Shown here piece by piece: positions 1-64,000 of a stretch of DNA of 64,000 bases. The notes beneath the pieces are model-generated. The model saw only the letters and a list, made by a program, of their open reading frames with translations. It had not been told where the DNA came from and searched no databases. Position 1 is the first letter of the stretch. The number at the start of each line of letters is the position of its first letter. The stretch is taken from the NCBI RefSeq assembly GCF_001707755.1, contig NZ_MBDL01000001.1, forward strand, positions 496,001-560,000, read 5' to 3'. This DNA comes from Acinetobacter celticus. GTDB taxonomy: Bacteria; Pseudomonadota; Gammaproteobacteria; Pseudomonadales; Moraxellaceae. Both the position numbers and the translations under genes were made by a program.

Positions 1-3000
1 AATTGAAGTCCGTGTAGCAACTTTAACACCCTGTTTATCTTCTAGTTTAATGACCAAATGCATAACATCACGGCCATTGGCCATCACGATGGTTTGATTC
101 TGCTGAAGTTTAAGATGGTGTATCTCACCAGGTACAATCACATTGACCTGTTGGCTTTCACGTACATTTCCTGCAAAATCGAGTTGGTCTACACGAATAT
201 TATTTTTGCCTTTATTTAACTCAATCCCAACATACTCAACACCTTGCTTTCTTTGCTCGTCCAATATCGCCAATTTACCGCGTCGCTTTTCATCAATCGG
301 CTGACCATTCACCAAGATACGTTGCGTTGCACCTGCTGTGCCTTGAACTTGGATTGTGGTTTGAGCAAAGGGTAAAACTTGACCTTCATTTAAGTTTAAT
401 ATGTCTAAAGCATTGCTATCGCTACGGGTTAAAAGCTCTTCAAGTTTAATCAGTTCAGGTGGTTTGACGGGGTCAATCACCAACTGTTTTTGTTTTAAAA
501 TATCCTGCTCATTTTTATTCAATAAACAATTTTGATCATTATCACTGGCCAAACAGCCCTGTACATTTTCAGAACGAGTGCTGGTTTCAGTATAGGATGG
601 TACATCAATCGTTAGTTGCTTATTAATGGCTTTTTCAAGATTAAAGTTATTACTATTAATTTTACTCTGACGTTCTTTGACCATCTCAACCAAAGGCGTG
701 GAACAGCTTTCTGCCTGATCTGCCATAGCAAAATCTGCACGATGTAATTCACCCCGTTTCACATCGACAAAACGGCTCGATGGATCACCTGCATTTCGAT
801 TCGATTGTGTAATCAGTTCTACACCAGCAGGTAGTGTGGTGCGATCTAGTTTGAGTACATGCGTTTTTGGCGAAATACCATAAAAGTCGTATTTCCCTTC
901 TCGATCGGTAATCACATAGCTACCATCTTCCATGTACAAACGTACACCTGGTACACCTAGTTCACCTTGATCTTGCATACCGTTACGATTGCAATCGGTA
1001 TACACTTTACCCACTACAAAGGCATCCGAACTAAAGACACCTGGACGCACTTTGACTTTTGCCTGCGCTTCGTTCGAACTTAAACCTGATTTTTCAATAA
1101 CACGTGCACGGTTAATCCCATCACCATTTAAAGCATTTGGCCCGACTAACACCCGATATTCAACTTTAGCACTGCTATTCACCGCTAAATTACCTAAACC
1201 TAAGGTTAAATACGGGCCTTTACCACCTTCAGGATCCGCCACAGGTTTACCGTCAACACGCATGGTATTCGGTACATAGCTAAATCCGCGTGGCAGTGTA
1301 TCCTGCAATTTAACATCACGTGCGACCACATCGCCCTGATTACTTACAGTAATACTGTAATTGGTAAAATCACCCAATTCAACAGATGAATCACGCGCAT
1401 TTTTTTGTACCATTAAACCTGTTTGACTGAACACAGGATCAATTGGAATATCCACATTTAAGGCAGGGCTATTTGATGCGAGCGTAAATACGCCACCATA
1501 TGAATACTGTGAATGCACCGTCATGGTATTAAATGAATCAATAGGATAAACCACTTGATCACTCACAAAGTTATATTTTTTTGCTGGAATCGTGGATGTA
1601 TCTACTAATAATTTATAATTGCCAGCAATCACCTGTGGATAAATAAATTCGCCATTCGCATTTGTAATTTGTTTGGCAGGAATAGGGCGTAATTCACCCG
1701 TGACACGATCAATTTCAAATGCAACATTATTACCGACAGGCTGATCGTGTTCATCGACCAATGTTACCGTTGCACCGGCAACAGGCTTTTGAGTTTTTGC
1801 ATCAAAAACAATGCCGTAAGGATCAATTAAAATCTGTGTAGATACATCTGTAATTGGTGTGCTAATTTGACCTTGCGTATCGACACACCCCAACAGATTC
1901 ACTGTAACGTCATCACGTTTTAAAGTTTGTAAAATTGAATCTTTTAGATTTTTTTCAGCATTTTCTTCAGTGACTAAACTAAAATGGAAAATACCTGTAT
2001 TTTCACCTGTTTCAGTTGCATCTACATCGACAATATCACCCGTTAATTTGGATATAATTTGTAGGCGCACCTGCTCTGTATTAAAACGGTTGGCATTACA
2101 AATAGCAGCATTGGTTTTAATATAAATTGGCTCGTTCACCTTACCTGTATACAAACTATTTTTAAAATCTTCGGTGGTACTATCTAGTGTCGCTTTACCC
2201 ACAACTTTGGTTTCTACTTTATCCGATGGAGTTTTTTTATCCAACTGCCCCACTTGATGGAGCACATAAGCTTCATTGACTAAGGTGGTATAGCTGAGTG
2301 TCGGCTGAGTTTTCACAGTTAAATGAATAATACTTTTTTGACCAGCTACGAATGCCTTTTTATATGCGACAACCGCGTAACCAATTTTAGATTTATCGCT
2401 AGGTAGCTGTCGTGAATATTGACCTTCTGATAGCTTATTTAAAATAACAATATCTGAACTTTGGTCCGAACTTTCTAATTTTTCAAAAATAGTATTGGCT
2501 GGTAAAGGATCTTCAACAATCACCCAAGATTGTGATTGTCCGTCAACCATAACCGTTGTTGGTGTCACGGCTAAAGTCGCCGAATTCGTCACCGTTAAGG
2601 TATAGTTTAATGTTTGTTCCTGATTATTTACAATTAGTTGTGCCTGATCGACTTGTTTTTCTATTTTTAATTTCGGTTGCAATACCGTGACTAAATCGTC
2701 AACTGTTTTTTGTTGTTCTGAATCTTCACGTATTTGTGCAATTAAAGGTAATCTGAGTTCAGACTGGTCTGCGGTATTCGGAGATGTATCTGCAATCACC
2801 CAAAGATGAATTTTTTCACCTGACTGTAACTGTAAACCATCGGTCAGCAACGTATCTGATAAATCAAACACACCATCTTTATTAGCATCTAAATAAATTT
2901 TAATATTGGATAAATCTTTGACAGCACTGGTCTTAAAATCAAACCAAGCAACAGTATTACTTAAATTATGTACTTCATTTAACCAAATGACTTTCGAGCC

Positions 3001-3267
3001 AGCTTCAACGGGTGGTAACTGATCGGGCTGTAAGTTCAAGCCATATAAGCTTGCAACTTCAACATTAACGGGGTTTGACTGCACTGTTTCAATCAGTTGA
3101 GTACCACTTTGGTCTCTCACCTCATACGATGCATATGCAATATTTTGAATCATTTGTCCTGCCATAGGCATCGCAGTATGACCCTGTTGTGCAAACAACA
3201 AAGTGGAAGCAAAAGCAGAGACTGATAAGGCATTGACCTTAATATTTATGGCTTTCTTAAGTGACAT
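1..3267 (-). CDS. Large exported DUF11/SdrB-type repeat protein, C-terminus outside the window
   Basis: An open frame runs from an ATG at 3267 to the window edge without a stop (1089 codons seen), so the C-terminus is missing. An N-terminal signal peptide (MSLKKAINIK..., ending near HTA) is followed by a domain paralogous to the N-terminus of the next gene upstream. Further on are DUF11-like segments (for example SVELGDFTNYSITVSNQGDV), an SdrD B-like carboxypeptidase-regulatory fold near residues 750-800 (VVGKVYTDCNRNGMQDQGE) and an Ig/invasin-like part at the visible end. Loops of DxNxDG type (DANKDGVFD near residue 126, DCNRNGMQD near 758) suggest calcium binding. It is the third gene of the operon with 3349-6117 and 6160-6639. 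Known of the family: such proteins are often surface-displayed or adhesive. Its role here is not known; it may be anchored by the unseen C-terminus. Confidence 0.85.
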   Translation of the reverse strand, partial: MSLKKAINIKVNALSVSAFASTLLFAQQGHTAMPMAGQMIQNIAYASYEVRDQSGTQLIETVQSNPVNVEVASLYGLNLQPDQLPPVEAGSKVIWLNEVHNLSNTVAWFDFKTSAVKDLSNIKIYLDANKDGVFDLSDTLLTDGLQLQSGEKIHLWVIADTSPNTADQSELRLPLIAQIREDSEQQKTVDDLVTVLQPKLKIEKQVDQAQLIVNNQEQTLNYTLTVTNSATLAVTPTTVMVDGQSQSWVIVEDPLPANTIFEKLESSDQSSDIVILNKLSEGQYSRQLPSDKSKIGYAVVAYKKAFVAGQKSIIHLTVKTQPTLSYTTLVNEAYVLHQVGQLDKKTPSDKVETKVVGKATLDSTTEDFKNSLYTGKVNEPIYIKTNAAICNANRFNTEQVRLQIISKLTGDIVDVDATETGENTGIFHFSLVTEENAEKNLKDSILQTLKRDDVTVNLLGCVDTQGQISTPITDVSTQILIDPYGIVFDAKTQKPVAGATVTLVDEHDQPVGNNVAFEIDRVTGELRPIPAKQITNANGEFIYPQVIAGNYKLLVDTSTIPAKKYNFVSDQVVYPIDSFNTMTVHSQYSYGGVFTLASNSPALNVDIPIDPVFSQTGLMVQKNARDSSVELGDFTNYSITVSNQGDVVARDVKLQDTLPRGFSYVPNTMRVDGKPVADPEGGKGPYLTLGLGNLAVNSSAKVEYRVLVGPNALNGDGINRARVIEKSGLSSNEAQAKVKVRPGVFSSDAFVVGKVYTDCNRNGMQDQGELGVPGVRLYMEDGSYVITDREGKYDFYGISPKTHVLKLDRTTLPAGVELITQSNRNAGDPSSRFVDVKRGELHRADFAMADQAESCSTPLVEMVKERQSKINSNNFNLEKAINKQLTIDVPSYTETSTRSENVQGCLASDNDQNCLLNKNEQDILKQKQLVIDPVKPPELIKLEELLTRSDSNALDILNLNEGQVLPFAQTTIQVQGTAGATQRILVNGQPIDEKRRGKLAILDEQRKQGVEYVGIELNKGKNNIRVDQLDFAGNVRESQQVNVIVPGEIHHLKLQQNQTIVMANGRDVMHLVIKLEDKQGVKVATRTSI

Positions 3268-3299
3268 AACCCCAACCCAAACATAAAAAATATAAAGTT

Positions 3300-3321
3300 C
3301 GACCCTTCCGAAGAAAGGTCG
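3300..3321 (-). terminator. Intra-operon hairpin with TTCG loop
   Basis: On the minus strand a 9-bp stem (CGACCTTTC/GAAGGGTCG, one G-T pair) closes a TTCG tetraloop and is followed by an AT-rich stretch ending in a T run. It lies in the 81-bp gap between two genes of the DUF11 operon, so it may act as a partial terminator or as a processing or stability hairpin that lowers expression of the last gene. Confidence 0.55.
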
Positions 3322-3348
3322 ATAACACAACTTATTTATTGGTCAGTT

Positions 3349-6117
3349 TTATTGATCAACTTTCACTGCAAATTCTAGTGTTGCTGTTGCAGCTGGGGTA
3401 AGTGTCGACACGGTATAGCTCACTTTACCACCTGACTCACTTGCACCTGGATTTGGTTTAACAGAGCCTTGATAAATAGTGGTATAGCTTGGCACCGTAT
3501 CCGAAATTACGACATCACTTGCATTAACATTACCATCATTGATTGCATCAATTTTGTAGTAGACACATTCACCCGGTTTTGCGGTTAGGTTTGTGGTGAC
3601 ATAAGTCGTAGGCGCTGTACCACAAGCTGATACCGCTTGTGACTTCGTTAAACGAACTTGGCCTAAGTTAATCACGGTACGATCGGTGATCAGTACATCA
3701 GCGGGCTTATTATTACTACCTGTTGGTTTAAAAGTCACAATCGTAGTATCAGATTCGCCGGCTGTAGCTGTTGCAGGTGCTTCAACTTTCACCAAAATAT
3801 TAACAGCTTCATTTTGTGATAAACCTGCACCGTTAGTTTTTGCTAACAATGCTGCCAATGATGCATTACGTTCAAGAGCGGTTGTACCTGTGACCAACTC
3901 ACCTGCATCAGTAATGTCATTATTGTTAATATCCACATAAATTGAGGTATTTACACCCGCCAGTGTAGAAGACCAATCTATTTCTAGTGGGTAAGTGGTT
4001 TTATCACCTTCGAGAATGTTACCTGTATTGGTTAAAACGTGGCTATAGACAATAGTACCGCCAGGTGCAACCTGACCTTGACGGTCTGGAGTAAAGGTCA
4101 ATTGACGTTGTTCTTCAACCTTCACATTAAAAGTAATATCATCTTTAGTACCTGTTGCAGGTGACTTAATTTCAACTTTAATGTCATGAGCCGTGTCCGC
4201 AGGTGTTCCAGCTGGCGGTGTCACCACCAAGCAGAAGCTTTTTGATTCTGTTGCTTTAATATTGCCAGAATTGGTGACTTTAGTCGTTGTGCAGTTCCCA
4301 CTACTGTCTTTTTCAAATACCTCTACCGTCCAACCATCTGGAACATTTGGTAGTGTAATCACATAGTTGTCTGGAATATTGCCAGTATTATTGATGGTAA
4401 TATCAAAAATAGCAGGTGTTGCTGGCGGTGTCGTTTTATCTACAACTGAGGTAGGAACACCTACACCCTCACCTTTTACAGGATCAGTTGTATCCTCTGG
4501 GGTTTTACTAGTTAAATCCACACTATTTGCAGTTAAAGCAGAAATAACCAGTTTTAAGGTATCTACTTCAGCATTTTTAACTGAAGTACTGACTAATTTA
4601 ACACCCACACCTGATGCAGCAATAACTTCGCCTGTTGGTAACGTCATACGGACCACAAATTGCGCATTTTTACCTGCTTCAATCGGGCCAGTATCGACAA
4701 TACCGTCACCATTGGTATCAGTTACTGGCGTACGACCATCAGCTTTTAAAATTTCAACAATAGAACCTGCGGGTAACACACCATATGCATCAAATGCTGT
4801 TTTATCAATGGTTAAATTATAAGTGTCGGTCGCATTACCGCGGTTATGCACCACAACTGGTTCTGATGCTGCATCACCAAATAAGACAGGTACACCTTGC
4901 TGACCTGCAACAGTAATTAAATCGTCACCGTTGGTCGAGGTTTCGCCGTCTTTAAATCCATCATTCAATGCATCGTTGACTGAACCACTATACGTACCTT
5001 CAACAGTTACAATAGATGGATTCGATGGCACTGTGGTTGGGTTTGACGGATCTTCTGGTATTGGTGGTGTATTTGGATTTGGTGGTAGATCACCAATTTT
5101 AATTGGTTCACGTGGACCAGTTGGATCAGTTGGATCTACTAACTTACCATCTGGATCAACATAGGCAGTATTTTTGATATCGCTTGCTGGTGTGTTAGCC
5201 TTCACTTTTACTTTAAACTTCAAAGTACCTGTCGTATTGGCTTTGACTTCACGAATATTAAACAAGAATGCTTTTTTAGTATCGTTATATTCAAAGTTAT
5301 CACCATCAGTACTGAGATCAGTTAGGCCGTTACTAGACCCACTGTAACGTGCTGAGTCTTTTACGAACTCGACACTAGCAGGCAATACGTCAAAAATGGC
5401 AACATTGGTTGCTGTAGCATTCCCCGTGTTTTTAAAGGTTAAAGTATATTCAATTTCTTTACCTGCTTGCGTTACACTGACACTGGCAGCTTTGGTAATT
5501 TGCATCACTGCGCCTGTGGTAATCGTCACAGTGTCATCATTTTCTTTGCTTACAGTACTATATAGCGCAGTTTGTGTTGCAGTTGCTGTAATTTTAATCT
5601 GATCTAACTGGTCTTTTGTCGCTGTACTTGGTGTCGTCGCCACGATCACCAACCCAACCGACTCGCCTGATGCAAGCTCAATCAAATCTGTAGACTGTAA
5701 TGCAACATTACTATCCGCAATACCATCTTTATTGCGGTCAAGATACACCGCAACTTTAGTCATATCAAAGCTAAAAGTACCAGCATAAGCACTATCAAGC
5801 TCAATCTTGAACTTATCTGTTCCGTTACCTGTATTCGTTAAAATATGTGATAACGACACTTGTCCATTTGGCGTGGTCTGTGCACTGCGGTTCGCTTCAA
5901 GCGTAAAGCTACCAATTTGTGCAACCAAGGTTTTCACCTCGTTTGAAGTAACAACACGTTCAGTACCTGTATTATCGGTATAAGTTGCTGTTGCAACGTT
6001 ACTAATATTAGTCCCCGCCAACGGTACAGCCGCCATAGTTTGGCTACTAAACAGTGACACCCCACCAATTACTGCTAAAGATGCAGCAAGTTTACTTAAT
6101 TGAAAACTGTGTTTCAT
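3349..6117 (-). CDS. Exported DUF11 repeat protein
   Basis: 922 residues from the ATG at 6117. A longer frame begins at a TTG at 6132, but the ATG gives a clean signal peptide (MKHSFQLSKLAASLAVIGGV... ending QTMAA) and has a GAG-type ribosome site. The mature protein is a string of beta-rich modules: an N-terminal domain shared with the downstream paralogue, a clear DUF11 module (EIEYTLTFKNTGNATATNVA), a Pro/Asn-rich spacer (NPNTPPIPEDPSNPTTVP), further NTGN-containing modules, and a C-terminal DUF11 domain with two Cys. Three DxNxDG-like loops occur near residues 124, 466 and 728, typical of calcium-stabilised repeat proteins. No membrane anchor or sorting motif is seen, so the mode of surface attachment is unknown. 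It sits in the middle of a three-gene minus-strand operon. Confidence 0.88.
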   Translation of the reverse strand: MKHSFQLSKLAASLAVIGGVSLFSSQTMAAVPLAGTNISNVATATYTDNTGTERVVTSNEVKTLVAQIGSFTLEANRSAQTTPNGQVSLSHILTNTGNGTDKFKIELDSAYAGTFSFDMTKVAVYLDRNKDGIADSNVALQSTDLIELASGESVGLVIVATTPSTATKDQLDQIKITATATQTALYSTVSKENDDTVTITTGAVMQITKAASVSVTQAGKEIEYTLTFKNTGNATATNVAIFDVLPASVEFVKDSARYSGSSNGLTDLSTDGDNFEYNDTKKAFLFNIREVKANTTGTLKFKVKVKANTPASDIKNTAYVDPDGKLVDPTDPTGPREPIKIGDLPPNPNTPPIPEDPSNPTTVPSNPSIVTVEGTYSGSVNDALNDGFKDGETSTNGDDLITVAGQQGVPVLFGDAASEPVVVHNRGNATDTYNLTIDKTAFDAYGVLPAGSIVEILKADGRTPVTDTNGDGIVDTGPIEAGKNAQFVVRMTLPTGEVIAASGVGVKLVSTSVKNAEVDTLKLVISALTANSVDLTSKTPEDTTDPVKGEGVGVPTSVVDKTTPPATPAIFDITINNTGNIPDNYVITLPNVPDGWTVEVFEKDSSGNCTTTKVTNSGNIKATESKSFCLVVTPPAGTPADTAHDIKVEIKSPATGTKDDITFNVKVEEQRQLTFTPDRQGQVAPGGTIVYSHVLTNTGNILEGDKTTYPLEIDWSSTLAGVNTSIYVDINNNDITDAGELVTGTTALERNASLAALLAKTNGAGLSQNEAVNILVKVEAPATATAGESDTTIVTFKPTGSNNKPADVLITDRTVINLGQVRLTKSQAVSACGTAPTTYVTTNLTAKPGECVYYKIDAINDGNVNASDVVISDTVPSYTTIYQGSVKPNPGASESGGKVSYTVSTLTPAATATLEFAVKVDQ

Positions 6118-6159
6118 AAAATAACTCAACAATAAAATTGTTTAAAACAACGATAAAAA

Positions 6160-6639
6160 TTATTCAGATGTATTGACACGAACTTGAGCTGAAACCGAAA
6201 TTTTTTGTTTTGGTTTTAACTCACTTACATTCCATTGCAATGCACGATATTCACGCAATGGAATATTAACTTTTTTGCCATTTTCTAGACGAGTCAGTGG
6301 TGCCTTAGCAAAATTTTTCCCATCTAAAGAAGCATATGTATCTTTAGGAAAACTTTGCCCAGTGTAATTAACAGATACTGGTAAAGGTAAATTCAACTTT
6401 AAATTTTTTAAATTTTTAGCAGAAGTATTTAAATAATCAACGCGGTACTCCAGCACACTATTTGGTTTAACTTGATCAGTCGCTTTTAATTCTTTTTTAG
6501 TATTTTTACTGGTATCTAACTGAAATACTTTCATTTCAGCTTTTAATGGCTGGTCATCGGCATATACTAAATGTGTTGTAGTTAATGCAGACATTGAAAG
6601 AAAAACTACACAAAGGGAATTTTTTAATTGAGTAAGCAT
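6160..6639 (-). CDS. Small exported single-module DUF11-like protein
   Basis: 159 residues with a signal peptide (MLTQLKNSLCVVFLSMSALT... ending VYADD). The mature part is one beta-sandwich-like module with the DUF11 hallmark of a polar beta strand followed by LNTSAKNLKNLKLNLPLP, comparable to the NTGN modules in the two genes downstream. It is the first gene of the operon, 42 bp before the 922-residue protein. The ribosome site is weak. Its small size and matching fold suggest a subunit, chaperone or cap for the large repeat proteins; this is inference from position only. Confidence 0.8.
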   Translation of the reverse strand: MLTQLKNSLCVVFLSMSALTTTHLVYADDQPLKAEMKVFQLDTSKNTKKELKATDQVKPNSVLEYRVDYLNTSAKNLKNLKLNLPLPVSVNYTGQSFPKDTYASLDGKNFAKAPLTRLENGKKVNIPLREYRALQWNVSELKPKQKISVSAQVRVNTSE

Positions 6640-7275
6640 ACGAAATTAACTAAAATGATTATATTCCATACAATTTGACCACATAAAAAAAAATAAACAA
6701 ACACAAAATTACATTTTTTAATATTTACAATAAAGCAATACTCAACTAAATTTTATTTAACTACAGTTCAGATAAATACAATTGAGAATTTTGGTATTAT
6801 CACAAAACAAAATTTAATTTAAAATCAATTGATTAATTAAAATTCAACACAAATAACAATAATGGCATCACACAAAACCAAATAAAAGTAACTAAAAACA
6901 CAAATATCTACTATTTCATAAGAATGAACATTAAAATTAGATTGGTTTATATATATTCTCATCAATGAATATGCATATTAAGCGACAATTATTAAGATAA
7001 ACTCCATAAACATATAAAAATTTATGGAACTATGCACTTCCCGATATCACTCGGATCCCGGATAAAGTTTTTTTCTTTTAAATTATGAAATAAGGATAAG
7101 TTTCTGGCTCATTTGAATCCAGTTTTAATGCGATCAGATCATAAATTTTTCACAATCAAAATAGCGAATCGGTCTCAAGATAAATGATCTCACTTCCTTA
7201 AGCAGGATTCGGGTTAGTTAAAAAATATAAAAAAGCAGACATAAGGTCTGCTTTTTTTAAAATCTTAGAATATTA
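6640..7275. other. AT-rich intergenic region carrying the DUF11 operon promoter
   Basis: 636 bases without a supported gene. On the minus strand a perfect TATAAT lies at 6663-6658, about 20 bp before the first DUF11 gene, with only a poor -35 (TTATGT), so an activator may be needed. The section 6680-7000 is very AT-rich. 7020-7210 has ordinary composition but no credible open frame; a small inverted patch around 7039-7065 (TCCCGAT...ATCCCGGAT) has no obvious role. The terminator of the symporter operon closes the region. Confidence 0.5.
7231..7258 (-). terminator. Rho-independent terminator of the NSS transporter operon
   Basis: A 10-bp perfect stem (AAAAGCAGAC/GTCTGCTTTT) with a 5-base loop, flanked by A and T runs so that it could work in both directions. 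It lies 17 bp beyond the stop of the MetS-like gene on the minus strand. Confidence 0.85.
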
Positions 7276-7419
7276 CTAAAGCGTATGTTGATCTTTCACA
7301 TCTTCCAATACATCGTCTAATTCTTCTGGGTTCTTCATCAAATGCAAAATGGACAAAGCCAATCCACCCCATAAGAACACCATTGAAATAATCATCATCA
7401 CAATTGCAGAAGTATTCAT
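7276..7419 (-). CDS. metS: MetS-like small subunit of an NSS amino-acid transporter
   Basis: A 47-residue frame starting MNTSAIVMMIISMVFLWGGL and ending VKDQHTL. It has one hydrophobic helix (about residues 5-27), then an acidic, charged tail (NPEELDDVLEDVKD). It begins one base after the stop of the NSS transporter gene, so the two are translationally coupled. This matches the MetS family: very small one-helix proteins needed for methionine/alanine uptake by MetP-type symporters in Corynebacterium. The start is fixed by the ATG at 7419 and by a purine-rich ribosome site (GAGAGGAACGC) inside the end of the transporter gene. Confidence 0.85.
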   Translation of the reverse strand: MNTSAIVMMIISMVFLWGGLALSILHLMKNPEELDDVLEDVKDQHTL

Positions 7420-7420
7420 A

Positions 7421-8908
7421 TTAGCGTTCCTCTCGGTCTTTTATTTGCGATAAAATGACAGCAATAACCGCACAGAAAATCACACAGCCCCATCCAAAAA
7501 CCCATTGCAAGCTCGCGCTGTAATCACCATAGCCTTTAATCAACAAGTGGTAAACCGTCATTGCTAAGGTAATCAATAAAATGGAAGAGGTAATCACTGT
7601 CAGGGTGAAGTCCCAACCTTTACCTAATTTTACTGTTGAAATTGCATTAACGTGATCTTTAATTTCTTGCAAAGCCGAACGCTTGAACCAAGCTATGCAC
7701 ATAATTGACAGCAATGCGCCCCCAATAATGCCAATATTATTAATAAAGTGGTCAACAATATCGACTAATTTAATTGAGTTAACACTTGAGAATAGGAAAA
7801 TAGAAACAACAGCACTACCACCGCCAACAATGGTCACGGCTTTTTTACGACCCCATTTCAACTTATCCATCATGGCTGCAATTGGAACTTCCAAAATACT
7901 GACCATAGACGAAATACCGGCAACAAATAGCGAAGTAAAAAATAGAATACCGAATAAATCTGCACCAGAACCTAAACTTGAAATAATTTTAGGGAAAGCA
8001 ATAAAGGCTAAACCAATTCCTCCACTCACAACATCTTGAACATTAGAATTAGCTGTATACGCCATAAAGCCCAAGGCCGCAAAAATACCAATCCCCGCCA
8101 AAATTTCAGTTGACGCATTGGCAAAAGCAACAATAAGACCAGAGCCCGTTAAGTTGGTTTTTGGCTTTAAATACGATGCATAAGTCACCATAATCCCGAA
8201 ACCAACAGATAACGAAAAGAATGTGTGACCATAAGCGGCCAACCAGACTTTATAATCCATCATGGCAGTCCAGTTTGGGGTAAAAAAGGCATTTAAACCA
8301 TCGGCTGCACCTGGCAAGCGCAAAGCTTGAATCACTAAAATAGTAAAGAGTACGAATAGCAAAGGCATGAAGATTTTATTCGACAGCTCCACCCCTTTTT
8401 TTACACCACCATATAAAATTACTAAGGTTAAAACCCAAATACCCACCAGTGGCCAGAAAATATGCCCAACAAAGCGCATATCAAAACTGGTTGCGTCGGT
8501 GGTTTGTAAATAGGTTTTAAAGAAGAAACTTTCTGGGTCACTGCCCCACATTTGGCCAATCGAAAAATACACATAACTTCCAGCCCATGTCAGTACGCTG
8601 GCATAATACAAGCCAATAATAATACAAACACAAACTTGCCACCAACCTAAGGTTTCGCCACCTCGGAAAAGTTTCCGATAGGCTTTCGGTGGCGAGCCCG
8701 AACTTCTATGACCTACGGCATAGTCTAAAAATAATAAAGGTAAACCCGCAGTAATTAATGCAATTAAATAAGGGATTAAAAATGCGCCTCCCCCATTTTC
8801 ATACGCGACATAAGGAAAACGCCAAATATTGCCTAATCCTACGGCTGAGCCAATCGCAGCAATAATAAAGCCCGATCGTGATGTCCAGTTTTCACGAGTA
8901 TCTGTCAT
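7421..8908 (-). CDS. metP: Sodium-dependent NSS-family amino-acid transporter (MetP-like)
   Basis: 495 residues with the neurotransmitter:sodium symporter signature at the N-terminus (GSAVGLGNIWRFPYVAYENG), where TM1 is unwound and binds sodium and substrate, and roughly eleven to twelve membrane segments. The TM6 region (SLSVGFGIMVTYASYL) is also conserved. Coupling to a MetS-like gene points to the MetP branch, which imports methionine and small neutral amino acids in the inner membrane. The substrate cannot be proven from sequence. The ribosome site (AGG, 6 bases before the ATG) lies inside a small inverted repeat at 8915-8928. The two-gene operon ends at the terminator at 7231-7258. Confidence 0.88.
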   Translation of the reverse strand: MTDTRENWTSRSGFIIAAIGSAVGLGNIWRFPYVAYENGGGAFLIPYLIALITAGLPLLFLDYAVGHRSSGSPPKAYRKLFRGGETLGWWQVCVCIIIGLYYASVLTWAGSYVYFSIGQMWGSDPESFFFKTYLQTTDATSFDMRFVGHIFWPLVGIWVLTLVILYGGVKKGVELSNKIFMPLLFVLFTILVIQALRLPGAADGLNAFFTPNWTAMMDYKVWLAAYGHTFFSLSVGFGIMVTYASYLKPKTNLTGSGLIVAFANASTEILAGIGIFAALGFMAYTANSNVQDVVSGGIGLAFIAFPKIISSLGSGADLFGILFFTSLFVAGISSMVSILEVPIAAMMDKLKWGRKKAVTIVGGGSAVVSIFLFSSVNSIKLVDIVDHFINNIGIIGGALLSIMCIAWFKRSALQEIKDHVNAISTVKLGKGWDFTLTVITSSILLITLAMTVYHLLIKGYGDYSASLQWVFGWGCVIFCAVIAVILSQIKDREER

Positions 8909-9385
8909 AAAACACCTAAAACTTTAGGCCTCTTTTCATGTTGCTTGTTGTAGGGTTTATTACGCAAACAAGAAAGTGCCATTCAAAAAATAATTATTGT
9001 GTTCGAAGTTAGAGTTCACCTTTTGGGTGCAGTGTTCTAATTTGCACACAGGCAAAGTACATAAAATCTTGCTTAAAGTTTTTTATATAACTTTACCCTT
9101 TGTATGTGTCAACAATACTGACTTTTTAAAAATTTTTCTGTAATTTCTGGACTAAAGATTCTAATTTTATAATCTGTTTTCATTTGATTGTTCATATAAC
9201 CAACAATATCTAATTTTTTAAATCATCTTTTCAAATATTCCAATATCAAAGGTACTCATTCTAATATTTGTTCTCTTTTTTTCTATTTTCTATGCAATTT
9301 AAAGACATTCAATTATGATGCGCGCAGTTAAAAACTCATTCTTGCAAAAGCCAAATTTTTAAAAGAAAAAATCACAGGACATACC
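8909..9385. other. Divergent intergenic region between the NSS transporter and the outer-membrane barrel gene
   Basis: 477 bases with no credible gene. Next to the transporter start is the inverted repeat CCTAAA-AC-TTTAGG (8915-8928) that overlaps its ribosome site, and a second small hairpin CACC-TTTT-GGGTG lies near 9018-9030. The part nearer the barrel gene (9110-9340) is strongly AT-rich and should hold its promoter. No recognised operator was found. Confidence 0.45.
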
Positions 9386-10078
9386 ATGAAAGTATCAAAA
9401 TTATTCGCGATGATGATCGCCCTCGGCGCACTACATACGGCCCATGCTGATATTCTGGCGGCAAAAGGTAGCGTAGAGTTTTGGAATTATAGTGCCGATC
9501 TCAGTCATCCTCGTGATACCAACATTCATTCACCACTTCATGATGATCATGCCTTCTCCTTTTCCGTTGCTCTTGAACATCCTGTTCCACTCTTACCTAA
9601 TCTCAAAATTAAACATACCAATCTTCAAGCCGAAAGCGATGAACGTCTTTCTGGCGTTCAACGGAACCAAATTGATTTAAATCAGTCCGACTTTATTTTG
9701 TATTATGAAATTTTAGACAATATCATCGACCTTGATGCAGGCTTTGGACTAAAACATCTGGAAGGCGATATTCGTTATCACTTTACCAACACTCAAGATA
9801 TTGGCACAGATCTTCCTATGCTTTACGCACAAGCAGGCCTAAATTTACCATTCACTGGGCTAAGTGCCAATACAGAAATCAGTATGGCGGGCTTGAATGA
9901 TGCGAAAATTACTGATGTGCAAGCAGAATTAAAATACAATTTTATTGATTCTATTTTAGTCGATTTTGGGGCAACTTTGGGCTATCGTGTTTTAGATATT
10001 CAATTAGAGCAAGACCACCCACAAGAAGTGAAAATGAAGTTTAAAGGGCCTTATCTTGGTCTAGAAGCACATTTTTAA
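9386..10078 (+). CDS. TIGR04219-family outer-membrane beta-barrel protein
   Basis: 230 residues with a signal peptide (MKVSKLFAMMIALGALHTAHA) and a body of alternating amphipathic strands ending in LGLEAHF with a C-terminal phenylalanine, the usual signal for the Bam machinery. The pattern (GSVEFWNYSADLS near the start, NQSDFILYYEILDNIIDLDAGFG in the middle split by one turn) fits the TIGR04219 family, whose function is unknown. A purine-rich ribosome site (CACAGGA) lies 7-8 bases before the ATG. It stands alone and is followed by its own terminator. Confidence 0.82.
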   Translation: MKVSKLFAMMIALGALHTAHADILAAKGSVEFWNYSADLSHPRDTNIHSPLHDDHAFSFSVALEHPVPLLPNLKIKHTNLQAESDERLSGVQRNQIDLNQSDFILYYEILDNIIDLDAGFGLKHLEGDIRYHFTNTQDIGTDLPMLYAQAGLNLPFTGLSANTEISMAGLNDAKITDVQAELKYNFIDSILVDFGATLGYRVLDIQLEQDHPQEVKMKFKGPYLGLEAHF

Positions 10079-10229
10079 TCGAGTGAATTGAAACTATACA
10101 GCTTATCTAAAGTTACTTATATTTAAGTTATACAGAGACAGGATGTCTCATAAAAGTAAAACAAAAATAATAAATGAAAGTAAGGTAGGATGCTTAGGCC
10201 AAACAGGAGTTTCGCCATTCACTGATATG

Positions 10230-10263
10230 AAAAAAGCCTCGACAGGATGTCTGGGCTTTTTTG
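10230..10263 (+). terminator. Terminator after the outer-membrane barrel gene
   Basis: AAAAAGCC, two mismatches, GACA, a GGA loop, TGTC, mismatches, then GGCTTTTTT form a hairpin followed by T residues. It lies 150 bp after the barrel gene. Confidence 0.75.
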
Positions 10264-10293
10264 CTTAAAGTTTAATACACAGCACTTTTTTAT

Positions 10294-10321
10294 AAAAAAG
10301 CCCATACAAGATGAGCTTTTT
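10294..10321 (-). terminator. Terminator of the aromatic-acid MFS gene
   Basis: Read on the minus strand, AAAAGCTCAT/ATGGGCTTTT form a stem around a CTTGT loop, followed by a T run. It begins 17 bp after the stop of the MFS gene. Two terminators thus face each other between convergent genes. Confidence 0.8.
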
Positions 10322-10337
10322 AGAGATAAAAAATATA

Positions 10338-11711
10338 CTAACTCAATACACGCTGAGCTTTTAAAGTCTTTTCCGTTGAAGCAAGCACTTGAGTCGTCTC
10401 TTTTTCGGTTTCACTTTTACCAATAAAGAATACTGCAATTGCTGCAATCACAACAGGAAGGCCTACGGCCATAAAATTAATTTGATGTGGCAATTCTTTT
10501 GCTAATAAAAAGCCAATTAAAATAGGCCCCACAATTGCCCCGGTACGACCTATTGCCGATGCCCAGCCAATCCCTGTCGAGCGTACAGATAACGGATAAT
10601 ACTGTGCAACGTAGCTGTAAAGTAGGATCTGAGACCCAATTGCAGAAGCTCCGGCAACAGCAACCAAGAAATAAATAACAGGCTGTGGCGAATTAAAGCC
10701 CAACAATGACAATGCCACTGCACCCGCCAAGCATAACGTAATAATAACGGGCTTTAAATGGAATCGATCTGCCAAAATACCCCCACCGACAGTCCCAATA
10801 ACGGCACCAATATTCATTGCCAACAAGAACATCAAGCTACTGCCTAACGAGTATCCTGCAGCCATCATTAATTTTGGCAACCAGCTTCCTAATGCATACA
10901 GGGTTAATAAACACATAAAAAAGCACAGCCAAAACAATGCTGTACCTGGCCCGCGACCTTGTTGATAAAGCGCTTTTACTGTTGTACCACCTGGTACAAC
11001 AACTTCAGATAACTCAAGCTGAGTATTTGAACCACAAGATTGATCTGGAGCAATCGTCTGAAGCATTTTCCGCGCTTCATCATCACGCTTTACTTTCACT
11101 AAAAATGTTAAAGATTCTGGTAAATATTTCCATACTAGAGGCAATAATAACAATGGAAAACCAGCAATAAAAAACATAATCTGCCAGCCAAAATTTGGCG
11201 TAAACCAAGAACCAAATAATGCTGCCATAATTCCCCCCATGGCATAGCCACTAAACATGGTGGTGACCAAGGTACTGCGTAATTTTTTGGGTGCATATTC
11301 AGAAGTTAAAGCCACTAAATTAGGTAATACGCCACCAATCCCTAAACCTGCTAGAAAACGCAAAATACCAAATTCGGTCGGATTTGATGCAAAACCGCCA
11401 GCAAAAGTAAAACCACTAAATAGAAACACACAGATCATAATGACTTTTTTACGACCAATTTTATCAGCCAAAGTACCAAACAGCATCGCACCAAACATCA
11501 TGCCAGCCAGTGCAGTACTCGCCAACATACCTGCTTGAACGGTCGTAAGCCCCCATTCCTTCATCAATAAAGGTAAAGCAACCCCGTTAATAGCTAAATC
11601 ATAGCCATCAAATAAAATTAAAATTAAACACCAAAGCATAATACTCAGATGAGACTTGGTAAATTTTGCGTTATCTACGACATCATTCACATTCATTGTG
11701 TTTGTCGACAT
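10338..11711 (-). CDS. MFS transporter of the aromatic acid:H+ symporter family (BenK/PcaK-like)
   Basis: 457 residues, twelve predicted membrane helices. The TM1 motif LFDGYDLAINGVALPLL matches the conserved DGxD region of the AAHS family, and the loop between TM2 and TM3 has GTLADKIGRKK, the MFS signature. Family members import benzoate, 4-hydroxybenzoate, protocatechuate, muconate or vanillate by proton symport; no catabolic genes lie nearby, so the substrate is open. The gene is monocistronic with its own terminator. Its upstream region carries the interrupted repeat TTGTGAGC-N9-GCTTACAA at 11728-11752, a possible regulator site. Confidence 0.85.
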   Translation of the reverse strand: MSTNTMNVNDVVDNAKFTKSHLSIMLWCLILILFDGYDLAINGVALPLLMKEWGLTTVQAGMLASTALAGMMFGAMLFGTLADKIGRKKVIMICVFLFSGFTFAGGFASNPTEFGILRFLAGLGIGGVLPNLVALTSEYAPKKLRSTLVTTMFSGYAMGGIMAALFGSWFTPNFGWQIMFFIAGFPLLLLPLVWKYLPESLTFLVKVKRDDEARKMLQTIAPDQSCGSNTQLELSEVVVPGGTTVKALYQQGRGPGTALFWLCFFMCLLTLYALGSWLPKLMMAAGYSLGSSLMFLLAMNIGAVIGTVGGGILADRFHLKPVIITLCLAGAVALSLLGFNSPQPVIYFLVAVAGASAIGSQILLYSYVAQYYPLSVRSTGIGWASAIGRTGAIVGPILIGFLLAKELPHQINFMAVGLPVVIAAIAVFFIGKSETEKETTQVLASTEKTLKAQRVLS

Positions 11712-12300
11712 GAAACCTCACCTCCAATTGTGAGCGTAATTTAGGCTTACAATGCTGGTTTGGATAGATATTGTCCAAAATTTCAAAAGTATAGCTTGAT
11801 ACCTTTTGAGTATTTACATCATATTTCGTCACTAAAGATGAAAAAAAATCATAGAAATTAGAAATATTTACTTAACCTTTAAGTAATGAACCTAGAGGTT
11901 AGTTTTATTTATGAATAATATCAATGAGTTAAAAATCAAGTATTAGCAATCAGACAATAGATGATTTGATCTAAAGATTGTTAGATTTAACCGCTCATTT
12001 TTCTATTTTTCGTTAAAATATAATTATTGAATTTCAAAAATAACTGACCAATTACAATAGTACAGACTAAATTGAGTCTCTTTTATATGGCTTTTCTTAA
12101 TAAACTGAATCCTTTAATCTTAAACAATTAAAAGATTATCTTGATCTCAGGTTTTAATTGGGTGGTTTGAATACTGGGTGTGGATCATTGATCTTCAACA
12201 CTCCGTAAACCTCAACATTTCTGCTGAATATGTCGTGCTATTTTGTCCTTTCCTTATGTTTATTTCCTTCATTTTATTTATTTTTATTTTTTTCTGCATA
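11712..12300. other. Intergenic region between the MFS gene and the rRNA operon terminator
   Basis: 589 bases in which I see no gene. Near the MFS start are two inverted repeats, TTGTGAGC-N9-GCTTACAA (11728-11752, one mismatch) and TTTGGA-N9-TCCAAA (about 11758-11780), candidates for operators. The rest is AT-rich. Short frames here have no coding character. Confidence 0.45.
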
Positions 12301-12338
12301 AAAAAAGCCCCCTCAGTCTTTTGACCGAGGGGGTTTTT
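12301..12338 (-). terminator. Terminator of the rRNA operon
   Basis: On the minus strand ACCCCCTCGGTC-AAAA-GACTGAGGGGG forms a strong GC-rich stem (one mismatch) followed by CTTTTTT. It lies 12 bp after the 5S gene. Confidence 0.92.
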
Positions 12339-12349
12339 AGAATTAATGA

Positions 12350-12464
12350 GCTGGCGATGACTTACTCTCACATGGGTAACCCCACACTACCATCAGCGCA
12401 AAGAGGTTTCACTTCTGAGTTCGGGAAGGGATCAGGTGGTTCACTCTTGCTATTGTCGCCAGCA
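12350..12464 (-). rRNA. rrf: 5S ribosomal RNA
   Basis: About 115 nt. The minus strand begins TGCTGGCGACAATAGCAAGA and ends CATCGCCAGC, so the two ends pair in the terminal helix. The loop segment GAACCACCTGATCCCTTCCC is typical of gammaproteobacterial 5S rRNA. It is the last gene of the operon. Confidence 0.93.
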
Positions 12465-12650
12465 CAACTGTTTATGACTACTCGCTATGGTCTTAATTAC
12501 GTTGCTTACGCTTCGTTGTGCCTAGCTTTGGTCAAAAGAGTTATTAACAGAATGTTATTTGAGTTGAATTGTATGTTCTAGCGTATTCTGAATCAAGTCT
12601 TTGACTGATCTTTCGATCAGATATGAATCAAATGATGCTATTACAACTGC

Positions 12651-15556
<2,906 letters not shown>

Positions 15557-15569
<13 letters not shown>

Positions 15570-15950
15570 AACAGTCGTTAATCCATACAAGCAGGATTAA
15601 GACAAATCAATGTGATAAATCACATTAATCATGCAGTTTGTTGTCTGTGAACTTAATCACGATATAGCTTCAATCTAATTCATATACCAAAACGCTTGAT
15701 TCAGTTAATCGCTAGTGCTCAGTTCTTCTTAACCACCCCAACATGTCACTTGCGTGTCACACTGTTGTGTTTAATTAGTTCTGAGTTTAAACAATTTATT
15801 TCAACTCAAATATATTCTGTTAATGATTGATCTAGCCTTCGTCAGGTCTAGATGCTGTGATAAATCACAGAAGTTAATAAAATGTAAATCAATATTTACT
15901 TCTTATTAATTTCTATAATCTAAACACTTAGCTTATTACTTCGTAATAAA
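15557..15950 (-). other. 16S-23S internal spacer, part between tRNA-Ala and 23S
   Basis: 394 bases of spacer with no gene. Two copies of the inverted repeat TGTGAT-AA-ATCACA occur, at about 15609-15626 (extended to 8-bp arms) and 15854-15869 (7-bp arms). Both would fold as hairpins in the precursor RNA. I could not identify a clear boxA. Confidence 0.6.
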
Positions 15951-16026
15951 TGGTGGAGACTAACGGAGTCGAACCGTTGACCTCCTGCGTGCAAAGCAGG
16001 CGCTCTACCAACTAAGCTAAGTCCCC
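15951..16026 (-). tRNA. tRNA-Ala (anticodon UGC)
   Basis: 76 nt including an encoded CCA. The minus strand starts GGGGACTTAGCTTAGTTGGT and the anticodon stem-loop is CCTGC-TTTGCAC-GCAGG, giving anticodon TGC. The T arm carries GGTTCGACTCC. It lies in the rRNA spacer, the usual place for this tRNA. Confidence 0.97.
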
Positions 16027-16100
16027 AGCTTATCATTTAGATTCAATGTATCTTCAATTCTGTACTTATAAACCATAAATGGCTCATTCAGTTGTCAGGA

Positions 16101-16177
<77 letters not shown>

Positions 16178-16192
16178 TCAGATACATCTGTC

Positions 16193-17932
<1,740 letters not shown>

Positions 17933-17980
17933 CTCTTAATGATCTTCTCACTGGTTCGTCACCAGCAAGCTAGGTCGGCT

Positions 17981-18008
17981 ATACTACTCTCTTTCAGAGA
18001 ATAGTCAA
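17981..18008 (-). promoter_or_regulatory. Sigma-70 promoter of the rRNA operon
   Basis: On the minus strand, TTGACT (18008-18003), a 16-bp spacer and TAGTAT (17986-17981). A 16-bp spacer is usual for rRNA P1 promoters. It lies about 200 bp before 16S, leaving room for the leader. Confidence 0.7.
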
Positions 18009-18249
18009 CAGGTTTTATTGATTATTTTCAAACTCCTTCAAGATCCTTAGAATTAACCCTTAAGCCAACCCCTTGTTTCTCAACAAGTTTTAATCAACAT
18101 CACCGCCGATGGATACGCATTATAGGTGAAAAAAATTCTCATACAACCCCTTTTTTAAATTAAACGAACTAGCCGTTCATTTTTCAAACCACAAAAACAA
18201 TAAATACATGATTTTATTAAATAATTTATTTTAACATTCTTTTTAAAAG

Positions 18250-18846
18250 CTATTTTTGTGCTAAATAAGCCAAGATCATATTCGATAATTCATCTCTAAG
18301 CTGTTGTTCTGAAATAAGAAAACCATTATTACTCACATAGCGCATCATGGTAAACAAAGTACTATTAATGATGACAAACGACTTATGTTTAAGCGTTTCA
18401 AAATCCCAATGCCGATAAAAGCGATTAAATAGATACATTCCCAATTCAAAAAAGTGCTTTTCTAAAATTTGTGCTGCTTCTGAATTGTTATAGCCATGCC
18501 AATGTTTTAATACTTCAATAAAGAAACCACTTTCCGCTCGCATCACATCAAAGCCAAATTGGATACTTAAAGGAATAATCTCCTGAATGCTTAATTGCGC
18601 TTGTGTAACCACCATCTGTTTTAACGCCAAGCCTAAGTTTTCACTTTTACGGCGCAATAGTTCCTGAATAATCTCTTCTTTATTTTCAAAATATTGATAT
18701 AGAGAGCCAACACTGACGCCTGCCTTTTCTGCAATTTTGGGTGTGGTGATTTGCATTAAGCCCTGCTCCACAATACAGATTTGGGCGGCTTGTAAAATAT
18801 GATCAACAATCAGTTTTGCTCGTTGTTGTTGTGGTTTTTTTCTCAT
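18250..18846 (-). CDS. TetR-family transcriptional regulator
   Basis: 198 residues from the ATG at 18846 (MRKKPQQQRAKLIVDHILQA). A longer frame from 18894 would start inside the palindrome at 18876-18897, so the internal start is preferred. Residues about 8-60 form a TetR_N helix-turn-helix (ITTPKIAEKAGVSVGSLYQYF, split as TPKIAEKAGVSVGSLYQYF), followed by a helical ligand and dimer domain. It is transcribed away from the DUF2236 oxygenase gene, so it probably represses that gene and itself. Confidence 0.85.
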   Translation of the reverse strand: MRKKPQQQRAKLIVDHILQAAQICIVEQGLMQITTPKIAEKAGVSVGSLYQYFENKEEIIQELLRRKSENLGLALKQMVVTQAQLSIQEIIPLSIQFGFDVMRAESGFFIEVLKHWHGYNNSEAAQILEKHFFELGMYLFNRFYRHWDFETLKHKSFVIINSTLFTMMRYVSNNGFLISEQQLRDELSNMILAYLAQK

Positions 18847-18875
18847 GCTTTGACTCACATTAGGAATGCGAATTG

Positions 18876-18897
18876 AATACGAATAAATATTCATATT
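18876..18897. promoter_or_regulatory. Candidate TetR operator in the divergent region
   Basis: AATACGAATA-AA-TATTCATATT is a 10+2+10 inverted repeat with one mismatch (inner 5-bp arms perfect). It sits in the 87-bp gap between the TetR gene and the oxygenase gene, as expected of a shared operator. Confidence 0.6.
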
Positions 18898-18933
18898 AGA
18901 GTTTGATTAAACAATAATCAGGATGATCCTGCA

Positions 18934-20142
18934 ATGTCAACGATCACGATTCTCAAACGATTAGCGCCATTTGAAAAAATGCTTAACTCCAACTGGAAAA
19001 CCCAAATACTGAGTTTGCTCACAGGACAGCATTTGCAGCCCACTTATGCAGAATACTTGTCTTTGAATCAAGCGTTGCAAAAGGGCGATACAGCTATGGA
19101 TCAAGTCATCGTTTGGATGATGCAAAATCCTAAATTACACCAACAATATTTTGAAACAGCATTGTTTAAAGGATTAGATCAATTGGCTGAACCCATTCCC
19201 GAACTCATCGCATTTTTTAATACGGTGCAAACTCTGCCCAATTGGGTCGATCAAGCTAAAATTGAACAGGCGCTTAACTTCACCCATCGTTTAGGCATCA
19301 ACAATGGTTTTATTCTGCGTGATTTATCATTAATGACCGGTTATTTATATCCTGGATTTAATCAGCCGCTAGTGCTGACAGGTGCACTAAAAAAACAGGC
19401 TGGCACACGTTTAGCTGAAACCACGAAATGGTGGATCGACATTACTGAAGCTGATGGCTTACAACGCTTTAATGCCGGTTTTACCTCAACCCTTTATGTA
19501 CGTTTCATTCATGCCCTAGTCCGTCATCAATTAAAAAAATCGGAACGCTGGGATGCTGAGACATGGGGCACGCCAATCAATCAGTTCGATCTAGCCATGA
19601 CCAATATTGCTTTTAGTGGTGTGGTTTTGATTGGCATTCGTGCGCTGGGGGTTTTTCCCAATCAAGATGAAGTCGACAGCTTTCTGCATTTTTGGAAATA
19701 TATTGGCTGGCTCATGGGCGTAGATGAAAAATGGCTGGTCCATAAAGAGTCTGATGGATGGAAACTGCTTTATTGGATGCAACATGCACATCCGCAATCG
19801 GATCACTCCAGTTTTGAATTAGGTTCGAGTCTATCCAAAGAACCTTTTGAACGTCAGTATCGTTATTTAAAACCTTTACAACAAAAACTAGCATATCGCC
19901 AGCATTTAGAAGTGACGCAATTTTTTATTGGTCGTCAAAAGATGCAAAAACTGGGTTTAAAGCATCGCCCAGCAGCGTGGTTTGCTTATTACTTAATTGC
20001 GCGAAATGTTGTGCTGTATACCAGTGCCAAATATTCACCTAAATTGAGTCAACGCCTGCAACATCGTGGTCGCAATATTCAAAAACTAGGGTTGGCTTTA
20101 TATCAAAGCAAAGCCAAACAGTTGGCCAGTATGCATCAATAG
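18934..20142 (+). CDS. Oxygenase MpaB family (DUF2236) protein
   Basis: 402 residues, largely helical and without a signal peptide. Residues about 130-330 hold the MpaB/DUF2236 core: a histidine near TRLAETTKWW..., then YVRFIHALVRHQL with the conserved Arg and His used to bind b-type haem in this family, and later AWFAYYLIARNVV. Family members include fungal MpaB and the latex-clearing protein Lcp, which cleave unsaturated hydrocarbon chains. The divergent TetR regulator suggests induction by a hydrophobic compound, but the substrate is unknown. A bidirectional terminator follows. Confidence 0.78.
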   Translation: MSTITILKRLAPFEKMLNSNWKTQILSLLTGQHLQPTYAEYLSLNQALQKGDTAMDQVIVWMMQNPKLHQQYFETALFKGLDQLAEPIPELIAFFNTVQTLPNWVDQAKIEQALNFTHRLGINNGFILRDLSLMTGYLYPGFNQPLVLTGALKKQAGTRLAETTKWWIDITEADGLQRFNAGFTSTLYVRFIHALVRHQLKKSERWDAETWGTPINQFDLAMTNIAFSGVVLIGIRALGVFPNQDEVDSFLHFWKYIGWLMGVDEKWLVHKESDGWKLLYWMQHAHPQSDHSSFELGSSLSKEPFERQYRYLKPLQQKLAYRQHLEVTQFFIGRQKMQKLGLKHRPAAWFAYYLIARNVVLYTSAKYSPKLSQRLQHRGRNIQKLGLALYQSKAKQLASMHQ

Positions 20143-20182
20143 CACTATTTTCTTTGCTGATACTTTCCTATCGCTCAAAAAC

Positions 20183-20212
20183 AAAAAACCGAGTATTTGA
20201 ACTCGGTTTTTT
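20183..20212. terminator. Bidirectional terminator
   Basis: AAAAAACCGAGT-ATTTGA-ACTCGGTTTTTT, a perfect 12-bp stem, lies between the convergent oxygenase gene (plus) and the copper receptor gene (minus) and can serve both. Confidence 0.9.
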
Positions 20213-20225
20213 GCACATCAAAAAC

Positions 20226-22307
20226 TTAGAACTTCATGCTGATGCGTGCCCAATAATTACGACCGGTATTATTGAATTGCTCATTACTGGCAAAACCAAA
20301 ACCTGAACTTCCGGCTTTATTTAAGTGTTCGGTGTAGGTTTTATCTAAAACGTTATCCACACCAACAGCCACATCAATATCTTGCATTAGGTGATAAGAG
20401 GCATTTAACGCCAGTGTGCTAAACGCTTTGCTCTCATTCATGTCATAACCCACGATATTACCTTGATTTAAGCTAATACGATCTTGTTTCGCCACCACAC
20501 GCCACAACATGCCCAAGGTATATTTATCTTGAACATAACGCAGATTAAAGCGTCCTTCTAACGGCGCGATTTGCGGTAATGCTTTGTTGTCTGTAGTGTT
20601 TTCACCCCATGCATACATAGCGCTCATATCCGCCTGAATAGCATCACTAAATTGATAACCTAATCCTGCTTCCGCCCCTGCAATGGTGGCATCGATATTT
20701 TTCGCCCCTGCACTGAAGCTTGAGCCATGACCATGCCCGCCTGAGGTTGGATGATTATGATAACTCATTAAAATATAGTCATTAATCAAACCTGCATAAG
20801 CTGAAACCCATGAATTAAAAGCACCATGCTGATGTTGATAACCCATATCTAGCTGCAAGGTTTTTTCAGTGTCCAAATCATTAAAAGTAGGCTTTGACAT
20901 GCCTGAATTACCATGCGCAGTACTGAATAACTCCCAATAATCAGGGACACGTTCAACATAGCCTAAACCAATATAGCTTTTGGCATCATGTTCAGGGTGT
21001 TGATTTTCCAAACGAATAAAACCACTAGGTAAAGTTTCTGAACGGTCATCATTGAGCTTCAGCGCATCAATTTTGACTTGGTCCAGTCGTGCACCTGTCA
21101 CCAGCTTTGAGTTTTCACTCAATTGATAACCGAGTTCACCAAATGCACCATAAGACTGAAATTTCATATTGGTGGTCAATGGTGTATTCATTGAAGGCAT
21201 GACATACATAATCATGCTTCCTGCATGATTATTCTGCTGAGAGTCAATTCCAGTGATTAAATTCAGTTTGTCCCACTCACTGGTCATGGCGAAACGGGTA
21301 TTCAAAGTACGGCGGGTGACTTGCATCTCTGATGGATTCGCGACCATTTGATGCGTCATCATGTCGTGTGTCATCGGTGGCGTTCTTAATCTAAAGTTAT
21401 CCATGACATGGTCGTTATAACTATAGTTCACCTGCCCTTCGACTTTCTGAATCACATCGGTCAGGTTTTTCTTTTCAAAACGCAGTCCCAGACTTTCACG
21501 AGCAAATTGTGAACCATCCATATCACGGCCTGCATATAAAGCCTCACCATCCGACTTTCCACCCGTCAGCTCCAGCCACGTATTTTCATCTGGTGTCCAA
21601 CCCAATGCGACATCTGCATTCCAACGCTCCCAAGCAGAAGGTACTGTATTACCATCACCATCTTGATAACTATTCGATTCAGAACGATTAGCATTTAAAC
21701 GAATGTATTTGGTTTCATCACCTAGTGCTGTTTCAATATTATGATCTAAACGACCAAATGAACCCATCAACACACTGGCTTGACCTTGATAAGGTTTTTC
21801 AGCAGTGAGTTCTGGTTTTTTTCGTTCAAAAATAACCGTTGCCGCTGAACCTGTATTGGCGTATTGCACGGTTTGCGGGCCTTTAACCACAGAAATTTGA
21901 TCATAACTTTCAGGAGAAATATAAGAGGTTGGCGCATCCATACGACTTGGACAAGCCCCTAAATTTTCAGTGCCATCTGCCAAGATTTTAATCCGTGAAC
22001 CAAACATGCCACGGAAGGTCACATCACTGTTGGTTCCACCATTTTTAATGGCACTAAAGCCCATAATACTTTGTAAATAATCAGCACCATCTGTTGCAGG
22101 CACAGGCTGAATAGGTTGCTTAGGATCTGCCCGAACAATCAGTCCATTGGCATCATTGCCCTGCTGTGCTGTTACTACAATTGGTGCTAGGGTATGAACT
22201 TCTTTTGCTAAAGCATCGGTTGATGTTTCTGCCATCACCACACCTGATGCACAGGCGACAGCAATTGCAGCGGCTAAAGGCTGTAAAAAAAATTGTGGCT
22301 GAGCCAT
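20226..22307 (-). CDS. oprC: TonB-dependent copper receptor (OprC/NosA type)
   Basis: 693 residues. A signal peptide (about 1-26, ending VVMAE) precedes a TonB-box-like segment (APIVVTAQ, about 42-49), a plug domain (about 60-165) and a 22-strand barrel that ends in ARISMKF with a C-terminal Phe. The plug carries NGGTNSDVTFRGMFGSRIKI, and MDAPTSYISPESYDQISVVK follows, both typical of the TIGR01778 copper receptors. Loops are rich in Met and His (MTHDMMTHQM, SYHNHPTSGGHGHG), suited to copper. It binds copper at the cell surface and moves it to the periplasm using TonB energy. The gene is followed at its 5' side by a DUF2946 gene in the same direction, 75 bp upstream. Confidence 0.88.
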   Translation of the reverse strand: MAQPQFFLQPLAAAIAVACASGVVMAETSTDALAKEVHTLAPIVVTAQQGNDANGLIVRADPKQPIQPVPATDGADYLQSIMGFSAIKNGGTNSDVTFRGMFGSRIKILADGTENLGACPSRMDAPTSYISPESYDQISVVKGPQTVQYANTGSAATVIFERKKPELTAEKPYQGQASVLMGSFGRLDHNIETALGDETKYIRLNANRSESNSYQDGDGNTVPSAWERWNADVALGWTPDENTWLELTGGKSDGEALYAGRDMDGSQFARESLGLRFEKKNLTDVIQKVEGQVNYSYNDHVMDNFRLRTPPMTHDMMTHQMVANPSEMQVTRRTLNTRFAMTSEWDKLNLITGIDSQQNNHAGSMIMYVMPSMNTPLTTNMKFQSYGAFGELGYQLSENSKLVTGARLDQVKIDALKLNDDRSETLPSGFIRLENQHPEHDAKSYIGLGYVERVPDYWELFSTAHGNSGMSKPTFNDLDTEKTLQLDMGYQHQHGAFNSWVSAYAGLINDYILMSYHNHPTSGGHGHGSSFSAGAKNIDATIAGAEAGLGYQFSDAIQADMSAMYAWGENTTDNKALPQIAPLEGRFNLRYVQDKYTLGMLWRVVAKQDRISLNQGNIVGYDMNESKAFSTLALNASYHLMQDIDVAVGVDNVLDKTYTEHLNKAGSSGFGFASNEQFNNTGRNYWARISMKF

Positions 22308-22382
22308 TTTAAAATCTCACTTAAAACATAAATACAACTGGTCTGGAGTCAACCCAGACCCTTAAATTTTTAAAACGTTGAT

Positions 22383-22829
22383 TTATGCAAAAAGTGGCGG
22401 TGCGCGCCCTTGGGGCAAGAGAAATAAGCGTTGTAACGCAAACCAAATATGGCTAAATGTTTGCTGAAAAGCAATTAAACGAATTTGAATTCGATCTAAT
22501 ACTTCTTTCACATCTAGTTCGGGTGGTAAAACCAAGTTGCCATACACGGTACAATACTGACAATGGTGATTCGCATCATGCTCGTGCCCTGCAGATTCAG
22601 AAGCATGTGCATGGTCTGCTTGCACAACAATATGATGAGAAGTGTGATGTGCCGATGAGCTTTGCGATGCATGATGATCTGATGTATCTAATAAAAGTGC
22701 ACGCGTAATAGTTTCACAGACCGGTGCAATTTGATATTGCGTCGGAAGCAAAGGCTGTAGAAAAACAGCAATCTGTAAAAATACGGCTACAAAAGAAAGT
22801 AGCAGAGCACTACGTAGAAACAAAGGCAA
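22383..22829 (-). CDS. DUF2946 family protein, copper-linked
   Basis: 148 residues. One hydrophobic N-terminal segment (about 6-27) may be an uncleaved signal or anchor. The centre is rich in histidine (HHASQSSSAHHTSHH, HAHASESAGHEHDANHHC) and holds the family motif HHCQYCTVYGNL; the C-terminus has LLPQGRAPPLFA, also typical of DUF2946. Proteins of this family are usually found next to TonB copper receptors or copper chaperones. The His/Cys content suggests periplasmic copper binding. It is co-directional with oprC and probably forms an operon with it. Confidence 0.8.
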   Translation of the reverse strand: MPLFLRSALLLSFVAVFLQIAVFLQPLLPTQYQIAPVCETITRALLLDTSDHHASQSSSAHHTSHHIVVQADHAHASESAGHEHDANHHCQYCTVYGNLVLPPELDVKEVLDRIQIRLIAFQQTFSHIWFALQRLFLLPQGRAPPLFA

Positions 22830-22861
22830 ATCCTAAAATTTGTCGGCCACAAGTATAACAA

Positions 22862-22881
22862 AGCCCAATCGAAATTGAGCT
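22862..22881 (-). terminator. Terminator after the peptide deformylase gene
   Basis: Minus-strand AGCTCAAT-TTCG-ATTGGGCT, an 8-bp stem with a TTCG tetraloop followed by TTGTTAT. It lies 44 bp after the def stop. The T run is interrupted, so efficiency may be modest. Confidence 0.6.
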
Positions 22882-22924
22882 TGATCTTGTTGATTTTACA
22901 ATAAAGTTGAAAAAACCACTCCGC

Positions 22925-23455
22925 TTAACGTTTTACCGCCACTTGATCTTTCTGACGTTGACGCACAGTTTTTTCCACTTTTTCACGTGCGCGTTGACGT
23001 TTTAATGGCGAAAGATAATCCACAAACAGCTTACCGTTTAAGTGATCCATTTCATGCTGAATGCAAACAGCGAGAAGTCCGTCAGCTTCCTGCTCAAATG
23101 TCTGCCCCTCAAGATTCACTGCTTCAATTTTTACACGTGACGGACGCGAAACTTTATCGTATATTTGAGGCACTGACAGACAGCCTTCTTCATACGGCTG
23201 TGTCTCTTGCGTCAATGGCGTAATTTTGGGGTTAATAAAAACCATGGGTTCGTTTTTATCTTCAGATAAATCCATGACAATCAGCTGAATATGTTGATCG
23301 ACTTGTGTAGCAGCCAAACCAATGCCGGGTGCTTCATACATTGTTTCAAACATATCTGCGACTAACTGACGAATTTCATCAGTGACTTCTTCGACTGGTT
23401 TTGCAATGGTACGAAGACGGGGATCGGGGAAACTTAAAATAGGTAATAAGGCCAT
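22925..23455 (-). CDS. def: Peptide deformylase
   Basis: 176 residues, full length. It removes the formyl group from the N-terminal methionine of new proteins in the cytoplasm. All three motifs are present: GIGLAATQ (44-51), EGCLSVP (90-96) with metal ligand Cys92, and QHEMDHLNG (133-141) with ligands His134 and His138 and catalytic Glu135. It is divergent from the LysM protein gene, with 113-119 bp between them. Unlike in many bacteria, fmt does not follow it here. Confidence 0.96.
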
Positions 23456-23574
23456 ACGACGTCCTCACTTATGCCATTGATCAAAAAACAAAATGAAGGA
23501 ATGCTTCATTAAAAAATTGTGTGTAATATCGTTATTATAACGCAACTGCATACATAATTTTAGGAATTATGATA

Positions 23575-24729
23575 ATGAAAAAGGTTTTGAAGGGCATGCC
23601 AACTTTTAGTGCCTTGGGGTTTAAAAAACAATTATTAGCACTCGCCATCTGTGTCAGTGTTGGGGCTGGAATTGTAACCACTGCCGAAGCGGCACCTGCG
23701 CGCAATGTCAATCCACCCGCATTAAAAGCCAGTGCACCTCAAGTTTATATCGTAAAAAAAGGCGATACGCTTTGGGATATCTCCAAAAGATTTTTAAAAA
23801 ATCCAGTCCGTTGGCCTGAAATTTGGGCAAGCAATAAACATGTGAAAAACCCACACTGGATTTTCCCAGGCGATCGTTTACTCATGTGTACACACAATGG
23901 CAAACCCCTTATTGGTAAAGATGAAGGTGATGGTTGTGAAGGCATCATTCGTCGCTATACGGGTCATACCAAAATGCAACCTCAGGTTCGCATTGAATCG
24001 CTCAACAATGCCATTCCTGTGATTCCACTAGATCATATTGTGAAATGGCTTGAACGCAGTATGGTCATTTCACCAGATGCCTTACAAAACACGCCTTATA
24101 TTGTCGGTGCTTCCGATGACCGTGTATTGGCTGCCAAAGGCCAAACTGTTTACGCACGCGGTAATGGCATGACGGTCGGCCAACGCTATGCGGTCTATCG
24201 CGAAGGTGAACCGTATATGCTAACAGATGCCACTGGTAAAAAATTTAATGCAGGTACTGAACTGACGCAAGTGGCTTCTGGGATTGCAATTCGTGGTGAA
24301 AACAATATTACCACCCTTGAATTAACAGATACTTATAATGAAGAAGTACGTCGAAGCGATCATGTATTGCCTGAATACGATCCAATGCTTCCAACACTGT
24401 TTTATCCGACCAGTGCTGAAAATATCACTGCAGGTGGTAGTATTGTCCGTGTTCTTGGTTCGATTGGAATGGCTGCAGCCAGTAGCGTGGTCGCGATTGA
24501 TCGTGGTTCATTACAAGGCGTTCAAACTGGCTATGTCTTCAATGTGAATCAAAAAGGTCAACTGGTCACCGATCAAAAAACCAAAGAAAAAATTCATCTT
24601 CCTGATCAACGTATTGCCAATATTATGGTATTCAAAACCTTTGATAACCTAAGCTATGCTTACGTACTTGACAGTGAACTACCAATTAAAGTCGGTGCTG
24701 CAATTTTGCCACCACTTTTGGATGATTAA
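23575..24729 (+). CDS. Exported LysM-domain protein
   Basis: 384 residues from the ATG at 23575 (MKKVLKGMPTF); an in-frame ATG at 23569 lies too close to the AGGA ribosome site. A signal peptide ends near TTAEAAPA. A LysM domain follows (about 55-105: YIVKKGDTLWDISKRF and later WIFPGDRLLM), which binds peptidoglycan. The remaining 270 residues are conserved in this position in proteobacteria, upstream of dprA, but have no assigned function. Partly co-transcribed with dprA (18-bp gap). The pairing with def, dprA and tsaC is the usual gammaproteobacterial arrangement. Confidence 0.88.
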   Translation: MKKVLKGMPTFSALGFKKQLLALAICVSVGAGIVTTAEAAPARNVNPPALKASAPQVYIVKKGDTLWDISKRFLKNPVRWPEIWASNKHVKNPHWIFPGDRLLMCTHNGKPLIGKDEGDGCEGIIRRYTGHTKMQPQVRIESLNNAIPVIPLDHIVKWLERSMVISPDALQNTPYIVGASDDRVLAAKGQTVYARGNGMTVGQRYAVYREGEPYMLTDATGKKFNAGTELTQVASGIAIRGENNITTLELTDTYNEEVRRSDHVLPEYDPMLPTLFYPTSAENITAGGSIVRVLGSIGMAAASSVVAIDRGSLQGVQTGYVFNVNQKGQLVTDQKTKEKIHLPDQRIANIMVFKTFDNLSYAYVLDSELPIKVGAAILPPLLDD

Positions 24730-24747
24730 TCTGACCTAGGTTACTTT

Positions 24748-25884
24748 ATGCTAAACCCGTTATCACAAGTGCAAATTGAAACAATTACCTTGTGGTATCT
24801 GGTTCAGCATTCACTCTCCAGTTTCTATAAAATTCAAGGCCATTACCCGATTTTGTCCGAAGCCTTTTCGCCCAATCAATTGGCTATTTGGCAAGCTTTA
24901 GGCATTCATAAAAATCATTTACAACGGTTTCAAGAATTTCACACATCTGAAGGTCAGAAAAACTTTCAACACTGCCTACAACAGATTCAACAATCGAGTG
25001 ATTTTGTTCTGATTTTTTCAGAAGCGAATTATCCACAACAACTGCTCCCTTATATAGATAAACCACCTCTTATTTTTGGTCAGGGCAATGCTCAAGTACT
25101 GCTCCAACCTCAGGTCGCCATTGTCGGAAGTCGTAAACCAAGCCCACATGGCCGTCAAGTGGCTTATGACTTTGCTTTTTATTTAAGTGAACAAGGCTTT
25201 TATATTAATAGTGGCTTAGCCCAAGGCATTGACCAAGCAGCGCATCAAGCTGCCTTAAAAAATCAACGTACCATTGCAGTAATGGCAACAGGACTCGATC
25301 AAACCTACCCCACGCAGCATCAAGCTTTAAGAGAAGACATTTTGCAAAATGGCGGTGCTGTTATTACGGAATTTCTTCCTCAGACGCCCCCATTGCAACA
25401 CCATTTTCCACGACGCAACCGTATCGTCAGTGGCTTAAGTCTTGGGGTCATTGTCGCAGAGGCAGCCTTAAAAAGTGGCTCATTGATTACAGCCAAAATT
25501 GCAGCCGAACAAGGAAAAGTGGTTTTTGCCATTCCTGGACATATTTATGGTGAGTTTCATCAAGGTTGTCATCAACTGATTCGTGAAGGCGCCATTCTGA
25601 TTGACCATCCACAACAAGTCATTGAAGATTTAGCCTTACCGACACAGTGGCAATCCACACACATTACCGCAGAAAAATCTGAGCCAATAACTATCAGTCT
25701 GAATGTTCCAGAACATTTAATCTCACTCTATAACCAGTTGGATTGGACAGGTCAAGGCTTAGACGGACTGGCTCAACATTTGCATATTGATGTGGCGACC
25801 TTAACAGCACAATTAATGGAATTGGAACTTTTAGGATTGGCCATGCAACAAGCTGGTTGCTATCTGCGTTGTCGTCCAACGTAA
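24748..25884 (+). CDS. dprA: DNA-processing protein DprA
   Basis: 378 residues. It binds incoming single-stranded DNA during natural transformation and loads RecA. The Rossmann-like core (about 125-290) carries AIVGSRKPSPHGRQVAYDF and later SGLAQGIDQAAHQ, IAVMATGLDQTYP, and SGSLITAKIAAEQGK, all characteristic of DprA/Smf. A C-terminal winged-helix domain (about 310-378) is present, as in most proteobacterial forms. It follows the LysM gene by 18 bp and precedes tsaC by 46 bp. Confidence 0.95.
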   Translation: MLNPLSQVQIETITLWYLVQHSLSSFYKIQGHYPILSEAFSPNQLAIWQALGIHKNHLQRFQEFHTSEGQKNFQHCLQQIQQSSDFVLIFSEANYPQQLLPYIDKPPLIFGQGNAQVLLQPQVAIVGSRKPSPHGRQVAYDFAFYLSEQGFYINSGLAQGIDQAAHQAALKNQRTIAVMATGLDQTYPTQHQALREDILQNGGAVITEFLPQTPPLQHHFPRRNRIVSGLSLGVIVAEAALKSGSLITAKIAAEQGKVVFAIPGHIYGEFHQGCHQLIREGAILIDHPQQVIEDLALPTQWQSTHITAEKSEPITISLNVPEHLISLYNQLDWTGQGLDGLAQHLHIDVATLTAQLMELELLGLAMQQAGCYLRCRPT

Positions 25885-25930
25885 TAAGGTTCACAATAGA
25901 GCTTATTTATTTTGATAAGGTCTATCTCTG

Positions 25931-26500
25931 ATGATTACCACCTCTGTTGCCAAAGCAGCGATCTGCCTTAAAAAAGGACAGGTCTTGGCATATCCTACAG
26001 AGGCCGTTTGGGGCTTAGGTTGTGACCCTTATAACGAGCATGCATTTCATGAAATTTTAAGATTAAAACAACGCCCTCTAGAAAAAGGAGTCATCTTGTT
26101 GGCTGCCAATATTTCACAAATCGAGCACTTATTAACAACACTGCCCTCTCAAATGCGTGAACAAGTCATTGCGTCATGGAGCAACCATAGTGCAATTGAA
26201 CGAGCCACCACGTGGTTATTGCCTGCAGGAGATGAAATTCCCAGTTGGATTAAAGGCAACCATTCTAAAGTTGCTGTCAGAGTCACTACACACTCGCTTT
26301 GCGTCGCTCTTTGTCAGGCCTTTAATGGCTTTATTGTTTCTACCAGTGCAAACCCTGCTGGGCTTTCTCCTGCCCGCTCGCTACAAGAAGCCACTCGATA
26401 CTTCGCCCAAGAATTACAATACTTAAATGGCGATTTAGGCTTGAGTCAAGAACCCAGCCGAATTATTGATGCCGAAACAGGTGAAGTGATTCGTGCATAA
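25931..26500 (+). CDS. tsaC: Threonylcarbamoyl-AMP synthase TsaC
   Basis: 189 residues of the Sua5/YciO/YrdC fold. It makes threonylcarbamoyl-AMP from threonine, bicarbonate and ATP for the t6A modification of tRNA position 37. Visible motifs: AYPTEAVWGLGCDP near the N-terminus, KQRPLEKGVILLA (the KRxxxKP-like region), KVAVRV, and STSANPAGLSPA at about 138-149. The length fits TsaC without the Sua5 extension. It is the last gene of the LysM-dprA-tsaC group. Confidence 0.94.
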   Translation: MITTSVAKAAICLKKGQVLAYPTEAVWGLGCDPYNEHAFHEILRLKQRPLEKGVILLAANISQIEHLLTTLPSQMREQVIASWSNHSAIERATTWLLPAGDEIPSWIKGNHSKVAVRVTTHSLCVALCQAFNGFIVSTSANPAGLSPARSLQEATRYFAQELQYLNGDLGLSQEPSRIIDAETGEVIRA

Positions 26501-26882
26501 TGCAACTTTGCTTTTGCGATAGGCAAAAAAAAGCTCAGCCATATAGGATCGGCTGAGCATGAAAAAGGATGTGCATAAAATCACATCCAGAGGGTCTGAT
26601 AATTTCAGAGAAAACACTGAAGGTATTCTTAAGAATATCTTCACCACTTTCGATGGCGCTATTATGTGATAAAGCACTTTTTAAAACCAATAGATTTTTC
26701 CTATAACAAATGAGTTTATATAGATTATCCAATTTAAAAACAGTACCTTATTAAATGTAACTTTTTATTTTTGATCAATTTAATTACAGTTTAAGCTAGT
26801 TTTTACTAGGTAAAAACTAGCTATTAATATAATTTTTTTACAAAAATAATTTAGTTAAATGCTATTTACATCCCGCTTTAGC
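26501..26882. other. Intergenic region with minus-strand tandem hairpins
   Basis: 382 bases between convergent tsaC and the DMT transporter gene. It contains two stable hairpins with T runs in the minus direction (26525-26558 and 26562-26588) far from the end of the transporter gene, and otherwise AT-rich sequence. No plus-strand T-run terminator for tsaC is seen. A 65-residue frame on the minus strand has no coding support. A small RNA or long 3' UTR is possible. Confidence 0.5.
26525..26558 (-). terminator. Strong terminator on the minus strand
   Basis: GCTCAGCC-(10-base loop)-GGCTGAGC followed by eight T residues when read on the minus strand. It lies about 325 bp beyond the stop of the DMT transporter gene. 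Confidence 0.8.
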
Positions 26883-27785
26883 TCATTTTTCCAACACCAA
26901 TAGTGGTTTTCTTTGCGCCAGTATGACACCCAATATAGCCAAAACTGTTCCAATCGTGTGATAAATACTCCACTGTTCTGCAAGCCAAAAATAAGCAATC
27001 ACCGCAGTAAAAATTGGCATGAGGTTCATAAACACACTGGTTCTATTTGGCCCCATCGCTTGCACAGCCATTATCCAGACCAGAGGTGCGACCAATGAAG
27101 GGAATATTCCTGCGTATAAAACACTGCCCACATTCTGTGCATCAATTCGGTCTAAGCCTAACCATAAAACGAATGGCAGGTGATATAACAAAGCAAAAAA
27201 TATTTGCACATACAAACTGGTAAATAAAGGGATTTTTAACTGCCATTTCTTCAAAAAAACGCCATAAAAAGCATAAAAGAAAACCGCAAATATCATAATA
27301 ATATCGCCCGAATGCCCTCCTAAAGACACTAAATTGGCGAAGTTTCCTTTGGCAATAACCAATAACAAACCAGAAAATGAAATGATACAACCAATCACTG
27401 CAAAGCGATTTGGCCATTCCTTCAAAATAAAAATAGAAACGAAAATAGTAAATACAGGAATAAAGGCGTTAATAATGCCCATATTGGTTGCACTGGTATA
27501 ATGCGCGGCACTATAACTTAAGCCTTGATACAGCACCATGCCAAAAGCCGCTAAAACCGCCAGCTGCTTCCAATGCTGAACCACCATGCTGCGTTGACGA
27601 ATTAATTGTGGCCAGACAAATGGTGTTAATAATATAAAAGCAATGAACCAGCGGTAAAAACTAATACTAACGGGCGAGATAAATTCGGCAACATAACGTG
27701 TCACCACAATGTTTAATGACCAGAAAAATACGGCTATCACAGGCAAGAGGACAGACCATTTGGCTAATTTTGGATTTAATTCCAT
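26883..27785 (-). CDS. DMT-family (EamA) transporter
   Basis: 300 residues with ten predicted membrane helices in two EamA repeats (about 15-150 and 165-295). The first has FFWSLNIVVTRYVAEFISPV and the second AVFFYAFYGVFLKKW. Members of the drug/metabolite transporter superfamily export amino acids, metabolites or drugs; the substrate is unknown. It is divergent from an AraC-type regulator gene, 131 bp apart, which suggests that the regulator controls it. Confidence 0.85.
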   Translation of the reverse strand: MELNPKLAKWSVLLPVIAVFFWSLNIVVTRYVAEFISPVSISFYRWFIAFILLTPFVWPQLIRQRSMVVQHWKQLAVLAAFGMVLYQGLSYSAAHYTSATNMGIINAFIPVFTIFVSIFILKEWPNRFAVIGCIISFSGLLLVIAKGNFANLVSLGGHSGDIIMIFAVFFYAFYGVFLKKWQLKIPLFTSLYVQIFFALLYHLPFVLWLGLDRIDAQNVGSVLYAGIFPSLVAPLVWIMAVQAMGPNRTSVFMNLMPIFTAVIAYFWLAEQWSIYHTIGTVLAILGVILAQRKPLLVLEK

Positions 27786-27916
27786 GATTCGATTCTTTAC
27801 TCAATTTCAGTATCTATACTGCCCGATGTCCGATATAAATTAAATATTGATTTTCAGACTTCTATATTGCTTCACCGACATGCCCAAACCAATACACACT
27901 CAGGTCTCTTCAATCT

Positions 27917-28681
27917 ATGCAAAATGATTTAGAACATCGAATTGAAATCACAGAACTTTTCTATCAACAGCACGATATCGCTTACCCACACAGTTGTATT
28001 TGGGGCGATTTTAATTTTTGCCTAAATGGTGTTTTAGAATATGAAGTAGATCATCAACTTCATTTGTCTCCCCCGAGTTATGGACTTTGGCTTCCACCAC
28101 GTGTGGCACACCATGCCATTGCTGTCGATAAACACACGACACATTATGTGGCTATTCGCCTTGATCCTGCACTCTGCCTAGATTTTTCTACGCAAGCTGA
28201 AATGCTCAGTATTACCCCATTCTTTCGCCACTTAATTCAAGAAATTTTTCGACTACAACATCAAGGCGATGATTTACAGTCTTATAGGCATTTACTCCAA
28301 GTGGTACTCGATCAGCTGAAAGTCGCGCCAAAGCACAATCACTACTTACCTCAATCTCACCATTCTCTGTTAGAACCGATACTTGCCGACTTATCATCGC
28401 CAAAATACTTCAGTAAAAGCCTGCAACAAATTTTAAGGCAATACCCAATCAGTGAACGGCAACTCCTTAGAATCAGTCAGACAGAATTACAACTCAGTCT
28501 GTCCGAGTGGCGTAACCGAGCAAAAGTTTTATATGCCATTACCCAATTGCGCCAAGGTCTTTCAATTAAAGCCTTAAGTTTAGAATTAGGTTATCAACAC
28601 AGTTCTAATTTTATTGAATTTTTTAAACGCTATACGGGACAAACACCTGCTCAACTAAAAACCAGTACAAAAACAAAATGA
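27917..28681 (+). CDS. AraC-family transcriptional regulator
   Basis: 254 residues. The N-terminal half is a cupin-type sensor (about 15-95: YGLWLPPRVAHHAIAVD). The C-terminal 95 residues contain two helix-turn-helix units and the family signature (LGYQHSSNFIEFFKRYTGQT then P). It is divergent from the EamA transporter gene and probably regulates it in response to a small ligand. The arrangement of AraC regulator with a divergent DMT exporter is common. Confidence 0.88.
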   Translation: MQNDLEHRIEITELFYQQHDIAYPHSCIWGDFNFCLNGVLEYEVDHQLHLSPPSYGLWLPPRVAHHAIAVDKHTTHYVAIRLDPALCLDFSTQAEMLSITPFFRHLIQEIFRLQHQGDDLQSYRHLLQVVLDQLKVAPKHNHYLPQSHHSLLEPILADLSSPKYFSKSLQQILRQYPISERQLLRISQTELQLSLSEWRNRAKVLYAITQLRQGLSIKALSLELGYQHSSNFIEFFKRYTGQTPAQLKTSTKTK

Positions 28682-28897
28682 GCATTATGGTCTAAGCGCT
28701 TTAAATATCATCGCCTCAAACCTTTATAAGAAAAATTCGACCATGCATTTTTTGAATAAAAAACCTATTTTCACTCTCATTTCAGCACCCAGAAAGAAAG
28801 CCGATAAAAAAGATAAAACAAAAACGAACAATACTTGCTCCTCATCCATTTTCCAGTTACAACATTCAAGTCAAACAACATATAAACAGGTTTTTTC

Positions 28898-29443
28898 ATG
28901 GCAACATCAGCATATAACATTCCCGTAAAAACCATTGATGGTACGGAAACTACCTTAAACCAATATCAAGGTAAGGTGCTTCTCATTGTTAATGTGGCGT
29001 CTAAATGTGGCTTAACCCCGCAATATGAAGGCTTAGAACAACTTTATAAAGATAAAAAATCCGAAGGTTTAGAAATTTTAGGCTTCCCTGCCAATAACTT
29101 TTTAGAACAAGAGCCAGGCTCAGATGAAGAAATTCAACAATTCTGTTCTTTAAACTATCAAGTTGATTTTCCTTTATTTTCAAAAATTTCTGTTGCAGGT
29201 GAAGATAAGCATCCGCTCTACACCGCACTGATTAGTGCCGTGCCTGAACGTCTTGGCGAAGGCCCATGGAAAAAGGACCTGATTGATTATGGCCTAACCC
29301 CAAATGAAGCCCCTGAAGTGCTGTGGAATTTCGAAAAGTTCTTAGTGAATAAATCAGGAGAAATTATTGGTCGTTTTGCACCCGATATTCAGGCCGATGA
29401 TGCCCGTCTTGTCGATGCTATTAACGCTGAATTAGCCAAGTAA
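28898..29443 (+). CDS. Glutathione peroxidase family protein (BtuE-like)
   Basis: 181 residues, thioredoxin fold. It reduces peroxides in the cytoplasm using a cysteine (no selenocysteine). Peroxidatic Cys37 lies in NVASKCGLTPQY, and LWNFEKFLV holds the conserved Trp and Asn. The usual catalytic Gln of the CNQF motif is replaced: residues 65-68 read ANNF, with Asn67 in place of Gln. Downstream, LEQEPGSDEEI is typical of the family. It is monocistronic with its own terminator at 29457-29485. Confidence 0.92.
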   Translation: MATSAYNIPVKTIDGTETTLNQYQGKVLLIVNVASKCGLTPQYEGLEQLYKDKKSEGLEILGFPANNFLEQEPGSDEEIQQFCSLNYQVDFPLFSKISVAGEDKHPLYTALISAVPERLGEGPWKKDLIDYGLTPNEAPEVLWNFEKFLVNKSGEIIGRFAPDIQADDARLVDAINAELAK

Positions 29444-29456
29444 TCCAACATCTTAT

Positions 29457-29485
29457 AGGAAGTGAGCACATCACTTCCTTTTTTA
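29457..29485 (+). terminator. Terminator of the glutathione peroxidase gene
   Basis: AGGAAGTGA-GCACA-TCACTTCCT, a perfect 9-bp stem, followed by TTTTT. It begins 13 bp after the stop. Confidence 0.92.
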
Positions 29486-29652
29486 TTGATGCACAGTACG
29501 TATTTTCTTATTTTCATCATTCGACAGTAGCACCATGCGCGTAAAAGAATGCTTTTTGTTATTACTTTGCAACAATCTATTTTTAATTCACATTTCACCC
29601 TTATATTCACTCAGAGTCAAAATTAATTAATATTTAGAGATTAAACAGCATT

Positions 29653-30243
29653 ATGAAAAAATTCCTGCAAGGCGCTTTACTTCCTTTCGGTATTTTTATT
29701 ACAGGTATGACGCTATTGGGTTGCGATCAAGTGGCTCAATCTGAGAATCAAGAATCTGAAACCCATCAAATGAATACAGCTCCTGACACAACGAATACCA
29801 CCGCGCAGACTGAACTAAAAAATGGCAATATGTTTTATGTGATTCGTGATGTTGCTGATTTACAGCTAAAAGCTGGCGATTATATTGGGCAACTGCAACA
29901 AACCAAAACAGATTTACAAAGTGCAGTAAATGCACAAGATCATGAAGCACTGCAACACAAGGCAACGCAGTTACGAAAGCAACTGACTGATTTCAATCAG
30001 GCTTTAACCAGTATCAATTTAAAAACACAAGAAATTTCAGACATCCGTCAAAACCTATTAACGGCCAATGAGCAAGTCCTAGCAACGCCATTTTTAAATG
30101 GTCAAGTTGACCTAAGTAAAGTCGATTTGAAAAAAATAGAGCAACAAATGGGTTCTATTCAATCTGAAATGCTGAAACTTGCATCTATGTTGCTTCAAAA
30201 CAACAGTGACCACAGCAACTCTTCTGAAAATTCTGAATCCTAA
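29653..30243 (+). CDS. Lipoprotein of unknown function
   Basis: 196 residues. A type II signal peptide is clear: MKKFLQGALLPFGIFITGMT, then LLGC, with the acylated cysteine at 24. The mature protein starts with a low-complexity Glu/Gln/Thr segment (about 27-57) and continues as a helical, coiled-coil-like region rich in Gln and Leu (about 65-180). It ends in an Asn/Ser-rich tail. No family recognised. It likely sits on the periplasmic face of a membrane. It is followed by a terminator at 30272-30302. Confidence 0.8.
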   Translation: MKKFLQGALLPFGIFITGMTLLGCDQVAQSENQESETHQMNTAPDTTNTTAQTELKNGNMFYVIRDVADLQLKAGDYIGQLQQTKTDLQSAVNAQDHEALQHKATQLRKQLTDFNQALTSINLKTQEISDIRQNLLTANEQVLATPFLNGQVDLSKVDLKKIEQQMGSIQSEMLKLASMLLQNNSDHSNSSENSES

Positions 30244-30271
30244 AACATCAAATACTGAAAATCTCAACTCA

Positions 30272-30302
30272 GGCTCATAGCATCTTTGCTATGGGCTTTT
30301 TA
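30272..30302 (+). terminator. Terminator of the lipoprotein gene
   Basis: GCTCATAGCA-TCTT-TGCTATGGGC, a 10-bp stem with one G-T pair, followed by TTTTTAT. Confidence 0.85.
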
Positions 30303-30462
30303 TCACTACGTTCAATCGACATCAAATTACTTTAAAGTTAAATTCTAAAATAAAAACAGATCATTTATAAAACAGATCTTTCTTCAGAAAAACTCAAATA
30401 ACGCTTAATTTTTTGGATACACTATTGCTTGCATTCCAGCTCATTTTTTAAAGCCAATACGC

Positions 30463-30906
30463 ATGCAACTGATTATTTTTACAGGCATTCAAGCCTCTGG
30501 AAAATCGACCTTTTATCAGCAGTATTTTAGCAGTACACATTTACGGATTAATCTAGACATGCTAAAAACACGGCATCGTGAAAATATAATTTTTGAAGCG
30601 GGTTTAGCCTCTAAAACTAAAATGGTGATTGATAATACCAACCCTGACGATGAATCTCGGGCACGTTATATTCAACGCGCCAAAGATGCAGGCTTTGAAG
30701 TGATTGCATATTATTTTAAAACCGATTTAAACAGTACTTTAGAACGAAATAAGCAACGTCAAGGCAAAGCCTATATTCCTGAAATTGGCGTTCGAGCAAC
30801 CTATAAAAAAATACAGATCCCCCATTTAAGCGAAGGATTTTCTGAAATTTTTCAGGTCAAAATTATAGGTCATGGCGAATTTTCTATTCTGCCTATGTCA
30901 GATTAA
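30463..30906 (+). CDS. Small P-loop kinase (T4 polynucleotide kinase-like AAA_33)
   Basis: 147 residues. The N-terminal Walker A is GIQASGKST (8-16). INLDMLKTR (about 29-37) and VIDNTNPDDESRARY (about 59-73) match the kinase domain of T4 polynucleotide kinase and zeta-toxin-like P-loop kinases; AYYFKTDLNSTLERNKQR carries the lid arginines. It is expected to phosphorylate a nucleic acid end, nucleoside or small molecule, but the substrate is unknown. There is no strong ribosome site. It converges with a small unknown gene three bases away. Confidence 0.78.
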   Translation: MQLIIFTGIQASGKSTFYQQYFSSTHLRINLDMLKTRHRENIIFEAGLASKTKMVIDNTNPDDESRARYIQRAKDAGFEVIAYYFKTDLNSTLERNKQRQGKAYIPEIGVRATYKKIQIPHLSEGFSEIFQVKIIGHGEFSILPMSD

Positions 30907-30909
30907 TAC

Positions 30910-31215
30910 TTATGGTATTTTTTGACTGTTTTGCCATGCTTTGAAAGTGGCTTGCATTGCATTGCGTTCATACGGTTTTGCCAATCGGCTTTCCATACTC
31001 GAAAAATCACCTATGTAGGCAGAAGCAATAATGGATTTCGCTAATTCATCAATACCAGTGCGACCATGATGCTCATAAGCTTGTATCTCATCATTGGTTA
31101 AAACCAAATCCCAACATGACACTACGGAACTCATATCTACCGCAATACTAAGATAATAATGTATATCTTCTTGATAAAGTTCCCAAAAATGCGGTTCAAA
31201 GGCAATCAAATTCAT
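30910..31215 (-). CDS. Conserved-looking protein of unknown function
   Basis: 101 residues, no signal peptide or membrane helix. It is rich in aromatic and acidic residues (FWELYQEDIHYYLSIAVDMS, VLTNDEIQAYEHHGRTGIDE). I do not recognise the family; the features resemble small cytosolic Acinetobacter proteins of unknown role. It converges on the small kinase gene with only three bases between stop codons. Not obviously a toxin or antitoxin. Confidence 0.65.
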   Translation of the reverse strand: MNLIAFEPHFWELYQEDIHYYLSIAVDMSSVVSCWDLVLTNDEIQAYEHHGRTGIDELAKSIIASAYIGDFSSMESRLAKPYERNAMQATFKAWQNSQKIP

Positions 31216-31314
31216 ATAAATTAATTAAAAATTGTAATTGATTGAAAGTAATCTAAGTTCCGCACAAAATATATGCAACTTTAGATAAACCCTATATTTG
31301 CTCTTATTTTTCAC

Positions 31315-31346
31315 AAAAAAAACCACCCTTTCGGGTGGTTTTTTTA
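31315..31346 (-). terminator. Terminator of the ATP synthase operon
   Basis: AAAAAACCACCC-GAAA-GGGTGGTTTTTT read on the minus strand, a perfect 12-bp stem with flanking A and T runs. It lies 16 bp after atpC. Confidence 0.93.
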
Positions 31347-31362
31347 AATCTTAAACAGTCGC

Positions 31363-31782
31363 TTATTGAGCGCGGTTTTTGATTTTGCGGATCGTTTCTA
31401 GCTGAGCAACAGTTTCTGCCAAAACAGCAAGTGCTGCAGCTGTGTCCAAATCGCTCTTTTGATTAGCAAGCAAAGCTTCAGCGTTTTTACGCGCTTCTAA
31501 AATTGCAGCTTCATCTAAGTTTTCTGCACGAACTGCTGTATCAGCAAGAATCGTCACAACATGCGGTTGAACTTCTAGAACACCACCAGATACATAGATT
31601 AACTCTTCTGTACCGTTTTCCAACAGAACGCGAATTGCGCCCGGTTGAAGCAAAGTTACTAGTGGCGCGTGACCAGGCATAATACCCAACTCACCACCAG
31701 CACCTTTTGCAATTAGCATCGTTACAGTGCCAGAGTACAAAGACTCTTTTACACTTACAACATCACACTGCATAGTAGACAT
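31363..31782 (-). CDS. atpC: ATP synthase F1 subunit epsilon
   Basis: 139 residues. The N-terminal beta-sandwich (about 1-85: CDVVSVKESLYSGTVTMLIA, GELGIMPGHAPLVTLLQPG) contacts the c-ring, and the C-terminal helical pair (about 90-139) acts as a brake on hydrolysis. Last gene of the operon, 27 bp after atpD. An internal ATG at codon 4 (MQCDVV) is an alternative start. Confidence 0.96.
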   Translation of the reverse strand: MSTMQCDVVSVKESLYSGTVTMLIAKGAGGELGIMPGHAPLVTLLQPGAIRVLLENGTEELIYVSGGVLEVQPHVVTILADTAVRAENLDEAAILEARKNAEALLANQKSDLDTAAALAVLAETVAQLETIRKIKNRAQ

Positions 31783-31809
31783 GAGAATCCCCTAAATTAG
31801 AGTTGCTAA

Positions 31810-33219
<1,410 letters not shown>

Positions 33220-33230
33220 TCAAAATAATG

Positions 33231-34100
33231 TTAAACGGCAGCGGCACCACCAACGATCTCAGAAATTTCCTGAGTAATCGCGGCTTGACGCAGCTTGTTA
33301 TAAATAAGTTGTAGGCTCTTAATGATGTCGCCTGCGTTGTCTGTTGCAGCTTTCATTGCAACCATACGTGCAGACTGTTCACATGCGATGTTTTCAATCA
33401 CACCTTGATACACCACAGACTCGATATAGCGAACCAATAAGCCATTTAAAAGCTCTTCAGCTTCTGGCTCATACAGATAGTCCCAACCGTATTGACGGTT
33501 CAAACCCTTGTCCGTATCAGCTGCTGCCAAAGGAACAAGTTGTTCAACTTTTTGATTTTGAGTCATGGCATTAACAAAGCCGTTTGACACAAGATAAATA
33601 CGATCTAACTCGCCTTTATCATAAGCATCCAACATCACTTGTACAGAACCAGCTAACTGTTCAAGACTTGGTGTATCACCGACATTTGTCGTTGCACCAA
33701 GTACTTTACCGCCGTAGTTTTTAAAAAACGAAACCGCTTTTTGACCAATTAAAGCAAATTGAACTTCAATTGACTGCTCTTGTTGCTGTTGGACGTGTTT
33801 GACCACTTTTTTGAACAAGTTAATGTTCAAACCACCAGCAAGGCCACGATCTGAAGAAACAATAATATAGCCAACGCGTTTTACAGGGCGTTCAACCATA
33901 TAACGATGTTTATATTCAGGATTCGCTTGAACCAAATGAGCAATTACACGGTGCATATTTTCGGCATACGGACGGCCCTGAGCCATGCGCTCTTGCGCAC
34001 GACGCATCTTAGAAGCTGCTACCATCTGCATCGCGCGAGTAATTTTCTGCGTGCTTTTGATACTAGCTACTTTGGCGCGAATTTCTTTTAAGTTTGCCAT
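33231..34100 (-). CDS. atpG: ATP synthase F1 subunit gamma
   Basis: 289 residues. Long N- and C-terminal helices form the central shaft ([20 protein letters not shown] at the start, [20 protein letters not shown] near the end), with the conserved [14 protein letters not shown] segment between them. It couples c-ring rotation to the catalytic sites. It follows atpA by 90 bp on the minus strand. Confidence 0.97.
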
Positions 34101-34190
34101 ACGCTTAACCTAGTATTCGAAAGCCCTTTCGAGCTTCCGAAGGTTGATTCCGTGAACCAAACCGACACTAAATTTCAAATCAATTGAAAA

Positions 34191-35735
34191 TTAGTAAGTT
34201 TGAGTCGCTTTAAAGCTTTCAATACCTGCTTTGAATGCTGCTTCGATTTCTTTATCCCAAGCACCAGACTCGTCAATTTTTTGCATTAACGCAGCATTTT
34301 CTGAACGGAAGTAAGAAACAAGCGCAGCATCAAAGTCTACGATTTTCTTCACTTCAACGTCAGTCATATAACCTTCGTTAGATGCATAAATTGAAACAGC
34401 TTGGTCAGCGATTGAATATGGAGCATATTGTTTTTGCTTCATTAATTCAGTTACGCGTTGACCATGTTCTAATTGCTTACGCGTTGCTTCATCAAGATCA
34501 GAAGCAAACTGAGCGAACGCTGCCAATTCACGATATTGCGCCAAAGCAGTACGGATACCACCAGACAATTTTTTGATGATCTTGGTTTGAGCAGAACCAC
34601 CAACACGAGATACAGAGATACCCGCGTTCACAGCAGGACGAATACCTGCGTTGAACAATGATGTTTCTAGGAAGATCTGACCATCAGTAATCGAAATTAC
34701 GTTCGTTGGTACGAATGCAGATACGTCACCCGCTTGAGTTTCAATAATCGGCAATGCAGTTAATGAACCAGTTTGGCCTTTCACTTCACCGTTAGTGAAT
34801 TTCTCAACGTAGTCAGCAGATACACGAGAAGCACGTTCAAGTAGACGCGAGTGTAGATAGAACACGTCACCTGGGTATGCTTCACGACCTGGTGGACGGC
34901 GTAAAAGCAATGAAATTTGACGATACGCAACAGCTTGTTTAGACAAGTCATCATAAATGATAAGCGCGTCTTCACCGCGGTCACGGAAGTATTCGCCCAT
35001 TGTACAGCCAGAGTACGGAGCCAAATACAGCATTGCTGCTGGATCAGATGCACCTGCTGCGACAACAGTTGTATACGCCATAGCGCCAGTTTCTTCTAGC
35101 TTGCGTACAACGTTAGCGATAGTCGATTGTTTTTGACCAATAGCTACGTATACACATTTAATGCCAGAGTGTTTCTGAGCGATGATCGCATCGATCGCCA
35201 TTGCTGTTTTACCAGTTTGACGGTCACCAATGATCAACTCACGTTGACCACGGCCTACAGGGATCATTGTATCTACTGATTTATAACCAGTTTGTACAGG
35301 TTCATCCACTGATTGACGCCAAATTACGCCTGGTGCTACTTTTTCAACAGCATCAGTTAATTTAGCATCAATTGGGCCTTTAGCATCAATTGGGTTACCC
35401 AAAGCATCTACTACACGGCCTAAAAGTTCTGGACCAACCGGAACTTCTAATACACGACCTGTGCAACGCGCTTTCTGACCTTCTTGAAGGCTTAAGTAGT
35501 TACCTAAAACAACGACGCCCACTGAATCCTGTTCTAGGTTCAGTGCCATACCAAATAAGCCGCCGTCGAATTCGATCATTTCACCGTACATAGCATCAGC
35601 TAGGCCGTGAATACGCACAATACCGTCGGAAACCATAACAATGGTCCCTTCGTTTTTAGCGGTCGCGCTGGTGTCCAGATCGCCGATACGCTGTTTAATG
35701 AGCGCACTGATCTCGGATGGATTCAGTTGTTGCAT
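34191..35735 (-). CDS. atpA: ATP synthase F1 subunit alpha
   Basis: 514 residues from the ATG at 35735 ([17 protein letters not shown]). A longer frame starts at a TTG at 35750, but the ATG has a GAGG ribosome site at good spacing and matches the family N-terminus. The non-catalytic nucleotide site has [15 protein letters not shown], and [10 protein letters not shown] holds the arginine finger. It follows atpH by about 43 bp. Confidence 0.97.
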
Positions 35736-35778
35736 TGCGCTATACCTCAATCTTTTTTAAGTTCAGTCTTCAATGCAA

Positions 35779-36315
35779 TTAAGCAAGAAGACGTGTCCGC
35801 ATTTTCTCAAGCTTGTTAAGCGCAGAATCATCTATCACTTGGTCGCCTGCACGAATAACTACACCAGCAATTAACTCTGGTTTAACTTCAACAGAAACAT
35901 TTACAGCTGCTTCAAAACGTTTTTCCAACGCATGTACCAGCAATTGTTCCTGTACAGAAGTCAATGGGAATGCTGATTCAATCACAACATCCACAGTATT
36001 GTTATTCTGTGACTTGAGCTGCTCGTATTCTTCTGCAATTTCAGGTAAAAGCGCCAGACGATCATTTTCGGCAAGCAATGTCAAAAAGTTTGACACTGCA
36101 GCGGTCTGATCTTCACCTAAAACTTTGGCAAAAATACTTACCTGCTCTGCAGGAGTAAGCTCAGGGCGATTCAAGTAAGCTGAAAATGCTTCATCTTGCA
36201 TTGCTGCACTAAGCAATTCTAATACATTTGACCAAGAGTCAACTGCACCTTGCTCAGAAGCATAAGCAAATGCTGCCTTAGCGTATGGGCGTGCCAACGT
36301 CAAGAGTTCAGCCAT
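35779..36315 (-). CDS. atpH: ATP synthase F1 subunit delta
   Basis: 178 residues. The N-terminal six-helix domain ([20 protein letters not shown]) binds the alpha subunits, and the C-terminal part (about 110-178, [20 protein letters not shown]) binds subunit b. It links F1 to the peripheral stalk. It follows atpF by 11 bp. Confidence 0.96.
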
Positions 36316-36326
36316 AATCGCCTCTC

Positions 36327-36797
36327 TTAAAGTTTAGCAGCCAGCTGAGTCAGCATGGCATTGTGAGCTTCTGCATCAACTTGCTGGCTAAGAATTTTCT
36401 CAGCACCAGTAACTGCCAAAGCAGCAACTTGTTGACGTAATTCTTCACGAGCAGAATTGATTTCAGTATCAACAGCTTCTTTAGCCTGTTGACGAATACG
36501 CTCACCTTCAGCAGATGCTTGAGTACGCGCTTCTTCGACCAATTGTGCACCGCGGCGGTTCGCTTGTTCAATCAATTGAGCCGCTTGTGCTTTAGCTGCA
36601 TCTAATTCAGCTTTCACTTGAGCTTGCGCATCGGCAAGATCAGCTTTCGCTTTTTCAGCTGCATTTAAGCCATCAGCGATTTTGCGCTGACGCTCACTAA
36701 TCGCATTGATTAGTGGTGGCCATACGAACTTCATACAGAATGCGACAAAAATCGCAAACGAGATCGCTTGACCAATCAATGTGAGGTTAATATTCAT
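36327..36797 (-). CDS. atpF: ATP synthase Fo subunit b
   Basis: 156 residues. One N-terminal membrane helix (about 5-25, [20 protein letters not shown]), then a long charged, Ala-rich right-handed coiled coil that forms the peripheral stalk dimer. The length matches E. coli b (156). It lies 38 bp after atpE. Confidence 0.97.
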
Positions 36798-36835
36798 TGC
36801 TATTCCTCAATAGTTTAATTTAGGAATTAAGCTGA

Positions 36836-37114
<279 letters not shown>

Positions 37115-37165
37115 TTAAGTTAAAAAATCTGTGCCCAACCATCCATTGATAGTTAGGCAATACCA

Positions 37166-38044
<879 letters not shown>

Positions 38045-38145
38045 TCACACCTGGTCAATGTCAAAAAACTAATGGAACTCACGAATATCGCGTGCTGCTT
38101 GATATCTCGTTCGTTCCTGAAAAAACTTTTCAATTTTTGTTGCGT

Positions 38146-38544
38146 TTATACTCGTTTCTGCAGACGTGACGCCCAAAATGGAGCGACCCACGACATGGAT
38201 TGAACAAGAATAAATCCACAAAACAATGCTGCCGGTGATAGTGGCTTTACATTGCTCAAAATTAAAATAAATCCAACAATCACAATTGCAAACTTACCCA
38301 TCATGCCACGGTACATATTTAACAGTACTTGTTTCGTGGCTCGAGCACCAGCGGCTCGAAATGACTGCCATGTAAAATAGCAACTTGCCAGCCAACACAC
38401 CAACGCACCCAAGGCTGCGCTTAATGCTACGGTTGAGTCTTTGAGAACCCACCCTATTAAGGCTGAAACAGGAATCATTAATGCTTGTAAGATGACCAAA
38501 GCTTTCGCTAATCGTCGATCAATCATGCGACTAGTTCGGCTCAT
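38146..38544 (-). CDS. atpI: ATP synthase accessory protein I
   Basis: 132 residues with four membrane helices (for example ILQALMIPVSALIGWVL and GKFAIVIVGFILILSNV). AtpI assists assembly of the c-ring and is not part of the final enzyme. As usual it is the first gene of the operon. A promoter lies upstream at 38609-38637. Confidence 0.9.
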   Translation of the reverse strand: MSRTSRMIDRRLAKALVILQALMIPVSALIGWVLKDSTVALSAALGALVCWLASCYFTWQSFRAAGARATKQVLLNMYRGMMGKFAIVIVGFILILSNVKPLSPAALFCGFILVQSMSWVAPFWASRLQKRV

Positions 38545-38608
38545 TTTTTACTCACTCACAGCATTTATGCTTGACAAGTTTAACAGATGATTATTTTTAA
38601 TCGCAGGC

Positions 38609-38637
38609 ATTATAGAGTTACACCCCTGAACATGCAA
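38609..38637 (-). promoter_or_regulatory. Sigma-70 promoter of the ATP synthase operon
   Basis: On the minus strand TTGCAT (38637-38632), a 17-bp spacer and a perfect TATAAT (38614-38609), 65 bp before atpI. Confidence 0.75.
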
Positions 38638-38715
38638 TCTTTTCCCGACCTAAGTCTGGTTTTTTTAAATGTGTAAATTGCTTTCAAACTAAACAATAAT
38701 TGATTGTTTTTTGCA

Positions 38716-39555
38716 TCACTTTCGGGTATTTAGCACACAGCTCTGTGTTTGATCAGCTAATTTTTTCCAAGCTTGGATAAAACTGGTCTCTGCACTCATG
38801 CTTTCATCGACCGCTTCAAAGATGATTGGATTTAATTTTTGGTATTGATTTTTACTGGCATGACCTTCAGCCAATAAGCACATTTTCGCTCGTGGACGAC
38901 TATCTTGCAGATATTTTATTTGTGCAATGGTCGGTGCAACATGCGGGTCATCAGTCAATGAACCTGCAAATTTCAAATTCAATGAGCGTTCTAAATATTG
39001 GTAAGCATCATGATAAGACCAATACGGTTCGGCATTATTTTTCATATTGACGCGCTGTGCTGTTATTAACATATTATGTGCAAATGCTCTGGCATTGGCC
39101 CAATACTGTTCACGGTGCGCAGGAAATTGCTGAGAGCGTAAAGCCGCAATGAAGAAGCCTATACGCACTGCATTATTGGGTTCTAACCACACATGTGTAT
39201 CTATGGTATTTGGCAGTGCCTGACCACGTGGATTACGTAGTGGCAAGGTAGAAACAATGCCTGAGTCTAAAATCGCGATGCTTTTATCATCACCCGACAA
39301 CAGTTTATCCAGCGGTGCTTCATGCGCTTTGCCTAGCCAAATGACCAAATTTGCATCTTGCACAATTTTTCGGTGCATCGGCGTTAAACTGACATCATGC
39401 CCTGATTGATGTTGCAACAATAAGGTTGGTTGCTCTACCCCTTTGGTCACTTCCTTGGCAATCAGATAGATCGGATGTGTAGAAACTACCAATCCTTGTG
39501 CCCAGCTCATTGAGCTGAAAAATGCAAAAGCACAAAATGCCAAGATACGGGACAT
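38716..39555 (-). CDS. znuA: Zinc ABC transporter substrate-binding protein
   Basis: 279 residues with a signal peptide (MSRILAFCAFAFFSSMSWAQ). It belongs to the cluster A-I metal-binding proteins: a zinc ligand His53 in QSGHDVSLTP, then DTHVWLEPNNAV and SYHDAYQYLE with further histidines. The His-rich loop seen in some ZnuA is absent, so the zinc site relies on the core ligands. It is divergent from zur-znuCB, with a Zur box 29 bp upstream of its start. In the periplasm it delivers zinc to ZnuBC. Confidence 0.92.
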   Translation of the reverse strand: MSRILAFCAFAFFSSMSWAQGLVVSTHPIYLIAKEVTKGVEQPTLLLQHQSGHDVSLTPMHRKIVQDANLVIWLGKAHEAPLDKLLSGDDKSIAILDSGIVSTLPLRNPRGQALPNTIDTHVWLEPNNAVRIGFFIAALRSQQFPAHREQYWANARAFAHNMLITAQRVNMKNNAEPYWSYHDAYQYLERSLNLKFAGSLTDDPHVAPTIAQIKYLQDSRPRAKMCLLAEGHASKNQYQKLNPIIFEAVDESMSAETSFIQAWKKLADQTQSCVLNTRK

Positions 39556-39583
39556 GAGGGAAAGATCGCTAAAATTTGAATAG

Positions 39584-39598
39584 TGTTATAATATAACA
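39584..39598. promoter_or_regulatory. Zur box
   Basis: TGTTATA-A-TATAACA, a perfect 7+1+7 palindrome that equals the core of the gammaproteobacterial Zur consensus. It lies in the znuA-zur intergenic region, between a possible -35 (TTGAGA) and -10 of znuA, so zinc-bound Zur would block znuA and perhaps also the zur-znuCB operon. Confidence 0.9.
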
Positions 39599-39692
39599 AA
39601 TTCTCAAAAATACCTACGGCTGATCGAAAGTTGTTTCGCTTCATGCTAAGATTTAAAGTCTTTTTCTTTTTATAGTTTCGTACTTGAGGTTA

Positions 39693-40190
39693 ATGATGAG
39701 CTCTTGTTCGCACGAACATCACAATGCATTGCATGGCGTACATGACCACCCCAATGTGGCACAACGACTTGCAGAAGCTGAAAGCCTTTGTTCGTCAACG
39801 GGCGCACGCCTCACTCCTTTACGCAAGGAAGTATTAGAACTGATTTTAAATGCAACAGGCCCAATGGGTGCTTATGATCTTTTGGCGAAAATCAAAAGTG
39901 AATCAGACCGCCCTGCTGCCCCCCCAACAGTGTATCGAACACTGGATTTTTTACTGGAAAAAGGTTTAATCCACCGTTTAACATCAATTAATGCTTATAT
40001 TCCATGTTGCCATCCACGTGGAGGCCACCAAGCAGCATTTCTGATTTGTACGGAATGTAAGTCGGTAAAAGAAGCTTCGGCTCAAGGGCTGTTACAACAA
40101 CTTGATGAATTATCTGCATCCGATCATTTCACCGCACATCACAGCATTATTGAAATTTCAGGAATCTGTCAGCAGTGCAACAAATCTTAA
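39693..40190 (+). CDS. zur: Zinc uptake regulator Zur (Fur family)
   Basis: 165-166 residues. Two adjacent ATGs at 39693 and 39696 are possible starts; a TTG at 39684 is part of the ribosome site TTGAGG, so it is rejected. The winged helix (about 30-95: LTPLRKEVLELILNATGPMG, TVYRTLDFLLEKGLIHR) precedes the metal and dimer domain with the structural zinc cysteines CTECK and CQQC. It represses zinc uptake genes when zinc is plentiful. The stop overlaps the start of znuC by 16 bp. Confidence 0.93.
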   Translation: MMSSCSHEHHNALHGVHDHPNVAQRLAEAESLCSSTGARLTPLRKEVLELILNATGPMGAYDLLAKIKSESDRPAAPPTVYRTLDFLLEKGLIHRLTSINAYIPCCHPRGGHQAAFLICTECKSVKEASAQGLLQQLDELSASDHFTAHHSIIEISGICQQCNKS

Positions 40191-40954
40191 ATTCAGCACA
40201 TTTAATTGATCTGAAAAATATCTATGTGCGCATAGATGAGCGCGATATCTTAAAAAATATTGATTTCACCTTACATGAACGTGAAATTGTGACCTTGATT
40301 GGCCCCAATGGTGCAGGTAAATCAACCTTAATTAAGGTCTTGTTGGGCATTCATAAGCCCAATTCGGGCCAAATTATTACCGCTAAGAATTTAACGTTTT
40401 CTTATGTGCCACAAAAATTTAATCCCTCGCACAGCCTTCCTTTAAGAGTTTGTGACCTTTTGGCTTTAGAAAAATGTGAAGCCTCTATAAAGGAAGAGAT
40501 TATCCGTGATACAGGAATTTTAAAGTTACAAAACGCGAAAGTTCAGCAGCTGTCTGGTGGAGAACGTCAGCGAGTCCTGATTGCGCGTGCCTTGCTACGC
40601 CAGCCGAATGTGTTGGTCTTAGATGAACCGATGCAAGGTCTAGATATTCAATCTGAAGCTGAACTGTATGATTATGTCCGTAGTTTGCCTGAAAAATATG
40701 GTTGTGCTGTGCTGATGGTTTCACATGATTTGCAATGGGTCATGCAAGGGACGCACCGCGTGGTCTGCCTAAACAAACATATTTGTTGTAGTGGTTTGCC
40801 AGAAAACATACAACAACATCCTGAATATCAAGCGATATTTGGGACTAACCGCGTCTTTTATCAACATCACCATCAACACTGTGCGCATGGTGATTCGGCA
40901 ACCGCCTGTCAGCACGACTCTCGCCCGCATATTCACCCCGAACCGGAAGCTTAA
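40175..40954 (+). CDS. znuC: Zinc ABC transporter ATP-binding protein
   Basis: 259 residues from a GTG start inside the end of zur, so translation is probably coupled. Walker A GPNGAGKST, signature LSGGERQR and Walker B VLVLDEP are all present. The C-terminus is a histidine-rich tail (FYQHHHQHCAHGDS, then HDSRPHIHPE), which could bind zinc and sense or limit transport. It works with ZnuB and ZnuA in the inner membrane. Confidence 0.94.
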   Translation: MQQILNSAHLIDLKNIYVRIDERDILKNIDFTLHEREIVTLIGPNGAGKSTLIKVLLGIHKPNSGQIITAKNLTFSYVPQKFNPSHSLPLRVCDLLALEKCEASIKEEIIRDTGILKLQNAKVQQLSGGERQRVLIARALLRQPNVLVLDEPMQGLDIQSEAELYDYVRSLPEKYGCAVLMVSHDLQWVMQGTHRVVCLNKHICCSGLPENIQQHPEYQAIFGTNRVFYQHHHQHCAHGDSATACQHDSRPHIHPEPEA

Positions 40955-40957
40955 GCC

Positions 40958-41758
40958 ATGATGGAATGGTTACAACTACTATTACCCGCATGGATTATGG
41001 GCACTTTATTGGTGTTTCTTACAGCACCTTTAGGTTGCCTGATGTTATGGCGACGGATGTCCTTTTTTGCTGACACCATGGCACATGGCACCTTGCTCGG
41101 TGTTGCAATTGCAGGGGCACTCAGTCTGCCATTGTGGTTGGGGGTCACGCTATTGGCTGTGATGTTAGTGGGCATTTTATGGCTCTTACATGATCCGCGC
41201 CTACCTAATGATGCGTTGCTAGCACTATGTTCTGCGACCTTATTGTGTTCAGGTTTATTGTTAATTCAACATTTACCTAATTTAAGACCTGAATTACTCA
41301 GCTATTTATTTGGCGATTTACTGACCATTTCTTGGTCAGATTTACCCATTTTTGCGACAGTCATTTTAATTGCTTTAGCTGTTTTATATAAAAGCTGGCA
41401 GGCACAAATTCAAATTGCGATTGACCCTGATATTGCAGTCAGCGAAGGGATTAATGCCAAATGGCAGCGTCTCATTTTTATGATGCTTTTGGCTTTATTT
41501 ACTGTCTTGGCTTTACGCGCAGTCGGTTCTTTACTTATGGGCGCTTTACTGGTGATTCCTGCATTAACCGCACGTTTAATGGCGCATTCACCTCGACAAA
41601 TGGTGCTTTGGGCATTTATTTTTGCACAAATTGGGATTAGCGTTGGCTTATGGTCTAGTGCAGGTCTAAATATCTCTACCGGTTTAAGTATTGTACTGAC
41701 CATGGCGATTATTTTTGCCGTGATTTTTACGATACAAAAAATCAAAAAACTCGCCTAA
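40958..41758 (+). CDS. znuB: Zinc ABC transporter permease
   Basis: 266 residues with about eight membrane helices (ABC-3 family). Typical features: APLGCLMLWRRMSFFADTMA with the early conserved segment, and ALRAVGSLLMGALLVIPA in the coupling region. It starts three bases after znuC. The operon ends at a strong terminator at 41764-41805. Confidence 0.94.
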   Translation: MMEWLQLLLPAWIMGTLLVFLTAPLGCLMLWRRMSFFADTMAHGTLLGVAIAGALSLPLWLGVTLLAVMLVGILWLLHDPRLPNDALLALCSATLLCSGLLLIQHLPNLRPELLSYLFGDLLTISWSDLPIFATVILIALAVLYKSWQAQIQIAIDPDIAVSEGINAKWQRLIFMMLLALFTVLALRAVGSLLMGALLVIPALTARLMAHSPRQMVLWAFIFAQIGISVGLWSSAGLNISTGLSIVLTMAIIFAVIFTIQKIKKLA

Positions 41759-41763
41759 TACAT

Positions 41764-41805
41764 AAAATAGCCTATAAAAAACCAATCTGTTATGGGCTAT
41801 TTTTG
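41764..41805. terminator. Terminator of the zur-znuCB operon
   Basis: AAAATAGCCTATAA and TTATGGGCTATTTT pair over 14 bp (one G-T pair), with a 14-base loop and a T run. It overlaps the last codons of the convergent small membrane protein gene and may serve both genes. Confidence 0.85.
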
Positions 41806-42044
41806 AGTTGATAAAATCTGAGTTCAGGATTAAACAAGCCTAGCAGAAACCAAAGCGTATATAGAATCCAGAAAAACCATGCCATCATAATCACCTGATC
41901 TTTCGTCCATTCTTCAGATTGAGACATATTAAAGAAAAACCAAGTTTTCCAGCCCTGAATATATCCTGCCCCGCCCCACGATATAATCCATTTTGTGACC
42001 AATGAATAAATGGTATAGATTGCAATCCACAGTATTACCGACAT
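41790..42044 (-). CDS. Small membrane protein of unknown function
   Basis: 84 residues with two membrane helices (about 3-24 and 50-71) joined by an aromatic loop (GWKTWFFFNMSQSEEWTKDQ). Tryptophan content is high. Family not recognised. It converges on znuB, and its 3' end lies in the znu terminator, so it seems to be a stand-alone gene. Confidence 0.65.
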   Translation of the reverse strand: MSVILWIAIYTIYSLVTKWIISWGGAGYIQGWKTWFFFNMSQSEEWTKDQVIMMAWFFWILYTLWFLLGLFNPELRFYQLKNSP

Positions 42045-42145
42045 TTATTTTTCTCGTATTATTTTTCTACAGTATATAAAATTAACGCTAAAAATCGAAT
42101 ACCGATGCCAACATTTTCATCAGCGGTATCAACCACATGATCTAC

Positions 42146-42766
42146 TTATTGATGTACCAAACTTAAGAGACTGGCAGCGCAGGCAAATAATACCGCAAAA
42201 GTTCGGTTCATATATTTTTGCTGTTGTGGTGATTTCAAAAGCCTTAAAACTTTGGAAGCTAAACCCGTATAACCCGCCATAACAATCAAATCAATTATCA
42301 CCATGGTCATCGCCATGATTATATATTGAGGCCACTGTGGTTGGGACAAATCTAAAAACTGGGGTAATACGGCCAACAAAAAGACAATAGCTTTCGGATT
42401 ACTCATATTCACCAAGAAACCGTACAACACCAACTTTGAACGAGACTTCGGCCGTGAATCTTGCTGAATTTTAATTGTCTGAATAGGTGCGCGCCATTGC
42501 ATATAGGCCAAATATAATAAATAGCTCACCCCAAACCATTTCACTACCCAAAATGCCCAAGGTGTGGTTGCAAACAACACCCCTGCCCCAGCGGCAACAA
42601 TACCAATTTGTACCAATAGCGCCAGCTGTAAGCCCAAAGCATTCCAATAGCCATGTTTAAAACCATAGTTCAGACCACTGGACATAGAGGCAATAGCACC
42701 TGCGCCCGGAGAGATACTGATGACCCAACACGCTAACATATAAGCCAGCCAAATTTGGAAGGACAT
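42146..42766 (-). CDS. LysE-family amino-acid exporter
   Basis: 206 residues with six membrane helices. The N-terminal SISPGAGAIASMSSGLNYGF and NMSNPKAIVFLLAVLPQF are the signatures of LysE/RhtB exporters. Such proteins export lysine, threonine, homoserine lactones or other metabolites; the substrate is unknown. It is monocistronic. Confidence 0.87.
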   Translation of the reverse strand: MSFQIWLAYMLACWVISISPGAGAIASMSSGLNYGFKHGYWNALGLQLALLVQIGIVAAGAGVLFATTPWAFWVVKWFGVSYLLYLAYMQWRAPIQTIKIQQDSRPKSRSKLVLYGFLVNMSNPKAIVFLLAVLPQFLDLSQPQWPQYIIMAMTMVIIDLIVMAGYTGLASKVLRLLKSPQQQKYMNRTFAVLFACAASLLSLVHQ

Positions 42767-42930
42767 AAAATTATTGAAACAGAAAGAAGATCTTAATTAT
42801 ATGATATTTACAGCGTTTAAACGTATAAAAAATTAGCAATTAAATATTCAGATCTAAACTATCCTCTACAAGATCAATAAGGCACAATAGAAACAGCGAC
42901 ATAGAAAATACCAATATTTAGGAGCCATGA

Positions 42931-43851
42931 ATGACCGCCCAATCTGTAATTTTGCCACTACCTTCAGATCATGCGCGCTTTATTGTTCTTCGTTTAAAAA
43001 ATTTAACGATTGAAGAACTCAAAGAAAAACTTGGGGATTTATTTACCACACGCGACCGTTTGATCAGCCAATACCCACAAGCTCAGATTAAAACAGCTGT
43101 GGCCTTTGGGCCTGAACTTTGGGCCAAACTGTATGCACAAACACCAACAGGCTTTCAGCAATTAGATCCAATTTCTGGTTCATTTCACATGCCCGTTGTG
43201 CCAGCCGACGTACTGATTCATATTGCGGCACAGCGTACCGACATTTGTTTTGCACTCAGCCAGTCTTTTTTTGATGGTATTCAGGACAAAGTAGAAGTAC
43301 TAGATGAGCGTGTGTGCTTCCGCAATTTTGATGGGCGCGACTTAACTGGCTTTATTGATGGTACTGAAAATCCGCAATTTCCAGATGACCGTGCTGAAAC
43401 CGCTTTACTACAAAATGATGTTGGAGTTTTTGCAGATGGTTCTTTTATTTTTGCACAGCGCTATGCGCACAATTTAGAAAAATGGAAAAAGCTCAAAGTT
43501 GATACACAAGAGCAGGTGATTGGGCGGACTAAGCTTGAATCTATTGAATTAGATGAAGATGAACAGCCTGAAAATTCACATGTTTCACGTACAGTTGTTG
43601 AAGATAATGAAGGTGAAGAAATGGCGATTTTGCGCCATTCATTGCCTTATGGTGATGGTAAAGGTGAGCAAGGTTTATTTTTTATTGCCTATACCAATGA
43701 CCTCAGCATTATCGATAATATGTTATTGCGTATGTTTGGTACTAGCGGTGACGGTATTCATGACCGTTTACTGCACTTTGTAACACCGATGGATGGTGCA
43801 TATTATTTTGCACCGAGTGAAGAGTTGTTGGAAGAAGTGCTGGAAGGATGA
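42931..43851 (+). CDS. Dyp-type haem peroxidase
   Basis: 306 residues, class P/B (YfeX-like), without a signal peptide. The GxxDG motif is G140-F-I-D143-G144, where the Asp is the distal acid, and the proximal haem ligand is His217 (ENSHVSR). It uses hydrogen peroxide to oxidise dyes, lignin-like phenols or porphyrinogens. No encapsulin gene or targeting tail is seen nearby. A ribosome site (AGGAG) precedes the ATG at good spacing. Confidence 0.92.
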   Translation: MTAQSVILPLPSDHARFIVLRLKNLTIEELKEKLGDLFTTRDRLISQYPQAQIKTAVAFGPELWAKLYAQTPTGFQQLDPISGSFHMPVVPADVLIHIAAQRTDICFALSQSFFDGIQDKVEVLDERVCFRNFDGRDLTGFIDGTENPQFPDDRAETALLQNDVGVFADGSFIFAQRYAHNLEKWKKLKVDTQEQVIGRTKLESIELDEDEQPENSHVSRTVVEDNEGEEMAILRHSLPYGDGKGEQGLFFIAYTNDLSIIDNMLLRMFGTSGDGIHDRLLHFVTPMDGAYYFAPSEELLEEVLEG

Positions 43852-43855
43852 TCCT

Positions 43856-43886
43856 ATGCAGAGTGTACTTTCCATACACTCTGCAT
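43856..43886. terminator. Stable hairpin between convergent genes
   Basis: ATGCAGAGTGTA-(7-base loop)-TACACTCTGCAT, a perfect 12-bp stem without a T run on either strand. It lies between the Dyp peroxidase gene and the hypothetical gene at 43896 and probably protects or terminates transcripts from both sides. Confidence 0.6.
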
Positions 43887-43895
43887 CATCTTAAC

Positions 43896-44606
43896 TCATT
43901 TACCAACCACATCAATTTCTGCCAAAGAAAGTCCGACATTGTCACACCCTAGAGAAGCTGAAATACATTTTAAAGAAACATTTAAGTCCACTTGAAATGT
44001 TTCTTTTTTTCTATTATTGGCATACTTTATATTTGCGAGATAAGTATAAGTTCCTTTTTTAGGATTAAATGTAAATTGATCTCCTTGTAATAAATCTAAT
44101 TTTTTCCCATCTAGCTCACTCTCAAAATTCAAAACAGGGACCGTCGAGAATTTATTCGAAGTTAAATTATATATATAGGTATTTACCACAAAACTTCTGA
44201 ATGGTTTTTTTACATAATCAATCGTACTATTGTCACGCACTCTGAAAGCAACAATATTTTCATCATGATATAGTAAATTAAAGTCTACATTTGATTTTAC
44301 AGGTGTTGTAGTTTTAAATACATTAAAAACCTTGCCATTATTTAAAATCTGAACACCATAACTCTTTAATATATATTTAACTCCATTCTTATTTTTTTCG
44401 ATATTTCCAAAATCTGTTAATTTTATTTTTTTATTTTTGTTGATAACTGTATAACCATTATATTCATCAATAAATTTAACTGGTTCATTTACTTGAATAC
44501 TGTCTTCTTTTAGATCTCCAAAAAAATCTATATCTTTTGAAAAACATATAGGAATAGTAAATACAAATGTATATATCAATAATTTTCTTATATTTATTTT
44601 TTTCAT
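43896..44606 (-). CDS. Exported protein of unknown function near the T6SS cassette
   Basis: 236 residues with a signal peptide (MKKINIRKLLIYTFVFTIPI, cleavage near CFSKD). The mature protein is beta-rich with many Lys, Asn and Tyr (NGYTVINKNKKIKLTDFGNI, TYIYNLTSNKFSTVPVLNF) and two Cys near the C-terminus. Family not recognised. It is visibly more AT-rich than its left-hand neighbours. It lies 8 bp after the 304-residue protein and so probably shares its operon. A periplasmic immunity or accessory role in the VgrG region is possible but unproven. Confidence 0.72.
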   Translation of the reverse strand: MKKINIRKLLIYTFVFTIPICFSKDIDFFGDLKEDSIQVNEPVKFIDEYNGYTVINKNKKIKLTDFGNIEKNKNGVKYILKSYGVQILNNGKVFNVFKTTTPVKSNVDFNLLYHDENIVAFRVRDNSTIDYVKKPFRSFVVNTYIYNLTSNKFSTVPVLNFESELDGKKLDLLQGDQFTFNPKKGTYTYLANIKYANNRKKETFQVDLNVSLKCISASLGCDNVGLSLAEIDVVGK

Positions 44607-44614
44607 GGCTTAGA

Positions 44615-45529
44615 TTAATTACAACTTTCAATTAAAATAGGTTTAGGGATTTTTTGCTTATAAAATATGAACTTTTTAACAATATGATCACTTTCACTTC
44701 CAATAAAATATTTCCTACTAATCAGTTCCATATCACTACCATCTAAATCAGTATTATCATCAGCAATAAGATCTTTCAAGTCATCATCAGTAACCAATAA
44801 ACCATTCTGATATCTATAAGTTAGATAAGATGTTTTTATCAAATTATTTTCTTTAAATTTAAAATCGTAACGTTCCTGCCCCAACTCACTATAAATATTA
44901 AGTATAAGAGAGCAATTATTTCTACCCTTTTTCAGTTCAATTACACCTCCTTCTGTACTTATTTGTTCATCAGTTAAATCCAGTTCAAATATTTTATTTC
45001 TATCTTCTCCCTCACTTATAGTTACCTTATCTAATTCCATTGAATAAGGTTTTGTTTTTGATAAAACATCTGGATTATTAGAAATAAAAACTTTTCCCTG
45101 GTTAACAACATCATCCTGATCCGTCAATGTTTTCTTATCTAAAATCGCTATTTTTGGAATTAAATACTCACCCTTTTCAGGGATTTTAGTAACTTTCCAT
45201 AACAACTTACTATATTGAGTTAAAATTAAATCAACCAATCCAAAATTCCAACTAAAACCACTATAAAAAAATATACTATATTTATTATCCGAAACCCAAC
45301 TCCCAATAAAATTATTATTAAAATCAATTTTATTGCCATAATTTAAAATATAAAAATACTCTCCTAACACTCTCTTATTCTGCTCAATTATATTTAATTT
45401 AAATATATAAATTGGTATATTTTTATCACTTTTGAGTAATTCTACAGCCCAAGATCCAATCAAATTAGTTTGTTTTTCATATATAAAATAAAACCCAAAA
45501 ACAATAAATAATATTAAAAAAACTCTCAT
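44615..45529 (-). CDS. Membrane-anchored exported protein of unknown function
   Basis: 304 residues. A single N-terminal hydrophobic helix (MRVFLILFIVFGFYFIYEK, about 2-17) is probably an uncleaved anchor, with the rest in the periplasm. The body is beta-rich and strongly AT-biased in codon use (many Asn, Ile, Lys, Tyr) and includes GSWAVELL and GSWVSDNKY, suggesting a repeated short GSW lipocalin-like element. Family not recognised. It lies 8 bp upstream of the 236-residue gene and 176 bp after the next gene of the T6SS cassette. Confidence 0.72.
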   Translation of the reverse strand: MRVFLILFIVFGFYFIYEKQTNLIGSWAVELLKSDKNIPIYIFKLNIIEQNKRVLGEYFYILNYGNKIDFNNNFIGSWVSDNKYSIFFYSGFSWNFGLVDLILTQYSKLLWKVTKIPEKGEYLIPKIAILDKKTLTDQDDVVNQGKVFISNNPDVLSKTKPYSMELDKVTISEGEDRNKIFELDLTDEQISTEGGVIELKKGRNNCSLILNIYSELGQERYDFKFKENNLIKTSYLTYRYQNGLLVTDDDLKDLIADDNTDLDGSDMELISRKYFIGSESDHIVKKFIFYKQKIPKPILIESCN

Positions 45530-45705
45530 AATTAAACCTTATCTGAGATTCAGATTATATTCACTTATTCTTTATAACTTCATTCTTATCACTATACACA
45601 TTTTTAAAATAAAAAATATTACCCTCCAAACATCCATAGCTAAAAAACAGAAAGAAAAAATTAAGCTTAAAACAATAAATGATCTTTATTTTCTTAATAT
45701 TGATC

Positions 45706-46182
45706 TTACTTTTTTTGTTGATTTTTGGATGAGCATTTACTTAAGGTATTTTTATTAAATTCTCCTAGATACTTTATAAAGTCAGTTTTTAGTACATTTG
45801 CATTTTCACTATCATCTATAATTTCCATATAACTTGGTTTATTGGATTTTTTTGTACCTTTACTATTTAAATATGTATAGCTGTAACTAAGACTATAACC
45901 TGATAAAAATTTGGAATTATAAAAATATAATAGATCCTCACTACCATAACCGCCAGAATCACCATCAACTTTTGAAATAATTACACAATGATTTTTATTA
46001 ATCCTATAAATACTTACTTTATTATCTAAAACAGGCCCCCCATTCTCCACCTCGTAGTCAACAATAAAATTTTGTAATGATTTAAACATATGATTAATCT
46101 CATAACCTGTATATTTATTTTGTATTTTAGCTTGAGCAATGCAACTGCTAAATAATAGAGTGATGATAACTAAGTATCTCAT
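45706..46182 (-). CDS. Exported protein next to the M15 effector, candidate immunity protein
   Basis: 158 residues with a signal peptide (MRYLVIITLLFSSCIAQAKI); the cleavage is probably after AQA. The mature part is Ser/Tyr/Lys-rich with two Cys (at NHCVII and LSKCSS), consistent with a disulfide in the periplasm. Family not recognised. It starts 13 bp after the stop of the peptidase gene, so it is co-transcribed with it. Position, size and export fit an immunity protein that would block a peptidoglycan-cutting effector in the periplasm; this is inference from context. Confidence 0.75.
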   Translation of the reverse strand: MRYLVIITLLFSSCIAQAKIQNKYTGYEINHMFKSLQNFIVDYEVENGGPVLDNKVSIYRINKNHCVIISKVDGDSGGYGSEDLLYFYNSKFLSGYSLSYSYTYLNSKGTKKSNKPSYMEIIDDSENANVLKTDFIKYLGEFNKNTLSKCSSKNQQKK

Positions 46183-46195
46183 TACATTTTCCTCA

Positions 46196-47527
46196 TTAGA
46201 ATGTTAAGTTTTTATAATTACTTACACCTAATTTAAGAAGCTGTGGCTTCAAATCACGCCATGTGTTTCCATTAGGATGCAATTCAAAATGAGGGTAATC
46301 TTTTCTTCTCCATATCCCTCCCCACACTAATCCAAGTTCTCCGCCTATTTCCCCTAGTTTTTTAACATCATCTATTGCAATTTTTTCACGGTCAGCTTTC
46401 TTAATTTTTATATTATAAGCAACAATCTCACCATCCCTTACAGAGCAAATATCTATTGCTAAACCATACTGATGATAACTTTGTAATGCTTTTGCATTAG
46501 TATTGGCGCTTGGTAAAGCATCTTGTGCAGATGGACTTCTATAACCATCTGTAATAGCCCAAGTAATTCCTAATTTTGTATATGCTGTATTAATCAATCT
46601 AATGACATAAGGCTGATAAGTAGGGTGAAGTTCAGCAATTTTTGCTAATGTTCTCTTATAGTGCTTTTCCCCTCCACACGCTTGTGGCAACAAGCCTTTT
46701 ACATTAACTGAAGTAGGGGTTTCAACCTTAGCCACTGGAGTCTCTTCTTTATTCTTTGATGCATCTTGTTTTACTGTTGGTGGCGTAACTGGCTTTTTAT
46801 CTTCTTTCTTCTTCTCAGCCTGTGGTTTAGATACAGGAGATGCCACCTTACGGTCATAAACTTTTAGTTTTTGATTTTGGCTCAGCTTGTCATTACTTAA
46901 TCCATTTAATTTCTTAATTTCATCAACAGTATTGCCAGTGAGTTTAGCAATCAACGGTAGAATATCTTTTTGTTGAACAACAATAATCTTGGTTTTGTCT
47001 TGCGAACTTGGTTTCGTTTGTTGTTGTGGTTTACTTTCAGATGGTGGCGTTGATACGTCCACTTTTTTTACAGGAATTTTTAACACTTGGCCAGGATGAA
47101 TATCTGTATCACTTTTTAGATTATTAATTCTAATCAATTCTGCTGTAGTGGTATGATTATCATCTGCGATTCGAGACAAATAGTCACCTTCTGCAACAAT
47201 GTAGGTCGACCTGACATATGTGCCCGTTGCTACGTCCTTGGCTGAGAGATTTACCCCTTTTAATAAAACCTTAGGGCTACGAACAATAAAAATAGTTTTT
47301 TCACCAATAAGCTTTATCTTAACTTTGGATTCGTATTCCCCTGAAGTTATACTTCTTACTCGAACATCGATAATTGTGCTGACCGGACGCTTAATCCATA
47401 CAGATTCACCATTATCAATCGTAATATGGTCGGAGATTAATATTGAATCAACCCAAAGTTGATGAACTAAGCCATTAATCGGCTGATCAAGAGCATCCAA
47501 AAATTTAATATTCGCTAAGCAATCCAT
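46196..47527 (-). CDS. Candidate T6SS effector: two LysM domains and an M15 peptidase
   Basis: 443 residues without a signal peptide, encoded 2 bp after vgrG. Domains in order: a beta-sandwich, transthyretin-like N-terminal domain (about 1-95, FLDALDQPINGLVHQLW); LysM 1 (109-152, with GQVLKIPV at the end); LysM 2 (181-223); a Pro/Lys-rich linker (225-275); and an M15 (VanY/CwlK-like) peptidase domain (about 286-435). The zinc site is visible as S350-x-H352-x-x-G-x-A-x-D359 and PHFEL with H413 and E415. Such enzymes cut peptide stems of peptidoglycan (L,D- or D,D-). Lack of a signal peptide fits delivery by VgrG rather than by Sec. Export through the T6SS is inferred from gene order. Confidence 0.85.
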   Translation of the reverse strand: MDCLANIKFLDALDQPINGLVHQLWVDSILISDHITIDNGESVWIKRPVSTIIDVRVRSITSGEYESKVKIKLIGEKTIFIVRSPKVLLKGVNLSAKDVATGTYVRSTYIVAEGDYLSRIADDNHTTTAELIRINNLKSDTDIHPGQVLKIPVKKVDVSTPPSESKPQQQTKPSSQDKTKIIVVQQKDILPLIAKLTGNTVDEIKKLNGLSNDKLSQNQKLKVYDRKVASPVSKPQAEKKKEDKKPVTPPTVKQDASKNKEETPVAKVETPTSVNVKGLLPQACGGEKHYKRTLAKIAELHPTYQPYVIRLINTAYTKLGITWAITDGYRSPSAQDALPSANTNAKALQSYHQYGLAIDICSVRDGEIVAYNIKIKKADREKIAIDDVKKLGEIGGELGLVWGGIWRRKDYPHFELHPNGNTWRDLKPQLLKLGVSNYKNLTF

Positions 47528-47529
47528 AA

Positions 47530-50500
47530 TTATATTTCATCCTCATGATCTTGGTGTGAACTACAACTACAGTTAAACTCAAAATCATCATCTTCATTTC
47601 CATCATCTAATGACACAGTCCAGTCATCATCAGTACCAATGAGAATGTCATGATTTTCATTATTGGATGTATTCATTCGTTGAGTTCGACCATGTTTATC
47701 TAAGGTTCCAGAAACATAGGTATTATTTTCATTATTGATTAATTTATATCGAACATTTGAAAAATCGGCATTATAGAATAAGTCATAAAAATCCCATTTA
47801 TTTGTGAATACATTCTTGTTATTCCTAGGTAAGGAAACAATCTCTGCTTTGATTTCCTTCCCCCCCACAAAACTATGCTGCCCTGCCTTGCTTTCAAACT
47901 TGCCACCTGTTGTAGTAAATATACCGTCCCCATTAATTCTTAGTTGCGAACCACCTGCCGTCAGTACAATTTCCTTTGGGCTGGTTAACTCAATCTTGTC
48001 TTCTGTTGAAATTAACTTAATCACTTTACGAGCAATAATTTCAATTGCATCATCTTGCGCTTGTAGCTCAACTTTGCCCTTTGCAGCATAAGCACTTAAC
48101 CCTTTTTGAGCCGCAAATAAACTCACTTTGTCCTGCGTATGCATAACAATATTTTTTTGCGCACTGACATTGACTGAACCCTGTGCACTTTGCGCAATAT
48201 CCTGTGAGGCTTGTAAAATAATGTCTTCTGGAGTCGTTAAAGCAATGCCATTTGGGGATGCCAATAACATTAATGCCTGACGAAATAACTTACCTTGCTC
48301 CAATTGCTTAGGATTACTGGAACTTTCCAACTCTTGTGCATAACCATCCATAAAGCTTTTAACATGCTCTAATGCTTTCATTGGCGTAAAAATTTCTGGC
48401 TGACCAAAACCACCTATGATTAAATCCTCAGGGTTAATTTCAATCTCTTCAACAATCTTACTAACCTCCTTTAATACGCTCAACGGATCATCTTTTAACT
48501 GATGTCTTAAACGGCTAATACGCACCTGCAGCTGGTCAGCCCCATGATCCTCTAAGTTCTGAATCACCTCTTTTAGATTATTAAAAGCTTCTTCTGTATC
48601 ATTAAAATATGCCTTAAATTGCTGGATCGTGCCTGTAGTATCTTGGGTGATTGAGCCAATATCTTGGATAAAACCTTTACAGTTTTTCAATGCACTCAAT
48701 GGGTCTCGCCTCAAATCATCCTTAAATAAATTTAAGGTGGCCAACATTGCTTGTGAGCTACTTTTGAGTTCTAAGGATTGTATAAGCTTCGGTAAACGGC
48801 CAATCACATTTAATGCATCACTTTGCTGTTTCACTGCAATGCCACTCAGTATTTTCATACTCTCATTGCCTTGATTCAGCAAAGATTGCGCCTGCGTAGC
48901 ATCCAAATGATCTGCAATTGCATGTTCCTGAGCATAGGTACTAATTAGCATGCCTTTGCCTGCGCGAACTGCGCCATATGCATCGGTTCTTAATTCAAAA
49001 CCTTCACCTCGCCCATGACTACTTTCACTGTCTTTGGGATGACTGAGGTTACCCAAATTTAATTGACTCGCACCGTGACTACTTTGCAATTGGGTACTAA
49101 TTTGGCCTGTCGTATCATCAAAGCGAAGTTGATTGAAACCTGCCCCTCTAACCTCTTGTGAACGAATGCCACTTAGTTTTTGAGTATCTGGAAGCTGACC
49201 TTTCATATCAAACATGGTTTGATGACGTTCCGCTTCGTGAATCCGCCCAACAACAAAAGGGCGATCTCCATCGCCCTCAAAAAAGTCAATCACCACAATT
49301 TCACCAACTCGTGGATGAAAACGTGCCCCATAACCTTCACCTGCCCATGGCGTTAATACATCGACCCAAGCAGAATCTGTATCATTGTCATTGCTTCCAG
49401 CACCGCCATCATGGCTATGGTCATCATTACGGGTAAATAAAAACCGAACTTTTATTCGCCCCCAAGCATCCACATGAATACTTTCACCTTCAGGCCCCAC
49501 CACTTTAGCCCGTTGCGGATAAGCAATGGTACGGTGTTGTATCGGATCATATTCAGGAACAATGGCCACATGACGGCGCACCACATATAATTCGTTGGCT
49601 TGACGTTCATCGCCCAAAGATGTCCAGCGACTTGTACTGAGCAATTGATCCAACTGTGCCAAAATATCTTTAGGTAAATTATTTTGGTTATAAAAAGTTT
49701 TGCCTAAAATTAAAAACTCTCGGTCTGAACCTTGATGCTGATTAATTTCAGGATGATCTTGTAGTTCAAACCAATAACCAACCTGCGCATCACGTACACT
49801 GCTCTGCACCCTAAAATATTTAGACTGTAATTCTTGATATTGATTCAATTGCTGATTCAACTGCTCTAATTGCCCTGAATGTGCGGTTGTGGCTTGATCT
49901 TCGCCATTTAAATCGGTTGTCCATGCTGAACTAACCGTCCACGCCTGTTCTAAACTTAAAGTTTCATTGTCTTGTGCATCACTGTGTTGATGTGCACTTA
50001 ACATCGGGCTAGATTGATCTTGTGCTAATGTTTGAGCTTGCCAACGTTGAGTCTGAATAATAGCGGACTGCAAAGAACGCTGTGCCACAAAACTGGTGAT
50101 GGTATCTAAGCATTCAGTTGCATGACTCCGATGAAAGCGTATGGACTGGCGCTCAAGCGCTTCAAAGGATTGATTACAATCGATTAACCGTAATTTCTGT
50201 GCCTGCATCGGCTCAATCGAAGCTGGAACCATCAAGGTCGCTTCATCAATTAACCAGTTAATGCCCTCACTGCGCCACAGTCGGGTTAAAAATGCATAAT
50301 CGGTTTCATTGGCCTGCATAACAAAAGGGCGTACTGCATAATCACGGCTCAATCCTGCCAAATTCAAACTTAGACTTGAAGCAAATAACGCACTTTTATG
50401 TTGCCATTCGCTAAAGAGTATTTCCGTAATCTCTGGCACGCTTTTATTCATAAAAACACGACTGTTACGGCGCTTATGCCACAGTGCCGTCGCATCCTCA

Positions 50501-50826
50501 ATAACCAACTTATAAAGAGTCAGCGCACCATCACTCTGGCCTTGACTTGCACCCGTAATTATCCCAGTCATGCGATAAAGCTGACCAGTATCGGTCACTT
50601 GATCAATCGCAACACGTACGCCAATAAATTGCTTGAGCAGAATATAAGCATGTGTAGATAAACAAATAACTTCGGCACGTAAGCCTTGATTGATTTGATG
50701 TTGACCTTCTATACGCTGAAGAAAAACTTGTGGGTTTAAAGTTTCATTTGAAAACTGAATATGCAAAGCGCGCTTTTGTACACTCAGCCCAAAAGTCTCA
50801 ATGAGGGAATAAATATTATTAATCAT
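47530..50826 (-). CDS. vgrG: Type VI secretion spike protein VgrG with helical insertion and C-terminal extension
   Basis: 1098 residues. The N-terminal 560 or so form the gp27/gp5-like VgrG core, including the OB fold (AWGRIKVRFLFTRNDD, GYGARFHPRVGEIVVIDFFE) and GIRSQEVRGAGFNQLRFDDT. DUF2345 begins about 610 (DAYGAVRAGKGMLIST) but is split by a helical insertion of about 200 residues (640-845) that contains an internal repeat, LRRDPLSALKN near 703 and LKDDPLSVLKE near 776. DUF2345 then resumes (LASPNGIALTTPEDIILQAS) up to about 955. A transthyretin-like domain follows (about 1003-1075: YVSGTLDKHGRTQRM), probably the effector-binding module, and an acidic Cys/His tail closes the protein. It trimerises at the tip of the T6SS needle. 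No other T6SS structural gene lies in the window, so this is an orphan vgrG island. The ribosome site is weak. Confidence 0.93.
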   Translation of the reverse strand: MINNIYSLIETFGLSVQKRALHIQFSNETLNPQVFLQRIEGQHQINQGLRAEVICLSTHAYILLKQFIGVRVAIDQVTDTGQLYRMTGIITGASQGQSDGALTLYKLVIEDATALWHKRRNSRVFMNKSVPEITEILFSEWQHKSALFASSLSLNLAGLSRDYAVRPFVMQANETDYAFLTRLWRSEGINWLIDEATLMVPASIEPMQAQKLRLIDCNQSFEALERQSIRFHRSHATECLDTITSFVAQRSLQSAIIQTQRWQAQTLAQDQSSPMLSAHQHSDAQDNETLSLEQAWTVSSAWTTDLNGEDQATTAHSGQLEQLNQQLNQYQELQSKYFRVQSSVRDAQVGYWFELQDHPEINQHQGSDREFLILGKTFYNQNNLPKDILAQLDQLLSTSRWTSLGDERQANELYVVRRHVAIVPEYDPIQHRTIAYPQRAKVVGPEGESIHVDAWGRIKVRFLFTRNDDHSHDGGAGSNDNDTDSAWVDVLTPWAGEGYGARFHPRVGEIVVIDFFEGDGDRPFVVGRIHEAERHQTMFDMKGQLPDTQKLSGIRSQEVRGAGFNQLRFDDTTGQISTQLQSSHGASQLNLGNLSHPKDSESSHGRGEGFELRTDAYGAVRAGKGMLISTYAQEHAIADHLDATQAQSLLNQGNESMKILSGIAVKQQSDALNVIGRLPKLIQSLELKSSSQAMLATLNLFKDDLRRDPLSALKNCKGFIQDIGSITQDTTGTIQQFKAYFNDTEEAFNNLKEVIQNLEDHGADQLQVRISRLRHQLKDDPLSVLKEVSKIVEEIEINPEDLIIGGFGQPEIFTPMKALEHVKSFMDGYAQELESSSNPKQLEQGKLFRQALMLLASPNGIALTTPEDIILQASQDIAQSAQGSVNVSAQKNIVMHTQDKVSLFAAQKGLSAYAAKGKVELQAQDDAIEIIARKVIKLISTEDKIELTSPKEIVLTAGGSQLRINGDGIFTTTGGKFESKAGQHSFVGGKEIKAEIVSLPRNNKNVFTNKWDFYDLFYNADFSNVRYKLINNENNTYVSGTLDKHGRTQRMNTSNNENHDILIGTDDDWTVSLDDGNEDDDFEFNCSCSSHQDHEDEI

Positions 50827-51029
50827 CTTTTTTTTATAAATTTATTTTATTTGTACGCGCATTCTAGGAAATGTCTATTTTTTAGTCCAGTCATTTTTTC
50901 ATTACATTTTATATTTTATGTAACAGATGTTCTGCTTCAAAATGGCCGAAGAATATAGCCGATAAAACTTTCAGCACTAAAAACGGACTGCTACACTGTT
51001 GTTTATCTTTCCTTTTCAATATTTTCGCC

Positions 51030-52184
51030 ATGATCCAGATTGAATCCAAAATCCCTGCCCAAGGCGTCACTATTTTTAGCGTCATGAGTGCGATGGCACA
51101 GCGTTTGAATGCCTTAAATATGTCTCAAGGCTTTCCAGACTTTCCTGCCCCACCCGCTTTATTAGATGCCTTAACTCAAGCAACGCAGGATGGATTTAAT
51201 CAGTATGCATCAGGTGATGGATTACTGAGCTTACGTGAACAACTGGCCCAATTATTTTTACAGCGCGATCAATTGCAGCTTGACCCGATGAATGAAATAA
51301 CCATCACCCCAGGTGCAACCATTGGTCTTTTTAGTGCTATTCATGCCGTGGTCAATAGCGGTGATGAAGTAATTATTTTTGATCCAAGTTATGACAGTTA
51401 CGCCCCTAGCGTGAAATTGGCTGGTGGTATTCCTGTGCATATTCCTTTGCAAACACCGCATTTTAATGTGGACTGGAATATCGTAGAACAAGCCATTAAT
51501 CATAAAACCCGTATGATCATTGTGAATACCCCCCACAACCCAACGGGGGCAATTTGGTCAAAGCAGGACTGGTTGCAACTCATTGCCTTAATTGAAGATA
51601 AAAATATTATTGTGCTGTCCGATGAAGTCTATGAACACCTGATTTATGATGGACAGCGCCACTATTCAGCGCTGTCTTTTCCAGAACTCCGTGAACGTAG
51701 TTTTGTGGTTGGCTCTTTTGGTAAAACCTTTCATGTCACCGGTTGGAAAACTGGTTACTGCATTGCAACACCGGCCCTGATGCAAGTGTTTCGTCAGATT
51801 TACCAATTCACCAATTTCTGCGGCGTTACCCCTGTGCAAATGGCTTTGGCGACCTTTATGGCCAAGCATCCTGAACATATTACGCAACTGTCTGGTTTCT
51901 ATCAGGCCAAACGCGATCTATTCAATGTAGGCTTAAAAGAATCACGTTTCCAGTTCACGCCATCGCAAGGCACTTATTTTCAAAATTTAGATTACAGCGC
52001 CATCCGCCCCGATTTAAATGATATCGAGATGTGTCAATATTTAGCAGAACAACACAGTATTGTTGCTATTCCTGTTTCTGCGTTCTATCAAAAGACACCT
52101 GAAGATTTACGTTTAATTCGTTTCTGTTTTGCGAAAAAACACGACACCTTACAACAAGCAGGACAAATTTTATCTGCAGTCTAA
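51030..52184 (+). CDS. ybdL: PLP-dependent methionine aminotransferase (YbdL-like)
   Basis: 384 residues, fold type I aminotransferase. Features: QGFPDFPAPPALLDAL at the N-terminus, NTPHNPTGAIW around residue 170, DEVYEHLIYDG, and GSFGKTFHVTGWKTGY with the PLP lysine (about 238-253). The sequence matches YbdL, which prefers methionine, and related kynurenine/glutamine aminotransferases. It could act in methionine salvage. A terminator follows at 52209-52242. Confidence 0.87.
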   Translation: MIQIESKIPAQGVTIFSVMSAMAQRLNALNMSQGFPDFPAPPALLDALTQATQDGFNQYASGDGLLSLREQLAQLFLQRDQLQLDPMNEITITPGATIGLFSAIHAVVNSGDEVIIFDPSYDSYAPSVKLAGGIPVHIPLQTPHFNVDWNIVEQAINHKTRMIIVNTPHNPTGAIWSKQDWLQLIALIEDKNIIVLSDEVYEHLIYDGQRHYSALSFPELRERSFVVGSFGKTFHVTGWKTGYCIATPALMQVFRQIYQFTNFCGVTPVQMALATFMAKHPEHITQLSGFYQAKRDLFNVGLKESRFQFTPSQGTYFQNLDYSAIRPDLNDIEMCQYLAEQHSIVAIPVSAFYQKTPEDLRLIRFCFAKKHDTLQQAGQILSAV

Positions 52185-52208
52185 TGGCGTCAGTGAAACC
52201 TTCCATTG

Positions 52209-52242
52209 AAGCCTTAGTTACTTAAAAGCTAAGGCTTTTTTT
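52209..52242 (+). terminator. Terminator of the aminotransferase gene
   Basis: AAGCCTTAG-(11-base loop)-CTAAGGCTT followed by TTTTT, 24 bp after the stop. Confidence 0.88.
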
Positions 52243-52305
52243 ATGGTAAGTATGCTAGTGTAGACTGCAAAACACCGCCAACAAAAGAATATCAAAGGAT
52301 TGCAT

Positions 52306-53673
52306 ATGTCAGAGCATCAACCGCTCGTAAATCAACAAAAATTATGGAAAACCTTCTTAATTTTTCTGCTTCCTTTAATCGCCACCAATATTCTACAAAA
52401 TCTGTCAGGCACCATTAATACTGTCTTTGTTGGGCAAATGCTAGGCGTACATGCTATTGCCGCTGTGGCGGTATTTTTTCCTATTTTGTTTTGTCTCATG
52501 GCCTTTGTGATTGGTCTATCAGCGGGGGCAACCGTGCTGGTTGGACAGGCTTGGGGTGCAAAAAATGTAGAAAAAGTGCGTTGCGTGGTGGGCTCAACAT
52601 TATTTATGACCCTCATTGGCGGTACGCTGATTGCATTATTGGGGGTAATTTTTACCAAATATATTTTGCAGGCTTTGGGTACGGCGCCCGATGTACTACA
52701 TTTGTCTGTCCCGTATGTGCAATGGATGCTTGCTGGTAGTCCGTTGCTGTTTATCTATATTATTTATACCTCGATTCTGCGCGGTGTCGGTGACAGCACC
52801 ACCCCACTCATTGCCTCAGCCATGACCATTGGCACAGGATTAATCATTACACCTGTACTAATTTTAGGTAAATTTGGTTTTCCCAAATTAGGGATTATTG
52901 CCCCTGCAATTGCCACCATCATTGGTTTTTTGATTGCCCTGATTTTTTTATATTTTTATTTAAATAAGACCAATCATCCTTTGCGTCCAGATTTGGCTTT
53001 AATCAAACATATTCGTCACCAGCCTGAGCTGAGTAAAATTATTCTGCGCTTAGGCATACCAACCGGTATTCAAATGATGACCACTTCAATTGCAGGTTTA
53101 GTGATTGTCGGCTTAGTGAACCGTTATGGCGCCGATGCGACCGCGGCCTATGGTGCAGTCAATCAGGTACTCAATTATATTCAATTCCCTGCACTCTCTA
53201 TTTCAATTGCGGCCTCTATTTTTGCAGCCCAAGCCATTGGCGCAGGTAAGTCAGAATTACTTAACAAAGTTACGCGTACAGCATTGGGTATGAATATTGC
53301 CATTACCGGTACTTTAGTGACTTTGGCTTATTTATTTTCGAAGTACTTAATGGCACTGTTTATTACTGACCCGCAAGTGGTGGCCTTAGGTCAACAACTG
53401 CTGTTTATTGTGCTGTGGTCGATTTTATTCTTTGGTGCGAGTGCTATTTTTGCTTCTATTATGCGCGCCAGTGGCACCGTTACCGTTCCCATGATTATTA
53501 ATATTGTGGCCATTTTATTCATTGAAGTGCCTTTTGCTTACCTGTTTAGTGAATGGTGGGGCTTAAAAGGTATTTGGTATGCCTATGCCTTGGCATTTGT
53601 CAGTCTGTGTATTTTACAAGGACTGTATTATCAATTCTTCTGGAAGAAGAAAACGGTCACTGCTTTAATTTAA
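52306..53673 (+). CDS. MATE-family multidrug efflux transporter
   Basis: 455 residues from the ATG at 52306 (MSEHQPLVNQQK), which has an AAAGGA ribosome site 6 bases upstream; a TTG at 52300 is too close to it. Twelve membrane helices in two MatE repeats are expected. NTVFVGQMLGVHAIAAVAVF and NRYGADATAAYGAVNQVLNY are typical. It exports cationic drugs in exchange for Na+ or H+; the substrate range is unknown. Converges on the ABC ATPase gene, with a shared terminator. Confidence 0.9.
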   Translation: MSEHQPLVNQQKLWKTFLIFLLPLIATNILQNLSGTINTVFVGQMLGVHAIAAVAVFFPILFCLMAFVIGLSAGATVLVGQAWGAKNVEKVRCVVGSTLFMTLIGGTLIALLGVIFTKYILQALGTAPDVLHLSVPYVQWMLAGSPLLFIYIIYTSILRGVGDSTTPLIASAMTIGTGLIITPVLILGKFGFPKLGIIAPAIATIIGFLIALIFLYFYLNKTNHPLRPDLALIKHIRHQPELSKIILRLGIPTGIQMMTTSIAGLVIVGLVNRYGADATAAYGAVNQVLNYIQFPALSISIAASIFAAQAIGAGKSELLNKVTRTALGMNIAITGTLVTLAYLFSKYLMALFITDPQVVALGQQLLFIVLWSILFFGASAIFASIMRASGTVTVPMIINIVAILFIEVPFAYLFSEWWGLKGIWYAYALAFVSLCILQGLYYQFFWKKKTVTALI

Positions 53674-53750
53674 ATTGGAATAAAATTCATCTATTAATTC
53701 CGAATATCAAACGGATGAGCCTTCCATTTTTAATGTCTAAAAACCAGATC

Positions 53751-53781
53751 AAAAAAAAGCCTACAAATTGCAGGCTTTTTA
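53751..53781. terminator. Bidirectional terminator between MATE and ABC transporter genes
   Basis: AAAAAGCCT-ACAAATTGC-AGGCTTTTT, a 9-bp stem with A and T flanks, between convergent genes. Confidence 0.88.
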
Positions 53782-53796
53782 ATTGTAGCTTGGCAC

Positions 53797-54621
53797 TTAC
53801 CATGACAATTTGTACTGATCCAATTCATGTGGAATCACGTCAGCATGTTCTTGAAAATCTCGCAAAATATCATTTTTAATCGAGGCCAAACGGTAATCTT
53901 CACGCTTACGCGGTCGTTCTAAATGCACAGGAACAATCCGTTTAATCCGCCCGGGATGCGGTTGCATCACCACCACCCGATCCCCTAAAAGCACAGCTTC
54001 TTCTACATCATGGGTCACTAAAATGGTGGTGATTTTTTCAGACTGCCAAATACGTTGTAGCTCTTGTTGTAAATTGGCACGGGTTAAGGCATCTAGTGCC
54101 CCAAAAGGCTCATCCAACAGCAAAATTTGTGGACGATTCACCAAACTACGGGCAATCGCCACGCGCTGACTCATGCCTCCAGACAATTGGCTTGGATAGG
54201 CTTTTTTGAATGCACTGAGTTGTACCAAATTAAGGTGATAATCAATTAATTCCTGCTTTTCAGTTTTAGACAGTGGACTCTTTTCAAGTGCTAACGCCAC
54301 ATTCTGTTCGACATTCAGCCATGGAAAGAGTCGGTGATCTTGAAAAACAATACCGCGGTCTAAACTGGTACCTTGAATGGGCTGACCATCAATTAAAATA
54401 CGGCCTTGAAAGTCTGCATCCAAACCCACCAATAAGCGCAAGAGCGTTGATTTTCCGCAACCACTGTTGCCCACAATACTAATAAACTCACCTGGCTGAA
54501 TATTTAAATTAATCTGCTCAAGCACTTGTAAGTCTTCTCCCGCATGGGGGAAAAATTTATCTAATTTCTGAATCTCAACATGACCCAAAATATTGACTGG
54601 CTGATTCATTTGATACCTCAA
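53797..54621 (-). CDS. Sulfonate/sulfate-ester ABC transporter ATP-binding protein
   Basis: 274 residues of the nitrate/taurine/sulfonate (SsuB/TauB) branch. Walker A GNSGCGKST, signature LSGGMSQR and Walker B ILLLDEPFGALD are intact. The start overlaps the stop of the permease gene by 4 bp (ATGA), a sign of tight coupling. It powers uptake through the two permeases upstream. AtsC or SsuB could be its name; sequence alone does not decide. Confidence 0.9.
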   Translation of the reverse strand: MRYQMNQPVNILGHVEIQKLDKFFPHAGEDLQVLEQINLNIQPGEFISIVGNSGCGKSTLLRLLVGLDADFQGRILIDGQPIQGTSLDRGIVFQDHRLFPWLNVEQNVALALEKSPLSKTEKQELIDYHLNLVQLSAFKKAYPSQLSGGMSQRVAIARSLVNRPQILLLDEPFGALDALTRANLQQELQRIWQSEKITTILVTHDVEEAVLLGDRVVVMQPHPGRIKRIVPVHLERPRKREDYRLASIKNDILRDFQEHADVIPHELDQYKLSW

Positions 54622-55385
54622 GTTTTTTTATTCACGGCCTGACGCCAGCGTAAATTATAATTTTCGAAAAACTGAGCTGCTTTGGAAAATAGCAACCCTA
54701 CTACCGCAATCACGGCCATGCCATACAATACGACTTCCATTTTAAATAAATTCTGCCCGTCCAAAATTGGGTTCACTACACCAACGGCCGAGACAAAGAA
54801 ATATTCTGCGCCCACGGTGGCTACCCAAGAAAACACCAACGCAATATTTAAGCCTGCAAAAATACTCGGGGCTGCTGCCGGTAAAATGACTTTAAAGAAG
54901 GTGCTGACAGGACTCAATTGGAAAATCTGTGCCACTTCCTTAATTTTATTGGGCACATTTTTTACTCCATCATAGGTATTAAAAAACACGGGATAGAACA
55001 CCACCAAAGCAATGAAAATCACTTTGGATAATTCACCATGACCAAACCACATGATCATAAGAGGAATCCATGCAAAAACCGCGACATGCTTAATGGCATT
55101 TAAGGTCGGTGAGAAAAACCGATCTAGCCAGACATTTAAACCCAATAGTAGGCCCAAACCAGCACCAATCACGCCACCCACAATAAAACCTGTGGTATTG
55201 CGCAACAAACTGGCAATCACATTTTCATATAGTTCACCAGATTGAAGCCCGTCTAAAAATGCCAGCCAAACCTGTTTCGGTAGGGGTAATAGTGCAGGGT
55301 CGATCCATTGCTTTACTGTTACCCATGACCACAACCCAAATAAAATCAGTGGAATCACTGCACCACGGTAATCAAGTTTTTTCAT
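54618..55385 (-). CDS. ABC transporter permease, second subunit
   Basis: 255 residues with six membrane helices and the BPD_transp_1 fold; the EAA-type loop reads IKEVAQIFQLSPVSTFFKVI, then LPAAAPSIFAGL. It belongs to the SsuC/TauC family. It overlaps the ATPase gene by 4 bp and lies 12 bp after the first permease gene. Having two different permease genes implies a heterodimeric channel; in Pseudomonas putida AtsB both halves are fused in one protein. Confidence 0.88.
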   Translation of the reverse strand: MKKLDYRGAVIPLILFGLWSWVTVKQWIDPALLPLPKQVWLAFLDGLQSGELYENVIASLLRNTTGFIVGGVIGAGLGLLLGLNVWLDRFFSPTLNAIKHVAVFAWIPLMIMWFGHGELSKVIFIALVVFYPVFFNTYDGVKNVPNKIKEVAQIFQLSPVSTFFKVILPAAAPSIFAGLNIALVFSWVATVGAEYFFVSAVGVVNPILDGQNLFKMEVVLYGMAVIAVVGLLFSKAAQFFENYNLRWRQAVNKKT

Positions 55386-55397
55386 TCACTCACCTGT

Positions 55398-56243
55398 TTA
55401 TTGGGCTTTGTCCCAGCCACGAAATTGTTTTTGTAAAAGGCTGATTAACACATCAAAACCAAAACCCACCAAACCAATCACAATGACTGTGGCCATGACA
55501 ACATCTAGCTGGAAAATTTGACGGCCATAGACCATGACATAGCCGATGCCTTCACTAGATGCCAAGAGTTCTACCGCCACCAACGCGCCCCATGCACTGG
55601 CCAACGATAAGCGCAAGCCACCAATAAAACTTAAAAATGCACCCGGTAAAACCAAGTTTTTAAACTTTGACCAGGTGCCCAATTGATAGACCTGCGCCAC
55701 TTCAGTTAAGGGCTGTGGAATATTACGAACCCCTTTAAAGACATTAATGGTCATCGGCACCAACGCCGCTTTGGCGATCAGGATAATTTTTAAAGCTTCG
55801 TCAATTCCGACCACTAAAATCAGTAAGGGAATCCAGCCGACAATTGGCACCAAATTAATGACTTTAAAGGTTGGCCAAATATAGGCTTCGGCGCGACGCG
55901 ATAAACCCATCGTCAAACCCAAAACTATGGCCAGCAAGATGCCTGCGCTGAATCCATATGCAATACGAGTTAAACTGACCCGAAGATTGCTCCATAACTC
56001 ACCGCTACTGTATAAATCCTTCAACGCTGTCCAGACCAATTCGGGCGCAGGTAACAACAACGGATTCACCCAGTTTTTTGCCACAGAAACCTGCCACAAC
56101 CAAAGCAACGCAAGAGGGAAAATAAGGCCAACGCCCCACTGTACTATGTGACTTTGCCTCAGCCATGCCCCAATAGTTTGGGTGCTTTGTACCGTGGATT
56201 GCGGTTCTGATTTAGCCACACCGAATTCAAGTTCTTGTAACAT
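55398..56243 (-). CDS. ABC transporter permease, first subunit
   Basis: 281 residues from the ATG at 56243 (MLQELEFGVAKSEPQ), which has an AAGGAG ribosome site; a longer frame begins at 56303 inside the binding-protein gene and is not needed. Six membrane helices, with the coupling loop LTEVAQVYQLGTWSKFKNLV, then LPGAFLSFIGGL. Paralogue of the other permease. It follows the binding-protein gene by 29 bp. Confidence 0.88.
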   Translation of the reverse strand: MLQELEFGVAKSEPQSTVQSTQTIGAWLRQSHIVQWGVGLIFPLALLWLWQVSVAKNWVNPLLLPAPELVWTALKDLYSSGELWSNLRVSLTRIAYGFSAGILLAIVLGLTMGLSRRAEAYIWPTFKVINLVPIVGWIPLLILVVGIDEALKIILIAKAALVPMTINVFKGVRNIPQPLTEVAQVYQLGTWSKFKNLVLPGAFLSFIGGLRLSLASAWGALVAVELLASSEGIGYVMVYGRQIFQLDVVMATVIVIGLVGFGFDVLISLLQKQFRGWDKAQ

Positions 56244-56272
56244 CTGTTCCGCTCCTTTCGCAGGCCAATGGC

Positions 56273-57340
56273 TTATTTTCCACTGGCATTTAAAGGCGTC
56301 CAAAAATTCTGTAAGTTTTGGCTCTTTAACGCATTATTGACATATTTCGGCTCAATCCAGCTGTCGACATCAATCGTGCCTCGGATGAGTTTCAAGTCCT
56401 GTCCTGCTTTCAGCTTTTGCTTAATTAAAGACACGTTATAAGCATCAAGAATCGGTGCGCTGTGCGCTTTTAAATCGACACCTGAATTGGCACGAACAAA
56501 GGTGTTATAAGACAATCCCGATTTCGACCACAATTTAAATAATGCTTCACGGTTACTGGCTTGGCTTTCCCATGCGGCCTGTTTGACCAGTACATTTACG
56601 ACACGCTGTACAGTTTCAGGATATTTTTGTTCAAACTTAGAACTCACCAAAATGTAGCCTGAACTTTGTAGCTGGCTCGGCTCTTTTTTCGAACTGTAAA
56701 TGATTTTCGCAATACCGCGGTCAACCACTGGAAATATCGACTGATTAGTGAAAATGGCATCGACATCCCCACTGGCTAAAGCGGCATATCCCACAGGGCC
56801 ATCGACATTAACAAAACGGAAGTCTTTTTCAGTTAAGCCATATTTTTTGATGATTTGATACAGTCCGAGATGAATACTGGTACCGCGAAAGAAACCGATC
56901 CGCTTGCCTTTCAAATCAGCCCATGTCTTCGCTTGAGAATCTGGGGCGACGGCCAAATAGGTATTATCATGTGAACCGCCGACTGCAATCAATTTAGTAT
57001 CTAGGCGACTGGCCTTGCCTATCAGTGTCGGCAAATCTCCTAACCACGTAATATCAACTAAACCATTGGCATAGGATTCATTAATGGCAGGACCTGCACC
57101 TTTAAAGTTATTCCACTGCACTTTAATGCCATCTTTTTGGAATTCTTTTTCAATTAAGCCCAAGGTTTGCGTGGTGGCATAATAACTACCATACCCCACG
57201 GGACGGTTACCACTGCCAACATAAGGTGATGCCAAACGAATCACACTGGGCTTTGCTTCGGTAGCCATCACCTGTACAGCAGGCACCAAAGTGGCTGCAA
57301 CAACAACACCTGTAAATAAAATCTTAGTCCACTTGTACAT
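56273..57340 (-). CDS. Sulfonate/sulfate-ester-binding periplasmic protein (SsuA/AtsR-like)
   Basis: 355 residues with a signal peptide (MYKWTKILFTGVVVAATLVP... ending QVMATEA). The two-lobed NMT1/SsuA-type fold is suggested by GLVDITWLGDLPTLIGKASR, AVAPDSQAKTWADLKGKRIG and ALASGDVDAIFTNQSIFP. The nearby AtsK-like dioxygenase suggests sulfate esters rather than taurine as ligand, but sulfonates remain possible. It captures the substrate in the periplasm for the two permeases. Confidence 0.87.
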   Translation of the reverse strand: MYKWTKILFTGVVVAATLVPAVQVMATEAKPSVIRLASPYVGSGNRPVGYGSYYATTQTLGLIEKEFQKDGIKVQWNNFKGAGPAINESYANGLVDITWLGDLPTLIGKASRLDTKLIAVGGSHDNTYLAVAPDSQAKTWADLKGKRIGFFRGTSIHLGLYQIIKKYGLTEKDFRFVNVDGPVGYAALASGDVDAIFTNQSIFPVVDRGIAKIIYSSKKEPSQLQSSGYILVSSKFEQKYPETVQRVVNVLVKQAAWESQASNREALFKLWSKSGLSYNTFVRANSGVDLKAHSAPILDAYNVSLIKQKLKAGQDLKLIRGTIDVDSWIEPKYVNNALKSQNLQNFWTPLNASGK

Positions 57341-57373
57341 CTCTAACTTTCCTCTGAATTTGATTTTTAAAAT

Positions 57374-58855
57374 TTAGAAACCGTATTGAAGCTGTGCGAC
57401 CAGCTCGTTATATGTCTTATTGGTAATTTCATTATTGACGCGGTTTACATTCACTTGTAACTTGGTGGTTTCTGCAAAAAATGCATTCAGCCCTAAGCTG
57501 TGAATATCAATGGTTTGATTCGATGCATTGGTGTCACGATCAATACTGTCAAAGCGGTAAAACGCTTGATAAGACTTTGGCCACCAGTCGTCATAGCGAC
57601 CTTGGTTACGAAACCCTTTGACAAATTGTTCACCAAAATTCCAAAACAATGTGCCGGTATGTGATTCACTTTCGCGCGTATACACCGTTGCCGTTGAATT
57701 GCTATAGGTCTCATCTTCACCTTGTACATATTCATAGGTGGCGCCAAAAGGATGATGGTTATAATAAATATCAAAACCTTTCCGTAACACATCGCCTTTG
57801 CCAGCAAAAGATGCTGAAACACCTGAGGTATCAAACAAATTGCTCTTGCCTTGATACCATGACACGCCAAAACTCAGTTCACGCAACCATGAGTTGTATT
57901 GCGCAGGCAAGGTATAGCGCAGGCGACCAATAAAGTTTTTATCGTCATTGTCATCCGACTTATTGGCGCCATTACCATTCACTAAACCAAAGGCATAACT
58001 GATCATTGGCGAACGGTAGTTGTAGCCATAATCGACCGTTGGTAAGGCATCACCACGGACAATTAGCCCGACTTCACGCAGTGCCAAGCCATAGCCATAG
58101 CCAGGCAAACTAAATAAGGCATTGTTGATGGTCGGTTTTAAATCTTCCGTGGCTTGTACTTCTTGTCCAAAAGGCAATAACTGTTGCCCCAAAGTCACAG
58201 TCAAACGCCCTGTATCTGCACTGAAAGTTGGAAGTACGTTATAAATCAGCTGCGCATCTAATAAATTCAGATAACTATTATTGGTTCCTGTTTGTGGCGA
58301 AGTTCCGAAACGCAAATTAAAATCTAGGTTTTTTCCCTGTTCATAATCTTTAAACAGGTTCCCTGCAAAGCCAATTTGTACTGCACCTAAATCAAACGAT
58401 GAACGACGATTATTCACCGCAGAACCCGTATTTTGACCTTGCGGTTGTACCACTTGGGGTTCATCGATATAAGATGCTTTGGCCTGCACCACTCCATTAA
58501 TCAGCAATTGACGGGTGGATAATGCTGTTTTGGTATCACGTTCACGTTGGACTTGGTATTTATAGTTTTCAATATCACTCTGTAGCCCTTGCAATTCTGC
58601 TCGGGTCACAAAGCTTTGATCATCTTCCCCTTCTGATGCCAATTCAGCATCCACACTGTCGGCATCAGCTGACACGGCTACTATTTGGCTCTGCCCCTGT
58701 ATACGGCTCAACTCAGTCTTCAATTGCTTAAGTGACTGCTCAAGCTGGCTGACTTGTTGCTGTAACTGCGCGACATCTGTATCTGCATGGCTTATAGCAA
58801 TGCTGGCACTCAGTAAGGTCAATACACCTGCACTTTTTGTTATAAATTTTTTCAT
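57374..58855 (-). CDS. Outer-membrane porin with N-terminal coiled coil
   Basis: 493 residues from the ATG at 58855 (MKKFITKSAGVLTLLSASIA, signal peptide ending SHA). The longer frame from 58891 overlaps the Mop gene and is rejected. Mature residues about 1-45 form heptads (QLQQQVSQLEQSLKQLKTEL), as in trimeric OprO/OprP-like and related porins. The rest is a beta barrel ending VAQLQYGF with C-terminal Phe. It may let sulfate esters or sulfonates cross the outer membrane, since it lies between the Mop gene and the binding-protein gene, 33 bp from the latter. Confidence 0.83.
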   Translation of the reverse strand: MKKFITKSAGVLTLLSASIAISHADTDVAQLQQQVSQLEQSLKQLKTELSRIQGQSQIVAVSADADSVDAELASEGEDDQSFVTRAELQGLQSDIENYKYQVQRERDTKTALSTRQLLINGVVQAKASYIDEPQVVQPQGQNTGSAVNNRRSSFDLGAVQIGFAGNLFKDYEQGKNLDFNLRFGTSPQTGTNNSYLNLLDAQLIYNVLPTFSADTGRLTVTLGQQLLPFGQEVQATEDLKPTINNALFSLPGYGYGLALREVGLIVRGDALPTVDYGYNYRSPMISYAFGLVNGNGANKSDDNDDKNFIGRLRYTLPAQYNSWLRELSFGVSWYQGKSNLFDTSGVSASFAGKGDVLRKGFDIYYNHHPFGATYEYVQGEDETYSNSTATVYTRESESHTGTLFWNFGEQFVKGFRNQGRYDDWWPKSYQAFYRFDSIDRDTNASNQTIDIHSLGLNAFFAETTKLQVNVNRVNNEITNKTYNELVAQLQYGF

Positions 58856-58868
58856 GGAAACGGTGCAC

Positions 58869-59138
58869 CTACAGCTTGGCAAGTGACACATCGGTCGATT
58901 TAATCAGCACAATCACTTGACTGCCGACCTGTAAATCCAATTCTTCAACTGAACGAGTGGTTATGACGGAAGTAAAAACACCCGATGCTGTCACGACATC
59001 CACTTCAGAAACTACATCTCCTTTGACAATTTCCTGAATAGTGCCTTTAATTTGATTACGTACATTAATAGATTGAATAGTCATTTTAAATTCCTGATTT
59101 TTTGTTAGAAACCAATATGACCTATTTACTAAACCCAT
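58869..59138 (-). CDS. ssuF: SsuF-like molybdopterin-binding (TOBE/Mop) protein
   Basis: 89 residues, or about 71 from the second ATG at 59084 (MTIQSINVRNQIKGTIQEIV). A single TOBE/Mop domain is seen: NQIKGTIQEIVKGDVVSEVD, then VITTRSVEELDLQVGSQVIV and LIKSTDVSLAKL. Mop proteins bind molybdate or molybdopterin. In Pseudomonas putida the equivalent SsuF is needed for growth on sulfonates, and its presence here supports a sulfur-scavenging role for this cluster. The start at 59084 has the better ribosome site (AGGAATTTAAA). It is the first gene of the transport operon, 29-83 bp downstream of a perfect palindrome. Confidence 0.82.
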   Translation of the reverse strand: MGLVNRSYWFLTKNQEFKMTIQSINVRNQIKGTIQEIVKGDVVSEVDVVTASGVFTSVITTRSVEELDLQVGSQVIVLIKSTDVSLAKL

Positions 59139-59166
59139 AAAAATAATATAATTTGATTTTTATATC

Positions 59167-59182
59167 TGATTTTATAAAATCA
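59167..59182. promoter_or_regulatory. Palindromic operator candidate for the Crp/Fnr regulator
   Basis: TGATTTTATAAAATCA is a perfect 16-bp palindrome upstream of the Mop-porin-ABC operon. Half-site spacing (TGATT-N6-AATCA) equals that of CRP sites (TGTGA-N6-TCACA). The gene for a Crp/Fnr-type regulator ends 13 bp upstream. Confidence 0.65.
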
Positions 59183-59194
59183 TAAAAAGTGATT

Positions 59195-59893
59195 TTAAAT
59201 TCTATTTATCTGATATTTCAAATATTCATAATTTTTAATAATAATATTTTCATACTGCCAAAAAATCACATCCTGAGAAGTTAAACTCTTAATCTCTTTA
59301 TTAATGGTTTGCCTAGAAGAAGATAATAAATCAGCCAAATCATGCTGTGAAATTTTCAATCTAATTTCGGTACCTAAAGGATGCTTTTGACCATATTGAT
59401 GAGACAAGTCGAGTAAGGTTTTACAAATTTTTTGGTGCAAATTAGCAACTTGCAAAAACTTCATTTGCTGTAAAAGATATTGCATGCGCAGGCTCAAAAT
59501 ATCTAAAGCATCTTGCTTTAAAGCATTGTTATTACCAATTTCTTTTGAAAAAATAGCGATCGGAATATGCAAGATTTTAACTTGATTAAACGCATAATAA
59601 TCATAATCAATGACCTGTTCATTGATACACGCCAGTAAATTAATCGGACTTTTTTCTGAAAAATAATTAAAGGCATGAAAACGACCCGATGGACTTAAAT
59701 ATCCAATTTGGATAATTCCATCGAGTAAAATATAAACAGCATCTCTACAATTTTCTTTGTTTAATATTAAATCACCTTTTTGATATTTTTTTATAAATGA
59801 CATTTTTAAAATAAAATTAATTTCATGCTCAGATAAATTTTTAAATATATTTTTTAAAACCTGACCATTCGTCTGATCTTTTAAATCATGCAT
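59195..59893 (-). CDS. Crp/Fnr-family transcriptional regulator
   Basis: 232 residues. Residues about 15-130 form a cyclic-nucleotide-binding-type beta roll (KGDLILNKENCRDAVYILLD, split before GIIQIGYLSPSGR). The helix-turn-helix is about 175-210 (SQHDLADLLSSSRQTINKEI). It lacks the N-terminal cysteine cluster of FNR and the full set of cAMP ligands of CRP, so the signal is unknown. Codon use is more AT-rich than its neighbours. It lies directly upstream of the Mop operon and downstream of the dioxygenase gene, with palindromes on both sides. It is a likely activator of sulfur-source genes, an unusual type of regulator for this role. Confidence 0.85.
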   Translation of the reverse strand: MHDLKDQTNGQVLKNIFKNLSEHEINFILKMSFIKKYQKGDLILNKENCRDAVYILLDGIIQIGYLSPSGRFHAFNYFSEKSPINLLACINEQVIDYDYYAFNQVKILHIPIAIFSKEIGNNNALKQDALDILSLRMQYLLQQMKFLQVANLHQKICKTLLDLSHQYGQKHPLGTEIRLKISQHDLADLLSSSRQTINKEIKSLTSQDVIFWQYENIIIKNYEYLKYQINRI

Positions 59894-59904
59894 TTTGATT
59901 ATTC

Positions 59905-59941
59905 ATCCATCTAATACTTTTAATATGCATATTAGATGGAT
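59905..59941. repeat. 12-bp perfect inverted repeat upstream of the Crp/Fnr gene
   Basis: ATCCATCTAATA at 59905-59916 and TATTAGATGGAT at 59930-59941, separated by 13 bases. The inner part also contains the palindrome AATATGCATATT. It lies 11 bp before the regulator start and 78 bp after the dioxygenase stop. No T run follows on either strand, so an operator or RNA hairpin is more likely than a terminator. Confidence 0.75.
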
Positions 59942-60018
59942 TATTTTGGACAGACGAATCATTTATTCTTCATTGGTTTTCGCTTTATCTGCAAAGCTTG
60001 TCAATGAATCTGCTTTTA

Positions 60019-60960
60019 TTATGAAACTTTTTTATAAGCGCCTTCAGCTACAACATAACGGAAATCCGATACATCACGCTTTACGTCTTTACGAATGACT
60101 TGACTCAATTGACCATCAACACCGACTGGAATATCGCCTTCCAAAGTGACACGACGCACCACACGGTGCTGATCACCATAATCATTAATTGCACGGTGCT
60201 GCGTTGCGCGGTTATCCCAAATGGCAACGTCACCTGCTTCCCAGCGCCAGCTGACAATATTTTCCAACTTTTCGACATAGTTCTGAAATAAGTCAAATAA
60301 ACGGCGTGAATCTGCGGCACTATAGCCGACAAATTTTTTGAAGAAATGTCCGAGTAATAAAGTCTTTTCACCCGTTTCTGGATGTACACGCACCAAAGGA
60401 TGCTCCGTTTCATATTCAGTCGAATTAAAAAAATCTTTATATTTTGCCAACACTTCAGCAGGTACACTGGCTTTGGCAGCATAATCATAATTGTTGCTAT
60501 GAATGGCTCTTAAGCTGTCTGCCAAAGTTTTTAACTCTTCTGGCAAATCATTATATGCCGTCGTGGTATTGGCCCAAACGGTGTTTCCCCCGACTTCTGG
60601 TGCAACAATACTGCGTAAGATTGACGCTTTTGGATAGGCATCTAAAAAAGTAATGTCGGTATGCCAACTGTCTGCACGTGCGCCACGCGAATCAAGTTCT
60701 AAAATGTGATTAGACCCTTGCTTGACAGGAACAGTCGGATGATTCAATGGTGTACCCAAACGGGTAGCAAAAGCTTCTTGCTCGGTATCATCTAAATGTG
60801 ACTGATTTTTAAAGAAAATTGCTTTATGTATCAGCAGTGCCTGATTAATTTCTTGCACCACAGCATCGTCAAGTTTTGAAGATAACGTTACGCCTTCAAT
60901 CACTGCACCAATGCGACCATTTACTGGCTTAACTTGAATGTGTTGATATTGCTTGCTCAT
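60019..60960 (-). CDS. atsK: TauD/TfdA dioxygenase, AtsK-like alkylsulfatase
   Basis: 313 residues from the ATG at 60960 (MSKQYQHIQV); the GTG at 60966 is too close to the GAGGG ribosome site. It is an Fe(II)/2-oxoglutarate dioxygenase: metal ligands H-x-D in SWHTDITFLDAYP, distal His in ATQHRAINDYG and the 2-oxoglutarate Arg in HRVVRRVTLEG. Motifs HPTVPV, FLDAYPKASILRS and VWANTTTAYNDLP resemble AtsK of Pseudomonas putida, which cleaves medium-chain alkyl sulfates to aldehyde and sulfate. TauD (taurine) is the alternative. It supplies sulfur to the cell from the substrate imported by the adjacent ABC system. Confidence 0.82.
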   Translation of the reverse strand: MSKQYQHIQVKPVNGRIGAVIEGVTLSSKLDDAVVQEINQALLIHKAIFFKNQSHLDDTEQEAFATRLGTPLNHPTVPVKQGSNHILELDSRGARADSWHTDITFLDAYPKASILRSIVAPEVGGNTVWANTTTAYNDLPEELKTLADSLRAIHSNNYDYAAKASVPAEVLAKYKDFFNSTEYETEHPLVRVHPETGEKTLLLGHFFKKFVGYSAADSRRLFDLFQNYVEKLENIVSWRWEAGDVAIWDNRATQHRAINDYGDQHRVVRRVTLEGDIPVGVDGQLSQVIRKDVKRDVSDFRYVVAEGAYKKVS

Positions 60961-61240
60961 GATCACGCCCTCATATATTGATATTGGATAGACTGGTTGT
61001 CTGTGAAGTCATCATGAACAATTTACTTATTCAAATCTGTCAAAAAATTGACATTCTTATACTGCATTTTAGATATATAAAAATTAAAAACAGCATTAAG
61101 CCCCCAAAGGAATGACCATACGATGCGGATAAAATTATCACCAAATGACTTCAATACGTCATTTTGTACCGTATCTAAGGCTTTTATTTTCCAATAAAAA
61201 AGCCCGCATCATGCGGACTCTTCTTTTACACCAAAACAGT
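60961..61240. other. Intergenic region upstream of the dioxygenase
   Basis: It holds the perfect inverted repeat TGTCAA-AAAA-TTGACA (61038-61053), about 78 bp before the dioxygenase start, and the terminator of the dehydrogenase gene at 61195-61221. No gene is seen. Confidence 0.55.
61195..61221 (-). terminator. Terminator of the dehydrogenase gene
   Basis: On the minus strand AGTCCGCA-TGA-TGCGGGCT forms an 8-bp stem (one T-G pair) followed by TTTTTTA, 20 bp after the stop. Confidence 0.85.
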
Positions 61241-62083
61241 TTATTTTCCTTTTCCTTGACTCCATTTCGTCGCCAAGGCGGTGACTTTCTGATAGCCCGT
61301 CGGTAAAATCCTCTGGATTAAATCTAAAGTTTTGGCATCGTTACCAATCAATAAACGGCGTTTATCTTTTTGTACCGCTTCTAAAATTTGGCGGGCCGCT
61401 TCTTCAGGCGGGCAACGTAATAATTTATTAAACGTCTGGGCTGATTTTTCAGGGTTCATGCCCAAAGTACGCAAACTATCATTCATTTTGGCTGCATTGG
61501 CAATATTGGTACGAATCCCGCCTGGATGCACACACAGCGCGCTCACACCACAGTTTTCCATGTCCAATTCCTGACGTAAAGACTCTGTAAAACCCCGCAC
61601 TGCAAATTTGGTCGCGTTATACGCCGACTGCGTCGGTTGCGCAGTCAAACCAAACAAACTTGAAATATTAATAATATGGCCTTCACCTGACTTTTTAATC
61701 AGGGGCAAAAATTCTTTGGTGCCGTACACCACGCCCCAAAAGTTAATATTTACAATCCATTCCAATTCTTCATAACTTGCACCTTCTACTGTTGAACCCA
61801 ACGCCACGCCTGCATTATTAAAAATCATATGGACTGAACTGTGATTCTGTACGGTGTCCTGTGCCCAAGCACGCATTTCTTCCAAATTCGCCACATTCAC
61901 TTTTTGGGTTGTGACCCGCACATTACTACCTTTAACCAGTTCTGCTGTTTGGGCCAAACCTTGCTCATTGACATCACTTAATGACAAATGGCAACCCTGT
62001 TTTGCCAATAATACCGCCAACTGCTGACCAATGCCTGAACCTGCTCCAGTAATTGCGGCCACTTTATTTTTAAAATTTTTCAT
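61241..62083 (-). CDS. Short-chain dehydrogenase/reductase
   Basis: 280 residues from the ATG at 62083 (MKNFKNKVAAITGAGSGIGQ); an AAGGA ribosome site lies 7-8 bases upstream, and the longer frame from 62134 is not needed. Classical SDR: cofactor motif TGAGSGIG near the N-terminus, NNAG (in IFNNAGVALGS), catalytic Ser in NISSLFG and Tyr-Lys in SAYNATKFAVRG. The cofactor preference is unclear. The substrate is unknown; the family oxidises or reduces alcohols and ketones. It is divergent from a TetR regulator gene and controlled by a promoter overlapped by a perfect palindrome. Confidence 0.9.
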   Translation of the reverse strand: MKNFKNKVAAITGAGSGIGQQLAVLLAKQGCHLSLSDVNEQGLAQTAELVKGSNVRVTTQKVNVANLEEMRAWAQDTVQNHSSVHMIFNNAGVALGSTVEGASYEELEWIVNINFWGVVYGTKEFLPLIKKSGEGHIINISSLFGLTAQPTQSAYNATKFAVRGFTESLRQELDMENCGVSALCVHPGGIRTNIANAAKMNDSLRTLGMNPEKSAQTFNKLLRCPPEEAARQILEAVQKDKRRLLIGNDAKTLDLIQRILPTGYQKVTALATKWSQGKGK

Positions 62084-62172
62084 TGTTTTTTCCTTTGGCT
62101 TAAACCAGTGATCCGCTTCACGCTTCAGCACCATGCATTTACTGCACTATTTTTATTGCAGTTCTGGCCTCC

Positions 62173-62201
62173 AATATAGTTTTGACAATACACATTGTCA
62201 A
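62173..62201 (-). promoter_or_regulatory. Promoter and TetR operator of the dehydrogenase gene
   Basis: The perfect inverted repeat TTGACAAT-ACAC-ATTGTCAA (62182-62201) overlaps a near-ideal sigma-70 promoter for the minus strand: TTGACA (62201-62196), a 17-bp spacer and TATATT (62178-62173). A repressor bound there would hide the -35. The TetR gene starts 115 bp away. Confidence 0.8.
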
Positions 62202-62315
62202 TATCATCTTGGGACTGAACAATCACAGGGACTTTCAAAGCAAATGGCATAGGTCTTTGTCACATTTATTGTTAATATACCAACAGACATCGCACCCAGT
62301 TGGCTTACGTTTTAT

Positions 62316-63008
62316 ATGACAGAACAACCGATAACGACAACACCGCAGAAAAATAGCCAAAAAGAGCGCCAGTTCAAAGGCATGTCACTGACTGAACGTA
62401 AACAATTGCGTCGTGAAAAACTCATTGAAGCAGGCATTGAAGCCTACGGCACGCATGGTTTTTTCTCTGTTACGGTCAAAGATATTTGTAATGAAGCCAA
62501 GCTGACCGAACGCTATTTTTATGAGTCATTCAAAAAAAGTGAAAACTTATTTCAAACCATTTTTTTAAAATTGATTGATGAACTGCAACAAAACGTCATG
62601 CAAGCCATTATGCAAGCATCGACCGATCCGAAAAAAATGATTGAAGCAGGTTTAACTGCATTATTGACGACCTTAAAAGATAATCCACGTATGGCACGGA
62701 TTATTTATATTGATGCCATGTTGGTGCAAGAACTGCATAACCAAGCCACGATTCATGAAACCATGTCCCGTTTTGACCGGATGATTCATGCTTTTGTCAT
62801 GCTGATGATGCCCAATATTGACCGTTCGGAACGCGAAATTTCCTTGGTCGCGACAGGACTCAATGGTTATGTCACACAAATTGCCATTCGTTGGGTCATG
62901 AGTGGATTTAAACAATCGATGGATGAGGTTTTATCTTCGTGTAGTCTGGTATTCTTATCTTTACTGAATGTTTTCTCTGAAAATAACCTCGCGTTGAAAA
63001 AAAATTAG
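62316..63008 (+). CDS. TetR-family transcriptional regulator
   Basis: 230 residues. The helix-turn-helix is about 30-80 (VTVKDICNEAKLTERYFYES). The C-terminal half is an all-helical ligand and dimer domain. It lies divergent from the SDR gene and shares an upstream region with a perfect palindrome, so it most likely represses the SDR gene and itself until a ligand (perhaps an SDR substrate) binds. The start is supported by length only; no strong ribosome site is seen. Confidence 0.87.
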   Translation: MTEQPITTTPQKNSQKERQFKGMSLTERKQLRREKLIEAGIEAYGTHGFFSVTVKDICNEAKLTERYFYESFKKSENLFQTIFLKLIDELQQNVMQAIMQASTDPKKMIEAGLTALLTTLKDNPRMARIIYIDAMLVQELHNQATIHETMSRFDRMIHAFVMLMMPNIDRSEREISLVATGLNGYVTQIAIRWVMSGFKQSMDEVLSSCSLVFLSLLNVFSENNLALKKN

Positions 63009-63148
63009 TCGTGATTTGTGACGCTAAAAATATTTTCATTAATTTATTTAAAAACAATTGGTTATTTTTAAATAAAATAGGTTTTTCACTCAAATATTTG
63101 TCACAAAAGCTTTCAAAAATAGGGTTCCCCTACCTTTTTGCAATGATA

Positions 63149-63184
63149 CTGTCATAATTAATCTTTGTAATAAGCCTGTCATAA
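63149..63184 (+). promoter_or_regulatory. Pho-box-like direct repeats upstream of phoB
   Basis: Two exact copies of CTGTCATAA (63149-63157 and 63176-63184), 27 bp apart, resemble PhoB half-sites (CTGTCAT). They lie 44-79 bp before the phoB start and point to autoregulation. Canonical Pho boxes have half-sites 11 bp apart, so the spacing is not standard. Confidence 0.55.
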
Positions 63185-63227
63185 ATATAAAACGGTCCAC
63201 CGTTTACATGAAATAGGGTATTGCGCT

Positions 63228-63938
63228 GTGAAAGATGACTACATTTTGATTGTCGACGATGAACTCCCAATTCGGGAAATGATCCATACGTCTTTAGATA
63301 TGGCAGGTTTTCAATGCCAACAAGCAGAAGATGCGAAACAAGCGCATCAAATGATCGTAGATCAGCGCCCTGTCCTTATCCTATTAGATTGGATGATGCC
63401 TGGCGGTGTGAGCGGTGTAGATTTATGCCGTCGTCTAAAACGAGATGAAAGCTTATCTGAAATTCCCGTCATTATGTTGACTGCTCGTGGCGAAGAAGAC
63501 CATAAAGTACAAGGTCTAGACGCTGGTGCAGATGACTACATGACCAAGCCGTTTTCTACCCGTGAGCTGGTTTCACGTATTAAAGCGGTATTGCGTCGCT
63601 CAAATGCCTTGGGGGGTGAAAAAACCATTGATGCCAATGGCCTCATCTTAGATCCAGTCAGTCAGCGCGTCAGCCATGGTGACTGTATTTTAGAAATGGG
63701 CCCAACGGAATACCGTCTATTGGCATTCTTTATGACCCATCCAGAACGTGCTTATACACGCGCTCAATTACTCGACCAAGTTTGGGGCGGAAACGTGTAT
63801 ATTGAAGACCGTACCATTGACGTACATATCCGTCGTCTACGCAAAGTATTAGAACCTTATGGTGCTGACCGCTTTGTACAAACAGTTCGCGGTACAGGCT
63901 ATCGTTTTTCTACCCGTGCGGATGCCGCTTTCGGTTAG
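63228..63938 (+). CDS. phoB: Phosphate regulon response regulator PhoB
   Basis: 236 residues from a GTG start. The receiver domain (about 1-125) has acidic pocket D10 D11 and phospho-acceptor D54 in [15 protein letters not shown] carries the conserved Lys. The C-terminal winged helix (about 135-230) has [20 protein letters not shown] and [18 protein letters not shown]. Length and sequence match PhoB. It turns on phosphate-starvation genes when phosphorylated by PhoR. The next gene begins 24 bp on. Confidence 0.93.
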
Positions 63939-63962
63939 TGTTTTTTAGGTTAATTGCATTTT

Positions 63963-64000
63963 ATGTACGAACCATATCCCGTCCCAGAACTGGCGCGTGA
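63963..64000 (+). CDS. phoR: Start of a gene after phoB, probably phoR (cut by the window edge)
   Basis: An ATG at 63963 opens a frame MYEPYPVPELAR that runs out of the window. Its position 24 bp after phoB is that of the sensor kinase PhoR, which it is likely to be; only 12 residues are visible, so the call rests on context. Confidence 0.5.
   Translation, partial: MYEPYPVPELAR

What the first reader, a model, noticed from the sequence alone, without database searches (positions are those of the whole stretch)
53797..60960. Sulfate-ester or sulfonate scavenging cluster under a Crp/Fnr-type regulator
ABC ATPase, two separate permeases, binding protein, own porin, SsuF-like Mop protein and AtsK-like dioxygenase form one block. 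Comparable Pseudomonas loci use LysR or sigma-54 control and a fused permease. Here a Crp/Fnr-like regulator with unknown signal is encoded in the middle, which is unusual.
Basis: partly seen in the sequence, partly recalled or inferred. Interest (0 to 1): 0.62.

Follow-up and report, generated by a model that had tools for sequence, protein, structure and literature searches.

The report
Crp-type switch for sulfate-ester scavenging
An Acinetobacter gene block for taking sulfur out of sulfate esters appears to be switched on by its own small Crp-family DNA-binding protein, which in related species probably also controls an arylsulfatase gene elsewhere and sits where other relatives carry a quite different (sigma-54) control protein.

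Summary
The block is real: an AtsK-like dioxygenase, a Crp/Fnr regulator, a Mop protein, a candidate porin, a binding protein, two separate permeases and an ATPase, all on the minus strand. The set recurs in 13 of 175 Acinetobacter genomes. The regulator's link to the pathway is now well supported by sequence. A palindrome, TGTCA-N6-TGACA (mostly TGTCAA-N4-TTGACA), lies upstream of atsK in 13 of 13. All 22 strict copies in those genomes lie upstream of atsK, an unlinked arylsulfatase gene or a second TauD-family gene; the reversed control pattern occurs once. The site sits at about -41.5 from a conserved -10-like element, as for a class II activator. The cAMP contact residues are replaced, so the signal is probably not cAMP; sulfur limitation is inferred, not shown. 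At the same locus 14 other genomes carry a related transporter cluster with a sigma-54 activator, and a tree of the flanking genes rejects a single clade of the Crp type. I found no report of such a regulator in nine searches of an open-access library. This is a new variant of a known kind, with a predicted regulon ready to test.

The parts
60019..60966 (-). AtsK-like Fe(II)/2-oxoglutarate dioxygenase (ATG at 60960)
   Evidence: Pfam TauD; 62% identity to AtsK, H102-D104-H257 and R268/R272 kept
61038..61053 (.). Operator palindrome TGTCAATTTTTTGACA
   Evidence: Only match in the window (0.13 expected); only strict match in the 3.09-Mb genome; arms invariant in 13 of 13 loci
61011..61016 (-). 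-10-like element CATGAT, first base 30 bases from the operator centre
   Evidence: A2 and T6 at this distance in 14 of 14 tier-1-type promoters
59906..59940 (-). Stem-loop between atsK and crp, ending 12 bases before the crp start codon
   Evidence: 9-11 of 11 pairs in 13 of 13 loci, loops 10-35
59195..59893 (-). Crp/Fnr-type regulator, 232 aa
   Evidence: PF00027 and PF13545; fold match; cAMP contacts replaced
58869..59138 (-). Mop/SsuF-like protein; conserved start is the ATG at 59084
   Evidence: TIGR00638 above cut-off; alignment of the crp-mop region
57374..58891 (-). Candidate outer-membrane porin (ATG at 58855 more likely than 58891)
   Evidence: Conserved in the clusters; no family match, model unusable
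56273..57340 (-). SsuA-like binding protein
   Evidence: NMT1 and TIGR01728, the latter below cut-off
55398..56303 (-). ABC permease A
   Evidence: BPD_transp_1
54618..55385 (-). ABC permease B
   Evidence: BPD_transp_1
53797..54621 (-). ABC ATPase
   Evidence: ABC_tran

Best explanation
The block is a sulfate-ester (possibly also sulfonate) scavenging system: a candidate porin and an ABC importer bring alkyl sulfates in and the AtsK-like dioxygenase releases the sulfur. The Crp-type protein is its dedicated activator. As a dimer it binds TGTCAA-N4-TTGACA at about -41.5 of the atsK promoter (class II) and turns on atsK-crp and, by read-through or a second promoter, mop-porin-ABC. In relatives it also turns on an unlinked arylsulfatase gene (atsA) and a second TauD-family gene (tauD2), so it runs a small sulfate-ester regulon. 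It probably does not sense cAMP; a sulfur-status metabolite is the likely signal. Supported by sequence: operator, targets, promoter geometry, loss of the cAMP contacts. Inferred: binding and activation in the cell, the signal, the substrates, the extent of the transcript.
For: TGTCA-N6-TGACA upstream of atsK in 13 of 13 tier-1 loci, arms invariant while flanks drift. 22 of 22 strict sites in the 13 genomes lie upstream of atsK (11), atsA (5) or tauD2 (6); reversed-pattern control 1 (counts; places). TGTCA-N6-TGACA upstream of the close atsA in 7 of 7 tier-1 genomes that have it. Strict site upstream of tauD2 in 6 of 9 tier-1 genomes, 1 of 10 with only the separate atsK-crp pair, 0 of 13 with neither. 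G136 has the AtsK-like gene without a linked crp and without the site (best 5 mismatches), while 5 of 5 comparable loci with crp have 1-2 mismatches. -10-like hexamer at the class II distance in 26 of 33 atsK/atsA promoters and one base further in 6 more; 0 of 33 at 17 bp from TTGACA. R180 kept, E181 to Q, R185 to K, and all six cAMP contacts replaced in 13 of 13.
Against: No expression, binding or growth data. The close atsA and tauD2 are absent from the window's own genome, where the strict operator occurs once, so here the regulon may be this block alone. Tier-1 genomes G110, G119 and G173 have tauD2 without the site. Seven TauD-like genes in more distant Crp clusters have no recognisable site (3-5 mismatches). 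No TGTCA-N6-TGACA site lies before mop and the crp-mop gap is about 110 bp, so the ABC genes may have another promoter. The -10 reading is less clear for second-kind promoters, where a hexamer two bases on scores nearly as well (10 of 12), and for tauD2, where another distance ties. The 13 genomes are related, so counts are not independent events.
Confidence: 0.82

Rival explanations
1. The Crp-type protein is a repressor that blocks the atsK promoter when sulfur is plentiful.
For: The right half-site is TTGACA, the sigma-70 -35 consensus (recalled), so a bound protein could block polymerase.
Against: 0 of 33 atsK/atsA promoters have a -10-like hexamer 17 bp after TTGACA, while 32 of 33 have one at the class II distance or one base further.
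Confidence: 0.1
2. The regulator controls atsK (and itself) but the mop-porin-ABC genes run from their own promoter under another regulator such as CysB.
For: Gap of about 110 bp with a conserved A+T-rich stretch before mop and no TGTCA-N6-TGACA site there; in sister species Mop and the last ATPase belong to a sigma-54-type cluster.
Against: All genes lie on one strand and are kept together in 13 genomes; no sigma-54 promoter or activator is present at them.
Confidence: 0.3
3. The Crp-type protein reads a signal not tied to sulfur (for example redox or carbon state) and sulfur scavenging is a side branch.
For: Known Crp/Fnr proteins sense many things; C89 is invariant and C157 nearly so in tier 1, which could suit redox sensing.
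Against: The 22 strict sites in the tier-1 genomes all lie at sulfate-ester or TauD-family genes, and C89 is not kept in the 31 other Crp genes.
Confidence: 0.2
4. The palindrome is bound by some other protein and crp is a bystander.
For: Binding was not tested; G038 keeps the site with the cluster gone.
Against: Site follows crp: absent at G136 without linked crp, present at 13 tier-1 and 11 second-kind loci; R-Q recognition residues fit a TGTC half-site as recalled for CooA (consensus seen in PMC545781).
Confidence: 0.08
5. The system serves sulfonates such as taurine and not sulfate esters.
For: The importer genes are SsuA/SsuC-like; a flavin monooxygenase gene flanks 7 of 12 relatives' loci read there.
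Against: The dioxygenase is AtsK-like; a co-regulated gene in relatives is an arylsulfatase.
Confidence: 0.15

Closest known systems
AtsK / Rv3406 type II alkyl sulfatases
   Same: 62% identity to AtsK; iron triad H102-D104-H257 and R268/R272 kept (PMC3675115, abstract and passages seen)
   Different: Here the gene is next to a Crp-type regulator; LysR control of the Pseudomonas genes is recalled, not tested
Pseudomonas ats/ssu uptake clusters and SfnR-type sigma-54 control
   Same: Same kinds of genes, including a Mop protein (SsuF-like, recalled); the relatives' arylsulfatase is nearest to arylsulfatase 1hdh (773 bits; P. aeruginosa origin recalled)
   Different: Two separate permeases, no sigma-54 activator, Crp-type control
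Sigma-54-type Acinetobacter cluster at the same locus (L204-L217)
   Same: Same SDR flank (and TetR in 13 of 14); Mop 69-74% and last ATPase 68-74% identical
   Different: Sigma-54 activator in place of Crp; TTGGCA...TTG promoter found in 15 of 23 sigma-54-type loci; porin, binding protein and the two permeases only about 33-47% identical
slf alkyl-sulfate operon of Psychrobacter plasmid pP62BP1 (PMC3346939, abstract and passages seen)
   Same: Same family of bacteria, organic sulfate use
   Different: AraC-type regulator and a type III (metallo-beta-lactamase-like) sulfatase
CooA (CO-sensing Crp/Fnr protein)
   Same: Palindrome TGTCGGCNNGCCGACA shares TGTC...GACA (PMC545781, passages seen); Q at the E181 position of CooA is recalled
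   Different: Targets; weak sequence match only (1ft9, E 4e-4); heme not tested
CRP, GlxR, NtcA
   Same: Crp/Fnr fold; best PDB matches by sequence and fold
   Different: 16-24% identity in the fold matches listed; cAMP contacts replaced

Membership tests
Crp/Fnr family | N-terminal cNMP-binding-like domain and C-terminal Crp-type HTH | tested here: met
   PF00027 and PF13545 above cut-off; fold match to CRP, GlxR, NtcA
cAMP-responsive CRP/Vfr | cAMP contacts G71, E72, R82, S83, T127, S128 (E. coli numbering, recalled) | tested here: not met
   N, L/A, D/E, Y, L, L/I/M in 13 of 13
FNR (Fe-S sensor) | Four cluster cysteines (recalled) | tested here: not met
   Three cysteines in all, C49, C89, C157; C49 in 9 of 13
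CooA | Heme-binding CO sensor | not tested
   Only half-site and recognition helix were compared
Type II alkyl sulfatase (AtsK) | H-X-D...H iron triad, 2-oxoglutarate arginine, closer to AtsK than to TauD | tested here: met
Type II alkyl sulfatase (AtsK) | Oxidises alkyl sulfates, not taurine | not testable with these tools
   Needs an enzyme assay
Ssu/Ats-type ABC importer | SsuA-like binding protein, permease and ATPase together | tested here: met
   curated cut-offs of the specific models not reached, so the substrate is open
AtsRBC (fused permease, recalled) | One fused permease | tested here: not met
   Two separate permeases; permease-like genes of about 536 aa occur in other Acinetobacter clusters
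Mop/SsuF-like protein | Mop domain above curated cut-off | tested here: met
   TIGR00638 57.7 against 55
Sigma-54/SfnR-type control | Enhancer-binding protein and -24/-12 promoter at the cluster | tested here: not met
   No activator in the window block or 12 relatives' loci. Strict promoter pattern: two matches, both inside a permease gene (L038, L040); relaxed pattern: one match, before the SDR in L032
Outer-membrane porin | Recognisable porin family or beta-barrel fold | tested here: inconclusive
   No Pfam or sensible PDB match; model unusable

The most novel reading that the evidence does not exclude
A dedicated branch of Crp/Fnr proteins with an S-R-Q recognition helix is itself the sulfur-status sensor in many Acinetobacter: it binds a sulfur metabolite and not cAMP, commands a sulfate-ester regulon (atsK operon, arylsulfatase, second dioxygenase) from TGTCAA-N4-TTGACA, and has been exchanged with sigma-54 control as a cassette at one chromosomal locus more than once.
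Probability: 0.45. Interest if true: 0.75.

Novelty: new variant of a known kind. Interest (0 to 1): 0.58.

Why it matters
Control of sulfur scavenging in the model Gram-negatives rests on LysR-type proteins (CysB, Cbl) and sigma-54 activators such as SfnR (recalled; SfnR titles seen in the reference list of PMC13352529). A Crp/Fnr protein doing this job would be a third solution, with a defined operator, predicted targets and an activator geometry. The same locus carrying either Crp or sigma-54 control in sister species is a natural experiment in how bacteria swap regulators while keeping a pathway. It also poses a concrete question: what does a Crp pocket without cAMP contacts bind when sulfur runs short?

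Tried and rejected
Own genome: six loose TGTCA-N6-TGACA sites, one of them strict. Of the other five, two lie inside reading frames and none of the remaining three lies within 450 bp upstream of a called gene start; their neighbours were not searched for families. With two mismatches allowed the pattern gives 215 sites against 159 for the reversed control, so weak sites cannot be told from chance.

Strict sites that recur in other species inside one conserved reading frame (L079, L083, L085, L087, L088, L103) were set aside as chance. In second-kind genomes some extra strict sites are of this sort too (in reading frames: L086, L102, L114; and L115, not at a known target).

Palindromes seen by eye before mop and before crp: the first is not conserved; the second is conserved as a hairpin with variable loop and wobble pairs, so I read it as RNA structure. 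I expected the Crp operator at the separate ABC clusters of other species and found sigma-54 activators there. The porin could not be confirmed. Outside the genus: a profile of the tier-1 Crp matched 1 of 341 genomes sampled from the order at 1e-25, the window's own; more distant Crp genes were not sought there.

Literature: nine answered searches of an open-access library gave no Crp/Fnr regulator of sulfate-ester or sulfonate use in Acinetobacter; for most listed papers I saw only the listing, and subscription papers are not covered.
Full report
OBSERVATION. The window lies in a 3.09-Mb Acinetobacter genome (G000; 175 genomes of the genus searched). By AtsK its nearest relative is G001 (92%), whose contig length equals that of A. 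albensis ANC 4874. The block reads, on the minus strand: atsK-like dioxygenase, crp, mop, candidate porin, SsuA-like binding protein, permease A, permease B, ATPase. From mop to the ATPase the gaps are short or the frames overlap; the atsK-crp and crp-mop gaps are each over 100 bp.

CONSERVATION. A Crp orthologue (tier 1; 56% or more identity, other listed matches at most 33%) is in 13 of 175 genomes. The same 13 hold AtsK (74% or more), Mop (80% or more) and binding protein (74% or more) orthologues. The order SDR-atsK-crp-mop-porin-binding protein-permease A is kept in the window and 12 fetched relatives. G110 has a roughly 14-kb insertion between mop and porin, and its fetched stretch ends before permease B; G119 has an extra gene between SDR and atsK; in G173 crp is broken.

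DIOXYGENASE. Nearest solved relative is AtsK (390 bits); Rv3406 scores 315 and E. coli TauD 152. Identity to AtsK is 176 of 285, with the H-D-H triad and both arginines kept. Rv3406, 54% identical to AtsK, cleaves alkyl sulfates and not taurine (PMC3675115, abstract and passages seen).

REGULATOR. Crp/Fnr by domains. A model from nine sequences (best of five, pLDDT 84.8; the others 76 to 44) matches CRP, GlxR and NtcA. The six cAMP contacts are replaced in 13 of 13; R180 is kept, E181 is Q and R185 is K. In 31 further Crp genes, chosen because they lie beside AtsK-like or SsuA-like genes, R180 is kept in 31 and Q stands for E181 in 30.

OPERATOR. Aligned SDR-atsK regions of the 13 loci show invariant TGTCA and TGACA arms around a variable centre. 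Each of the 12 relatives' loci holds exactly one TGTCA-N6-TGACA, before atsK (in L032 and L035 the longest called frame starts upstream of it). So do 11 loci where an atsK-crp pair stands without the ABC genes (L043, L048, L052-L060). The strict form TGTCAA-N4-TTGACA has 22 copies in the 13 tier-1 genomes: 11 before atsK (one of them before G110's second atsK-crp pair), 5 before atsA, 6 before tauD2. The reversed pattern has one copy there. G064, G119 and G151 have no strict copy; their atsK site departs by one base. Over all 175 genomes 62 have a strict site; many of those read elsewhere lie inside reading frames.

TARGETS IN TRANS. The arylsulfatase is nearest to arylsulfatase 1hdh (773 bits). 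Relatives of 79% or more occur in 7 tier-1 genomes, each with TGTCA-N6-TGACA upstream. Relatives of 71-77% occur in 13 genomes without the tier-1 Crp; in several of them the gene lies next to a more distant Crp gene (L061, L063-L066). TauD2 is a TauD-family protein of unknown substrate. The strict site stands before it in 6 of 9 tier-1 genomes (not in G110, G119, G173), in 1 of 10 genomes with only the separate pair and in 0 of 13 with neither. 82 genomes have TauD2; I read 32 upstream regions. Neither target is in the window's genome at the levels searched (best arylsulfatase 45%).

CONTROLS. G136 has the AtsK-like gene in a comparable cluster without a linked crp, and the site is absent (5 mismatches, as in shuffles); five comparable loci with crp have 1-2 mismatches (at most 4 of 300 base shuffles as good). 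Nine TauD-like genes of more distant Crp clusters were mixed: L046 1 and L061 2 mismatches, the other seven 3-5.

PROMOTER GEOMETRY. With the palindrome fixed, a hexamer with A second and T sixth begins 30 bases from the centre in 14 of 14 tier-1-type atsK promoters (one of them the relic in G038), 11 of 12 second-kind ones and 1 of 7 of atsA; the other 6 atsA promoters have it at 31. At 17 bp from TTGACA it is found in 0 of 33. This is class II activator geometry (rule recalled). Less clear: among second-kind promoters a hexamer at 32 occurs in 10 of 12, and for tauD2 distances 30 and 39 tie at 5 of 7.

REGULATOR EXCHANGE. In 14 other genomes (L204-L217) a related cluster lies beside the same SDR gene (with TetR in 13) and encodes a sigma-54 activator and no Crp (Pfam Sigma54_activat tested on L204, the others by 72% or more identity to it). 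A TTGGCA...TTG promoter precedes the first structural gene in 15 of 23 sigma-54-type loci (in two it overlaps the called start). A tree of SDR, TetR and PhoB mixes the two types: 5 changes, 4 forced by well-supported branches, one clade of the Crp type rejected (AU p 3e-31; two rows, L036 and L205, are under half filled). SDR alone forces 2. A tree of Crp, AtsK and binding protein pairs G173 with G045, unlike the flank tree. I read this as cassette exchange by recombination; flanking genes can recombine too.

RNA HAIRPIN. Between atsK and crp an 11-bp stem is kept in 13 of 13 loci (9-11 pairs, loops 10-35, wobble pairs) and ends shortly before the crp start. It may damp crp translation; not tested. 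No Rfam match at 53000-62500.

LITERATURE. PMC5382811 (passages seen) lists a LysR protein for sulfate-starvation genes in A. baumannii. PMC13352529 (abstract and passages seen) reports induction of a sulfur assimilation pathway without sulfate in A. baylyi. PMC7315123 (passages seen) discusses the ordinary Crp. PMC2265553 (passages seen) mentions a taurine cluster. None of what I saw describes this regulator.

VERDICT. Added here: operator, targets in trans, activator geometry, loss of cAMP contacts, alternation with sigma-54 control. Unknown: signal, substrates, transcript extent, expression.

Noticed in passing
window 59906-59940: Conserved stem-loop shortly before the crp start codon; terminator-like hairpins were seen by eye at the same place in second-kind loci.
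   Followed up: partly
L036, between mop and porin: Insertion of about 14 kb in G110 with a TauE-type sulfite exporter, a metallo-beta-lactamase-fold gene and a LysR regulator.
   Followed up: partly
L089 1501-1516: In G038 the operator and promoter survive between SDR and MATE genes with the cluster missing from the locus.
   Followed up: yes
L042: In G173 crp is broken and extra reading frames lie between it and atsK, yet the operator and the rest of the cluster remain.
   Followed up: partly
L046, L051, L063-L066: Other Acinetobacter clusters join more distant Crp genes with AtsK-like and SsuA-like genes, arylsulfatase, TonB-dependent receptors, long permeases and an arylsulfotransferase-like gene.
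   Followed up: partly
L033-L035, L037, L038, L040, L041: A NtaA/DmoA-type flavin monooxygenase gene flanks the cluster in 7 of the 12 tier-1 relatives (that flank was not read in L036); the window lacks it.
   Followed up: partly
window 44001-46000: G+C drops to 24% against roughly 35-42% in neighbouring 2-kb steps.
   Followed up: no
window 47530-50826: Large 1098-aa reading frame that looks VgrG-like by eye (recalled, no search made).
   Followed up: no
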